This document shows, one piece after another, positions 1 to 33,934 of a stretch of DNA of 33,934 nucleotides. Under the pieces are notes generated by a model. The model worked only from the letters and a program-made list of their open reading frames with translations. It did not search any database and was not told the DNA's origin. This DNA comes from Candidatus Acetothermia bacterium (GTDB taxonomy: Bacteria; Bipolaricaulota; Bipolaricaulia; Bipolaricaulales; Bipolaricaulaceae). A program made the translations under genes and the position numbers. How positions within the stretch are numbered: the first letter of the stretch is position 1; each line of letters opens with the position of its first letter. The stretch is taken from contig PWTC01000064.1 in assembly GCA_003563005.1 (NCBI GenBank), positions 1-33,934 of the forward strand, given 5' to 3'.

Positions 1-1274
1 CGCAACCCGTCCAACGCCTCGCGGGCCTCGCGCCCTGCAGAGCGGTTCTCGACCACCGAAAGCAAGGTGCCCGGTGCGCGCATGCTGTGCAGCAGCCGCA
101 CACCCTGCTCAACGGCCGGCCCGTGTTCTTCGGGGTCGGCCAGGATCAGGAGCTTGAGCCCAGCAGGGTCGAGCACGTGGTAGGCGCGGAGGCCCACCCA
201 GAGCCGGTCGCCTTCCTTGAGCCGCAAGCCGCTCGCTTCCGCAGTCGGCCGCGCCACCTCGATGGACGCCGAGGCTTGCCCGAACTCCGGGGCTGGACTC
301 AGGGCACGGCTGCCACCTAGTCCTTCCACCGCCACCTGGAGCCGCTCCAGGCCACCGGCGAACCTGCGGCTCGCGATCACCCCTTCCCCTAGAGCATGCA
401 CTCCCGCGTTCTCCGGCCAGCGCTCTCCCGCGATCGCCACCGCTTCCGGCCGGAACAGGACGCGGGCTGTCCCCCCTTCCAAGTGCCGCGGCGCCCCCGC
501 GGGGATCGGAAGCCGCACCCTGCCCAGGGAGATCGCGCCCTCTTCCACACGTCCCACAAGCACGTTGCCCCCGCCAACGAAGGTGGCGGTGAACTCCGTT
601 CTCGGACGGAGATAGAGCTCGTCGGGTGCTCCAACCTCTACCAGCCAACCTCGCTCGATGACCCCGATCCGATCGGCGAGCTCGAACGCCTCTTCCTGAT
701 CATGGGTGACAAGCACAGTGGTCACCTGAAGCTGCCGTTGGACAGCCCTCAGGCTGTGCCGGAGCTGGCCGCGTATTTTGACGTCGAGCGCCCCGAAAGG
801 CTCATCGAGCAGCAGCACCGACGGGCGGTAGGCAAGGGCTCTCGCCAGCGCCACGCGCTGCTGCTGACCACCGGACAGCTGATCCGGAAATCGTTCCCCC
901 AGCCCCGCGAGGCCCACAAGCTCCAGGAGTTCCTCCCGGCGCTCGGCTCGTTTGGCGGGGCGAACCTTGCGGATGCGGAGCCCGAACTCGACATTCGCCG
1001 CGACCGTCATGTGGCGGAACAATGAGTAGTTCTGGAACACGAGCCCCACATTGCGCTCCTGCGGCATGGTCGCGGTCACATCCCGTCCTCCAAGCTCCAC
1101 CCTCCCCTCGTCCGGCGTCACCAACCCGGCCACAATGCGCAGGACGGTGGTCTTGCCACTGCCGCTCCCCCCGAGCAGGACGAACAACTCCCCCTCGAAG
1201 ATCTCCAGGCTCACGCGACTCAGGACGACCAGGTTCCCGTAGCACTTGGTGAGTTCCGTCAGCACGATGGACAT
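1..1274 (-). CDS. ABC transporter ATPase, sulfate/molybdate type, with C-terminal extension (3' end outside window)
   Basis: This is the ATP-hydrolysing subunit of an importer in the CysA/ModC class. Reading from the ATG at 1274 gives 424 codons and stays open at the window edge. Visible parts are Walker A GGSGSGKT (about 35-42), the Q-loop, the signature LSGGQQQRVALARAL, Walker B LLLDEPFGALD, the switch His in VTHDQEEA, and a TOBE-like region at about 240-350. CysA-type proteins usually end near residue 350. This one continues past about 375 with a stretch (KLLILADPEEHGPAVEQG...) that resembles the start of a universal-stress-protein fold; that assignment is an inference from pattern only. 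The start overlaps the permease stop as ATGA, so it is the third gene of the operon. Substrate (sulfate, thiosulfate or molybdate) cannot be fixed from sequence alone. Confidence 0.9.
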   Translation of the reverse strand, partial: MSIVLTELTKCYGNLVVLSRVSLEIFEGELFVLLGGSGSGKTTVLRIVAGLVTPDEGRVELGGRDVTATMPQERNVGLVFQNYSLFRHMTVAANVEFGLRIRKVRPAKRAERREELLELVGLAGLGERFPDQLSGGQQQRVALARALAYRPSVLLLDEPFGALDVKIRGQLRHSLRAVQRQLQVTTVLVTHDQEEAFELADRIGVIERGWLVEVGAPDELYLRPRTEFTATFVGGGNVLVGRVEEGAISLGRVRLPIPAGAPRHLEGGTARVLFRPEAVAIAGERWPENAGVHALGEGVIASRRFAGGLERLQVAVEGLGGSRALSPAPEFGQASASIEVARPTAEASGLRLKEGDRLWVGLRAYHVLDPAGLKLLILADPEEHGPAVEQGVRLLHSMRAPGTLLSVVENRSAGREAREALDGL

Positions 1275-2083
1275 CAGGCTTCCCTCCGTCGGGTGCGGGT
1301 CACGCGCAACAGCCCGAAGAAGAGCACGAAGGAGATCACCGCAAGCACGGCCGCCACCGCGTTGGCCGCCTCGATGTTCCCCGCCTCGAACTGGGCGAAG
1401 ATGTACAAGGGTGCCGTCTGGGTCCTGAGCCTCAGGTTGCCGCTCACCATGATCGTCGCCCCGAACTCCCCCAGGGAGTGGGCGAACGTGAGCAGCGACC
1501 CGGAGAAGAGCCCTCCACGCAGCGCGGGGAGGATCACGTGCAGGAACGTCTTCCATCGACCGGCGCCCATGGTGTAGGCCGCTTCCTCGTACGTCCCTTC
1601 CATTTCCTCGAGCACCGGCCGCACCGAACTGATCATGTAGGGAAACGTGACGAACAGGTGCGCCAGCACGATCCCTGCTGGGGCGAACATGGGTTGAAGG
1701 CCGAGGGGATCGAGCAGCCTCCCGATCAGGCCAATGGGCCCCCAGAGGAGCAGTAGCGAAGTTCCCACCACCACCCGGGGCATGGCCACAGGAAGGCTCA
1801 CGAGGATCGTCAGCGCTTCTCGCCCCCGGAACCGGTACTTGGTGAGGACGTAGGCCGTGTAGGTACCCAGGACTACGTTCACCCCGGCCGTGATGAGCGC
1901 GATCAGGATCGAGAACCGCAGGGCAAACTGAACGTCCGGGTGGGTGAGCACCTCGAGGAACGCGCCCAGACCGCCACGCCCTGCGAACACGAACACGGCC
2001 ACGAACGGCATGATAAGAAGCGGCACCAGGAAGAGAAAGAGCAGTGCAACCGGAAGCCAGGTCTTCCCCCTCTGGACCCTCAC
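1274..2083 (-). CDS. ABC transporter permease, CysW/ModB-like
   Basis: This is the membrane channel subunit of the importer, 269 aa. The GTG start at 2083 overlaps the stop of the binding-protein gene as GTGA; a longer upstream reading exists but lies inside that gene and has no membrane-protein character. The protein begins with a basic VRVQRGK stretch followed by about six hydrophobic segments. The EAA-type cytoplasmic loop that docks on the ATPase is visible as YEEAAYTMGAGRWKTF near the middle. Sulfate systems normally have two different permeases (CysT and CysW). Only one is present here, so it probably forms a homodimer, as in molybdate or tungstate systems. Confidence 0.9.
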   Translation of the reverse strand: MRVQRGKTWLPVALLFLFLVPLLIMPFVAVFVFAGRGGLGAFLEVLTHPDVQFALRFSILIALITAGVNVVLGTYTAYVLTKYRFRGREALTILVSLPVAMPRVVVGTSLLLLWGPIGLIGRLLDPLGLQPMFAPAGIVLAHLFVTFPYMISSVRPVLEEMEGTYEEAAYTMGAGRWKTFLHVILPALRGGLFSGSLLTFAHSLGEFGATIMVSGNLRLRTQTAPLYIFAQFEAGNIEAANAVAAVLAVISFVLFFGLLRVTRTRRREA

Positions 2084-3174
2084 CGGCCCACCTCCGCCAG
2101 CACGCGATCGCGCCAGATCCCGTCCACGATCTCCTCCTTGGCCCTCTGCCATCCTCCGAAGTCGGCAATGACGAAGCCATCTTCGATGTACCCGAAATGC
2201 GGGTTCTCGACGTTCAGTTCTTCGTACACACTGCGGAACCCGTGTGCCACGAACATGCGCTGCGCCTCTTCACTCCAGAGGAACTCGACAAACGCCCGAA
2301 CCACTTCACGGTTTCCAGGACGGATGTTGCGCTCGAGGACGACCACCGGGTGCTCGCTCAGGATCGTCCCTCGCGGGTAGACCAGTTCGACATTGAGCCT
2401 CCCACGCGCCAGATCGCGCAGCGCTTCCTGCTCGTAGGTGATGAGGACATCTCCGAAGCCGGTTTCGAACTGCGTTCGTGCGGCCCTTGCCGAGGAGGCC
2501 TGGGCGACGACGTTCTGCCAGACGCCCAGGAGCTGCGCATGGGCCAGTTCGGGATCTCCCGTCTCCCGCAGGGCCGCCCCGTACGCGGCCACTACCGCCC
2601 ACTGGGCACCGCCTGAGGTCAAGGGGTCCGGATGCACCACCCCCACGCCCGGCGCAGCCAAGTCGGCGAAACTGCGGATCCCTTTGGGGTTCCCTGGGCG
2701 CGCAAACATGATGAACGGGGTACGGTTTAGCACGCCTCCGTGCGGGAGTTCCTGCCAGGAGGGCCCCGGAATCACGCCCGCATCCACAAGCCGCCAAGCG
2801 TCGAGCTCGAGCGACAGGATCGCCACCTCGGCCGGCACTCCGAGGATCATGAGGTTGGTGATCGTCCCTGAGGCGCCCACCGACAGGATGAACTCCACCC
2901 TCTCTCCGGTCTGCTGGCGCCACAGGAGCTCGAAGGCGGGGAACACGTCCTCGTTCATGGCCTCCCCGAGGATACTGAACCCATAGACGACCACCGTACG
3001 CACCTGTGGGCCGCCGAGCCCTGGGAGCCACGGCCAGACGACGTAGGAAAGCAGGGCAAGGGTGACCACAGCGAGCGCCGCGCGCTTGGCGATCAACGGC
3101 CAGTTCAGCAGTCGCGCGCCGCGGCCCAGGCGAAGGCAGCTCCGTCGTCTCGGTGCGGGTTCATCCACGCCCAT
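2080..3174 (-). CDS. ABC transporter substrate-binding protein, sulfate-binding-like
   Basis: This is the extracytoplasmic binding protein of the importer, 364 aa from the ATG at 3174. The N-terminus is basic and is followed by a hydrophobic anchor or signal segment (about residues 24-47, LAVVTLALLSYVVWPWL). There is no lipobox Cys, so it may be membrane-tethered. The mature part has the type II periplasmic-binding pattern of sulfate binders: an FELLWRQQTGERVEF-like strand-helix, an SVGASGTI anion-loop-like segment, and a later LTSGGAQWAV loop. Upstream readings to 3273 run over the divergent promoter region and are unlikely to be translated. It is first in the operon with the permease and ATPase. 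The oxyanion it binds is not determined. Confidence 0.85.
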   Translation of the reverse strand: MGVDEPAPRRRSCLRLGRGARLLNWPLIAKRAALAVVTLALLSYVVWPWLPGLGGPQVRTVVVYGFSILGEAMNEDVFPAFELLWRQQTGERVEFILSVGASGTITNLMILGVPAEVAILSLELDAWRLVDAGVIPGPSWQELPHGGVLNRTPFIMFARPGNPKGIRSFADLAAPGVGVVHPDPLTSGGAQWAVVAAYGAALRETGDPELAHAQLLGVWQNVVAQASSARAARTQFETGFGDVLITYEQEALRDLARGRLNVELVYPRGTILSEHPVVVLERNIRPGNREVVRAFVEFLWSEEAQRMFVAHGFRSVYEELNVENPHFGYIEDGFVIADFGGWQRAKEEIVDGIWRDRVLAEVGR

Positions 3175-3258
3175 CCACCCGAAGAGAATGGTACCACACC
3201 ATAAGCCGGCTGAACATGATCCCGGACAGCGCCCCCACCGCGCGGAACCGGCACTCCG

Positions 3259-3286
3259 TTCTCCGGATCTCACGCTGTGCTATACT
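3259..3286 (+). promoter_or_regulatory. Sigma-70-like promoter of the outer-membrane protein gene
   Basis: The -10 is TATACT (3281-3286) and the -35 is TTCTCC (3259-3264) with a 16-base spacer. Transcription would start near 3293. This supports ATG 3320, which has the ribosome site GGGAGGTG at 3308-3315, over the in-frame ATG at 3299. Confidence 0.55.
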
Positions 3287-3319
3287 ACCTGACGGAAGGT
3301 GGTACCTGGGAGGTGTGCG

Positions 3320-4198
3320 ATGAAGACCTTGATGGCAGGGCTGGTGACCGTCGCGATCTCAGCGGCTGCGTTCTCCGTTGGAGGAGCGGCGTTCAGCCTG
3401 TGTACACCCTTCGGCGTGCGCTCGCTGGGCATGGGGGGCTCGCTCAGCTTCATCTCGGTGGATCCGCTGTTTCTGCTGCTACGGCCTGGCAGCGGACAGC
3501 CGACGGGCGGGGCTTGGCTCTCGGTGTCCAGTGGGGCGGGGACGATGGAGGCCGGCATCGGCCTGCATGAGGTCCGCAGCATCGCCGCCGGGCTCGATCT
3601 TGGCTCGTACGCGCTAGGGCTGACCTGGGTTCAGTTGTCCAAGGATCCGTTGACGCCTGGCTCGGGCATGCTGATGGGGACGGTAGGCGCTTCGGTGAGC
3701 GAGACGACGTCCCTGGGTCTGAACGTGAAGTACTACTTCGGTTCCGATGAAGAGCACGGTGATGTGGGTCTCCTATACGATGTAGCGGTGAAGGTTTCTG
3801 TGGATGCGGACATCGACGTGAGCATCGTGATCGAAGACATGGGAGGATCGGCCAACGGAGAAGGTAAGCGACCGGAGCCGATCTACAGGGCTGGGTTGAG
3901 CCTACAGATGTTGGACGACGCGCTTACGTTCTCAGCCAATCTCAACCTGGCAGGTTCCCAGTCACGGTCTCCTGAGCTACGAGCGGGCTTGGAGTTCAAC
4001 CCCTTTGCTGGGCTCTCCTTCCGCGCCGGCGTGGTGGCACCTGAGGTGCGCGAGCCAGCACTCGATTACTCGCTGGGGCTGGGGGTGACCATTCTTGACC
4101 TCGATCTGGAGGCCGCATACTTGTCCGTCCGGGAGTCGGAAGGTTCGCTGGTCCTCTCGGCGACCTACCGCCTGAGCAGCTTTCTGGACGGCCGCTAG
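3320..4198 (+). CDS. PorV/UPF0164-like outer-membrane beta-barrel protein
   Basis: The 292-aa product has a clear signal peptide (MKTLMAGLVTVAISAAAFSVGG) and then the hallmark GVRSLGMGGS segment near the mature N-terminus, as in PorV/PorQ and UPF0164 barrels. The rest alternates short hydrophobic and polar strands with many Gly and aromatic turns (SYALGLTWVQLS, LGLNVKYYFGS, SLVLSATYRL), as expected for a membrane beta barrel. Family members sit in the outer membrane, where some have secretion or transport roles; nothing here fixes a substrate. The start at 3320 is chosen for its ribosome site. The gene is monocistronic or weakly linked to the acetyltransferase 204 bases downstream. The intervening 4199-4402 shows no gene; it contains a short GGGC-TTCC-GCCC hairpin only. 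Confidence 0.75.
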   Translation: MKTLMAGLVTVAISAAAFSVGGAAFSLCTPFGVRSLGMGGSLSFISVDPLFLLLRPGSGQPTGGAWLSVSSGAGTMEAGIGLHEVRSIAAGLDLGSYALGLTWVQLSKDPLTPGSGMLMGTVGASVSETTSLGLNVKYYFGSDEEHGDVGLLYDVAVKVSVDADIDVSIVIEDMGGSANGEGKRPEPIYRAGLSLQMLDDALTFSANLNLAGSQSRSPELRAGLEFNPFAGLSFRAGVVAPEVREPALDYSLGLGVTILDLDLEAAYLSVRESEGSLVLSATYRLSSFLDGR

Positions 4199-4402
4199 GA
4201 GACGAAGAACGACCGAACCAGGCCAAGCGTAGGCCAACTCCTGCTTATGCCTCTACGAGGGACCGCTTGAGCCTGTAGCGACCCCGGCGCATTCCTCGGG
4301 CTTCCGCCCTCTTGTGGGGCAGGGCCGGGTAGACTTAAGAAAGCGCAGATCTGCGGGCGCGTGTGAGCGCACGTGCTCTCCGTACCAGAGGGGAGGGGCC
4401 TG

Positions 4403-4831
4403 TTGGACATCCGCGAACTCAGATCGGGGGATTATGATGAACTCTGCAGACTGTGGGAAGAAGCAGGCCTTTCTTACCGGCCTCACGGAAGGGATCGACG
4501 CGAGGCGATCACCCGGGAGATCGCCGAGAAGCGCTCCCTCTTCCTCGTGGCTGAGGCCGGGGCAACGCTGATCGGGGCGGTGCTCGGAACGCACGACGGA
4601 CGTAAGGGGTGGATCAACCGCCTGGCGGTGCTTCCAGCCCATCGCGGACGGGGGATCGGAAGGGCTTTGATCGCGGAGGCGAAAAGAAGATTCTTGGACA
4701 GAGGGATCGAGATCGTGGGCTGCCTGATCGAAGACTGGAACCATGAGTCCATGGCGTTTTTCCAACTCCTTGGCTATGTCCCCCACCAGGACATCGTGTA
4801 CTTCTCCAAGCGACGCTCGTCCGAGACGTAG
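4403..4831 (+). CDS. GNAT-family N-acetyltransferase
   Basis: A 142-aa single-domain acetyltransferase that would move an acetyl group from acetyl-CoA to an amine or protein N-terminus. The acetyl-CoA pyrophosphate loop is visible as HRGRGIGRALI, preceded by the usual strand WINRLAVLPA, and the C-terminal part has the typical N-x-x-A-x-x-F-Y-x-x-x-G-Y-like form (NHESMAFFQLLGY). The TTG at 4403 is preferred because an AGGGGAGGGG ribosome site lies just upstream. A GTG at 4373 is in frame but has no such site. Substrate is unknown; the fold most resembles RimI-like stand-alone members. Confidence 0.85.
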   Translation: MDIRELRSGDYDELCRLWEEAGLSYRPHGRDRREAITREIAEKRSLFLVAEAGATLIGAVLGTHDGRKGWINRLAVLPAHRGRGIGRALIAEAKRRFLDRGIEIVGCLIEDWNHESMAFFQLLGYVPHQDIVYFSKRRSSET

Positions 4832-4868
4832 ATCGGCACGGGGATCAGTCGGTCAAGCGTAGTGGGGG

Positions 4869-5432
4869 TCAGGGACGCAAGGCGACGGCTCGGTTCTGTG
4901 TGCCTCCCATGGCGCGGGTTTCCCTCTCAAGCGAGACGAGGCGCAGGCGTCCGAGCTCCGCCAGCCGCACCGCGGCCCCCTGCACGGAGACACCGAGTAG
5001 CTCGGCGAGTTCGCGACTCGTGAGTGCACCCCGTTCCTGGACGAGCTTCCAGGCGTCCAGGAGGTACGGCGGCAGTCGCCCCAGCACGCGGGGCACCATG
5101 TCTCTTCCGACCAGGGCAAGAAGGGCAAGCCTGCGTGCTGTTAGGCGCTCCCCCAGGTCCTCGGCGGTCTCGAAGCTCGGCGCGGAGACCCAGAGGTACC
5201 GTTGCGGGGGACCTTCTTCCAGAAGCCAGGCAGCGGCCTCCACGATGGCCTCGTCGGAGAACGAGCCGCTCAGCACCTCAAGTCCCGCAAGGTCGATGAC
5301 AAGCACACCGCCTATGGGCAGACCGGCGAACTCCCGCAGGAGTTCTGTGCGCACGCGCCCCCCTTCAAGGCGTGTGCCAAGCCGTGCCCCGTAGGACGAG
5401 AGCTGGAATCGTCGACCTCCTTCCGTTCCCAT
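4869..5432 (-). CDS. STAS-like (DUF4325-type) domain with C-terminal winged helix
   Basis: The 187-aa product has an N-terminal part (about residues 10-85) with a strand-helix pattern, GGVLVIDLAGLEVL followed by SGSFSDEAIVEAA. The SFxDE signature is that of STAS-like DUF4325 domains. The C-terminal part (about 120-187) looks like a winged helix-turn-helix: LTSRELAELLGVSVQGAAVRLAEL. The ATG at 5432 follows an AGGAGGTGAAG ribosome site that overlaps the upstream gene's stop region; the two genes are separated by two bases. DUF4325 proteins are commonly found beside GHKL-type ATPases, as here. I infer a partner-switching regulator, perhaps a DNA-binding one, with the ATPase upstream. The signal and target are unknown. 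Confidence 0.75.
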   Translation of the reverse strand: MGTEGGRRFQLSSYGARLGTRLEGGRVRTELLREFAGLPIGGVLVIDLAGLEVLSGSFSDEAIVEAAAWLLEEGPPQRYLWVSAPSFETAEDLGERLTARRLALLALVGRDMVPRVLGRLPPYLLDAWKLVQERGALTSRELAELLGVSVQGAAVRLAELGRLRLVSLERETRAMGGTQNRAVALRP

Positions 5433-5434
5433 CT

Positions 5435-6280
5435 TCACCTCCTGGAGACGTCCGTGAACAGACGCCGAGGCAGACGCACAGATACCTGCACTCCCGGATA
5501 CGGCACGACACGGCCCACCGTCCACTCGACTTCGCGTTGGTAGAACGCGCCCCTTCCAGTCCTCACGAAGAACTCGCCGTCGTCGCGGAGGACGAGCTGC
5601 CGGATGCGGCGGAGGGCCCCCCCGCGACCAGGGCGGTCGAAGCGAGAGGCCCCTTCCACGAGCACTGCTTCCAACGCACCAGCGTGATCCAGCTCCCGGT
5701 GACGCGTGTTGCGGCGCAGACTCCCCAGGAGCCCGATACCCTTGTCCGCGACCACCAGATGCACATGGTCTTCAAGCTCCTGCAGAGCGCACAGACCGAA
5801 AGGGTCGAACGATGCGCCGTTCGGATTCGCGTGCTGAGGGACGTTCTGCATGAGCTCAAGCATCGCCGAGCTGAGGAGGTGTGTCGAGCGCTCCCCGAAG
5901 GGGAAGCGTGTCCGGAGCAGTGCAGCAAGCTCGTCCGCAAGGCCTGTCACCGCTTCCTCGGATTCCGTCCTCACGACCGCCAGCAGAGGCACGTCCCCCC
6001 CCCGTGCCCAGAGCGGCGCGTCCGTCCAGGTACGCTCGTCCAGCAGGCGGAGCACACCGCTTCGCTGTAGGTCTCTTCGCGCTTTCGGATCCTCCGGTTG
6101 AAGAAGGCGCAGATATCCCCCGGCTTCGCCACAGCGTCTTCCCTCTAGGACAAGCATCAGAAGGCCGTAGGGGTCGAAGTACTGCAGATGAGAGAGGTCG
6201 ACAAGCGGGCGCGGGTGGCCGCTGCGCCAATCGGCCAGGGCTCGCTCAGCACCAAAGAGGTCCAACCTACGCAGCGGCAT
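5435..6280 (-). CDS. STAS domain fused to GHKL-type ATPase
   Basis: A 281-aa soluble protein with two parts. Residues about 25-85 fit a STAS domain (RPLVDLSHLQYFDPYGLLMLV). Residues about 130-260 fit a histidine-kinase-like ATP-binding domain: the N-box ELMQNVPQHAN, the G1 box ADKGIG, and a glycine-rich G2-like stretch GRGGAL. There is no dimerisation/phospho-His segment, so it is not a classical sensor kinase; the fold suits an anti-sigma or serine-kinase-type switch protein. It starts two bases after the DUF72 stop and ends two bases before the STAS-like winged-helix gene. Having STAS and ATPase in one chain with a second STAS-like protein next door suggests an intra-operon partner switch (inference). 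Confidence 0.8.
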   Translation of the reverse strand: MPLRRLDLFGAERALADWRSGHPRPLVDLSHLQYFDPYGLLMLVLEGRRCGEAGGYLRLLQPEDPKARRDLQRSGVLRLLDERTWTDAPLWARGGDVPLLAVVRTESEEAVTGLADELAALLRTRFPFGERSTHLLSSAMLELMQNVPQHANPNGASFDPFGLCALQELEDHVHLVVADKGIGLLGSLRRNTRHRELDHAGALEAVLVEGASRFDRPGRGGALRRIRQLVLRDDGEFFVRTGRGAFYQREVEWTVGRVVPYPGVQVSVRLPRRLFTDVSRR

Positions 6281-6282
6281 CT

Positions 6283-7125
6283 CTATCCGAAAAGGCGCCT
6301 CTCAAGGCGCTCCCAGGCCGGCCGCGCATCCGGAGGACGCAGCCCCAACCGCTGCTGGAGCTGCGCCGCGTTGATGGCCGACTTCCCTCGGTGGCAGTTG
6401 TTCATGAACAGGAATGTGGTTCGAGCAGTGTCCCGCGCCTTGCTGACCGCCGGAATCCAGGGCTCCAACTCGTCCGCCGTGTAGAGGTAGTCGTACCGAT
6501 CTCCGGTCGTGCCGGGGCGCCACCAGTTGGTTGCGTTGCGGCCGTGAAAACGGAAGTAGCCGATCCCGTTCGTCACGTGGTCCGTGACGTCGCCGGGAAG
6601 CCCAGGCAACGGCGGCAGGTCGACGTTCACGAAGCCCAGCTCCTGCTCCCGCAAGAAATCGAGGACATCGACGCGGTACCAAGATTCATGACGAAACTCG
6701 ACGTGCACGGGGACCTCGGCCGGGATTGCACGTCGCACGGCCTCAAGGTGCGCCAGGCCGGCCCGACCGTGCTTGAACGAGAATGGGAACTGGGCGAGCA
6801 CACTCCCCAACGTTCGGGAGAAGATGAGCGGCTCGAGGGCCGCAGCGAAAGGGGCTGCCGCCTCTGGGAGCTCACTGCGGTGGTGCGTGAACGCCTGCGG
6901 CGTCTTGACGGTGAACACGAACGTCTTGCGGTTCACCTTGCGCACGAGTGAAGCCAGCATATCCGGGCGTGGCATGCGGTAGTAGGTGCTGTTGATCTCC
7001 ACCGTGTCGAATGCATCGGCGTAGAAAGTCAGCCAGGCGCTGCGGGAGAGGCCCGGCGGGGAGATCACGCCGATCCAATCGGGGTAGCTATAACCCGAGG
7101 TACCGATGCGCAGGTTCCCGACCAT
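6283..7125 (-). CDS. DUF72 (YecE-like) protein
   Basis: A 280-aa DUF72 family protein, a TIM-barrel fold of unknown biochemical function. The family's N-terminal IGTSGYSYPDW segment is present, followed by FDTVEINSTYYRMP, an FVFTVKTPQAFTHHR strand, HVEFRHESWY, YFRFHGRNATNWW, and the C-terminal FLFMNNCHRGKSAINA motif. The ATG at 7125 puts the conserved IGTSGY segment at residue 6, as usual in the family; longer readings run into the mutL tail. It lies between mutL and the STAS-ATPase gene on the same strand. A TATAAT box only ten bases from the ATG suggests its own near-leaderless promoter. Confidence 0.9.
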   Translation of the reverse strand: MVGNLRIGTSGYSYPDWIGVISPPGLSRSAWLTFYADAFDTVEINSTYYRMPRPDMLASLVRKVNRKTFVFTVKTPQAFTHHRSELPEAAAPFAAALEPLIFSRTLGSVLAQFPFSFKHGRAGLAHLEAVRRAIPAEVPVHVEFRHESWYRVDVLDFLREQELGFVNVDLPPLPGLPGDVTDHVTNGIGYFRFHGRNATNWWRPGTTGDRYDYLYTADELEPWIPAVSKARDTARTTFLFMNNCHRGKSAINAAQLQQRLGLRPPDARPAWERLERRLFG

Positions 7126-7135
7126 CCCAAGTCGG

Positions 7136-7141
7136 ATTATA
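7136..7141 (-). promoter_or_regulatory. Consensus -10 box close to DUF72 start
   Basis: The minus strand reads TATAAT at 7141-7136, a perfect -10, with only ten bases to the ATG at 7125. A -35 is weak. If used, the transcript would start at or within a few bases of the ATG, giving a leaderless or nearly leaderless message for the DUF72-STAS operon. Confidence 0.45.
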
Positions 7142-7152
7142 GGCCAGGGGCG

Positions 7153-7171
7153 GCCCCTCGAAGCGAGGGGC
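7153..7171 (-). terminator. GC-rich hairpin after mutL
   Basis: A perfect 8-bp stem (GCCCCTCG / CGAGGGGC) with a 3-base loop lies 14 bases after the mutL stop. It has no T-run, so it may slow or attenuate rather than fully terminate. It sits directly before the DUF72 -10 box, consistent with a transcription-unit boundary. Confidence 0.4.
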
Positions 7172-7184
7172 TTCTCGTCCCATA

Positions 7185-8846
7185 TCAGCGACCCAGCTTG
7201 CGCTCGAGCTCTCCCCAGCTCAAGGGCACGACCACGGGACGTCCATGAGGACAGCGGCCTGGCTCCCGGCACGCCTTCCACTCGTCGATCAGCGCCAGCA
7301 ACTCCCGGTCCGCAAGCCTCTCTCCGGCCTTCAGCGCTGCCGCACAGGCGACGCGCCTCCAAAGCTCTTCGTTGGGCGGCTCCCCGTCAAGGAGCACGTC
7401 CGCCAACGCCAGCACTGGCGCCTCGTAGCCAAGCTTCGCTTGGCGGTCAGAGAGGGGCGCGGGCCACCCGGAGAGACGGAACGACCCCCGGCCGAAGGGC
7501 TCGAGGACAATCCCAAGCTCAGCCAGGCGCGGCAAGGCGCGCTCGAGCGCTGCCGCGCGGTCAAAGGGCACGACCACCTCGACGGGGATGAGCATGGTCT
7601 GCGCGGGCACCTGGCTTCCCGAGTAGCGCTCGAACAGGACACGCTCATGAGCCGCGTGGGGGTCGAGGACCTCCAGACCGTCCTCCATCTCCAGCACGGC
7701 GTAGCCTCGGGAGGTTTGCCCGAGGAGCCGCCACGGGCGATCCCCGGGGTCAAGGTGTGGAAGGCGGTACATGGGTCCAGGTTCGGTGGGGGACGGGGAG
7801 GCAACACGCTGGGGCCAGTTGGAGGGGCCGGGCAACCCCCCTGCGTGGGGCGCCGGCGCCGTCAGACCCCCGAGGGCGCGGACCGCAGCACCGTGGACGA
7901 GGTCGCCCACTGCACCCTGACCTCGGAAGCGGACCTCCTCCTTGCGAGGGTGCACGTTCACGTCGACTGCTGCGGGGTCCAGTTCCAGGTAGAGCAGACA
8001 CAGCGGGTGCCGTCCCCGTGGAAGGTACCGTTCGTAGGCGGCGTAGAGGTGCCGCGTGAGCGGGCCCAGTCGCACCGGTCTTCCTTTCAAAAACACGATC
8101 TGGTCCCCTCGGGTGGGACGTGCCGCCTCAGGGGTGCCGAAGAGGCCCCAGAGGCGCGCTTCGTCCGATGCAAGCTCGACCTCGACGAGAGCATCGGCAA
8201 GCGCACGCCCGTAGATCTGTGCCGCGCGAGCCCGACGGTCGACCACAGGAGGTGCCTCGAGCACCCCCCTGCCTTCGGAGCGCACGAAGAAGCCCACCTG
8301 CGGGTGGCCCAAGGCCAAGCGGCGGAGGACCGCGAGGGTATGGCGTGCCTCGGCCGTCGGACTCTGCAAGAAGGCCCGGCGCGCAGGTACGTTGAAGAAC
8401 AACTCCTCCATCGCCACCGAGGTGCCTACCGCGTGGGCGGCGGGGCGCTCTTGCGTCAGCCGCCCCCCTTCGAGCCGCAGCATGTAGCCCTCCGCACGAC
8501 CGGACGGGCGAGAGGTGAGCACGACACGCGCCACAGCGCAGAGCGCAGCGAGGGCTTCTCCCCGGAAGCCCAGCGTGCGGACGCGCTGAAGATCTTCCTC
8601 CTCGCGTAGCTTGCTCGTCGTGTGCCGCTCGACCGCGAGACGCATTTCCTCGGGGTCCATGCCGCAGCCATCGTCGCGCACGCTCAGTGCAGCAATCCCT
8701 CCTCCACGCAGTTCGACCTCAACGCGCATCGCCCCGGCGTCGAGCGCGTTCTCCACTAGCTCTTTGGCCGCCGACGCGGGGCGCTCGACCACCTCGCCCG
8801 CAGCGATCTGACGGATGACCTCTTCCTCAAGCCGATGGATACGCAT
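7185..8846 (-). CDS. mutL: DNA mismatch repair protein MutL
   Basis: MutL couples MutS mismatch recognition to strand nicking and repair. The 553-aa product has the GHKL ATPase N-terminus: IAAGEVVERPASAAKELVENALDAGA, DDGCGM and TLGFRGEAL. The C-terminal domain keeps the metal-dependent endonuclease signature DPHAAHERVLFE (fitting D-x-H-A-x2-E-x4-E), the ACAAALKAGE motif and CPHGRP. It is therefore the nicking type found in bacteria without MutH. The ATG at 8846 places the conserved IxQIAAGEV at the right distance; a longer reading to 8930 adds a low-complexity basic tail. No ribosome site is evident. MutS is not in the window. Confidence 0.97.
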   Translation of the reverse strand: MRIHRLEEEVIRQIAAGEVVERPASAAKELVENALDAGAMRVEVELRGGGIAALSVRDDGCGMDPEEMRLAVERHTTSKLREEEDLQRVRTLGFRGEALAALCAVARVVLTSRPSGRAEGYMLRLEGGRLTQERPAAHAVGTSVAMEELFFNVPARRAFLQSPTAEARHTLAVLRRLALGHPQVGFFVRSEGRGVLEAPPVVDRRARAAQIYGRALADALVEVELASDEARLWGLFGTPEAARPTRGDQIVFLKGRPVRLGPLTRHLYAAYERYLPRGRHPLCLLYLELDPAAVDVNVHPRKEEVRFRGQGAVGDLVHGAAVRALGGLTAPAPHAGGLPGPSNWPQRVASPSPTEPGPMYRLPHLDPGDRPWRLLGQTSRGYAVLEMEDGLEVLDPHAAHERVLFERYSGSQVPAQTMLIPVEVVVPFDRAAALERALPRLAELGIVLEPFGRGSFRLSGWPAPLSDRQAKLGYEAPVLALADVLLDGEPPNEELWRRVACAAALKAGERLADRELLALIDEWKACREPGRCPHGRPVVVPLSWGELERKLGR

Positions 8847-8883
8847 CGGGAGAAGGCTACGCCGCAACCGCCCCCTGCGCCAC

Positions 8884-8912
8884 TTGCCCTTCCGTCCCGC
8901 GTGCGCTAGGCT
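8884..8912 (+). promoter_or_regulatory. Candidate promoter of the MerR-like/HD operon
   Basis: TTGCCC (8884-8889) and TAGGCT (8907-8912) with a 17-base spacer lie upstream of the AGGAGG ribosome site and the GTG at 8942. The -10 matches poorly, so this is tentative. Confidence 0.35.
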
Positions 8913-8941
8913 GGCGCAAAACGGGGCCAAAGGAGGAGAGG

Positions 8942-9355
8942 GTGTACACCATCGCGCAGATCGTCGAGCTGCTCGGCCTGAGCAGCGAGAACCAAGCGCG
9001 CAATCGCATCGAGGCCGTCCGTGACCTGCTCGCCGGAACGCTGCGGCGAGGTCGTAACAATCAGCTTCTGGTGACGGAGAGCGGGCTGGATCTCCTGCGC
9101 GCCCTCCACGCGTTGTGCGAATCTGGGCATACCTTGAAGGAAGCCGGAGACCTCTTGCGCTACCGTGCTGACCAGAACGATGTTACCCTTCTCCCCGACA
9201 AGGACAAAACCGGATCAAACGAGACCATAGACCGAGGCTGGGAGGCCTTGATCGACCATCTCAGCCGGCAGATCCAGGCGCTCGAGGCGCGGGTAACGGC
9301 GCTTGAGCGGCGGACAGCGGAACGGTCCGGCGCGCTGCCGTGGTGGCAGCGATGA
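8942..9355 (+). CDS. MerR-like helix-turn-helix protein with coiled coil
   Basis: A 137-aa protein starting with GTG after the ribosome site AAAGGAGGAGAG. Residues 1-70 have a MerR-type DNA-binding pattern: YTIAQIVELLGLS, then a wing-like stretch, then a second helix-turn-helix-like part ending HTLKEAGDLLRY. Residues about 100-130 form a heptad-rich helix (LSRQIQALEARVTALERR) likely to dimerise the protein. No ligand-binding domain or Cys cluster is present, so any effector is unknown. It overlaps the HD-domain gene by ATGA, and the two are presumably co-expressed. Confidence 0.7.
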   Translation: MYTIAQIVELLGLSSENQARNRIEAVRDLLAGTLRRGRNNQLLVTESGLDLLRALHALCESGHTLKEAGDLLRYRADQNDVTLLPDKDKTGSNETIDRGWEALIDHLSRQIQALEARVTALERRTAERSGALPWWQR

Positions 9356-10119
9356 ACGCACGCGGAGGCAACAACGTGACCAAGCTCAAACAGGTGAAGC
9401 AACGGGTGGACGACTCGCCGCGCCTCAAGGCGCTGTGGGCGGCCTCCAATGTGACCGCCATCAACCGGCTCAGGATCAACGACCATGGTCCTGTCCACGT
9501 GCGCATCGTCATGCGCCTCGCCCTCAGACTCTTGCGCCTCCTGCGGGAGGCGGACGTGCAACCCGGCATCGTCGACCACGGGGGCACCTACGAGGACGCT
9601 GAGGTGGTCGTCTACCTGGCCGCAGCGCTCCACGACGTGGGGCACGCCGTCCACCGAGCGGACCACGAACTCCTGAGCGTGCTTCTGGCCCCCACGCTCC
9701 TCGAGGAGCTCCTGGAGGGTCTCTACGAAGAACCGATGCGGACCATTCTCATCGCCGAGGTACTCCACGCCGTGTTCGCGCACCGCAAGGACGCCGAGCC
9801 GTTGACCATCGAGGCCGGGATCATCAAGGTCGCCGACGCGCTGGATATGGAGAAGGGCCGAGCGCGGATCCCCTTCCGGGTGGGCGAGCCGACCATCCAC
9901 TCCGTCTCGGCGCTGGCCATCGAGAAGGTCGAGCTCACCAAGGGCAAGGAGAAGCCGGTGCACATCCATGTGCGCATGTCGAACTCGGCCGGCATCTTCC
10001 AGCTCGACTCGCTGTTCAAGGAGAAACTCAGCCGCTCGGGCCTCGGGCGGTACATCGACGTCTCCGCGGAGATCCAAGGCGAGGAGATGAAGATCATCGA
10101 GCGCTATGCGATCGGGTGA
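9352..10119 (+). CDS. HD-domain metal-dependent phosphohydrolase
   Basis: A 255-aa protein with an HD-superfamily metal site: NDHGPVH (His45, His49), AALHDVGHAVH (the His-Asp pair near residue 95 and following His), and a downstream ADALDMEKGR segment with another candidate ligand Asp. These enzymes hydrolyse phosphoesters such as nucleotides or cyclic dinucleotides; which one is not evident. The C-terminal third is a strand-rich domain (KPVHIHVRMSNSAGIFQLD). The ATG at 9352 is used because it overlaps the upstream stop (ATGA); a GTG at 9340 is an alternative. The arrangement resembles archaeal-type HD proteins of this size. Confidence 0.85.
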   Translation: MNARGGNNVTKLKQVKQRVDDSPRLKALWAASNVTAINRLRINDHGPVHVRIVMRLALRLLRLLREADVQPGIVDHGGTYEDAEVVVYLAAALHDVGHAVHRADHELLSVLLAPTLLEELLEGLYEEPMRTILIAEVLHAVFAHRKDAEPLTIEAGIIKVADALDMEKGRARIPFRVGEPTIHSVSALAIEKVELTKGKEKPVHIHVRMSNSAGIFQLDSLFKEKLSRSGLGRYIDVSAEIQGEEMKIIERYAIG

Positions 10120-10128
10120 ACGGGAGAT

Positions 10129-10214
10129 TTAACATAAGGGGCCTTTTGTCAAGCGGCCCGGTCTGGAAATGCCCTTTGGGACACGGTTTTCCCAGTGGCC
10201 CGTTCGTATGTTAA
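10129..10214. repeat. Nested imperfect inverted repeat before the recombinase
   Basis: Complementary arms occur in mirrored order: TTAACATA (10129-10136) with TATGTTAA (10207-10214), GGGCC (10138-10142) with GGCCC (10197-10201), CTGGAAA with TTTCCCAG, and a central CCC-TTT-GGG. A near-identical direct repeat also frames the area: CTTTTGTCAAGC (10143-10154) and CTTTTGTAAAGC (10226-10237). The outer right arm overlaps the -10 of the recombinase promoter. It could be a terminator for the HD gene, an operator, or a recombinase site. The equivalent region before copy 2 lacks it. Confidence 0.55.
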
Positions 10215-10217
10215 GAT
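10189..10217 (+). promoter_or_regulatory. Promoter of operon copy 1
   Basis: TTCCCA (10189-10194), a 17-base spacer and TAAGAT (10212-10217) precede the recombinase by 37 bases. The GTTAAGAT box and the leader after it, including a GGGAGGTG-like ribosome site, are matched before operon copy 2. Confidence 0.55.
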
Positions 10218-10254
10218 ACATGTGTCTTTTGTAAAGCTGCAAGGGGAGGTGGGC

Positions 10255-10872
10255 ATGGCGCTTGAGCTGACACAGGAGGACTTCATGACCCCCGAGCAAG
10301 TGCGACGGCTGAAGGCGCACGCACGCCGCACCGCCGAGGAGGCACGCAGGACAGGCCGCACTGGCCCGGAGCGGGACTGGGCGATCCTCCATGTCGCGCT
10401 CGATGCTGGACTCCGGGTCTCGGAGATCACCGCCCTCCGGGTGGGGGATCTCCTCCTCGACGATGGGCACGCAGCGTTGATCGTCCGCTCGGGGAAGGGG
10501 GGCAAGGAACGGGGGGTGGACATCGGCCGGGCGCTGCGGGAACACCTGACGTCCTATCTGCAATGGAAACGGGAGATCGGCGAGTCCACCGAGCCCGACG
10601 CGATCCTGTTCCCATCCCCCCGCGGAGGAAGGCTCACGAGACAGGCGGTGTATCTCATGTTCAAGCGTCTCGCTCGCGAAGTCGCGCTTCCGGAGCGGTT
10701 CAGCATCCACTCGTGCCGGCACACATATGCATCGATGCTCTACCGTGCGTCGAAGTTCAACCTGCGTCTGGTGCAGCGGCAATTGGGCCACGCCTCCGTG
10801 CGCACGACGCAGGTATACGCCGACGTCCTCTCGCAAGATGCCTGGGAAGCCGTCAATGGGCTGCCGCAATGA
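10255..10872 (+). CDS. Small tyrosine recombinase, catalytic domain only
   Basis: A 205-aa recombinase with the full catalytic set: Arg54 (GLRVSE), Lys81 (SGKGGKER), His152 and Arg155 (HSCRH), His179 (QLGHAS) and nucleophile Tyr188 (TTQVYAD). It should therefore be active in strand exchange. It lacks the usual N-terminal SAM-like core-binding domain; only about 40 residues precede the catalytic fold, so it is close in size to FimB/FimE-type invertases. The ATG at 10255 follows a GGGGAGGTG ribosome site. Its stop overlaps gene A as ATGA, so it is translationally coupled to the MoxR/VWA operon, which is unusual. No phage genes lie nearby. The counterpart in copy 2 is a 43-codon scar. Confidence 0.93.
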   Translation: MALELTQEDFMTPEQVRRLKAHARRTAEEARRTGRTGPERDWAILHVALDAGLRVSEITALRVGDLLLDDGHAALIVRSGKGGKERGVDIGRALREHLTSYLQWKREIGESTEPDAILFPSPRGGRLTRQAVYLMFKRLAREVALPERFSIHSCRHTYASMLYRASKFNLRLVQRQLGHASVRTTQVYADVLSQDAWEAVNGLPQ

Positions 10873-12095
10873 CCTTTTTGCTCGCCCTTGTCGTCGCGCT
10901 GTCGGTCACAGGAGCCGGGCAGGTAGGCCTCCAGGCCGAGCTAGGCTGGGAGGGACAGGCGGTAGCGGGTGAGGTGAACCCGCTGTGGGTACGCGTCACC
11001 CACGATGGTCCCGGGTCCGTCAGAGGTGTGTTGGTCGTGCACCAGCGCACGGAGCCAGGTTGGTACGGCGAGAGCGAGCGGTGGATGAGGCGGCCGGTAG
11101 AACTGGCGCCTCGGACGAGCACAGAATGGATCCTGCCTTGGCCGCTTGCACTCGGCGCCTCGGAGCTTTCAGTCACACTCGAGGTGGAGGGCCAGGAACA
11201 GGCGCGGGCGTCGTTGCCGGTCGTGCTGGCAAGTCTGCCGGTACAACTGCACCTGGGACGACCACACCAGGCCGTCAAGCCCGGCACCGTCGTGGTGGAG
11301 CCCGCCGCGCTTCCCGTTGACCCCATGCTGCTTTCAGGCGTCAGCACGATACGGATCGGAGAGGGAGCCACCCTTGGCGCTTCGGACCAGCACAGCCTCA
11401 GAACGTGGGAGACCCTGGTGGCCGGACGCCAGGGGGCGACGGGATCCGTGCCGCATCCCTCAAGCGAGCAGCTCCAGGACGGGCTCGCACAGGTGGCGTT
11501 CGATGCCGAGCGTTGGTGGGTGTACCTGGCGGCGATGGCAGTGTATGTCGCGGTGGCGGCATGGCGGCTGGCGCGGTGGTCCCAGCGAGGAGGCACGCGT
11601 GCAGCTCTGATGCTGGCGGCCACAGCGCTGGGATTGGTCCTCTTTCATGCGGTTTCGCCCCGCCTTCCTGCGCTTTATGTGTCCATACAATGGTCTGTGC
11701 AAGATGATCGCATCGCCGACACTGATGTGCTTTGGCGCGCTCTGTTTGCCAGGCAGGCACGAGATGTGGCCCTCGAGGGATTATGGGCTGACCTCCCAGC
11801 GGTGGGGGACCACCGCGACGGGCTGGACATCGGCTGGATGTGGTCCCAGGGGGGGTGGACGACGCATGTCCGCTTGCTCCGTGGAGAGCCGCGGACCCTA
11901 TGGGCACTCGCTCCGCGGCGGTCGGTGGACGAACTCGCCCGGATGGATACGGATGCCGTCCAGCGCGACCCTGTATCGAGCTGGATGGTCGACGCGGGGG
12001 GGGCGAGCGGAGAGGGACGCGTCCTCCAGCACGTACGACGGGAGACCGATGAACGGGAGGTGATCCGTGTTCTACGCTGGTCGGGAGACATCTAG
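10869..12095 (+). CDS. Protein A: signal peptide, beta domain, two membrane helices (copy 1)
   Basis: I do not recognise this 408-aa family. The N-terminus is a signal peptide (TFLLALVVALSVTGAG). An all-beta extracytoplasmic domain follows, opening with the ELGWEGQAVAGEVNPLWV segment shared with the copy 2 paralog. Two membrane helices lie at about 216-236 and 244-262. A C-terminal region then contains the shared WMWSQGGWTTH segment. The ATG at 10869 overlaps the recombinase stop; a longer reading inside the recombinase gene is rejected because the signal peptide starts here. Likely a membrane-anchored partner of the VWA proteins downstream (inference from operon position). Confidence 0.8.
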   Translation: MTFLLALVVALSVTGAGQVGLQAELGWEGQAVAGEVNPLWVRVTHDGPGSVRGVLVVHQRTEPGWYGESERWMRRPVELAPRTSTEWILPWPLALGASELSVTLEVEGQEQARASLPVVLASLPVQLHLGRPHQAVKPGTVVVEPAALPVDPMLLSGVSTIRIGEGATLGASDQHSLRTWETLVAGRQGATGSVPHPSSEQLQDGLAQVAFDAERWWVYLAAMAVYVAVAAWRLARWSQRGGTRAALMLAATALGLVLFHAVSPRLPALYVSIQWSVQDDRIADTDVLWRALFARQARDVALEGLWADLPAVGDHRDGLDIGWMWSQGGWTTHVRLLRGEPRTLWALAPRRSVDELARMDTDAVQRDPVSSWMVDAGGASGEGRVLQHVRRETDEREVIRVLRWSGDI

Positions 12096-12777
12096 GCGTT
12101 TCATTCCCGAACGCTTACGGGGGTCCTTCCAGGGGTTCCTGATTCTAGCAGGGCTGGGGTTCGCGATCGCCACATTCGTGCCCGGCGAGGTCGGCGCCTA
12201 CGCCGGCAGTCTGGAGAGCGCGCACGGTGGCCGTCTATTCCCCTATGCCCTGACGTTGCTCCTGGGGGCACTGGGGCTTCAGATCGGCGACGAGCTGGGG
12301 GGGCTTCCCTACTGCTATCGACCCGTTCTTCGACAGATACTGCATCTGGCAGGCCTGGTGGGGTTGGCACTCGGACTGGCGGCGCCCTTGGTCGTTGTCT
12401 ATAGAGCCTGGACGGGTGCACTGTGGAGTGATGTGGCGCTTGCCCTGGTGTACTGGGCGGTGTCGCTCACTTCCTGGGGGATCGTTGGGGCCGCCTTGAC
12501 GCGTGCGGTAGTATTAGACGAGCGAAGGTTCGTGGCCAAGCTTGGCTTTTTGGTTCTCGTCATGTTCCCCCCCCTGATCTCGCCTGTCCCGCTGAGTCCG
12601 TTGGCCGCGGCAGCGGACATCTGGAGCGGTGTTCCTGTGCAAGCCGTCGTTGGATGCGCGGTGCCGACCGCAACCGCTCTGGTTGGCCTGGGGGTGATAC
12701 TATGGAGTCGACGAGCCGGGTCCTCCGTCGGGCCTACATCTGGGCCAGGATCCGGAGTTCCCTACGGGCTTCTCTAG
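12067..12777 (+). CDS. Protein B: six-helix membrane protein (copy 1)
   Basis: A 236-aa integral membrane protein with about six hydrophobic segments, starting from GTG at 12067 and overlapping gene A by 29 bases. Its paralog in copy 2 shares the layout, including a first loop with LESAHGGRLFPYAL (LHGVHLFPLIA in copy 2) and the ISPVPLSPLAA segment (IAPAASPLLA). No transporter or enzyme motif is visible. The last 25 codons are read out of frame across the start of gene C, so the tail after the last helix (SSVGPTSGPGSG) is low-complexity and probably not important. Confidence 0.75.
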   Translation: MFYAGRETSRRFIPERLRGSFQGFLILAGLGFAIATFVPGEVGAYAGSLESAHGGRLFPYALTLLLGALGLQIGDELGGLPYCYRPVLRQILHLAGLVGLALGLAAPLVVVYRAWTGALWSDVALALVYWAVSLTSWGIVGAALTRAVVLDERRFVAKLGFLVLVMFPPLISPVPLSPLAAAADIWSGVPVQAVVGCAVPTATALVGLGVILWSRRAGSSVGPTSGPGSGVPYGLL

Positions 12778-14132
12778 TGGCTTCCCTGGCGTGCGGTGTG
12801 GCGTTCGCCGCGTGCCGGCTGGCCGGCGCGGACTGTCCAGACGCGGTCTGGACTGCTGTGGGTGCTGCCGCCATCGCTGGCTGGTTCCGTTCCCCTCGGC
12901 GCGGCCGCGCTCTATGGGCATTGGGTCGAGCCATGGGGCTTGGGGAACGACTGGCAACGCTGGAAGCGCTCTCGGACAGGCCCCACACAGGGGTGGCAGC
13001 GCTTTTGGTGAGGGACATCGAGCGCTGCCGCTGGCGGGTTGGGCGCCTGGCCATCGGCAGATGGGAGCTCGTGGGGCTCGCAGTTGGCGTAGCTGTCCTG
13101 GGATCGCTATGGCTGCCGGTGGGGAGCGGCCATTCGACCCCGCTCGATGTGCCCAGGACTGCGGAAGCTCACCAGGCGCTCGTCGAAGACGAGGACGACC
13201 CGCCGCAACACGCACAGTCACCTGCGGCTCAACCGCGACCGGATGCGGGCAAGTCCGGCTACACACCGTACGTCGACCTACTCGCCAGCGTACTTGGAAT
13301 CGACGCTGTGGGAGAGCTTTGGGATGATCCCGAGGCCCTTGGCACAGCACTCGCTCAACAGCAGGGGCTGCTCAGAGAACTCGCCGAGCGTATGGCGGAA
13401 CTGGCAGCCGGGGAGAGGGAGCCCGGGAGGACGGACGGGCTGTCGGAGCTCGCCACGGAGCTTGCTCGGGAAGATCTTCGGGACATCGTGCTTCGAGCTG
13501 TGCGAAGCGGCGAGCGCGAGAGGGCCGCCGAGGCACGCGATGCACTGGATGCAGTACTGAGTGCCTCCGAGGATGCTGCGCAGCCGGGCGATGCCCCGGC
13601 ACCAGCCGAGGAGGAGGGCGACAGAGCCGACAAGGAACCCGTCACTGGCGTGCCTGCCGAAGGAGAGACCGCCACAACGGGCGAGGCGGCAGAAAGCGAA
13701 GCTGGCGACCAAGGGGACGGACATGCCTTCTCCGAACTAATGGGAGAGTTCCCAGAAATGAACGGCATGCTCGGCGCTCCCGCCACACTAGAGGGAGGAC
13801 CGGAAGCGGCGGAGTCACCGCCTTCGCAGCCCGGCGGAACTCCGGGCGCGGCCCGGGGCGAGTCCGTGCAGGAATCGAGCGGCCGTCCGGTCGACGAGCC
13901 GCAGGAGGATGCCTTGACCCCGGTCGCTGTTCGACCGGATGATGGCCTGTGGCGGGCCTACGTCGTGATCGATGCCCCTGGCGAAGCCCCTGGCGAGGCG
14001 GGCGAGCCGGTGGATCTGTCTCCTCAGGAGATCGACTTGCTGCTGCGGGTTCGCGCTGTGCCACCCGAGCTGCGGGACATCGTGCGGCGTTACTTCGAGC
14101 ATGTGACGATGGGTGTAGGAGGAGAGCCTTGA
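12702..14132 (+). CDS. Protein C: two helices, helical domain, Pro/Glu-rich linker (copy 1)
   Basis: This 476-aa protein is of unknown family. Residues 1-30 align without gaps to the copy 2 paralog from its own ATG, which supports the start at 12702. Hydrophobic segments lie at about 20-50 and 110-130. Next is a soluble helical region with YTPYVDLLASVLG and LAQQQGLLRELAERMAELAAGE, then a long acidic, Pro/Gly-rich linker (about 270-440). The end has a conserved helix, PPELRDIVRRYFEHVT. The pattern recalls the anchored partner proteins of other MoxR-VWA loci, but no named domain can be assigned. It overlaps B by 76 bases and moxR by TTGA. Confidence 0.75.
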   Translation: MESTSRVLRRAYIWARIRSSLRASLVASLACGVAFAACRLAGADCPDAVWTAVGAAAIAGWFRSPRRGRALWALGRAMGLGERLATLEALSDRPHTGVAALLVRDIERCRWRVGRLAIGRWELVGLAVGVAVLGSLWLPVGSGHSTPLDVPRTAEAHQALVEDEDDPPQHAQSPAAQPRPDAGKSGYTPYVDLLASVLGIDAVGELWDDPEALGTALAQQQGLLRELAERMAELAAGEREPGRTDGLSELATELAREDLRDIVLRAVRSGERERAAEARDALDAVLSASEDAAQPGDAPAPAEEEGDRADKEPVTGVPAEGETATTGEAAESEAGDQGDGHAFSELMGEFPEMNGMLGAPATLEGGPEAAESPPSQPGGTPGAARGESVQESSGRPVDEPQEDALTPVAVRPDDGLWRAYVVIDAPGEAPGEAGEPVDLSPQEIDLLLRVRAVPPELRDIVRRYFEHVTMGVGGEP

Positions 14133-15103
14133 TCACCGAACACAATGTGGAAGCTGCCCAACAGGCCGTTGCGGCCCTCCGCTCGGAGATCGGCCGCGTC
14201 ATCGTGGGACAGGAACGCTTGGTCGACGTTGTGCTGTGGGGCGTACTCGGGTGCGGGCACGTGTTGATCGAAGGCGTGCCTGGGCTAGGCAAAACGCTCC
14301 TGGTGCGGAGCCTGGGCCGGGCCATGGGACTGCGTTACCAACGGGTGCAGTGTACACCCGATCTCATGCCGGCCGACATCATGGGGACGAACGTGTTCCT
14401 CCCTGAGGAGGGCGCGTTTCGCTTTCTCCCCGGGCCGCTTTTCGCGCACGTGCTGCTTGCCGACGAGGTGAACCGCGCTACGCCCAAGACCCAGGCGGCC
14501 CTTCTGGAGGCGATGCAGGAGTCCCAGGTGACGGTCGCAGGTACCACCCACCTGCTCGAGCCGCCGTTCATCGTCATGGCAACGCAGAATCCCATCGAGA
14601 TGGAAGGGACCTATCCGCTCCCCGAGGCACAGGTAGATCGGTTCCTGTTCAAGGCCGAGGTGGGCATGCCCGACGAGCGGGACATGCTGGAGATCACCCG
14701 CCGCAACACGCTTCCTGAGGTGCCCTCCACGGTACCGGTGATGACCCGAGAACAGGTACTCATGGCCCAGGCAGCCGCCGCCAGCTATGCCGTCCCCGAG
14801 CCGCTGATGGACTACGCGGTCCGCTTGGTCCTTGCCACACACCCTGGCCACCGCGCTGCTCCAAACTTGGTCAACGATTTCGTGCAGTACGGCCCCAGCC
14901 CGCGTGGGGCCTTGGCCCTGGTGACGGCAGCGAAGGCCCAAGCGTTTCTCGACGGCCGCTACCACGTGACGCTAGACGACCTCCGAGGAGCGATCAGGCC
15001 CGCCTTGGTTCACCGCGTGCTGGTGAACTTCCGCGGGGAAGCAGAAGGGGTAGCGCCCGCCGACATCCTGGGGTCGGTCGTGAAATCCGTGCGTCCTCCA
15101 TGA
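14129..15103 (+). CDS. moxR: MoxR-family AAA+ ATPase
   Basis: A 324-aa MoxR ATPase, a chaperone-like AAA+ family that acts with VWA proteins in metal insertion or activation of protein complexes. Walker A is GVPGLGKT (49-56), Walker B is LLADEVNRA (Asp112-Glu113), sensor 1 is Asn154 in ATQNP, and the arginine-finger region is YPLPEAQVDRF. The C-terminal lid helices include GPSPRGALALVTAAKA. The TTG at 14129 overlaps the C stop as TTGA after a GGAGGAGAG ribosome site; upstream readings in this frame lie inside gene C. It is the only MoxR in the window and may serve both operon copies. Confidence 0.95.
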   Translation: MITEHNVEAAQQAVAALRSEIGRVIVGQERLVDVVLWGVLGCGHVLIEGVPGLGKTLLVRSLGRAMGLRYQRVQCTPDLMPADIMGTNVFLPEEGAFRFLPGPLFAHVLLADEVNRATPKTQAALLEAMQESQVTVAGTTHLLEPPFIVMATQNPIEMEGTYPLPEAQVDRFLFKAEVGMPDERDMLEITRRNTLPEVPSTVPVMTREQVLMAQAAAASYAVPEPLMDYAVRLVLATHPGHRAAPNLVNDFVQYGPSPRGALALVTAAKAQAFLDGRYHVTLDDLRGAIRPALVHRVLVNFRGEAEGVAPADILGSVVKSVRPP

Positions 15104-15972
15104 GCGGCGTGCTGTTGACCGACGCTGAGCTGAGGGCGCTTGCACGGGCGCGGGTTCGACTTGGGCGGGTGCGCGGGACGATGCCGGGGCTGCACCCCTC
15201 GCCATGGTCGGGCCTATCGTTGGAGTTCGCCGACCATCGCCCGTATCAGACCGGAGATGACTACCGCCTCATCGACTGGACGGTGTACGCACGCCTGCGG
15301 CGGTTGGTGACCAAGGTGTTCGCGCGGGAGGCGGAGACACCGCTGTACATCTTGCTCGACACCAGCGCGTCCATGGGGCAGGGGAGGCCGCGCAAGCTGG
15401 ACAGCGCCGCGCGTATGGCGGCAGCCCTGGCCTTCGTGGCACACAGAAACCAGGACCGTCTCGCGGTTCACATGCTCGGCGGGACAGCGGGCGAGTATCC
15501 ACTTCCCAGACGGGGAAGGGGCGTCCTCGTGGAGACGTTCCGGGTGCTCAGTCAGGCCTCTGCAGAAGGCACCCTCGCTCTGGACAAGGCGCTCGTCCGC
15601 TGGGCACGCGTCACACGCTCCCCGGGCACCTGCATCGTGCTCTCCGACTTCCTCGTCGAGGGTGGCTATGCCGACGGGCTTCGCGCGCTGCGCCACGCGC
15701 GCTACCAAGTGATGGCGGTGCAGGTCTTGGCCAGCACCGACCTCGACCCTCCTCGGCTGGGAGAGGTTCGGCTTTGGGACGTGGAGACACGTCGCTCACG
15801 ACCGCTCGTGTTGGGCAGGAGAGCGTGGAGCGCGTACCAAGAGACGTTGGCCTCCTGGAACGCAGAGCTGAGCGCTGTCTGTGCCGATCTCGGCGTGGAC
15901 CGCTTCCTCTTCCGTGCCGACCTTCCTCCTGTTGAGGCCGCGCTGACCGTGTTCGCTGGAGGGCCGCGATGA
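15100..15972 (+). CDS. DUF58 protein with VWA domain
   Basis: A 290-aa DUF58 protein, the usual direct neighbour of moxR. The DUF58 core is visible as FADHRPYQTGDDYRLIDWTVYARL. A VWA fold follows, with metal-site residues in LDTSASMG (Asp87, Ser89, Ser91), a Thr in AEGTLALDKAL and an Asp in VLSDF. This protein is expected to dock on the MoxR hexamer as an adaptor (family knowledge). ATG 15100 overlaps the moxR stop as ATGA. In copy 2 only a possible C-terminal remnant is left. Confidence 0.93.
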   Translation: MSGVLLTDAELRALARARVRLGRVRGTMPGLHPSPWSGLSLEFADHRPYQTGDDYRLIDWTVYARLRRLVTKVFAREAETPLYILLDTSASMGQGRPRKLDSAARMAAALAFVAHRNQDRLAVHMLGGTAGEYPLPRRGRGVLVETFRVLSQASAEGTLALDKALVRWARVTRSPGTCIVLSDFLVEGGYADGLRALRHARYQVMAVQVLASTDLDPPRLGEVRLWDVETRRSRPLVLGRRAWSAYQETLASWNAELSAVCADLGVDRFLFRADLPPVEAALTVFAGGPR

Positions 15973-17630
15973 GCCTGCTCTTCCCCTGGGCTCTCGCATG
16001 GGCCTCCGCTGTGGTGGGCGTCGTTGTCCTCTACATGCTCAGAAGACGTGAACAGCAGATGCACGTATCTGCGCTGTTCCTTTGGGACCGCGTGCCGCCC
16101 GACGCCATGAGCCGTCTGGCGCGATGGCTGCCGAGGACGGACCCCATCCTCTGGGCGCAGGTGGGCGTCGTGTTGATCATGGCGCTGATGCTCGCCGCCC
16201 CCATGCTCCTGCAGGAGCGACCTGCCGGAGCCACAGCGGTGGTGGTCGACATATCCCTCACACTCGCCCCATCGGGTCGTCTTGAAGAGGCCCAGGACGC
16301 CGCACGGCGCATCATGAGGGAGTCGGCAGGACCCTGGGTGCTGGTGGGATGGGGCGATCCTTCCCAGATCCTTGTAGGCCCCACCGAGCGGGAGGAGGAG
16401 TTCCTGGCAGGCGTCGCCAACCTCTCCTACACACTCGCCGCGCGCCCGCCGCTCGCCCAAGCCCTGGCGGTTGTGCCCCCCCAATTGGACCGTGTTGTGG
16501 TGATCTCTGGTGCCCCTCCCGAACAGCCTGATGTCGACGTGGTGGCCCTCTCACCGGTCGAGAACCTTAGGATCGAGGCCTTTGCTGTCCGGGCCCAACC
16601 AGATGGGTCAGGATATCAGGCGCTTGTCGAGGTCCATAACGACACTGCGCGCTACGAGAACGTCGTTGTCACCGTCCGAGACGTGGCCGGGGGTCGGTCC
16701 TTCCGCCAGGCCATGCTGGTGCCGCCCCTGAGTTCAGATGTGTTCGTGTTCCCGCTCTGGGGGTTTGTGGGACCTGCCTACGTGGCCGAACTGCTCCCAG
16801 ACGACGGCTTCCCATACGACAACGTACGCTACTACGCGCTGGACATGCCCGCTTCGCTCCGCATCCGGTGGGAGGGAGAGCAGGACCGGTACCTGTGGGC
16901 GGCGCTGCAGGCGGCCGCCGCGGCCGAACGAACGGAGGTTCCCCCGTGGGACCTTACGGTGGTCGTGCGCACCCAGCTTGAGGTCGCTCCCGACGGTCCA
17001 TGTCTGCTTGTGGAGGCGGGGATCCCCGAGGCACCACGGGGAGAGCTCCTGCCTGCAGGTCCCTGGATGGCGGAATCCGACACGCTCCTGCAACACGTGG
17101 ACCACAGCCCGTGGGCGGTGACTGCACTCCACCAGATCTCCCCTCCGGAGGACGCTATCGTGCCCTTGTGGTCAGGAGAACTGCCCGTGATCGCCCGCTG
17201 GAGCGTGCCCGAAGGCCCGCGCGTGGCACTCTCTCCCGAGATGGCGCGGTCGAATCTGCCCTTGACAGCAGGCTTTCCTGTTCTAATTCGCAATGCGCTT
17301 GCGTGGCTCCTTCCCAGCCAGGACGGGCGCACGGTCACCGTAGGCCGTGCGGTGCGCCTGCCGACAGGCACCATCGTCCACACACCTAGGGGCGCGGTGG
17401 ACACGGTGTGGATCCCCGTACAACCCGGCCTCTTCGAGGCTGAGGAGCGCGGACGTCGCAAGTACATCGCCGTCAACGTGCCGTCCGTGGAGCTCGCAGC
17501 CCCGGGAGCTACGGAGCAAGTTCCTGCCGAACACGTACCGCGCAAGACCCCCATGTGGCCTTGGGTGGCCGGTGCAGCCCTCGGGCTGCTGATGATCGAG
17601 TGGGCACTGGCACGGCGGTGGGGCGCATGA
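15969..17630 (+). CDS. Protein F: BatA-like membrane protein with VWA-like domain (copy 1)
   Basis: A 553-aa protein with the aerotolerance/BatA N-terminal layout: a first helix (about 4-22), a basic LRRRE turn, VSALFLWDRV, a second helix (about 61-80), then a VWA-like domain. The metal site is weak: VVVDISLTLA has Asp94-x-Ser96-x-Thr98 rather than DxSxS, and no downstream DGxx motif is obvious. A long beta-rich region follows (about 190-450), with NLRIEAFAVRAQPDGSGYQA and NDTARYENVVV shared with copy 2. A single helix near 530-550 ends the protein. ATGA overlaps join it to DUF58 and G. Confidence 0.85.
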   Translation: MSLLFPWALAWASAVVGVVVLYMLRRREQQMHVSALFLWDRVPPDAMSRLARWLPRTDPILWAQVGVVLIMALMLAAPMLLQERPAGATAVVVDISLTLAPSGRLEEAQDAARRIMRESAGPWVLVGWGDPSQILVGPTEREEEFLAGVANLSYTLAARPPLAQALAVVPPQLDRVVVISGAPPEQPDVDVVALSPVENLRIEAFAVRAQPDGSGYQALVEVHNDTARYENVVVTVRDVAGGRSFRQAMLVPPLSSDVFVFPLWGFVGPAYVAELLPDDGFPYDNVRYYALDMPASLRIRWEGEQDRYLWAALQAAAAAERTEVPPWDLTVVVRTQLEVAPDGPCLLVEAGIPEAPRGELLPAGPWMAESDTLLQHVDHSPWAVTALHQISPPEDAIVPLWSGELPVIARWSVPEGPRVALSPEMARSNLPLTAGFPVLIRNALAWLLPSQDGRTVTVGRAVRLPTGTIVHTPRGAVDTVWIPVQPGLFEAEERGRRKYIAVNVPSVELAAPGATEQVPAEHVPRKTPMWPWVAGAALGLLMIEWALARRWGA

Positions 17631-20092
17631 TCCGATTCCTGGTGCCCTGGGCGCTGCTTGCCTTGGTCCTTCCTATGGGGGTGGTCCTTCTCTCGCGTCG
17701 CAGGGCGCTGTGGGGGCGCGCCCTCACCATGACGCTCCTTGTGGTAGCGCTCGCCCAACCTCAGCTGCTGCAACGCGATGTGGATCGCACGCTACTGGTG
17801 CTCGTGGATCGATCCGAGAGCACGGGAGCTGAGGCCGAAGTCGCCTACAACGCTCTGGCTGCGCAGTTGAGCGGCTATTCGGGCCCGGTGGGGCTCATCG
17901 AGTTCGCTGCGACCCCCCACCTCACCCGGGCCCCCGGCGCCGGCGTACCGGCGCTCGCCGGTGTTCCCCCCGGGACGGAGCGCATGGAGTCAGACATCGC
18001 TGCAGCCGTCGATCTCGCCCTCGGGATCGGGGGCCAGAGGCTCACGCACATCGTCCTCGTTTCGGACGGTCAGGAAACCAGGGGAGATCTCTGGTCATCG
18101 GCCGTGCGCGCCCGGGACCGAGGCGTATCGCTCTCGACCTACCCTGTGCAGGTCGTGGATCCGGTGCGCGTGGCCTCGCTGCGGGGCCCGGCGCGGGCGC
18201 CCTTGGGTAAGGTGATCCTGGAGGGGCAGCTGGAGGTCGCCCGGCAGGCGGAAGCCGAGGTCCTGTGGTGGGGGGATGGAGCACTGCTCCAGCGCACCGA
18301 GTCATCGCTCTCCCCGGGACTGCACACGCAACGGCTGGCCGTCACCCTCGACCGTGCCGGTCCGTGGACGTTTGCCCTGGAGGTGCGTGTCGATGAGGAT
18401 CCCTTCCCTGCGAACAACCGGCTGGACTGGGTGGTGCTGGCCGGAGACGCAGGCCCTGTGCTCGTCGTATCGGAGGATGGCGGTGCACAGGGGCTCCTGG
18501 AACAGACGGACATGGAGATCCGCGTCCGTCCTTCGTTCTCTCCGGCTGAACTTGCCGGTGTGGATCTCGTTGTGCTCGATGACTGGCCGCTGGCCGGGCT
18601 GGCGCGAACGGATGTGGATGCACTGCGTTCCCACGTCGCGGCCGGGGGAGGGCTGCTCGTCGTCCAGGGCCGCCGCGCCGTCGAAGGCTACACCGGTCCA
18701 CTGGAGGCGCTGCTGCCTGTTACCTACTCGGTGCCAGGGCGCCTGCAGGAGTCGCCGGCAGCCATCGTATTCGTGCTAGACAAGTCCGCCTCCATGGCAG
18801 CGATCACCGCCGGCGCGCGCCACATCGACCTGCTCAAGGAAGCCACCGCCTCCGCGGTGGAGGTGATGCATGAGGAGGATGTGGTCGGCGCGATCGCCTT
18901 TGACCGCGACCCTTACTGGTTGGTACGGCCTGGACCGGTGGTTGAGGTGAAGGCTGAGCTCTACAAAGCGCTACGGATGCTCGCTCCCTCTGGGGGGACG
19001 GATCTGGTGCCTGCGGTCCGCCAGGCCCTCACTGAACTCGAGGGCATAGAGCTCAGAGTTCGGCACATCGTCGTCCTGTCCGACGGGAAGACGCTTCCTC
19101 GACCCGACCTACCAGATCTCTATGAGGAGGTGGCCACCTCCGGTGTCGGGGTCACCTCCATCGCCCTCGGTGCAGATGCGGATCTCGACGCGCTGGGTTC
19201 TCTGGCACGCGCCGGGGAGGGTGAGGTCTTGGTGGTGAGCGATGCCCGCGACCTCCGGCGGGTGTTCATCGGGGAGGCCAAGCAGGCCGCTCGCCCGCGT
19301 TACCGGCAGGGCCAGTTCTCCGTGTCGATCGGACCCGGTGCTGCGTCCATGAACCTTTCCGGTCTCGAACTCCCAGCGATCGGCGGTTATGTGGTCACGT
19401 TTCCCAGACCGACCGCTGAGGTAGGTCTTATCGCACCCGAGGGAGATCCCATCGTTGCAGGTTGGCAGCTCGGCCTCGGACGCGTGGCAGTGCTCAACGT
19501 GGACCTGAGCGGACGTTGGACAGAAGCGTGGGTGGCTGAACCCGAGCTCGGACGGCTCTGGGGTTCCCTCGTGGGTTGGTTGTGGGCCCCGCGGGAGGAC
19601 GTCGAGCTGTCCTGGTCCATCGACGCAGGGGTGCTCCACGTGCAGCTCGACGTCCAGTACGGGGGGCGTTGGGTGAGCGATCGCCACTTCCGCGGCGAGA
19701 TCAGCGGGCCGGGCGGTGCACAGGCGCTAACGTTTTCCCCGACCGGCCCGGGCCAGTACATGGCCGAGTCACCCTACGAAGGTGCTGGACCGCATGTCCT
19801 CAGCGTGTGGGACGATTCCGGTCAGTTCGGGGGAACGTTCGGACTCGCACTCCCTTACCCGACCGAGCTGGCACGCCTCGGGCCTGACCTGGAGGTGCTC
19901 AGCGCATTGGCCGAGCTGACCGGCGGGACGCTACTGGGGGACGAGCTCCCCCCTGCTGCCCGCCCCGGCCGGGTCTGGGTGCCCGTGGAGCGGAGTCTGC
20001 TGTGGGCGGCTGCGTTCGCCTTCCTCGCGGATCTTGCCTTGCGGAAGCTCAGGCTTCCGCCCCCCCGAGGAAGGCACGCTGGGCGGGCGTGA
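17627..20092 (+). CDS. Protein G: double-VWA protein with amidotransferase-like domain (copy 1)
   Basis: This 821-aa membrane-anchored protein begins with two hydrophobic segments (residues 1-45). VWA domain 1 has the metal site DRSES (Asp61, Ser63, Ser65) and LVSDGQE. A class I glutamine-amidotransferase-like segment follows (about 275-370; VDLVVLDDW, AGGGLLVVQGRRAVEG), without an evident catalytic Cys. VWA domain 2 has DKSAS (Asp385, Ser387, Ser389), the GGTD threonine and LSDGKT. A beta-rich C-terminal part and a last helix near 790-805 follow. The layout is that of the large VWA proteins in MoxR loci. The ATG at 17627 overlaps the F stop (ATGA). It has exactly the same length as G'. Confidence 0.9.
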   Translation: MIRFLVPWALLALVLPMGVVLLSRRRALWGRALTMTLLVVALAQPQLLQRDVDRTLLVLVDRSESTGAEAEVAYNALAAQLSGYSGPVGLIEFAATPHLTRAPGAGVPALAGVPPGTERMESDIAAAVDLALGIGGQRLTHIVLVSDGQETRGDLWSSAVRARDRGVSLSTYPVQVVDPVRVASLRGPARAPLGKVILEGQLEVARQAEAEVLWWGDGALLQRTESSLSPGLHTQRLAVTLDRAGPWTFALEVRVDEDPFPANNRLDWVVLAGDAGPVLVVSEDGGAQGLLEQTDMEIRVRPSFSPAELAGVDLVVLDDWPLAGLARTDVDALRSHVAAGGGLLVVQGRRAVEGYTGPLEALLPVTYSVPGRLQESPAAIVFVLDKSASMAAITAGARHIDLLKEATASAVEVMHEEDVVGAIAFDRDPYWLVRPGPVVEVKAELYKALRMLAPSGGTDLVPAVRQALTELEGIELRVRHIVVLSDGKTLPRPDLPDLYEEVATSGVGVTSIALGADADLDALGSLARAGEGEVLVVSDARDLRRVFIGEAKQAARPRYRQGQFSVSIGPGAASMNLSGLELPAIGGYVVTFPRPTAEVGLIAPEGDPIVAGWQLGLGRVAVLNVDLSGRWTEAWVAEPELGRLWGSLVGWLWAPREDVELSWSIDAGVLHVQLDVQYGGRWVSDRHFRGEISGPGGAQALTFSPTGPGQYMAESPYEGAGPHVLSVWDDSGQFGGTFGLALPYPTELARLGPDLEVLSALAELTGGTLLGDELPPAARPGRVWVPVERSLLWAAAFAFLADLALRKLRLPPPRGRHAGRA

Positions 20093-20105
20093 GCTCCTTC
20101 ACGCC
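20041..20105 (+). terminator. Two hairpins at the end of protein G
   Basis: Hairpin 1 (20041-20060) is a perfect 8-bp stem GCGGAAGC/GCTTCCGC with loop TCAG inside the last codons of G. Hairpin 2 (20086-20105) is a perfect 7-bp stem GGCGTGA/TCACGCC that includes the stop codon. Neither has a T-run. They may limit read-through between the two operon copies; the end of G' has no counterpart. Confidence 0.35.
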
Positions 20106-20181
20106 GCCACCTCGGGAGCGCAGGACGCGCGTCGCCAGTCGTACAGACCACACCCTGCGACGGTCGACCCACCCCGCCTGC

Positions 20182-20209
20182 CCGACACGCACCCTTCCTG
20201 TGTTAAGAT
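20182..20209 (+). promoter_or_regulatory. Promoter of operon copy 2
   Basis: CCGACA (20182-20187), a 16-base spacer and TAAGAT (20204-20209) precede the scar ORF. The GTTAAGAT box, a CTTCTGCAGAGC leader segment (CTTTTGTAAAGC in copy 1) and the GGGAGGTG ribosome site match the copy 1 leader in order and spacing within one base. Confidence 0.5.
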
Positions 20210-20245
20210 GAACGGGACTTCTGCAGAGCCTTGTGGGAGGTGCAC

Positions 20246-20377
20246 ATGTTGCTCGAGCTGGCGCAGGAGGGCTTCATGATCCCGGTACACATCCGTCGAA
20301 CTAGACCGCACGCGTGCCGGATTGCCGACTCCCTATCACCGTTCTCCTGGCAGGCCGTGAACAGGGTGCCGACATGA
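20246..20377 (+). pseudogene. Recombinase scar: 43-codon in-frame remnant
   Basis: This ORF encodes 43 aa. Its first 28 residues (MLLELAQEGFMIP...) align without gaps to the first 28 of the copy 1 recombinase (MALELTQEDFMTP...), about half identical. Its last 15 (SLSPFSWQAVNRVPT) align to recombinase residues 191-205 (VLSQDAWEAVNGLPQ). Codons 29-190, holding all six catalytic residues, are missing in frame. The promoter, the ribosome site GGGAGGTG and the ATGA overlap with the next gene are all kept. It has no recombinase function, but it may still be translated as a leader peptide that couples ribosomes to gene A'. Confidence 0.75.
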
Positions 20378-21660
20378 CTGCAAGGGCCCAGCTCATCGGA
20401 CTCGTTGTCGTCGCCTCAGTGAGCCTGCTTGCAGCTTCCAACCGAGTCTCGGTTGTGGGGCAGTTGGGTTGGGAGGGCCATGCCGTGGCCGGAAGGGTGA
20501 ACCCACTCTGGCTAGAGGTTGAGAACCTCACCGCAAGCCCCCTCAGCACCCAGCTGCGGGTACACCACCGGGCGGGGAACGAATGGCGAGGGGAGGCTCG
20601 CCGAGAGCTAATCCTGCCGTTGTTGTTGGCCCCTCGAGGGCGAATCACCTACCACGTGGCGTTTCCGCTGGACCTGGGTGCACGGCACCTGGTCGTCGAG
20701 ATCGGTGGGGAAGAGGTGGAAGCACGCTTCGACATACCCGTCAACGCGGTCCCTCAGGCGATCCAACTGGCTGTGGGTCCAGCGGCAGCCGTCCCGGGAA
20801 GTGCCTACCCCGTGAGGATTGAGGCTGCGGAGCTTCCCTCGGACCCCCTGCTCCTCGCCTCTGTGTCCGCGTTGTGGGTGGACCCGGCTGTGCGTCTTCC
20901 GGCAGAGGCCCAGGCCGCACTGTTGGCTTGGCACCTGCTTCTGGGCGGAGAGAAGGATGGAGCAAGAACTCCTGTCGCCGCGTGGCCGGGTGCACCGGTC
21001 TGGGAAGCCAGCCTGAGCGAGACCCCCCTAACCCGTGTACCTGCCGGGTTCGCCGCGACGGGGCTGCTGCTCTACCTGACACTCGGGGTGATGGCGCTCG
21101 GCAGGTGGGAGAGGACAGGGCGCGGCGCAGCCGTGTGGACGCTCGCCGCGCTTGCGCTGGGGCTCTCCTGGTGCAGCGCGGGCTGGTGGGGAACACAGGA
21201 AGCCCTCGTCGCACATGAATGGTCGATCACGACCCATCGTGTTCCCCGGTTCGAGCTATCGTGGTGTGGGTTGTTCGGACGCCGAGGTGCGGGCGTCGAG
21301 CTCCCGGGCCGGTGGACCGACCTGCTCGCTCCTGAGGACACCCTTAGCGGGCGAGACGTGCGCTGGGTGTGGGGCGCAGAGGGGTGGACGACCCAACTGA
21401 CGATCCGTGCTGGCGACCTCCGCGTCTTGTGGGGCCTTCAGCAGCTTCCCGATGCGAAGGAGCCGGGGACGCAAGCTGCACGCTTCTCATCGAAGACCCC
21501 AGACCCCCCGGACACGCTTCCGTCAGCACTTCATCCGCTGTGGGACGCCGCAACCCTCCTGGCCGGCTGCGGGGGTGCGGTGCACGCAACGGGAGTGTAT
21601 GACCGTCGGGAAGACTCCGTCTGGATACGTCAGGATCTCTACGTGACCTGCGATGACTAG
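20374..21660 (+). CDS. Protein A' (copy 2 paralog of A)
   Basis: A 428-aa paralog of protein A. It has a signal peptide (LIGLVVVASVSLLAAS), the shared QLGWEGHAVAGRVNPLW opening, a beta-rich domain, two membrane helices (GLLLYLTLGVMALG, and a second after GRGAAVWTLAAL) and a C-terminal region with VWGAEGWTTQ. Compared with A it carries a longer tail with LLAGCGGAVHATG and a final TCDD. The ATG at 20374 overlaps the scar ORF's stop exactly as A overlaps the recombinase; a longer in-frame reading from 20314 covers the scar and is rejected. Function is unknown. Confidence 0.8.
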   Translation: MTARAQLIGLVVVASVSLLAASNRVSVVGQLGWEGHAVAGRVNPLWLEVENLTASPLSTQLRVHHRAGNEWRGEARRELILPLLLAPRGRITYHVAFPLDLGARHLVVEIGGEEVEARFDIPVNAVPQAIQLAVGPAAAVPGSAYPVRIEAAELPSDPLLLASVSALWVDPAVRLPAEAQAALLAWHLLLGGEKDGARTPVAAWPGAPVWEASLSETPLTRVPAGFAATGLLLYLTLGVMALGRWERTGRGAAVWTLAALALGLSWCSAGWWGTQEALVAHEWSITTHRVPRFELSWCGLFGRRGAGVELPGRWTDLLAPEDTLSGRDVRWVWGAEGWTTQLTIRAGDLRVLWGLQQLPDAKEPGTQAARFSSKTPDPPDTLPSALHPLWDAATLLAGCGGAVHATGVYDRREDSVWIRQDLYVTCDD

Positions 21661-22288
21661 ACGACCGCTTCCCGAGGGCCTGGTGACGCCGATGCAAGCG
21701 TTCCTCCTGCTCATGGGTATTGCCTTTTTCCTCTCGCTCCTTGGTCCTTCTACAGTAGGTGGCTACAGCCGCTTCCCTGAGCCGCTTCACGGCGTCCACC
21801 TTTTCCCTTTGATCGCAGCGCTGCTCGTGGGGGTCTTGGGTGTACAGGTGGGCGAGGCGGTGGGCAGTCGGCCTCATCCAACCAGAGGGCGGGTACAGCG
21901 TGCGCTGTGGGGTGGAGCCCTTGTGTGCGCGGCTCTCGTCATGATCTCTCCCTTCTTCATCGCATACCAGTACTGGACCGGAACGTGGTGGGGACATCTG
22001 GTGGCAACCATTGGCCTCGTGCTCACGGTGGGCGTGCTTTGGGCAGTGATCGCGATGTGGGTGGTTGACTGGGTGCCGGCAGCTCCGTGGCGTTTCGAGG
22101 TCAAGTACCTTGCCCTTGGCGCAGGGTATTTCCTACCTCTGATCATCGCGCCAGCAGCCTCCCCGCTCCTCGCCATCACCGCGGTCTGGGAAGGACGCGT
22201 GCTTGACATCTTACCGAGTTGGGCCGGATACACAGCACTGATCGTGCTGAGCTTAGGTTGGTGGAGATGGAAGGACCAGAGAGGATAG
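21653..22288 (+). CDS. Protein B' (copy 2 paralog of B)
   Basis: A 211-aa membrane protein with about six hydrophobic segments and the same loop pattern as B (GGYSRFPEPLHGVHLFPLIAALLVGVLG). The ATG at 21653 overlaps the A' stop by 8 bases. Its tail after the last helix is short (WWRWKDQRG), whereas B carries about 20 extra residues; this fits the idea that the B tail is only a reading through into gene C. No catalytic or transport motif is seen. Confidence 0.75.
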   Translation: MTRRPLPEGLVTPMQAFLLLMGIAFFLSLLGPSTVGGYSRFPEPLHGVHLFPLIAALLVGVLGVQVGEAVGSRPHPTRGRVQRALWGGALVCAALVMISPFFIAYQYWTGTWWGHLVATIGLVLTVGVLWAVIAMWVVDWVPAAPWRFEVKYLALGAGYFLPLIIAPAASPLLAITAVWEGRVLDILPSWAGYTALIVLSLGWWRWKDQRG

Positions 22289-23709
22289 TTCTCGCTACGC
22301 TCCGTTGGTGCCGTGCAAGGACCGCCCTCCGTGGAGCGCTGATCGGCGGGCTGGGAGGTGTGCTGTGGTTACGAGCAGCATCGCTGTTCGGGTTGGATCC
22401 GCTGTGGGCTCTGTCGCTCGCGGGAATGGGGCTACTGGTCGGGCTTCTGTGGCCAACCCGCTCCCCTTGGGTGCTGCTGGCCGCCGGGCGGAGGCTCGGG
22501 GTGGGCGAACGGCTAGCGGCCCTGGACGCTCTGTTGAGGACCGATCGCGACGGGCTGGTCGCACTGGTCTACGCTGAGGTGCGTCGATGCCGTCCCGGTG
22601 TGTGGCGGCTTATGGCAGGGCCTTGGGAGCTAGTAGGAGCCATGACTCTGGCGCTTGCTGTGATCCTGCTACCGCTGGTCGTTGGTCCTGCACAACAGCC
22701 GGCCCACGACCATTCGCAGGCGCCCACGCATATGCCAGATCTATCGGAGGTGCAAGCTGTCGGGGAGAACTCTGAGACAGAACGTGAACCCAGTCCCTCC
22801 AGGTGGCCAGGTGCACTGCTGGGCGACTTCTCACCCTACGAGGATCTTCTCGCCGCTGTGTTGGGCCTGTCCTATTTGACGGCCGGAGGGTCAGACACAG
22901 TCGCCGAGGATGTGGCCAGACGCCTGGCGGAGCAGGAAGGGCTGTTGCGCGAGCTATCAGAGCGACTGGCCCAGTTGGCCAGTGGAGAGACGCAAGAGGG
23001 AGCTGGGCGCGCCATCGCGCAGCTGGCCGAACAGGTAGCCCGGGAAGATCTCAGGGAGCTGCTGCGGACAGCTGAGGACGGAGCTCAAGAGCATGTGCGA
23101 AGAGCATATGAGGCCACAGAGGCAATTCTTGCACGCAGCGAGGAGCTGACCCAACGACGTGACGCCCACAGGGAGGATCAAGCCCACAACAACGATAGGT
23201 TCTCCTCCGCCGCGCCAGAACGGGGAGCTGGATCCCGCGGCTTGCGTGAGGAAAGCGCGTTGACGGAGGCTCCATCAGGTGTTCCTATGGGCTCTTCTAT
23301 CGAGGAGCTTCCCTTCTGGGATTCCGCCCCAGAGGGAGATCGCCCGCCCGTCGCCCCCCACTACGGGTCCGACCATCGCAGCATGCCGAGTGCCCAGGAC
23401 GAGGACAGCGGAGGGCTTCCTGGAACAGCACGGGGAGAAGAACCCGTCATCGCACAGACCTCCCGACCGCCGACGGACGAACCGCCCATCTCTGCGCCCA
23501 CGCCCGTGCGTCCCGGTGACGGCCCCACCCGTGACTACGTGATCGCCGAGGTCCCCTCCGAAGGTGAGGACCACATGTACGGCGCTCGGTTGCCGTCCCC
23601 CCAGGAGGTAGAAGTCCTGCTCTCAGGACGGATCCTACCGCCGGGACTTCTCGATGTGGTGCGCCGGTATTTCGACATTGTCACCACAAACGAGGGAGGC
23701 GCGCATTGA
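22267..23709 (+). CDS. Protein C' (copy 2 paralog of C)
   Basis: A 480-aa paralog of C. Residues 1-30 (MEGPERIVLATLRW...) align with C from its start without gaps. Features in order are two membrane segments, FSPYEDLLAAVLGL, LAEQEGLLRELSERLAQLASGE, a long hydrophilic linker poor in predicted structure (about 290-430), and the conserved end PPGLLDVVRRYFDIVT. The linker has little sequence in common with C, while the end helix is well kept, so that helix may be the binding site for a partner such as MoxR or a VWA protein (inference). The stop overlaps the next short ORF as TTGA. Confidence 0.75.
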   Translation: MEGPERIVLATLRWCRARTALRGALIGGLGGVLWLRAASLFGLDPLWALSLAGMGLLVGLLWPTRSPWVLLAAGRRLGVGERLAALDALLRTDRDGLVALVYAEVRRCRPGVWRLMAGPWELVGAMTLALAVILLPLVVGPAQQPAHDHSQAPTHMPDLSEVQAVGENSETEREPSPSRWPGALLGDFSPYEDLLAAVLGLSYLTAGGSDTVAEDVARRLAEQEGLLRELSERLAQLASGETQEGAGRAIAQLAEQVAREDLRELLRTAEDGAQEHVRRAYEATEAILARSEELTQRRDAHREDQAHNNDRFSSAAPERGAGSRGLREESALTEAPSGVPMGSSIEELPFWDSAPEGDRPPVAPHYGSDHRSMPSAQDEDSGGLPGTARGEEPVIAQTSRPPTDEPPISAPTPVRPGDGPTRDYVIAEVPSEGEDHMYGARLPSPQEVEVLLSGRILPPGLLDVVRRYFDIVTTNEGGAH

Positions 23710-23918
23710 TCGACCAGAACCCGCTGGAGGGTGCGGGGACCGTTTTGCACACGCCCCACAGTGCACCGAACCGGATGGCTGCGGAGCAGGCGCAAGTACC
23801 AGGGGAGGGGCCCCCCGAACTCCCGCAAGCGGGCACACATGAGGATACGGTGCATCGGTTCATCATGGCCCTCGAGCAAGGAACGTCCGACGCCGCTCTA
23901 CCCAGGAGCTTCGCATGA
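23706..23918 (+). pseudogene. moxR-DUF58 scar: 70-codon ORF
   Basis: This ORF starts with TTG in a TTGA overlap with C', as moxR does with C, and its first residues (LIDQNPLEGA) resemble the MoxR start (LITEHNVEAA). Its end (TVHRFIMALEQGTSDAALPRSFA) can be aligned to the DUF58 end (GVDRFLFRADLPPVEAALTVFAGGPR), and its stop overlaps F' as ATGA, as DUF58 does with F. The middle is Pro/Gly/Glu-rich with no recognisable domain. About 1.6 kb is missing relative to copy 1. The remnant reading is positional plus weak sequence similarity; a real short gene is the alternative. Confidence 0.55.
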
Positions 23919-23927
23919 GCTTCGCAT
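23906..23927 (+). repeat. 11-bp perfect tandem duplication at the F' start
   Basis: GAGCTTCGCAT is present twice in direct contact (23906-23916 and 23917-23927). The unit junction creates the ATGA that ends the scar ORF and starts F'. Confidence 0.8.
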
Positions 23928-25585
23928 CCCCGATCGCCTGGGCCTGGACCGCGGCCGCCCTCTGGGTGGTCCTCCTCTATCTGCTACGGCGACGCGAGCG
24001 GATGATGCCCGTGTCAGCCCTATACCTCTGGGACAGGGTGCGGCCCGACACCACCAGCCGCCTTCAGCGATGGTTGCCGCATGCCGACGTGCTGCTCGCG
24101 CTGCAACTCCTGGCCGTGGTCTTGCTCGCCGCCGCCGCTGCGCAGCCCGTGTTGCACATCAGGCGCATCGCTGGGGCCACCGCGATCGTCGTCGACGTCT
24201 CAGCTGCGCTCGCTGCTGACGGACGTAGCGACGAGGCGCGTGCGGCGGCACAGGACATCCTGGCTGAGTCCACAGGTCCGTGGGTCGTCGTTGGATGGGC
24301 GGACCCTCCGCGAGTGCTGGTTCCGCCCACCGATAGGAGGGATGTGGTGAATGCAGGGCTGGCACAACTGGAAGCCACCCTCCTGGACCGTCCGTCCCTT
24401 CCGGTGGCCCTCGCACTCCTCGAGGACCCTTGGGAACGCATCGTGGCGATCACCCCTTCACCAACCCAAGAGACGGAGGTGGAGGTCATCAGACTTGCTC
24501 CGGTTGACAACCTATCCGTGCAGGCGTTCTCGGTTCGCCCGCAGCCGGATGGTTCCGGTTATCAGGCCATCGTCGTCGTCTACAACGACACGGAGAGCTA
24601 CCGAGATCTGCAGGTCATCCTCAGAGGCGTGGGCGGAGCACGTGCCCTCATGCAGTCGCGCCTTGTGGGCCCCGGCAAGGAGGAGATGATCGAGCTTCCT
24701 CTGATCGGGGGACTCAGCCCGGCGTTCAGCGTTGAGCTGCGTCCGGTCGATGCGTTCCCATGGGACAATGTCCGGTACTGCGCCCTTGATACTGCCTCCG
24801 TGCTCCGCGTGCGCTGGCTTGGGGAGGAAGACCGTTATCTATGGGCAGCGATCCAGGCCGCGGTCTCAGCTGTTCGCGTCGACGAACCACCATGGGACCT
24901 CACGGTGGCCGTGCGCATCAGCCTTCCTCAGATGCCGGACGGTCCGACGGTGTTGGTCGAGGCATCCTCCCCAGAGGGGCAACTGGGCACGGCGCAAGCT
25001 GCGGGCACGCTGCAGGCGATGGACCACCCTATGCTTGTGCACATGGACCTTGTCGGCGTGCGCGCTGCCTCCGTGCTTCCCCCCGATCTGCCTCCGGAAG
25101 CCGAGGTTGTGCTCTCGGCCGAGGGGGTTCCGCTGCTTGCGACGTGGGAGACGTCACAGGGGCGCCGTGTGCTGCTGTCGATGGAACTCAAGCGCTCGAA
25201 CCTTCCTCTACTACCTAGCTTCCCTGTTCTGATACGCAACATGCTGACATGGCTTACACCCACGGACATCGCTCCATCGTACTACGTAGGGCAATCCGTA
25301 CCCATACCCGAGAACTCCCGACTACACGGACTTGAGAACGTCCACGACGTCTGGGTACCCCAGGCGCCAGGTCTCTACGCGATGGAGAACGAGCGGGGGA
25401 TCCGCTGGATCGCTGTCAACGTTCCGGGCGTCCCGCTGCAGAACGAACAGCGCCCTGATCATGCCATCAGCGAACCCAGCGCTCGACCACGAACGGGAGA
25501 AGAGCCTGTTTGGATCTGGTTTCTCTGGGCCGCGCTGCTCTGTCTGGTCGCCGAAGGCTACCTGGCTTGCCGGAGGGGTGCGTGA
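23915..25585 (+). CDS. Protein F' (copy 2 paralog of F)
   Basis: A 556-aa paralog of F. The first 100 residues align to F without a gap: a helix, the LRRRER turn, VSALYLWDRV, a second helix, then VVDVSAALAADG. The VWA metal site is even weaker than in F (Asp-x-Ser-x-Ala), so metal binding by this domain is doubtful. The beta-rich middle shares VQAFSVRPQPDGSGYQA, NDTESYRDLQV and FPWDNVRYCALD with F. A final helix (WIWFLWAALLCLVAEGYLA) anchors the C-terminus. Its stop overlaps the G' start as TGATG. Confidence 0.85.
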   Translation: MSFASPIAWAWTAAALWVVLLYLLRRRERMMPVSALYLWDRVRPDTTSRLQRWLPHADVLLALQLLAVVLLAAAAAQPVLHIRRIAGATAIVVDVSAALAADGRSDEARAAAQDILAESTGPWVVVGWADPPRVLVPPTDRRDVVNAGLAQLEATLLDRPSLPVALALLEDPWERIVAITPSPTQETEVEVIRLAPVDNLSVQAFSVRPQPDGSGYQAIVVVYNDTESYRDLQVILRGVGGARALMQSRLVGPGKEEMIELPLIGGLSPAFSVELRPVDAFPWDNVRYCALDTASVLRVRWLGEEDRYLWAAIQAAVSAVRVDEPPWDLTVAVRISLPQMPDGPTVLVEASSPEGQLGTAQAAGTLQAMDHPMLVHMDLVGVRAASVLPPDLPPEAEVVLSAEGVPLLATWETSQGRRVLLSMELKRSNLPLLPSFPVLIRNMLTWLTPTDIAPSYYVGQSVPIPENSRLHGLENVHDVWVPQAPGLYAMENERGIRWIAVNVPGVPLQNEQRPDHAISEPSARPRTGEEPVWIWFLWAALLCLVAEGYLACRRGA

Positions 25586-28050
25586 TGCGGTTTCTTTCCC
25601 CCTGGGCGCTGGCTTCGCTGGGGGTGGCTGCAGGACTACTGTGGCTTACCCTGCAGTGGCACCGTCCCGTGGTCGGCCGGGCGCTGACCCTGCTGCTCGT
25701 GGCACTAGCGCTTGCACAGCCGGAGATCGCTCGGCCGCATGGCGACGAAGTAGTGTTCCTCTTGGTGGATCGATCGACCAGCGTCGGGGAAGCGGCCCGC
25801 GAGTCCGCGGAACGTCTCGCCGGCCAGCTGGCGGGCCGAGGCGCGCGCGTGGGGATCATTGAGTTCGCTGAGACAGCCCACCTGGTGCGATCGCCAGGCG
25901 GCGGGACGCCCGCCTCTCCCTGGCCCTCCCCTTGGGCAGCCCAGGGCGCCACAGCGGACATCGCTACTGCCCTCGATCTGGCGTTGGCCATCGCGCCGGC
26001 AGCGGCCACGCAGCTCGTGCTGCTCACCGACGGGCGCGCCGACCGCGGAGATGAACTCGCTGCAGCCCATCGTGCACGCGCGGCGGGGATCCCGATCTCT
26101 GTTCTGCCGGTTGCCCAGGGCGACCATGTCCGCGCAGTGAGCCTCTCCGGTCCGCGGGATGTTCCGCTGGGTACACTCGAACTCCACGGGCAGGTGGCCG
26201 CCAGCCGCTCCACAGAGGCCGAGGTCCTATGGTCGCGGGATGGGGTCGTCCTCGAGCGCCACACGACCTTGCTCAAGCCAGGGGTGCATGCGTTCACGTT
26301 CAGAGATCGCCCTGATGCCCATGGACTCCACCGTTACCGGATTGAGGTGCTGGCCCCAGACGACCCGGTGCCCGAGAACAACGCGCTGGAGTGGGCCGTG
26401 CATGTGGGTGAGGCTCCCGAGATCCTTGTAGTCGGAGAGCGAACGTCGTCCGTGGACGTGCTTCTTGCCGGCGCCGGGGTAACCTACCGCCGTGTCGAAT
26501 GGGTGAACCCAGAGCATCTGGCCCGCGTGAGCTTGGTCATCCTCGATGATCACCCATTGGCCAGGCTGGGCACCAGCGTCACGGAAGCTCTCCGAGCGCA
26601 CGTCTCCGCAGGCGGCGGGCTTCTGGTGGTTCAAGGTCGGCGGGCAGTCGAAGGTCTGCCCGGACGTTTCGAGGACCTGCTTCCTGTGAGCTACACCGTC
26701 CCAGGACGCCTGCACGAGGCTACAGCGGCGCTGGTGTTCGTGTTGGATCGATCCTCTTCGATGGCTGCCCGGACCATGGGTACAGCGCACATCGACCTGC
26801 TGAAGGAAGCCACAGCATCGGCGGTGGAGGCAATGCACGGGGAGGACGTAGTGGGCGCAATCGCCTTCGACCGTCAGGCACACTGGCTCGTACATCCTGG
26901 ACTGGTCGAGGATGTGGAGGCTGAGCTATTCAGAGCCCTCCGCGGCCTCACCCCCGGTGGCGGGACCGACATCTACCCCGGGATGGCCGAAGCGCTCGAT
27001 GCCCTTGAGGAGATCGACGCACGCCTACGTCACGTGGTGGTGCTCTCCGACGGCAAGACACTGCCGCGTCTGGAGTACCCGGCGCTCTACGAGCGCATCG
27101 CCTCGTCACGCGTGGGGGTCACGGCGATCGCCGTCGGAAGCGGCGCTGACGTGGAAGTATTGGGCAGACTCGCAGCGGCAGCCCAAGGGGAGCTCATCGT
27201 GCTCCGCGATTTCCGGGAACTCCGCAGCGTCTTCGTCGGAGAGGTGACGCGAGTGACACGTTCTCAGCTCATGGAAGGCGCCATCCAACCTCTGCCCGGG
27301 CCGGCCGGGGCGGCTTGGGGGCTCGAGGGCACCTCGCTGCCCGCGCTGTCAGGTTACGTGCTCACATTTCCCAAGCCTACCGCCGAGGTTGCGGTGATCT
27401 CACCCTCGGGCGATCCGCTCTTCGCCGCTTGGAGGTTCGGCCTGGGACGCGTCGCTGTGTTGAACACAGATCTTGCGGGCGGCTGGTCAGAGGCATGGCT
27501 GGACTCCAGCGTTGTCAGAGAACTGTGGGGTCACTGGCTGGGTCAGCTATGGCCGATCCGCGGACCTGTTGACCTCTCTTGGGACACCCAAGGAGCGGAG
27601 CTTGTGATCACGGCCGACGTGGAGCAGGGGGGCCGGTGGGTCAACGGCCTCGCCCTGATAGGCCAGTTGACGGGGGCCAGCGCCGTGGAGTCGCTGAACT
27701 TCGCTCAAGTGGCGCCCGGGCGCTACCGGGCATCCATGCCTCATCCCGGCGCTGGAGCATATCTAGTCGCCGTCTGGGATGGACTGGGCACCTATGCGGC
27801 CACCACCGGCGTCTCCATCGCCTACGCAGAGAGCCTACAGGCCTTCGGCCCGGACCTGCAGCGCCTGGAACCGCTGTACTCCTTGACCGGCGGAAAACTC
27901 CTCGGCGACGAGCTTCCCCCACCCTCGCTGCAAGAGGCTCGCATATGGATACCCATCTGGAGGGCGTTGCTCTGGGCATCTGGCGGGGCCTTCCTTGCGG
28001 ACCTCATGCTCCGCAAGCTCTGGACCTCACTGGTTCGTCCCACTGGCTAG
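25585..28050 (+). CDS. Protein G' (copy 2 paralog of G)
   Basis: An 821-aa double-VWA protein with the layout of G. VWA 1 has DRSTS (Asp62, Ser64, Ser66) and LTDGRA; the amidotransferase-like segment keeps AGGGLLVVQGRRAVEG; VWA 2 has DRSSS, HIDLLKEATASAVEAMH, GGTD and LSDGKT. Both metal sites are intact, unlike in F'. Two N-terminal hydrophobic segments and one near the C-terminus anchor it. This is the best-conserved pair between the operons, which suggests G and G' are the functional core. The stop lies 24 bases inside the convergent S-adenosylhomocysteinase gene. Confidence 0.9.
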   Translation: MRFLSPWALASLGVAAGLLWLTLQWHRPVVGRALTLLLVALALAQPEIARPHGDEVVFLLVDRSTSVGEAARESAERLAGQLAGRGARVGIIEFAETAHLVRSPGGGTPASPWPSPWAAQGATADIATALDLALAIAPAAATQLVLLTDGRADRGDELAAAHRARAAGIPISVLPVAQGDHVRAVSLSGPRDVPLGTLELHGQVAASRSTEAEVLWSRDGVVLERHTTLLKPGVHAFTFRDRPDAHGLHRYRIEVLAPDDPVPENNALEWAVHVGEAPEILVVGERTSSVDVLLAGAGVTYRRVEWVNPEHLARVSLVILDDHPLARLGTSVTEALRAHVSAGGGLLVVQGRRAVEGLPGRFEDLLPVSYTVPGRLHEATAALVFVLDRSSSMAARTMGTAHIDLLKEATASAVEAMHGEDVVGAIAFDRQAHWLVHPGLVEDVEAELFRALRGLTPGGGTDIYPGMAEALDALEEIDARLRHVVVLSDGKTLPRLEYPALYERIASSRVGVTAIAVGSGADVEVLGRLAAAAQGELIVLRDFRELRSVFVGEVTRVTRSQLMEGAIQPLPGPAGAAWGLEGTSLPALSGYVLTFPKPTAEVAVISPSGDPLFAAWRFGLGRVAVLNTDLAGGWSEAWLDSSVVRELWGHWLGQLWPIRGPVDLSWDTQGAELVITADVEQGGRWVNGLALIGQLTGASAVESLNFAQVAPGRYRASMPHPGAGAYLVAVWDGLGTYAATTGVSIAYAESLQAFGPDLQRLEPLYSLTGGKLLGDELPPPSLQEARIWIPIWRALLWASGGAFLADLMLRKLWTSLVRPTG

Positions 28051-29280
28051 TCCGAGATAGGCCCGCTGCGCATCCGTCAGCACGTCGATGCCTGCTCCTA
28101 TGCTCGCCAGGAACAGCTCGGCCACGGCTCGGTTGGTGTCCGCGGGCACCGCGTAGACATCGGGTCGCAGCGCCGTTGCATTCCGCGCAAGCCAAGCGAG
28201 GCTGAGCGCCTGCAGCGCAAACGAGAGATCCATGATCTCGACAGGATGTCCATCACCAGCCACCAGATTCACCAGTCGGCCTTCGGCCAGGACGTACACG
28301 GTGGTTCCTCCCGGCAGCGTGAACGCCTCGACATGATCCCGAGCGGAGGTCGCTCCACACCGCCGCCGCAAGTCCGCGACGTCGATCTCCACGTCGAAGT
28401 GCCCCGCATTGGCAAGGACAACCCCTGGCTTTGCCCGAACGATATGTTCCCAGGTGATCACCTCACGACAACCTGTTGCCGTGACGACGAAATCTGCCTC
28501 TCTAATCCCCTCTGCCGCCGGCAGCACCTGGTATCCGTCCACGGCAGCCTCCGCCGCCCGGATCGGGTCGACCTCACTGACCAAGACCCTGCCGCCGAGA
28601 CCCGCAGCACGCTCGGCGATCCCCCGGCCACACGGGCCGTAGCCGACGACCAACACCACTCGGCCCGCCACGAGGAGGTTGGTGGCACGCATGATGGCAT
28701 CCCACACAGACTGGCCGGTTCCGTGCCTGTTGTCGAACAACCGCTTCATAGGTGCGTCGTTGACCGCCACAGCCGGGAACCGAAGGCTTCCTGCCCGTGC
28801 CAGAGCGCGTAGGCGCAGCACGCCGGTGGTTGTCTCCTCGCAAAGACCGAGCACCTTCCCGCCCAAGGCCATGCAAGGCCCGTGGAGCAGCCCGGTGAGG
28901 TCTCCGCCGTCGTCGAGCACGAGGTGCGGCTCGATCTCGAGCACGCGCCGGAGGTGTTCCTCGTACTCCGCAGCGCTGACACCCCGTCGCGCGTGTACCG
29001 TCACCCCGCCTGCGGCCAGCGCTGCGGCCACGTCGTCCTGCGTGGAAAGCGGGTTTGATCCTGTCACTGCAACCTCGGCGCCCCCCGCCTGCAGCGCCAG
29101 CGCCAGCCGTGCCGTCTTCGCCTCCAGGTGCACGCTGACCGCGATGCGCAGGTCCGCGAACGGGCGCTCGTGCCGCATCCGCGCTTCGATCTCCCCAAGG
29201 ACCGGCATGTGGCGATTAGCCCAGACGATTTTCCGTTGCCCCGAGCCCCGCAGTTCATCCATCGGACAATGGTCGTCCAT
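28027..29280 (-). CDS. ahcY: S-adenosylhomocysteinase (adenosylhomocysteine hydrolase)
   Basis: This cytosolic NAD-dependent enzyme splits S-adenosylhomocysteine into adenosine and homocysteine. The 417-aa product has DDGGDLTGLLH, the active-site VNDAPMKRLFDN (Lys and Asp), NRHGTGQSVWDAIMRATN, the NAD-binding VVGYGPCGRG, ATGCREVI in place of the usual TGNxDVI, and NLVAGDGHPVEIMDLSFA. The length and C-terminus fit the shorter archaeal/bacterial form. The ATG at 29280 follows a GAGGAGGGAAG ribosome site; it overlaps the EamA gene by 26 bases. An internal ATG at 29262 is the alternative. Confidence 0.95.
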   Translation of the reverse strand: MDDHCPMDELRGSGQRKIVWANRHMPVLGEIEARMRHERPFADLRIAVSVHLEAKTARLALALQAGGAEVAVTGSNPLSTQDDVAAALAAGGVTVHARRGVSAAEYEEHLRRVLEIEPHLVLDDGGDLTGLLHGPCMALGGKVLGLCEETTTGVLRLRALARAGSLRFPAVAVNDAPMKRLFDNRHGTGQSVWDAIMRATNLLVAGRVVLVVGYGPCGRGIAERAAGLGGRVLVSEVDPIRAAEAAVDGYQVLPAAEGIREADFVVTATGCREVITWEHIVRAKPGVVLANAGHFDVEIDVADLRRRCGATSARDHVEAFTLPGGTTVYVLAEGRLVNLVAGDGHPVEIMDLSFALQALSLAWLARNATALRPDVYAVPADTNRAVAELFLASIGAGIDVLTDAQRAYLGLASGTNQ

Positions 29281-30145
29281 CTTCCCTCCTCGCTTGTATC
29301 CCCCCCAGGAGCGCCCGCAGGATACCCCCGAGCACCAGCGTCATCCCCACGCCCTGCATGAGACCCAACGGCTCCTCCAGCCACACATGCGCCCACACAG
29401 CCGCGCCAACAGGCTCACCGAGCACCGCCACCGCGACTGCCGCAGTCGGAAGGCGCCGCACAGCCCAGTTCAGACTTGTGTGTCCCACAAGCTGCGGCCC
29501 GATCGCCATGAGTGCGATCCACAGCCAATCGCCCCCAACCGGCAGGAGGTTACCTGTCGCCCCAGCCATAGCCAGGAGCGGCAGCGCCGCGGCCGCGTAC
29601 GCAAGCGTCACGTAGCGCGTGAGCGGACCCCGGTGCCGCGCCCTCCTGCCGACCACCAGGTACCCGGCAGCGGCGACCGCCCCTACCAGGGCCAACAGGT
29701 TCCCTGCCAAGGACTCCGCGATGCCCATATCTCCCCAGGCGATGATGCCGCCCCCAACCACGGCCAACACCACCCCCTGCCACAGCGCAGGTGTCATCCG
29801 CTCCCCCAAGACGGAGGCGATCAGGCCGGCAAACAGAGGGCTGGTGGCGACAAGTACCACCGAACTCGCCACGGTGGTCAGCCGCAGCGACGCGATCCAG
29901 GCGCCGAAGTGGAGGGCGAGGAAGAGTCCGGCCAGCAGCGCCGGGCGCGCCTCTCGAAGGGACGGCCGGCCCCACTTGACCGCGCACAGCGGCCCCAGCA
30001 AGGCCGTCGCCAGCATGAGCCGCCAGGCAGCGATCGTCATCGGCGCGCTCTCGGTAAGCCGGACGAGAATCGCGGCGAAGGAGAGCACCCCCACGCCGAC
30101 ACACAGCACCACACCGGTCTGTGCCAGGCCAGGCCGAGCGCTCAC
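29255..30145 (-). CDS. EamA (DMT superfamily) transporter
   Basis: A 296-aa membrane permease with ten hydrophobic segments in two similar halves, as in EamA/RhaT-type drug/metabolite exporters. The second-half signature is visible as GPQLVGHTSLNWAVRRLPTAAVAVAVLGEPVGAAVWA, and the first half has ALHFGAWIASLRLTTVASSVVLVATSPLF. Substrates of such proteins are amino acids or small metabolites in other species; none can be named here. The GTG at 30145 overlaps the patatin stop as GTGA, so it is in the ferredoxin-patatin-EamA-ahcY operon. Confidence 0.9.
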   Translation of the reverse strand: MSARPGLAQTGVVLCVGVGVLSFAAILVRLTESAPMTIAAWRLMLATALLGPLCAVKWGRPSLREARPALLAGLFLALHFGAWIASLRLTTVASSVVLVATSPLFAGLIASVLGERMTPALWQGVVLAVVGGGIIAWGDMGIAESLAGNLLALVGAVAAAGYLVVGRRARHRGPLTRYVTLAYAAAALPLLAMAGATGNLLPVGGDWLWIALMAIGPQLVGHTSLNWAVRRLPTAAVAVAVLGEPVGAAVWAHVWLEEPLGLMQGVGMTLVLGGILRALLGGIQARREDGRPLSDG

Positions 30146-30924
30146 GGCTCGAGCTCAGCCAGCAATCGCGGTAGGGCTGCGCGCATTGCTCGATAGCCAG
30201 CCTCAGCTCCATGGCGTGCGTCGGTGTAGCTTGGAGGCCGAGGGCCGAACTCCGGCTCTAGCCGTACCTCCGGGCGCTCAAGCTCGATCTCGAGTTCGGC
30301 AATGCGCTTCTGGAAGATGGTGGCCATCTGAAAGAGGATCGCAAGTACGTTGGGCCGGTGAATCGGCTTCTCGGCGGGGGGCACAAGCACATCCACAGCC
30401 ACAACGACCTCCGCGTTCATCGACCGAACGAGGTTCACAGGAAGCGGAGCCGAGAGGCCGCCGTCCACCAGCAACCAGCCATCCCGTTCCACCGGGGTGA
30501 GCAGCCCCGGCACCGAGACGGACGCGCGCACCGCGTCCGCCAAGGGGCCACGATCCAGTGCCACGAGATCTCCCGAACGGAGGTCGGTGGCCACCGCCGC
30601 GAACCGAATGGGAAGTGTTTCGATCGTGCGGTCTCCGACCAGCTCCCGCATCAGCCGGACGATCTCCGCACCCGAGGACCATCCCCGGTAAGGGAATGTG
30701 GGCATGAACCCACGGGCGAGCTGGAGGCCCCCCATCTGGGCCCACATAGCCTCGATGCGGTCCAAGGGAACCCCGGCCGCATATAGGCCCCCAACCTGGG
30801 CCCCCACGCTCACCCCGGCGATCGCATAGATCGGGAGGCCCGCTTCCTCCAGGGCCCGCAGGACCCCCACGTGGGCTGTACCCCGCGGGCCTCCCGAGCT
30901 GAACGCGAGCCCGAGGCGTTTCAT
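30142..30924 (-). CDS. Patatin-like phospholipase
   Basis: A 260-aa cytosolic or membrane-associated lipid acyl hydrolase of the RssA/patatin type. The oxyanion hole is GGPRGTAHVG (residues about 11-20), the nucleophile Ser lies in GVSVGA, and the catalytic Asp in VDGGLS, so the Ser-Asp dyad is complete. No signal peptide is present. It starts 36 bases after the ferredoxin stop with no clear ribosome site. The acyl substrate is unknown. Confidence 0.92.
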   Translation of the reverse strand: MKRLGLAFSSGGPRGTAHVGVLRALEEAGLPIYAIAGVSVGAQVGGLYAAGVPLDRIEAMWAQMGGLQLARGFMPTFPYRGWSSGAEIVRLMRELVGDRTIETLPIRFAAVATDLRSGDLVALDRGPLADAVRASVSVPGLLTPVERDGWLLVDGGLSAPLPVNLVRSMNAEVVVAVDVLVPPAEKPIHRPNVLAILFQMATIFQKRIAELEIELERPEVRLEPEFGPRPPSYTDARHGAEAGYRAMRAALPRLLAELEP

Positions 30925-30959
30925 GTGAACAGATTAAGTGTTCCGGGTCCACCCGCCAC

Positions 30960-31139
30960 CTAGCGGCTGATGGCCCCGACCGGGCACTGGTCGATCGACT
31001 CCTCCACACAGTCCTGTGAAGTGTCCGCGCCGGAGACCACATGCGCGTACCCATCGTCGCCCAACTCGAACACCTCAGGACAGATCTGGGCGCATAGCCC
31101 GCAGCCCGTACACAGATCGAGGTCTACCTTGACAGCCAT
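30960..31139 (-). CDS. Small [4Fe-4S] ferredoxin
   Basis: A 59-aa electron carrier. Motifs are CTGCGLCAQICPEVF and, near the end, the Cys of DQCPVGAI, giving one [4Fe-4S] cluster; the spare Cys residues (in AQIC and QDC) may form a disulfide as in Thermotoga-type ferredoxins. It has a good ribosome site (GGGAGGTGGCT) before ATG 31139 and a strong promoter. Likely partners are oxidoreductases elsewhere in the genome; none is in this operon. Confidence 0.95.
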   Translation of the reverse strand: MAVKVDLDLCTGCGLCAQICPEVFELGDDGYAHVVSGADTSQDCVEESIDQCPVGAISR

Positions 31140-31172
31140 AGCCACCTCCCGTAGGTTTCGACGTTCCGCCGA

Positions 31173-31201
31173 ACTATACTCCCATCGGCCCTTCGCGCCA
31201 A
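31173..31201 (-). promoter_or_regulatory. Ferredoxin promoter
   Basis: On the minus strand TTGGCG (31201-31196), a 17-base spacer and TATAGT (31178-31173) precede the ferredoxin start by 33 bases. It is arranged back to back with the promoter of the TAtT-like gene. Confidence 0.6.
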
Positions 31202-31203
31202 GG

Positions 31204-31232
31204 TTGCTGTGTTGTGCGTCCCCCACTATAGT
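31204..31232 (+). promoter_or_regulatory. Promoter of the TAtT-like gene
   Basis: TTGCTG (31204-31209), a 17-base spacer and TATAGT (31227-31232) precede the GTG at 31261. The -35 boxes of the two divergent promoters are only two bases apart. Confidence 0.6.
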
Positions 31233-31260
31233 CCTCCCAGCCAAGCGGAGGTGGTAACGC

Positions 31261-32217
31261 GTGAAGAAGTTGCTTGCAGCGGTCATCTGTGGCCTTGTCC
31301 TTACGGCCCCGTGCGTGGCAGCGATGGAACTCGAAGATGCTCTGGCCTTGATTCCCGAGGACGACGTGATGATCTCCTACGATGGGAGTGGCCGGGCACA
31401 GCTCGAGGCTGCGATCGAGGCGTTCCGCCAAGCCCTGGGTGTCACCGTAGCCCTCAATGAACTCGACGAGCGCGCGGTGACAGAGTTCTCGGTAGCTCCC
31501 GAGCTCCAGCACGTCGTGGTCAAGCTCTCGCAGTGCTACTACACCTATGCCGACGTGTTCCAGGAGCCCGGAAGCGACGCCGCGCGCAACGTCTACCTCA
31601 AGGGGAAGCACTGGGGACTCAAGAGCCTGAGGATGTACCCCGACTTCGCCCGCGCCGAGCGTGACCGCTCTTTCGAGGAAGCGGTGACTACGGTCGACGA
31701 TGTCCCCGCGCTTTACTGGGCCAACGCCAACTGGCTCCGCGCGGCGGAGTTCGACGTCCTCCGCGCTGTGACCGGCCGGGTGCCCCCCAAGTCCGAGGCC
31801 ATCGCCCTGCGGATCCTCGAGCTGGAGCCGAGCTATGTGAGCTACGGCGCCTACCGCTCGCTCGGCGCCTTTTGGAGCGGGCTACCGAGCTCCAGTTTCG
31901 AACGCTTCATAGTGGCCGCGGCAGGTATGGGACGCTATGTCCAAGATCTGGACCGCGCGCTCGAGTACTTCTGCCACGTGGTCGACGAACCCGACCTGTG
32001 CCCGCACGGACCGATCGACCCGTCAGTGCATGACTACCTCGAGAACCGGCTCTTCTTCGCCGAGTACTACCTCATGGAGGCGGGCAGATGGGACGACGCC
32101 GCACGCGTACTCCAGAGCATCCTGGACGCACCCGTGGGCGAGCGGTACCCCCTCTACAACACCCTCAGTCAAGAGAGGGCGGCGAAGCTTCTGGCCCAGG
32201 TGAACCGCCGTCGTTAG
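31261..32217 (+). CDS. TAtT-family (TRAP-associated TPR) periplasmic protein
   Basis: A 318-aa exported protein starting with GTG after a GGAGGTGGT ribosome site. The signal peptide is KKLLAAVICGLVLTAPCVAA; the Cys does not sit in a normal lipobox, so cleavage is more likely at AA-M than as a lipoprotein. The remainder is helical, with tetratricopeptide-like repeats and the family segment ALYWANANWLRAA. In Treponema the TAtT protein partners with a TRAP transporter binding protein; no TRAP genes are visible here. Convergent with the downstream kinase gene; 32218-32262 shows no clear terminator. Confidence 0.8.
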   Translation: MKKLLAAVICGLVLTAPCVAAMELEDALALIPEDDVMISYDGSGRAQLEAAIEAFRQALGVTVALNELDERAVTEFSVAPELQHVVVKLSQCYYTYADVFQEPGSDAARNVYLKGKHWGLKSLRMYPDFARAERDRSFEEAVTTVDDVPALYWANANWLRAAEFDVLRAVTGRVPPKSEAIALRILELEPSYVSYGAYRSLGAFWSGLPSSSFERFIVAAAGMGRYVQDLDRALEYFCHVVDEPDLCPHGPIDPSVHDYLENRLFFAEYYLMEAGRWDDAARVLQSILDAPVGERYPLYNTLSQERAAKLLAQVNRRR

Positions 32218-32262
32218 CCTCTGAGGCCTGTGGCAGGGGGGATCGGCCGCTCGCGATCGACG

Positions 32263-33177
32263 CTATCGGCCGGCTTGGCCGGCGAGGAAGCCGACGAGTG
32301 CCTTGAGTTCGGGGAAGGATGCGGCGCTCCCTGGTCGGCTCAGGGTGAGGGCCTGTGCCGCCAGCGCAAGGTCGATCCCTTCGTACGGGCCTCGCCCGAC
32401 CGAGAGCGCCCACGTCAGCGTGGCGGTGAACGCCTCGCGCGCCCCGCTCGTATCCACGGGACGTGTGGGGTAAGCATGGAAATGCGTGGCCCCGTCGCGC
32501 TCAACGAGGAAGGCCCCCTCCGAGCCAGCACAGACGACCACCTGCTTGAGTCCCAGCGCCATGAGGGGGGCTGCCTCCGTCGCCACCTCGTCGATCGTCA
32601 GGGGGGAACTCCGGTCGCCCATTCGGAGATCTTGCGGGCTGACAACCGTCAGATCGAGCCGGGCCCAGGGAAGCCCCGTGTCCCGGGCGGGCGCTCCGTG
32701 CCCGATGGCGAGCATCCTCTCGGGAGCACGGCTCAACATCGCCCGCAGAACGTCCTGACCCAGTGCCAAGTCCAACACAAGCGCTGTGCACCCGCCTCTG
32801 AAGACCGCCGCGTCCGAGGTAGGCGCCGCGAGCGCTTCGTTGGCACCCGGCACGACCGCCAGCGTTCGCTGCCCACCAGGCGACACCGCCTGCACCGTGA
32901 CACCGGTCCCGCGACCTGGTGCCACAGTCACGCGCTCCACGTCCACACCCGCCCCTCGTGCCCCAGAGAGCACCTGTTCTCCAAACACATCATCGCCCAC
33001 AGCGCCGGCGAGCGATGTGGCGATCCCCAGCCTCGCCAGGCAGGCCGCCATGAGATAGCCAGAGCCTCCCGGCCGCCAGTCGACTTCCTGCCCCACGACC
33101 CTCCCCTCCGCAGGGGGAACACCGGGGAGCGCGACCGCCAACTCCATGGCCAGCTCGCCCAGCACGCACACACTCAT
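32263..33177 (-). CDS. PfkB-family carbohydrate/nucleoside kinase, altered active site
   Basis: A 304-aa ribokinase-like protein. The N-terminal part has GDDVFGEQVLSGARGAGVD, and a GG-containing substrate segment (RPGGSGYLMAACLARLG). The C-terminal signature that usually reads DTTGAGDAF is DTSGAREAF here: the catalytic Asp is Glu and the anion-hole Gly is Arg, checked on the codons GCG CGC GAG. It may be a weak, changed or inactive kinase. The ATG at 33177 overlaps the nuclease stop (ATGA); longer readings lie inside that gene in another frame. Confidence 0.85.
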   Translation of the reverse strand: MSVCVLGELAMELAVALPGVPPAEGRVVGQEVDWRPGGSGYLMAACLARLGIATSLAGAVGDDVFGEQVLSGARGAGVDVERVTVAPGRGTGVTVQAVSPGGQRTLAVVPGANEALAAPTSDAAVFRGGCTALVLDLALGQDVLRAMLSRAPERMLAIGHGAPARDTGLPWARLDLTVVSPQDLRMGDRSSPLTIDEVATEAAPLMALGLKQVVVCAGSEGAFLVERDGATHFHAYPTRPVDTSGAREAFTATLTWALSVGRGPYEGIDLALAAQALTLSRPGSAASFPELKALVGFLAGQAGR

Positions 33178-33934
33178 ACGTCGACGGTGGTGTGCCAAGC
33201 GGGGATGTCGGCGTCCAGGCCGTGCTCTTGGAGTCGCCCCTGCAGCGCCTCCAGCGCCGGAGGCTCGCCGTGGACGAGGTAAACCTTCCCAGGGTCGGCG
33301 TTCAGTGCCCAGTCCACCAGGATCGGCTGATCGGCATGCGCCGAGAGGCCATCGATGCGGATGATGCGAGCCCGCACCGGGACGATCGAACCGAGCACGG
33401 AGACCTGCTTCGCCCCCTCCAGGATCTCTCTGCCCAAGGTGCCCTCCGCCTGGAAGCCCACGAACACCACCGAGGACTCCTGCCGCGGGAGGTTCTTCCG
33501 GAGGTGGTGGAGCACACGTCCGCCGGTGCACATGCCCGAGCCGGCGATGATGATCGCCGGCTCGTCGTTGGTGCTGATGCGCTTGGAAGCCTGCCGCGTC
33601 AACGTGTACTCGAGCAGCTCGAAGTCGAAGGGATCATGTTTCTTGCTGAACAGCTTCCGCGCAGGCTCCGGAAAGCGATCCGCGAACTTGTCGAAGATCT
33701 TCGTGGCCGCGGTGGCCAGGGGTGAATCGAGGTAGATCCTGCAGCGCGGTATCGTCCGCTCCTGCCAGAAGGTGAACAGAAGGTGCAAGACCTCCTGGGT
33801 GCGTTCGAGGGCAAACGAGGGCAAGATGGCATTCCCGCCTGCCTCGAACGTCTCCACAATCGCCTGCCGCAACGCCTCGACGGACTCCGCCGTCGGCCGG
33901 TGCACCCGGTTGCCGTACGTCGACTCCAGAAGCA
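33174..33934 (-). CDS. Metallo-beta-lactamase/beta-CASP RNase-like protein (5' end outside window)
   Basis: C-terminal part of a beta-CASP nuclease, 252 codons to the window edge. It opens with LLESTYGNRVH, the motif at the end of the MBL part, then the beta-CASP region: GGNAILPSFALERTQE (Walker-like motif A-C region), YLDSPLA, IIIAGSGMCTGGRVLHHL, and the C-terminal IDGLSAHADQ and VYLVHGEPPALEAL. These proteins cleave RNA in bacteria and archaea (CPSF-like/YSH1-like). The catalytic HxHxDH motif would lie outside the window, so activity cannot be judged. The following pfkB-like gene overlaps its stop. Confidence 0.93.
   Translation of the reverse strand, partial: LLESTYGNRVHRPTAESVEALRQAIVETFEAGGNAILPSFALERTQEVLHLLFTFWQERTIPRCRIYLDSPLATAATKIFDKFADRFPEPARKLFSKKHDPFDFELLEYTLTRQASKRISTNDEPAIIIAGSGMCTGGRVLHHLRKNLPRQESSVVFVGFQAEGTLGREILEGAKQVSVLGSIVPVRARIIRIDGLSAHADQPILVDWALNADPGKVYLVHGEPPALEALQGRLQEHGLDADIPAWHTTVDV

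Follow-up and report, generated by a model that had tools for sequence, protein, structure and literature searches.

A CapK/CapS-like gene pair as a candidate phospho-switch for the dinB operon in Bipolaricaulota

What would be controlled by a locus that joins a kinase-like protein to a DNA-binding protein, each with a STAS-type part? The question was raised by two adjacent genes on a contig from a Candidatus Acetothermia bacterium (PWTC01000064.1, assembly GCA_003563005.1), of which a stretch of 33,934 nucleotides, called here the window (G000:C152), was analyzed. The genome bin, G000, holds 1.4 Mb with 88% completeness and 4.16% contamination. Throughout, A denotes the gene at 5435–6280 and B the gene at 4869–5432, both on the minus strand, and c10 denotes a small gene preceding dinB; genomes, loci, contigs, genera and families carry the prefixes G, L, C, g and f. 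A preliminary description had taken the pair for a compact partner switch whose output is a DNA-binding protein, and had hinted at a setting of DNA damage or stress. The present analysis favors this reading, and homology to the CapK/CapS regulators suggests a mechanism for it.

The gene pair and its relation to CapK/CapS

A is predicted to encode a CapK-like protein of 281 amino acids, in which a STAS domain precedes a GHKL ATPase/kinase domain with no N-terminal helix-turn-helix (HTH); the assignment draws on the open reading frame, alignment, a structural model, Foldseek and hhalign. B would encode a putative CapS-like repressor of 187 amino acids with a STAS-like part and a winged helix, as judged from the reading frame, alignment, profiles and model. 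A longer frame (4869–5525) begins upstream in frame, and the 187 amino acids are counted from the ATG of B. Only two bases separate the stop codon of A from this ATG, and the last stretch of A contains an AGGAGG, a ribosome-binding site for B. On the window contig the pair closes a same-strand run, mutL–DUF72–A–B. The mutL gene (7185–8846, minus strand) was named from its sequence, and the DUF72 gene (6283–7125, minus strand), whose start was placed by a homologue with MVGNLRIG, lies two bases upstream of A; the Pfam match to DUF72 was made on the copy on contig C46. The neighbors of B are the uncharacterized gene c25, a GNAT gene and one for an ABC-transporter binding protein, and dinB is not adjacent. 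Other genera have homologues of A and B with identities as low as about 30%, which excludes chance reading frames. Neighboring genes were called with a simple codon-usage script, which missed the window DUF72 gene and several copies of A and B, and gene presence was then re-checked by tblastn.

Searches of A and B against Pfam, NCBIfam and PADLOC returned sub-threshold matches or none. Below the Pfam cut-offs, A matched STAS_2 (E 0.02) and HATPase_c_2 (E 0.0034), and B matched HTH_24 (E 0.0024) and DUF4325 (PF14213, E 0.2), the last failing its threshold with 11.8 bits against a cut-off of 23. No LexA or S24 peptidase domain was found in either protein in library searches with E up to 1, and a scan of viral contigs with B found no relative. 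The AlphaFold2 models have a mean pLDDT of 85.1 (A) and 93.5 (B). In Foldseek searches the GHKL part of A matched CheA P4 and SpoIIAB with E-values from 6e-6 to 6e-4, and its N-terminal part matched weakly the STAS proteins TM1081, RsbV and SpoIIAA (E 0.012–0.029). The wing domain of B resembles MarR/ArsR folds (VIA-align Z about 9–10). The Foldseek and VIA matches of B were confined to this domain, and its STAS part is suggested by the CapS profile match described below and by the secondary structure of the predicted model. Collectively, reading frames, folds and CapS profile agree with the domain order first proposed for two genes lying two bases apart: the ATPase fold of A and, more weakly, its STAS fold were recovered by AlphaFold2 and Foldseek, and B was covered by the CapS profile. 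The motif SFSDE noted earlier in B is present in the window protein, whereas most homologues read SFADE.

The N, G1 and G2 boxes of the GHKL domain are invariant in all 20 aligned A proteins, including N146, which corresponds to N218 of CapK, together with E142, D179, G181, G183, G218 and G220. Ser57 of B likewise does not vary among all 22 homologues aligned, and it aligns with the phosphorylated Ser54 of CapS. Where SpoIIAA-type proteins have their serine pair, the STAS domain of A has P/A/V and Y/F/H.

In the main text of Chambers et al. (EMBO J 2026, PMC13373217, published June 2026), CapK and CapS are described as regulators of phage defense. CapK is a kinase activated by single-stranded DNA (ssDNA) that phosphorylates the repressor CapS at Ser54, upon which the CapS dimer dissociates and the promoter is freed. 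CapS is autoregulated and its dimers bind side by side; in the "wide" site of Enterobacter (E.) roggenkampii CapS, the half-sites stand ten bases apart around the -10 element. According to the same text, 348 of 443 capKS loci stand ahead of operons with a known or predicted immune function, with other targets also named, and the N-terminal HTH of CapK is given no role. That main text contains no mention of dinB, LexA, SOS or DUF4325.

A profile built from 22 B proteins found three solved CapS entries (two sequences) as its best matches, with E-values of 2e-12 and 1.6e-10 and alignments spanning both the STAS and the winged-helix parts. Profile–profile comparison with hhalign, for which four CapK and five CapS relatives were taken from plasmid records, gave a Prob of 98.8 (E 1e-16) for B and CapS and of 97.2 (E 3e-11) for A and CapK, the latter over residues 48–241 of A only.

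Compared to CapK/CapS, the pair has the same arrangement of a STAS-GHKL kinase gene followed by a STAS-winged-helix gene, with homology across most of both proteins. The kinase-then-repressor order was found in all 26 loci where tblastn detected B, with a spacing of -29 to 48 bp in 25 of them and of 370 bp in L050. The phospho-serine position is also kept (Ser57 for Ser54), and a palindrome lies around the -10 element of the promoter downstream of the repressor gene in both systems. There are several differences, however. A begins at the STAS domain, while CapK carries the N-terminal HTH. Lys237 and Lys239 in the predicted ssDNA groove of CapK are replaced in A by Glu and a gap in the hhalign alignment; the ssDNA-stacking W68 falls outside the aligned range and, by eye, corresponds to position 3 of A, which is mostly non-aromatic among homologues. 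The half-site sequences differ and no operator was seen between A and B. Unlike in CapS autoregulation, no palindrome site with up to three mismatches was found upstream of A in the G000 genome. Finally, the downstream genes are c10 and dinB instead of an immune operon, although an immune target is not required in the main text of PMC13373217.

Other switches are related in part. VapKSC, as presented in that main text, also combines a STAS-GHKL kinase with a STAS protein bearing a conserved Ser/Thr, whereas B has a full winged helix and no VapC was identified among the recurrent neighbors of the pair. The partner switches SpoIIAB/SpoIIAA and RsbW/RsbV share the GHKL kinase and STAS folds, but the output here is predicted to be a DNA-binding protein, and no sigma factor was found among the identified recurrent neighbors of the pair loci.

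Linkage to dinB and the distribution of LexA

Among 100 genomes of the phylum, A was matched in 30. Listing the neighbors of the pair in these genomes, a check proposed in the preliminary description, gave c10 and dinB as the recurrent downstream genes. Of these 30 Bipolaricaulota genomes, 23 have the pair upstream of dinB, on the same strand and with c10 in between, one of them by inference (G072). A Y-family polymerase gene (PF00817) was found downstream on the same strand and contig in 22 of the 30; its first domain starts 0.9–1.0 kb after A in 20 genomes, and the distance is 1.9 kb for G031 and 2.2 kb for G000, the latter being counted through a second A–B copy on contig C46. In G072, B is interrupted by an N-gap, and a stretch of B that overlaps stands directly before dinB elsewhere on the scaffold. 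The N-gaps place the two parts of B (L057 and L108), whose sequences overlap, about 0.95 Mb apart, an arrangement that is probably a scaffold misjoin in the public assembly. G091 and G092 keep c10 and have dinB elsewhere in the genome. Among the other genomes outside the 23, the contig of G095 ends in c10, G003 and G036 meet a contig edge, and A is broken in G022; in this last genome (L069, C123, 3295–4050) three in-frame stops interrupt A and B was not found beside it. G057, of family f5, has a diverged pair without dinB. Its GHKL and STAS-like genes (L058, C36, 6430–7882) lie near ispD and a PKD-domain gene, with 27% identity to A.

Of the 26 loci with a B detected by tblastn, 25 have the c10 gene after it on the same strand; for the remaining locus, L057, c10 lies on the other scaffold piece, L108. 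It encodes about 85–100 amino acids (for example L041 363–602, L096 1247–1489 and L098 2596–2853) and has no Pfam match; a first guess that it was DUF6504 was dropped, as Pfam gives no such match. It precedes dinB in pair-type and LexA-type operons alike, and its product is possibly a DinB partner.

By record label, 19 of 25 named loci belong to Bipolaricaulota, Bipolaricaulis or Acetothermia. The other labels are Anaerolineales (L076), Atribacteria (L088) and simply bacterium (L078, L079, L093 and L094). L076 carries A–B–c10–dinB within a contig of 4.3 kb; because a misbinned contig cannot be distinguished from a transfer, it was excluded from the host range.

The neighbors of the pair loci include mutL, UvrD-type helicase and exonuclease-III-like genes. 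The preliminary description linked the pair to mutL and DUF72, which precede it in the window. Neither is the informative neighbor: only genera g1, g3 and g11 have mutL next to the pair, whereas the linkage to dinB extends to 23 of 30 genomes. Genes of the DUF72 family come up repeatedly close to the pair and to dinB, in the window (6283–7125) and in L041, L046, L047, L049, L052, L059, L061, L062, L066, L068 and L070, which suggests a repair-related role for DUF72.

The window genome carries its own dinB of the pair-linked type on two contigs: a partial copy on C46, beside the second A–B copy (83–86% identity), and a copy on C62, which is followed by mutS and, further on, recA. The C46 stretch (L041) is a second mutL–DUF72–A–B run with 81% DNA identity to 3271–10430 of the window. 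Between C46 and C62 (L096) the dinB genes are 96% identical and the adjoining c25 genes 85%, and the bin holds three versions of c25. These duplicate stretches may reflect a mixture of related strains in the bin, recombination or duplication.

LexA (TIGR00498) exceeded the cut-off in 17 of the 100 genomes but never in a genome with A; among those 30, G082 gave a match of 19 bits, below the cut-off. A search for S24 gave the same picture, with G010, G025, G075 and G077 additionally over the cut-off, the matches in G075 and G077 barely so. RecA was over the cut-off in 87 of the 100. In seven genomes (G041–G046 and G058) lexA lies upstream of c10–dinB, with recA in between in G058. A maximum-likelihood tree of 58 dinB rows, drawn from the fetched loci rather than from all dinB matches and rooted at the midpoint, places pair-linked and LexA-linked dinB together (35 rows), split from the other paralogue (23 rows) by a branch with 100/100 support. 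Thus, different regulators stand before one operon in different families, and the pair would take the place that LexA holds elsewhere. LexA acts through RecA-stimulated self-cleavage. A and B showed no relation to LexA or S24 peptidases in the library searches, and they would act by a kinase switch instead; in both arrangements the gene of a repressor, putative in the case of B, lies upstream of c10–dinB.

Families f1 and f9 lack LexA even where the pair is absent, so that the mutual exclusion of pair and LexA applies to whole families and reflects a small number of independent events. G074 has a dinB of the pair-linked clade without A, and c10 and the f9-type site described below are also absent. 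G078, a genome of family f9, carries f1-type versions of A, B, dinB and operator, as though these had been transferred as one unit. A small contig in an f1 genome (L102, G025:C10) carries a LexA-like gene of 99.5 bits, below the cut-off, by a diverged dinB-like piece; this contig may be contamination.

A candidate operator at the dinB promoter

A sequence scan placed a palindrome over the promoter of c10–dinB. Its half-site is CTCGATAAA in G000, G003, G030, G031 and G078, CTCGGTCAAG in G005, G007 and G014, CTCGTCCAAG in G017, and GTTCA in G016 and many f9 genomes; genus g38 has another form. The GTTCA half-sites are spaced by 10 bases in f9 and 11 in G016, compared with ten in the "wide" CapS site of the PMC13373217 main text. 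A second, weaker palindrome, with two or three mismatches, precedes the first by 28 bp in G005, G007, G014 and G078, and such tandem sites would fit side-by-side binding of dimers as in CapS.

Promoters of the pair type (29) were compared with those of the LexA type (7), omitting one duplicate row (L132) and two unlinked c10-like rows (L109 and L110). A TTGAC -35 element placed 16–17 bases before the best -10 was present in 27 of 29 pair-type and 0 of 7 LexA-type promoters, and a palindrome score of at least 7 was reached by 20 of 29 and 1 of 7, respectively.

The rarity of the site elsewhere was assessed by scans allowing up to three mismatches; as the patterns were derived from the dinB sites themselves, only the scarcity of off-target sites is informative. 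In G000 the scan found two sites, both at c10–dinB (control, 0). The f9-type pattern was found at dinB in 13 of 26 genomes, with two sites elsewhere at three mismatches (control, 1), and in none of the eight genomes of that set without A. With the CTCGATAAA type, four sites with at most one mismatch were found in 26 genomes, all at dinB (G003, G030, G031 and G078), and six off-target sites with two or three mismatches (control, 6). The CTCGGTCAAG type gave three perfect sites in 14 genomes, all at dinB (G005, G007 and G014), and four off-target sites with three mismatches (control, 1). At the unlinked dinB of G091 and G092 the f9-type site was not found; a g38-type half, ATGTGCGAA, seen there by eye was too weak to count.

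When the first 70 nucleotides after B were compared with shuffled sequence, 14 of 22 loci reached p ≤ 0.05, one of them (L043) through a different palindrome. The misses were L041, L042, L049, L052, L061, L062, L066 and L067, with the site lying further on in L041 and L042. In the promoter comparison, the best palindrome of L045, L061 and L065 pairs half-sites otherwise than in the described site. The site stands 0.9–1.3 kb from B on C46 and in G031, beside c10, and it is also beside c10 on C62 and on contig C360 of G003, where no B was found on the contig. These four cases indicate that the site belongs to dinB.

No palindrome was found after the window B, where TACGCTTGACCGAC is present. The segment ACTACGCTTGACCGAC (4836–4868, minus strand) after the stop of B is like half of a g4-type operator without a palindrome and could possibly be an operator relic. 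The window B shares the recognition-helix sequence SVQGAAVRL with the C46 copy, and it is thus expected, judging by this helix, to read the CTCGATAAA site.

The proposed circuit and its alternatives

The domains, the homology to CapK/CapS, the kept catalytic motifs and serine, the linkage to dinB, the palindrome found nearly only at dinB and the lack of overlap with LexA were computed directly. From these, the pair is probably a phospho-switch of the CapK/CapS type that controls the c10–dinB translesion-polymerase operon and responds to stress, most likely DNA damage. A dimer of B would bind the palindrome at the c10–dinB promoter and repress it, and in some genomes the second palindrome, 28 bp upstream, would cover the -35 region. 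In response to such a signal, A would spend ATP to phosphorylate Ser57 of B, the dimers would separate and leave the operator, and dinB would be expressed. The family resemblance and the target assignment are well supported by sequence comparison. That B binds DNA and is phosphorylated is proposed from homology; repression by a dimer and a role of damage as the trigger are likewise proposals, and the trigger is the weakest step: since A has no CapK HTH and Lys237/Lys239 are not kept, the damage signal does not carry over by homology.

These same losses would suit a switch that controls dinB while A senses a cue other than damage, such as nucleotide state, replication arrest or general stress, and partner-switch kinases are known to respond to many signals. 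We consider this rather unlikely, as a translesion polymerase is an enzyme of damage tolerance and mutL, UvrD-type helicase and exonuclease-III-like genes are among the neighbors; CapK itself senses ssDNA according to the main text of PMC13373217. That the locus is an ordinary immune-operon CapK/CapS with an incidental link to dinB is highly improbable. Most capKS loci counted in that text do precede immune operons (348 of 443), but the recurrent downstream genes here are c10 and dinB, and A and B have no match among the PADLOC models in a scan that covered these two proteins.

The palindrome could also be read as a terminator or RNA element, the pair and dinB being merely co-transcribed or neighbors in a repair region. 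In many loci it lies within 70 nucleotides of the stop of B, a possible place for a terminator. This is nevertheless quite improbable: in four places (C46, C62, G003:C360 and G031) the site adjoins c10 and is away from B, by the TTGAC criterion it overlaps a -35/-10 pair at 27 of 29 pair-type loci and at none of the seven LexA-type loci, and no T run follows it.

We favor a wider proposal only slightly over its negation: in families without LexA, a switch of the CapK/CapS kind would have replaced LexA at the dinB operon, so that inducible mutagenesis would be set by phosphorylation rather than through cleavage of a repressor driven by RecA, with about one operator locus per genome. To our knowledge, the control of error-prone polymerases in bacteria without LexA has been solved in few cases; UmuDAb and WYL-domain regulators are examples. 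At the level of literature listings, no report was found of dinB control by such a pair in Bipolaricaulota or of an SOS response there. Relative to the CapKS set in the main text of Chambers et al., what would be new is the target, dinB instead of phage-defense genes.

The circuit would be small and testable for an uncultured phylum, with two proteins, one serine, one operator and one target operon. It would also extend a family of phage-defense regulators into core DNA-damage tolerance and, if true, would mean that the immune CapK/CapS systems and a housekeeping switch for repair have a common origin, with one of the two recruited from the other.

Follow-up and report, generated by a model that had tools for sequence, protein, structure and literature searches.

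The window, the whole 33,934-bp stretch of DNA analysed here, comes from a member of Candidatus Bipolaricaulota and encodes a short Xer-type tyrosine recombinase. An HD-domain gene lies upstream of the recombinase gene. Between the two are a candidate 28-bp dif-like recombination site, a predicted promoter and two further copies of the half-site (Table 1). The gene that follows is the first of a downstream cluster; its start codon overlaps the recombinase stop codon (ATGA), and it is probably co-transcribed with the recombinase.

Table 1. Features of the recombinase locus and of comparable loci. Positions are those of the window unless another locus (L number) is named.
Feature	Positions	Strand	Sequence and remarks
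HD-domain gene	9352–10119	+	
Candidate dif-like recombination site	10127–10154	.	11-6-11, ATTTAACATAA-GGGGCC-TTTTGTCAAGC
Left arm, half-site A	10127–10137	-	Minus-strand reading TTATGTTAAAT
Central 6 bp, expected strand-exchange region	10138–10143	.	GGGGCC, not self-complementary
Right arm, half-site B	10144–10154	+	TTTTGTCAAGC; within first copy of 12-base direct repeat
Predicted -35 of recombinase promoter	10189–10194	+	TTCCCA, from consensus; TTGACA or TTGACG in many relatives
Half-site C	10206–10216	+	GTATGTTAAGA; overlaps predicted -10; same place and orientation in 26 family loci
Predicted -10	10212–10217	+	TAAGAT, 17 bp from the -35, from sequence reading in the window; TAAAGT or TAAAAT in relatives
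Half-site D	10227–10237	+	TTTTGTAAAGC; within second copy of direct repeat
Xer-type tyrosine recombinase, 205 aa, catalytic domain only	10255–10872	+	
Next gene, first of downstream cluster	10869–12095	+	Start overlaps recombinase stop
Copy 2 remnant	20198–20300	+	Retains part of half-site C/-10 (GTGTTAAGAT) and of the first recombinase codons; 28-bp site absent
Two-site locus outside the phylum, L224	about 1705–1732 and 1925–1952		
Further two-site loci: L213, L214, L215, L218, L223, L226, L227, L230, L232			
Bipolaricaulota-type site by terminase genes, phage-like contig L239	8310–8335		
The same, phage-like contig L240	6519–6544		
The same, phage-like contig L241	406–429		

Recombinase and gene neighbourhood

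The only Pfam match of the 205-residue enzyme is PF00589, over residues 10–192. Simple recombinases combine a core-binding and a catalytic domain (PMC8138268), whereas the N-terminal core-binding domain is missing from the window's enzyme and from all 16 diverse members of an alignment of its relatives. R54, K81, H152, R155, H179 and Y188 are invariant in that alignment and form the R-K-H-R-H-Y set of Xer-type tyrosine recombinases. The XerC, XerD and XerA models of NCBIfam rank among the first matches, all under their full-length cutoffs; XerC scores 123 bits versus 33–43 bits for the models of short DNA invertases. A sequence search of solved structures returned XerC-like, XerD, XerA and XerH proteins. 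The AlphaFold2 model (mean pLDDT 83.6) has its best fold matches in XerH bound to difH and in XerA. The recombinase is the single PF00589 protein in each complete genome of the window's family (G004 and G005), and is probably the host's only Xer recombinase.

The order HD gene, site, recombinase, next gene is kept in the relatives whose flanks were read. Contig C46, from the same assembly as the window (genome G000, locus L003), carries an approximately 82%-identical near-copy of the MutL end, the HD gene, the site and the recombinase start, and this copy probably belongs to a second related strain or species binned together with the first. The gene cluster downstream of the recombinase is tandemly duplicated in the window (10869–20092 and 20314–28050).

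The 28-bp site

The site begins 8 bp past the HD-gene stop codon, 100 bp upstream of the recombinase gene. Its arms are complementary at 7 of 11 positions in the window and at 9–11 in other genomes; in G004 they are perfect (ACTTGACAAAA-GGCCCC-TTTTGTCAAGT). An 11-6-11 site is found upstream of all 62 recombinase loci examined, which come from four families of Bipolaricaulota (f1, f2, f8, f9). Typical sites read TCGCAACAAAA-GTGCCC-TTTTGTTGCGA in f9 and TTTTAACAAAA-GGTATC-TTATGTTAAAA in f2, where the site stands 191–265 bp upstream of the gene versus 72–126 bp elsewhere.

Site and enzyme co-occur in the identical 25 of 40 genomes of the window's family and in none of the other 15; a control search with the reversed pattern gave 0 matches. 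With a relaxed pattern (one mismatch), each genome of this family has a single site, except G023 with three and G000 with two, the second of which is the near-copy on contig C46. The clade variant TCGCAACAAAA-N6-TTTTGTTGCGA of f8 and f9 occurs as a single site in 30 of the 31 genomes having a match, and G079 has one extra site, carrying a mismatch.

The centre is self-complementary at none of the 62 loci, a count over related loci and not a formal test. Its outermost pair is always G and C; the bases of pair 2-5 are complementary at 18 of the 62 loci and those of pair 3-4 at 25, with no locus having both. This is the pattern one would predict for a site with like arms whose direction has to come from the centre. 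Dimer resolution requires a site with direction. Two genomes of one genus, G026 and G027 (L035 and L031), share the same arms but have the central hexamers GGACCC and GGGTCC, exact reverse complements of each other; genus g4 likewise includes both GGCCCC and GGGGCC centres. Over evolutionary time the centre seems to reverse its orientation with respect to the arms and the gene.

Promoter half-sites

Many relatives have TTGACA or TTGACG and, 17 bp further on, a TAAAGT or TAAAAT inside half-site C, so C overlies the -10 element. The -35 of the window, TTCCCA, was not listed by the promoter and terminator scan, which also gave no terminator. C and D keep a constant spacing of 21 bp (two helical turns) and the same orientation in 26 family loci, with D weak in several relatives. 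No convincing extra half-sites were found in f8 and f9; in f9 the promoter half-sites are absent, yet the 28-bp site stands closer to the gene. The placement of C and D over the -10 suggests autorepression by the recombinase, which would reach the downstream genes too, given the overlap of the recombinase stop codon with the start of the next gene. The literature searched yielded no report of an Xer enzyme regulating its own promoter. C and D were also considered as a degenerate second recombination site and rejected: neither has a partner arm at 6-bp spacing (judged by eye), and they share one orientation.

A preliminary description of the window had described an 86-base nested palindrome and direct repeats around the recombinase promoter. 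The repeats are there letter for letter: the outer arm TTAACATA (10129–10136) pairs with TATGTTAA (10207–10214), and the 12-base direct repeat with one mismatch consists of CTTTTGTCAAGC (10143–10154) and CTTTTGTAAAGC (10226–10237). The direct repeat is unusual, being reached in 2 of 300 dinucleotide shuffles; the 8-base inverted pair, present in 30 of 300, is not very unusual. As a conserved unit the palindrome did not hold. In the 82%-identical C46 copy the palindrome's inner arms (GGGCC/GGCCC and CTGGAAA/TTTCCCAG) no longer pair, while the blocks TTTAACATAAGGGGCCTTTTGTCAA and TGTTAAGATAC...CTTTTGTAAAGC are mostly retained, and of the 26 family loci tested, most have no 8-base inverted pair across the region. 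The conserved unit is therefore not the 86-base nested palindrome. Half-sites B and D explain the direct repeat, and half-sites A and C explain the outermost inverted pair. The comparison of folding with shuffled sequence, proposed as a check, was unremarkable (z = -0.47 on the plus strand, -1.04 on the minus strand). Conservation alongside the recombinase, also proposed there, applies to the 28-bp site, which shares its genomes with the enzyme, but not to the long palindrome.

The preliminary description had also proposed a recombinase site or an autoregulatory operator. Sequence conservation backs this well, and both are probably present, but the element had been wrongly delimited. Copy 2 of the duplicated cluster retains a remnant of the promoter and of the first recombinase codons, with the 28-bp site missing. 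The argument drawn from copy 2, a joint loss of enzyme and element, is weak: the 28-bp site falls outside the aligned part of copy 2 and may simply not have been duplicated.

Chromosome position and FtsK

In G005, dnaA is at 84.6 kb and the site at 887.7 kb of 1,701.7 kb, or 94% of the half-chromosome distance. In G004, dnaA is at 178.7 kb and the site at 895.0 kb of 1,324.3 kb, or 92%; the two genomes share one genus, so these positions are not independent. In G005 most of the interval between 85 and 920 kb has positive GC skew and most of the sequence from 1,005 kb onward has negative skew; the site lies near this change. G004 shows no clear skew pattern. Because skew is weak for G005 and uninformative for G004, distance from dnaA was used as the terminus test. 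By this test the site is near the terminus in both of these complete genomes; the window's own genome is a fragmented MAG. The site of G072 reaches just 76% of the distance between dnaA and its antipode, which counts against a dif site.

FtsK_SpoIIIE (PF01580) gave no match over cutoff in eight Bipolaricaulota genomes, and 8 of 14 controls scored over cutoff. Control by FtsK, a mark of bacterial XerCD that is not required for XerA, was thus not detected, which also counts against a dif site; the lack of a detected FtsK in the eight genomes resembles archaea with XerA.

Homologues outside the phylum and phage-like contigs

Homologues outside the phylum are approximately 39–48% identical and also short, and come mostly from Planctomycetota, with others in Neomarinimicrobiota and Chloroflexi MAGs. 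Several have two inverted 28-bp sites 219–235 bp apart directly upstream, whose centres are exact reverse complements within a pair and differ between loci. Judged by these sequences, they resemble a family of autonomous small invertases whose promoters may be invertible. Some of these genomes hold several such small recombinase loci.

A scan of viral contigs with the f8/f9 site found two contigs, in both of which the site is close downstream of terminase genes; the f1-type site had no match in viral contigs. One of the two is a 38-kb viral record (L239) without a tyrosine recombinase match, and the other has two recombinases of its own. In G023, an f1-type site lies just ahead of the terminase gene on a contig that also encodes portal and major head proteins. 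A dif mimic is a mark of elements that use the host Xer, such as LME-1, which revealed XerL (PMC9765430). By analogy, the phage-like contigs are possible Xer-exploiting phages.

Interpretation as a probable dif/Xer module

Positions 10127–10154 are most probably the dif site of the host, and 10255–10872 most probably encodes the cognate Xer recombinase. The site measures about 28 bp, with two inverted 11-bp arms around 6 bp, and there is one per chromosome with few exceptions, as is usual for dif. From its architecture, conservation, pairing with the enzyme, near-uniqueness and placement opposite dnaA in two complete genomes, and from the intact catalytic residues and missing core-binding domain, all read from sequence, we infer binding, recombination, dimer resolution and repression as follows. 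Each site would be occupied by two recombinase molecules contacting its two inverted 11-bp arms, and the sites on a pair of fused or replicated chromosomes would be held together in a tetramer. Strand exchange by the active-site tyrosine across the 6-bp centre would convert the chromosome dimer to monomers, with the non-palindromic centre giving the site its polarity. The enzyme would also bind C and D over the -10 and early transcribed region, repressing its own promoter and probably the downstream operon. The three sites of G023 count against a dif/Xer module, as does the missing N-terminal domain, since in XerH most base contacts with the site come from that domain (PMC5241119). Isolated catalytic parts of SSV integrases recombine in vitro with much reduced efficiency (review, PMC8371274). 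Nothing on catalytic-domain-only Xer enzymes was found in the literature searched.

The 11-6-11 layout is shared with E. coli-type XerCD/dif, and the right arm of the window's site on the minus strand, TTATGTTAAAT, is presumably identical to the E. coli XerD arm. XerCD/dif differs in having two recombinases with different arms, genes distant from dif, and activation by FtsK. XerS/difSL of streptococci and lactococci and XerH/difH of epsilonproteobacteria likewise have a single Xer linked to a dif site near the terminus (PMC2731167, PMC5357621). XerS and XerH are, however, approximately 356 aa long and include the N-terminal domain; difSL is an atypical 31-bp site, and XerH is described as FtsK-dependent, unlike the Bipolaricaulota system, with no FtsK over cutoff in the eight genomes. 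Archaeal XerA/dif is also a single recombinase with a 28-bp 11-6-11 site and is FtsK-independent, and in Crenarchaeota the predicted dif is close to xerA (PMC2958812, PMC5357621); XerA nevertheless has an N-terminal domain, whereas the window's enzyme has the catalytic domain only, and promoter half-sites are added at its locus. XerL/dif of Legionellales has a single divergent Xer, and a mobile element with a mimic site led to the recognition of its dif, but XerL is larger (catalytic tyrosine Y389) and its site differs from the window's (PMC9765430). FimB/FimE-type invertases are similarly short, approximately 200 aa (NCBIfam models of 198–200 positions); their models score far below XerC on the window's enzyme, and the window has no second inverted site.

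Alternative explanations

That the palindrome and half-sites are only an operator of the recombinase operon, with no recombination there, is unlikely. Two half-sites do overlap the predicted promoter, and in f9 the 28-bp site is merely 72–97 bp upstream of the gene, but an asymmetric 6-bp centre between inverted 11-bp arms is the layout of a recombination site and is unneeded by an operator. The catalytic residues are all invariant, phage contigs have the full site away from this gene, and the site lies opposite dnaA, all of which speak against an operator only. Integrases beside their own sites are the usual layout of integrated mobile elements, and phage mimic sites exist, so that 10127–10154 might be the attachment site of an element with 10255–10872 as its integrase. 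This is very unlikely given the unchanged order of neighbours in relatives with flanks read, the presence of the pair in most of the window's family and in three other families, and the lack of a second attachment site.

There is only a slim chance that the recombinase flips a segment bounded by TTAACATA/TATGTTAA as an invertible promoter, switching the operon. The outer arms are inverted copies of the half-site (A and C), and among close homologues from outside the phylum some have a pair of inverted 28-bp sites approximately 220 bp apart upstream of the gene; the two inverted sites of a Fim-type promoter were, however, not found here. In the fetched flanks of 54 loci no second 28-mer had the same centre and matching arms (best 16 of 28), the relaxed search gave one site per family genome except in G023 and for the C46 near-copy in G000, and C and D share one direction without a partner arm. 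With no second site near the gene or elsewhere in family genomes, inversion is not expected, and the look for both orientations proposed in the preliminary description would not be expected to show it. A hint of inversion, block A on the minus strand in G004 and G012, reflects the palindromic nature of the site. It is hardly credible that the element is a transcription terminator or another hairpin following the HD gene: the inverted repeat does come right after the stop codon, but it folds no more strongly than shuffled sequence and has neither the stable hairpin nor the T run of an intrinsic terminator. What is conserved is the pair of arms around a variable centre, and the site goes with the recombinase gene.

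Relation to known dif/Xer modules

No report of dif/Xer in Bipolaricaulota was found in the literature searched, in which subscription journals were largely uncovered. Compared with known modules, a dif/Xer system here would depart in its catalytic-domain-only enzyme, in having no FtsK over cutoff in the eight genomes, and in its promoter half-sites. The chances are about even that Bipolaricaulota have a minimal Xer system of this kind, with the catalytic domain only, no FtsK, a 28-bp site at its own gene with polarity from the centre, and self-repression in one family. The system may share ancestry with the small autonomous invertases of Planctomycetota and other phyla. If the dif/Xer assignment is true, a catalytic domain alone can resolve chromosome dimers, despite the main base contacts of the XerH N-terminal domain. 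The pair would then be a very small, apparently self-contained recombinase and site, a natural setting in which to study how such enzymes work without FtsK, and the 28-bp site would mark the replication terminus in genomes of Bipolaricaulota.

Further site variants were observed. On contig C27 of G023 (L242, 4005–4028) there is a third dif-like site with the centre GGTCGC, the reverse complement of the main-site centre GCGACC; it could be the edge of an integrated element. In f9 (L077–L112) a GACA..TGTC extension often trails the site, for example TTGCGACAGTTGTCC.

Follow-up and report, generated by a model that had tools for sequence, protein, structure and literature searches.

In bicistronic (two-cistron) expression designs, a short dummy leader cistron is used, and ribosomes are passed from it to the next start. 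Termination–reinitiation at natural ATGA overlaps has been described as well (PMC6728339, PMC10666635). In native pairs, a distance of about 20 nt between stop and start nearly abolishes reinitiation, and the 3′-terminal 15 nt of the upstream gene are enough for it (PMC10666635). Overlap need not entail coupling: in the Escherichia coli bioBF pair, the overlapping gene, whose Shine–Dalgarno (SD) sequence is very weak, is not coupled (PMC6728339).

The DNA considered here, referred to as the window, is the whole stretch of 33,934 nt that was analysed and comes from a MAG of Bipolaricaulota (Acetothermia) (G000:C152). It contains two successive operons (Table 1). Copy 1 has the order int-A-B-C-MoxR-DUF58-E-F, ends at 20092 and is headed by the recombinase gene int. 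Copy 2 is headed instead by a 43-codon open reading frame (ORF) at 20246–20377 of the + strand (ATG at 20246–20248, stop TGA at 20375–20377), which encodes the 43-aa peptide MLLELAQEGFMIPVHIRRTRPHACRIADSLSPFSWQAVNRVPT. The genes A′, B′, C′, E′ and F′ are all intact, and their divergence from copy 1 is greatest at third positions; MoxR and DUF58 are missing from copy 2, between C′ and E′. Where these two genes are missing lies a 70-codon TTG ORF (23706–23918) with a strong SD (−11.4), which starts within the stop of C′ (TTGA) and ends within the start of E′ (ATGA). Considered as a second in-frame scar, it showed no similarity above chance to the ends of MoxR and DUF58. In second operons of family f2 (L064, L066 and L078), MoxR is present and no DUF58 was detected between MoxR and E, so partial loss of the enzyme genes is recurrent in extra operon copies.

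Table 1. Coordinates of features in the window (SD energies are for the anti-SD duplex).
Feature	Coordinates	Strand	Remarks
int, copy-1 recombinase	10255..10872	+	205 aa, catalytic domain only; Pfam Phage_integrase 1.9e-33
Gene A, copy 1	10869..12095	+	ATGA overlap with int at 10869; no SD (−2.4 kcal/mol)
Rest of copy-1 operon: B, C, MoxR, DUF58, E, F	12067..20092	+	
MoxR ATPase, copy 1	14129-15103	+	
DUF58, copy 1	15100-15972	+	
BatA-like E, copy 1	15969-17630	+	
VWA protein F, copy 1	17627-20092	+	
Retained −10-like box	20201..20209	+	TGTTAAGAT; box 1 of 21-bp repeat
Decayed second box	20218..20229	+	TTTTGTAAAGC in copy 1, CTTCTGCAGAGC in remnant
Remnant SD	20235..20242	+	GGGAGGTG; −11.5 kcal/mol
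Remnant part from int residues 1-28	20246..20329	+	0/2000 shuffles as good
Deletion join	20324..20329	+	GCCGA microhomology common to both copy-1 breakpoints; 486 bp lost
Remnant part from int residues 191-205 plus stop	20330..20377	+	TGA overlaps A′ start
Gene A′, copy 2	20374..21660	+	428 aa; start ATG within ATGA; no SD
Rest of copy-2 operon: B′, C′, E′, F′	21653..28050	+	
SAHH-like gene	28027-29280		

It is practically certain that the 43-codon ORF is an in-frame, internally deleted copy of the recombinase gene. Its residues 1–28 align without gaps to int residues 1–28 (BLOSUM62 score of 73, shuffle maximum of 41) and its residues 27–42 align to int residues 189–204 (score of 46, shuffle maximum of 33), with 0 of 2,000 shuffles as good in either case; a local alignment of remnant and int DNA likewise scored above all 500 shuffles. 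This better-than-chance match at both ends bears out the initial annotation, which had read the ORF as recombinase residues 1–28 joined to 191–205. The 28|191 junction is one valid placement, as GCCGA is present in copy 1 at codons 27–28 and again at codons 189–190, which leaves the exact breakpoint uncertain by about two codons. The presence of GCCGA at both breakpoints makes a 486-bp microhomology deletion the simplest origin, and a loss of this length is in frame (162 codons). That every catalytic residue has been deleted, as was also claimed, holds for the residues assigned by motif (R54, K81/K84, H152, R155, H179 and Y188): the R-K-HxxR-H-Y set (54–188) lies entirely in the deleted stretch, and the remnant does not qualify as a tyrosine recombinase.

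The gene from which the remnant derives is coded once per relative, with 60–81% identity and in the order mutL-MerR-HD-int-operon; each genome of family f1 has one full-length copy at a conserved place. Its product is the sole PF00589 protein in six of six family members searched, two of which are single-contig genomes. Compared with XerC/XerD, the protein matches TIGR02224 (1.3e-35), yet well below the equivalog cut-off, and matches to the XerC and XerD profiles begin only at about position 103–114; the N-terminal core-binding domain is absent from its 205 aa. As the only PF00589 protein in these genomes, int is likely to be the sole Xer of the cell, and it is a candidate minimal Xer. Beside the only Xer-like recombinase, another copy would have been superfluous. 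Int is not a mobile gene: it is vertically inherited, occurs once per genome and keeps its position, and on these grounds an origin of the remnant from a mobile integrase, transposon or MITE-like element was ruled out. An apparent third recombinase copy, on contig C46 (L003, G000:C46), proved to belong to a syntenic contig of a related strain that ends inside int. This contig carries mutL-MerR-HD-int at about 81% DNA identity, is syntenic with window positions 3271–10430 with a gap at about 4203–4865, and accounts for part of the 4% contamination of the bin.

In G017 and G003 an SAHH-like gene directly follows F, so the second operon lies precisely where the ancestral unit stopped. A tandem operon copy at this place was found in no other genome searched. 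In the tree of F, copy 2 falls outside copy 1 and its relatives in G003, G010 and G017 (support of 100/99 and 100/100), and the tree of E places it likewise; third-position identity between the copies for A–F is 0.30–0.37, near saturation. Either, therefore, the duplication predates the genus and was lost elsewhere, or a stem relative was the source of copy 2. Saturation is lower in the remnant than in A–F, with a third-position identity to copy-1 int of 0.52 over 42 codons, and the remnant joined copy 1 weakly in a nucleotide tree (80% support). On these few data, the lower divergence would fit gene conversion of int between the copies and a later deletion.

The stop of the remnant overlaps the start of A′ as ATGA (20374–20377), which is the spacing of a coupled pair, and the ORF has a ribosome site of its own, as the upstream member of such a pair does; the anti-SD energy is −11.5 kcal/mol, compared with −12.5 kcal/mol for int. 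For A′ the value is −3.9 kcal/mol, and random 20-mers of the window average −3.7 kcal/mol. The int stop and A start also overlap as ATGA, with A in frame, in 12 family f1 relatives with a readable junction (in a thirteenth, L011, the junction is cut by a contig end), and the 20 nt upstream of A give −2.4 to −3.0 kcal/mol in the overlapping relatives and copy 1. Where the overlap is absent (L012 in family f1, and family f2), most of the likely A starts, by our choice of start, have an SD of −4.5 to −11.5. The conserved ATGA and the lack of an SD in the relatives therefore indicate that A appears to depend on the overlap, and because A′ has gained no SD, the remnant ORF is its only clear ribosome-loading site. 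Among the 246 single-base frameshifts in the remnant, 151 would terminate translation over 20 nt short of A′. From these sequence features we infer translation of the ORF and a dependence of A′ on it, and we put the probability that the ORF serves as a ribosome-loading leader for A′ at about 0.63.

Several observations weigh against such a leader. The region upstream of A in the relatives is int coding sequence, so the lack of an SD there may partly reflect protein constraint, and the bioBF pair is uncoupled in E. coli despite overlap and a very weak SD (PMC6728339). Among the genomes searched, the junction occurs in this one alone. With a z of +2.2, the start region of A′ is predicted to fold more weakly than 199 of 200 shuffled sequences, which could permit SD-independent initiation. 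This unusual lack of structure also speaks for a passive remnant, in which a recent deletion was in frame by luck (1 in 3), the frame is still open by chance and A′ initiates independently from its weak, unstructured start. We consider that account less likely than the leader, as A′ lacks an SD while the SD, frame and ATGA of the remnant have all been kept. An independent int remnant in G045 (family f2; L062 2116–2262, G045:C9) cuts both ways. There, int residues 157–205 stand before a second, separately placed operon, 137 bp before A and uncoupled from it, which indicates, from this one case, that int copies before duplicated operons do decay passively; but that A has an SD of its own (−9.3), and no in-frame leader is seen where A starts alone.

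A short ORF that looks translated and heads an operon might also be an attenuator, a regulatory leader peptide that senses translation speed. The remnant, however, has no run of one codon type and no unusually stable structure, and no terminator-like hairpin was found between 20080 and 20420; this is the least probable account that we considered.

The promoter, ribosome site and ATGA overlap had all been described as kept. The SD, a −10-like box and the overlap are indeed present, but the promoter is not entire. GTAAA/GTTAA occurs twice, exactly 21 bp apart, upstream of 18 of 18 intact int genes of family f1 (1 in 9,000 shuffles); these are copy 1 (window 10209–10235), L006–L017, L021, L072, L076, L077 and L003 (C46). 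In 10 of the 18, TTGAC is found 22 bp upstream of the first box, a placement that makes this box the −10 element of a TTGAC-17-TAAAAT type promoter. The second box lies in the presumed transcript leader, and it has decayed in the remnant, so that the promoter region is only half kept. As a guess, the second box could be an operator site, perhaps one for int.

Constraint on the peptide was assessed by codon models with a clock shared with copy 1 and three placements of the remnant (T1, T2 and T3). With a free branch length, omega was uninformative owing to saturated synonymous sites (t of about 10–20), and the clock-constrained models were used for that reason. Int-like constraint on the remnant was rejected against a free omega by 23, 18 and 11 lnL units for the three placements, and the free omega on the remnant branch was 0.46, 0.36 and 0.20. 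Int-like constraint followed by neutral drift came within 1–2.5 lnL of the free omega, and full neutrality since the duplication was slightly worse (2–3 lnL for T1 and T2, 13 for T3). The acceptance of the two-phase model, with the lower saturation of the remnant, indicates that the deletion may have followed long after the duplication. These results provide no evidence for continuing constraint on the peptide, the sequence of which is not conserved.

An omega of 0.2–0.46, below 1, and the slightly worse fit of full neutrality are what a functional 43-aa peptide would give, for example a dominant-negative or DNA-binding recombinase fragment. Such a function is highly improbable: residues invariant in the int genes of family f1 are changed in the remnant (for example, D9), an int-like rate is rejected and the two-phase model yields an omega below 1 without any function. 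Rejection of int-like constraint is also expected of a coupling leader, because only the frame and the ends would matter.

With a local indel/substitution ratio of about 0.06 (3/48), taken from non-coding stretches aligned with C46, the probability that the remnant frame stays open under neutral drift is about 0.05–0.25. The initial annotation had argued that, without selection, such a remnant should by now be decayed. Although the duplication is old, this probability and the fit of the int-like-then-neutral model mean that the decay argument is not compelling; both agree with a passive remnant, and an open frame that is only weakly improbable under neutrality (about 0.05–0.25, multiplied by 1/3 for an in-frame deletion) counts against the coupling leader. 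What remains of the coupling proposal in that annotation is the in-frame deletion, the strong SD, the ATGA overlap and the SD-less starts of A′ and of A in the relatives; conservation of the peptide sequence is not part of it.

Under the coupling-leader reading, the int-A-B-C-MoxR-DUF58-E-F unit was duplicated in tandem, and an in-frame deletion between short direct repeats removed 162 codons from the redundant second recombinase. The 43 codons left behind are still preceded by the ancestral strong ribosome site and still overlap A′ as ATGA. Ribosomes recruited there would read through the meaningless peptide, stop at ATGA and restart on the SD-less A′; what selection would preserve is the loading site, an uninterrupted frame and the overlap, regardless of the peptide sequence. 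More generally, we tentatively propose that leader ORFs may originate in this manner, with the head gene of a coupled operon hollowed out in frame after duplication and its loading start and reinitiating end selected; loss of the promoter box may have freed operon 2 from control by the recombinase. If this is true, a coding sequence may lose its protein yet persist because ribosomes must cross it, and this would be one origin of short leader ORFs that annotation pipelines skip or label as pseudogenes; deleting or mis-annotating such remnants would lead to misjudged expression of downstream genes. In the literature searched, nothing was found on Bipolaricaulota recombinases or on in-frame remnants kept for coupling.

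The locus shares features with several described systems. Like the single-recombinase Xer type (XerS, XerH and XerA; PMC5357621 for the class), int is the only tyrosine recombinase in its genome and its catalytic domain is closest to the XerC/XerD profiles; it differs in its length of about 205 aa, in lacking an N-terminal core-binding domain and in heading a MoxR/VWA operon. The operons resemble Bat-type MoxR/DUF58/BatA-VWA operons in their MoxR AAA ATPase, DUF58, BatA-like N terminus and VWA protein, but contain the additional genes A, B and C, which have no Pfam match, and the second copy is without MoxR and DUF58. As in termination–reinitiation at ATGA overlaps (PMC6728339, PMC10666635), a 4-nt overlap joins an SD-bearing upstream ORF to a downstream gene without a strong SD, whereas here the upstream cistron is a 43-codon deletion remnant and the coupling is predicted from sequence. 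The predicted arrangement is also akin to the bicistronic designs, in that a short meaningless leader ORF would hand ribosomes on; here, the leader is natural and was made from a real gene by internal deletion.
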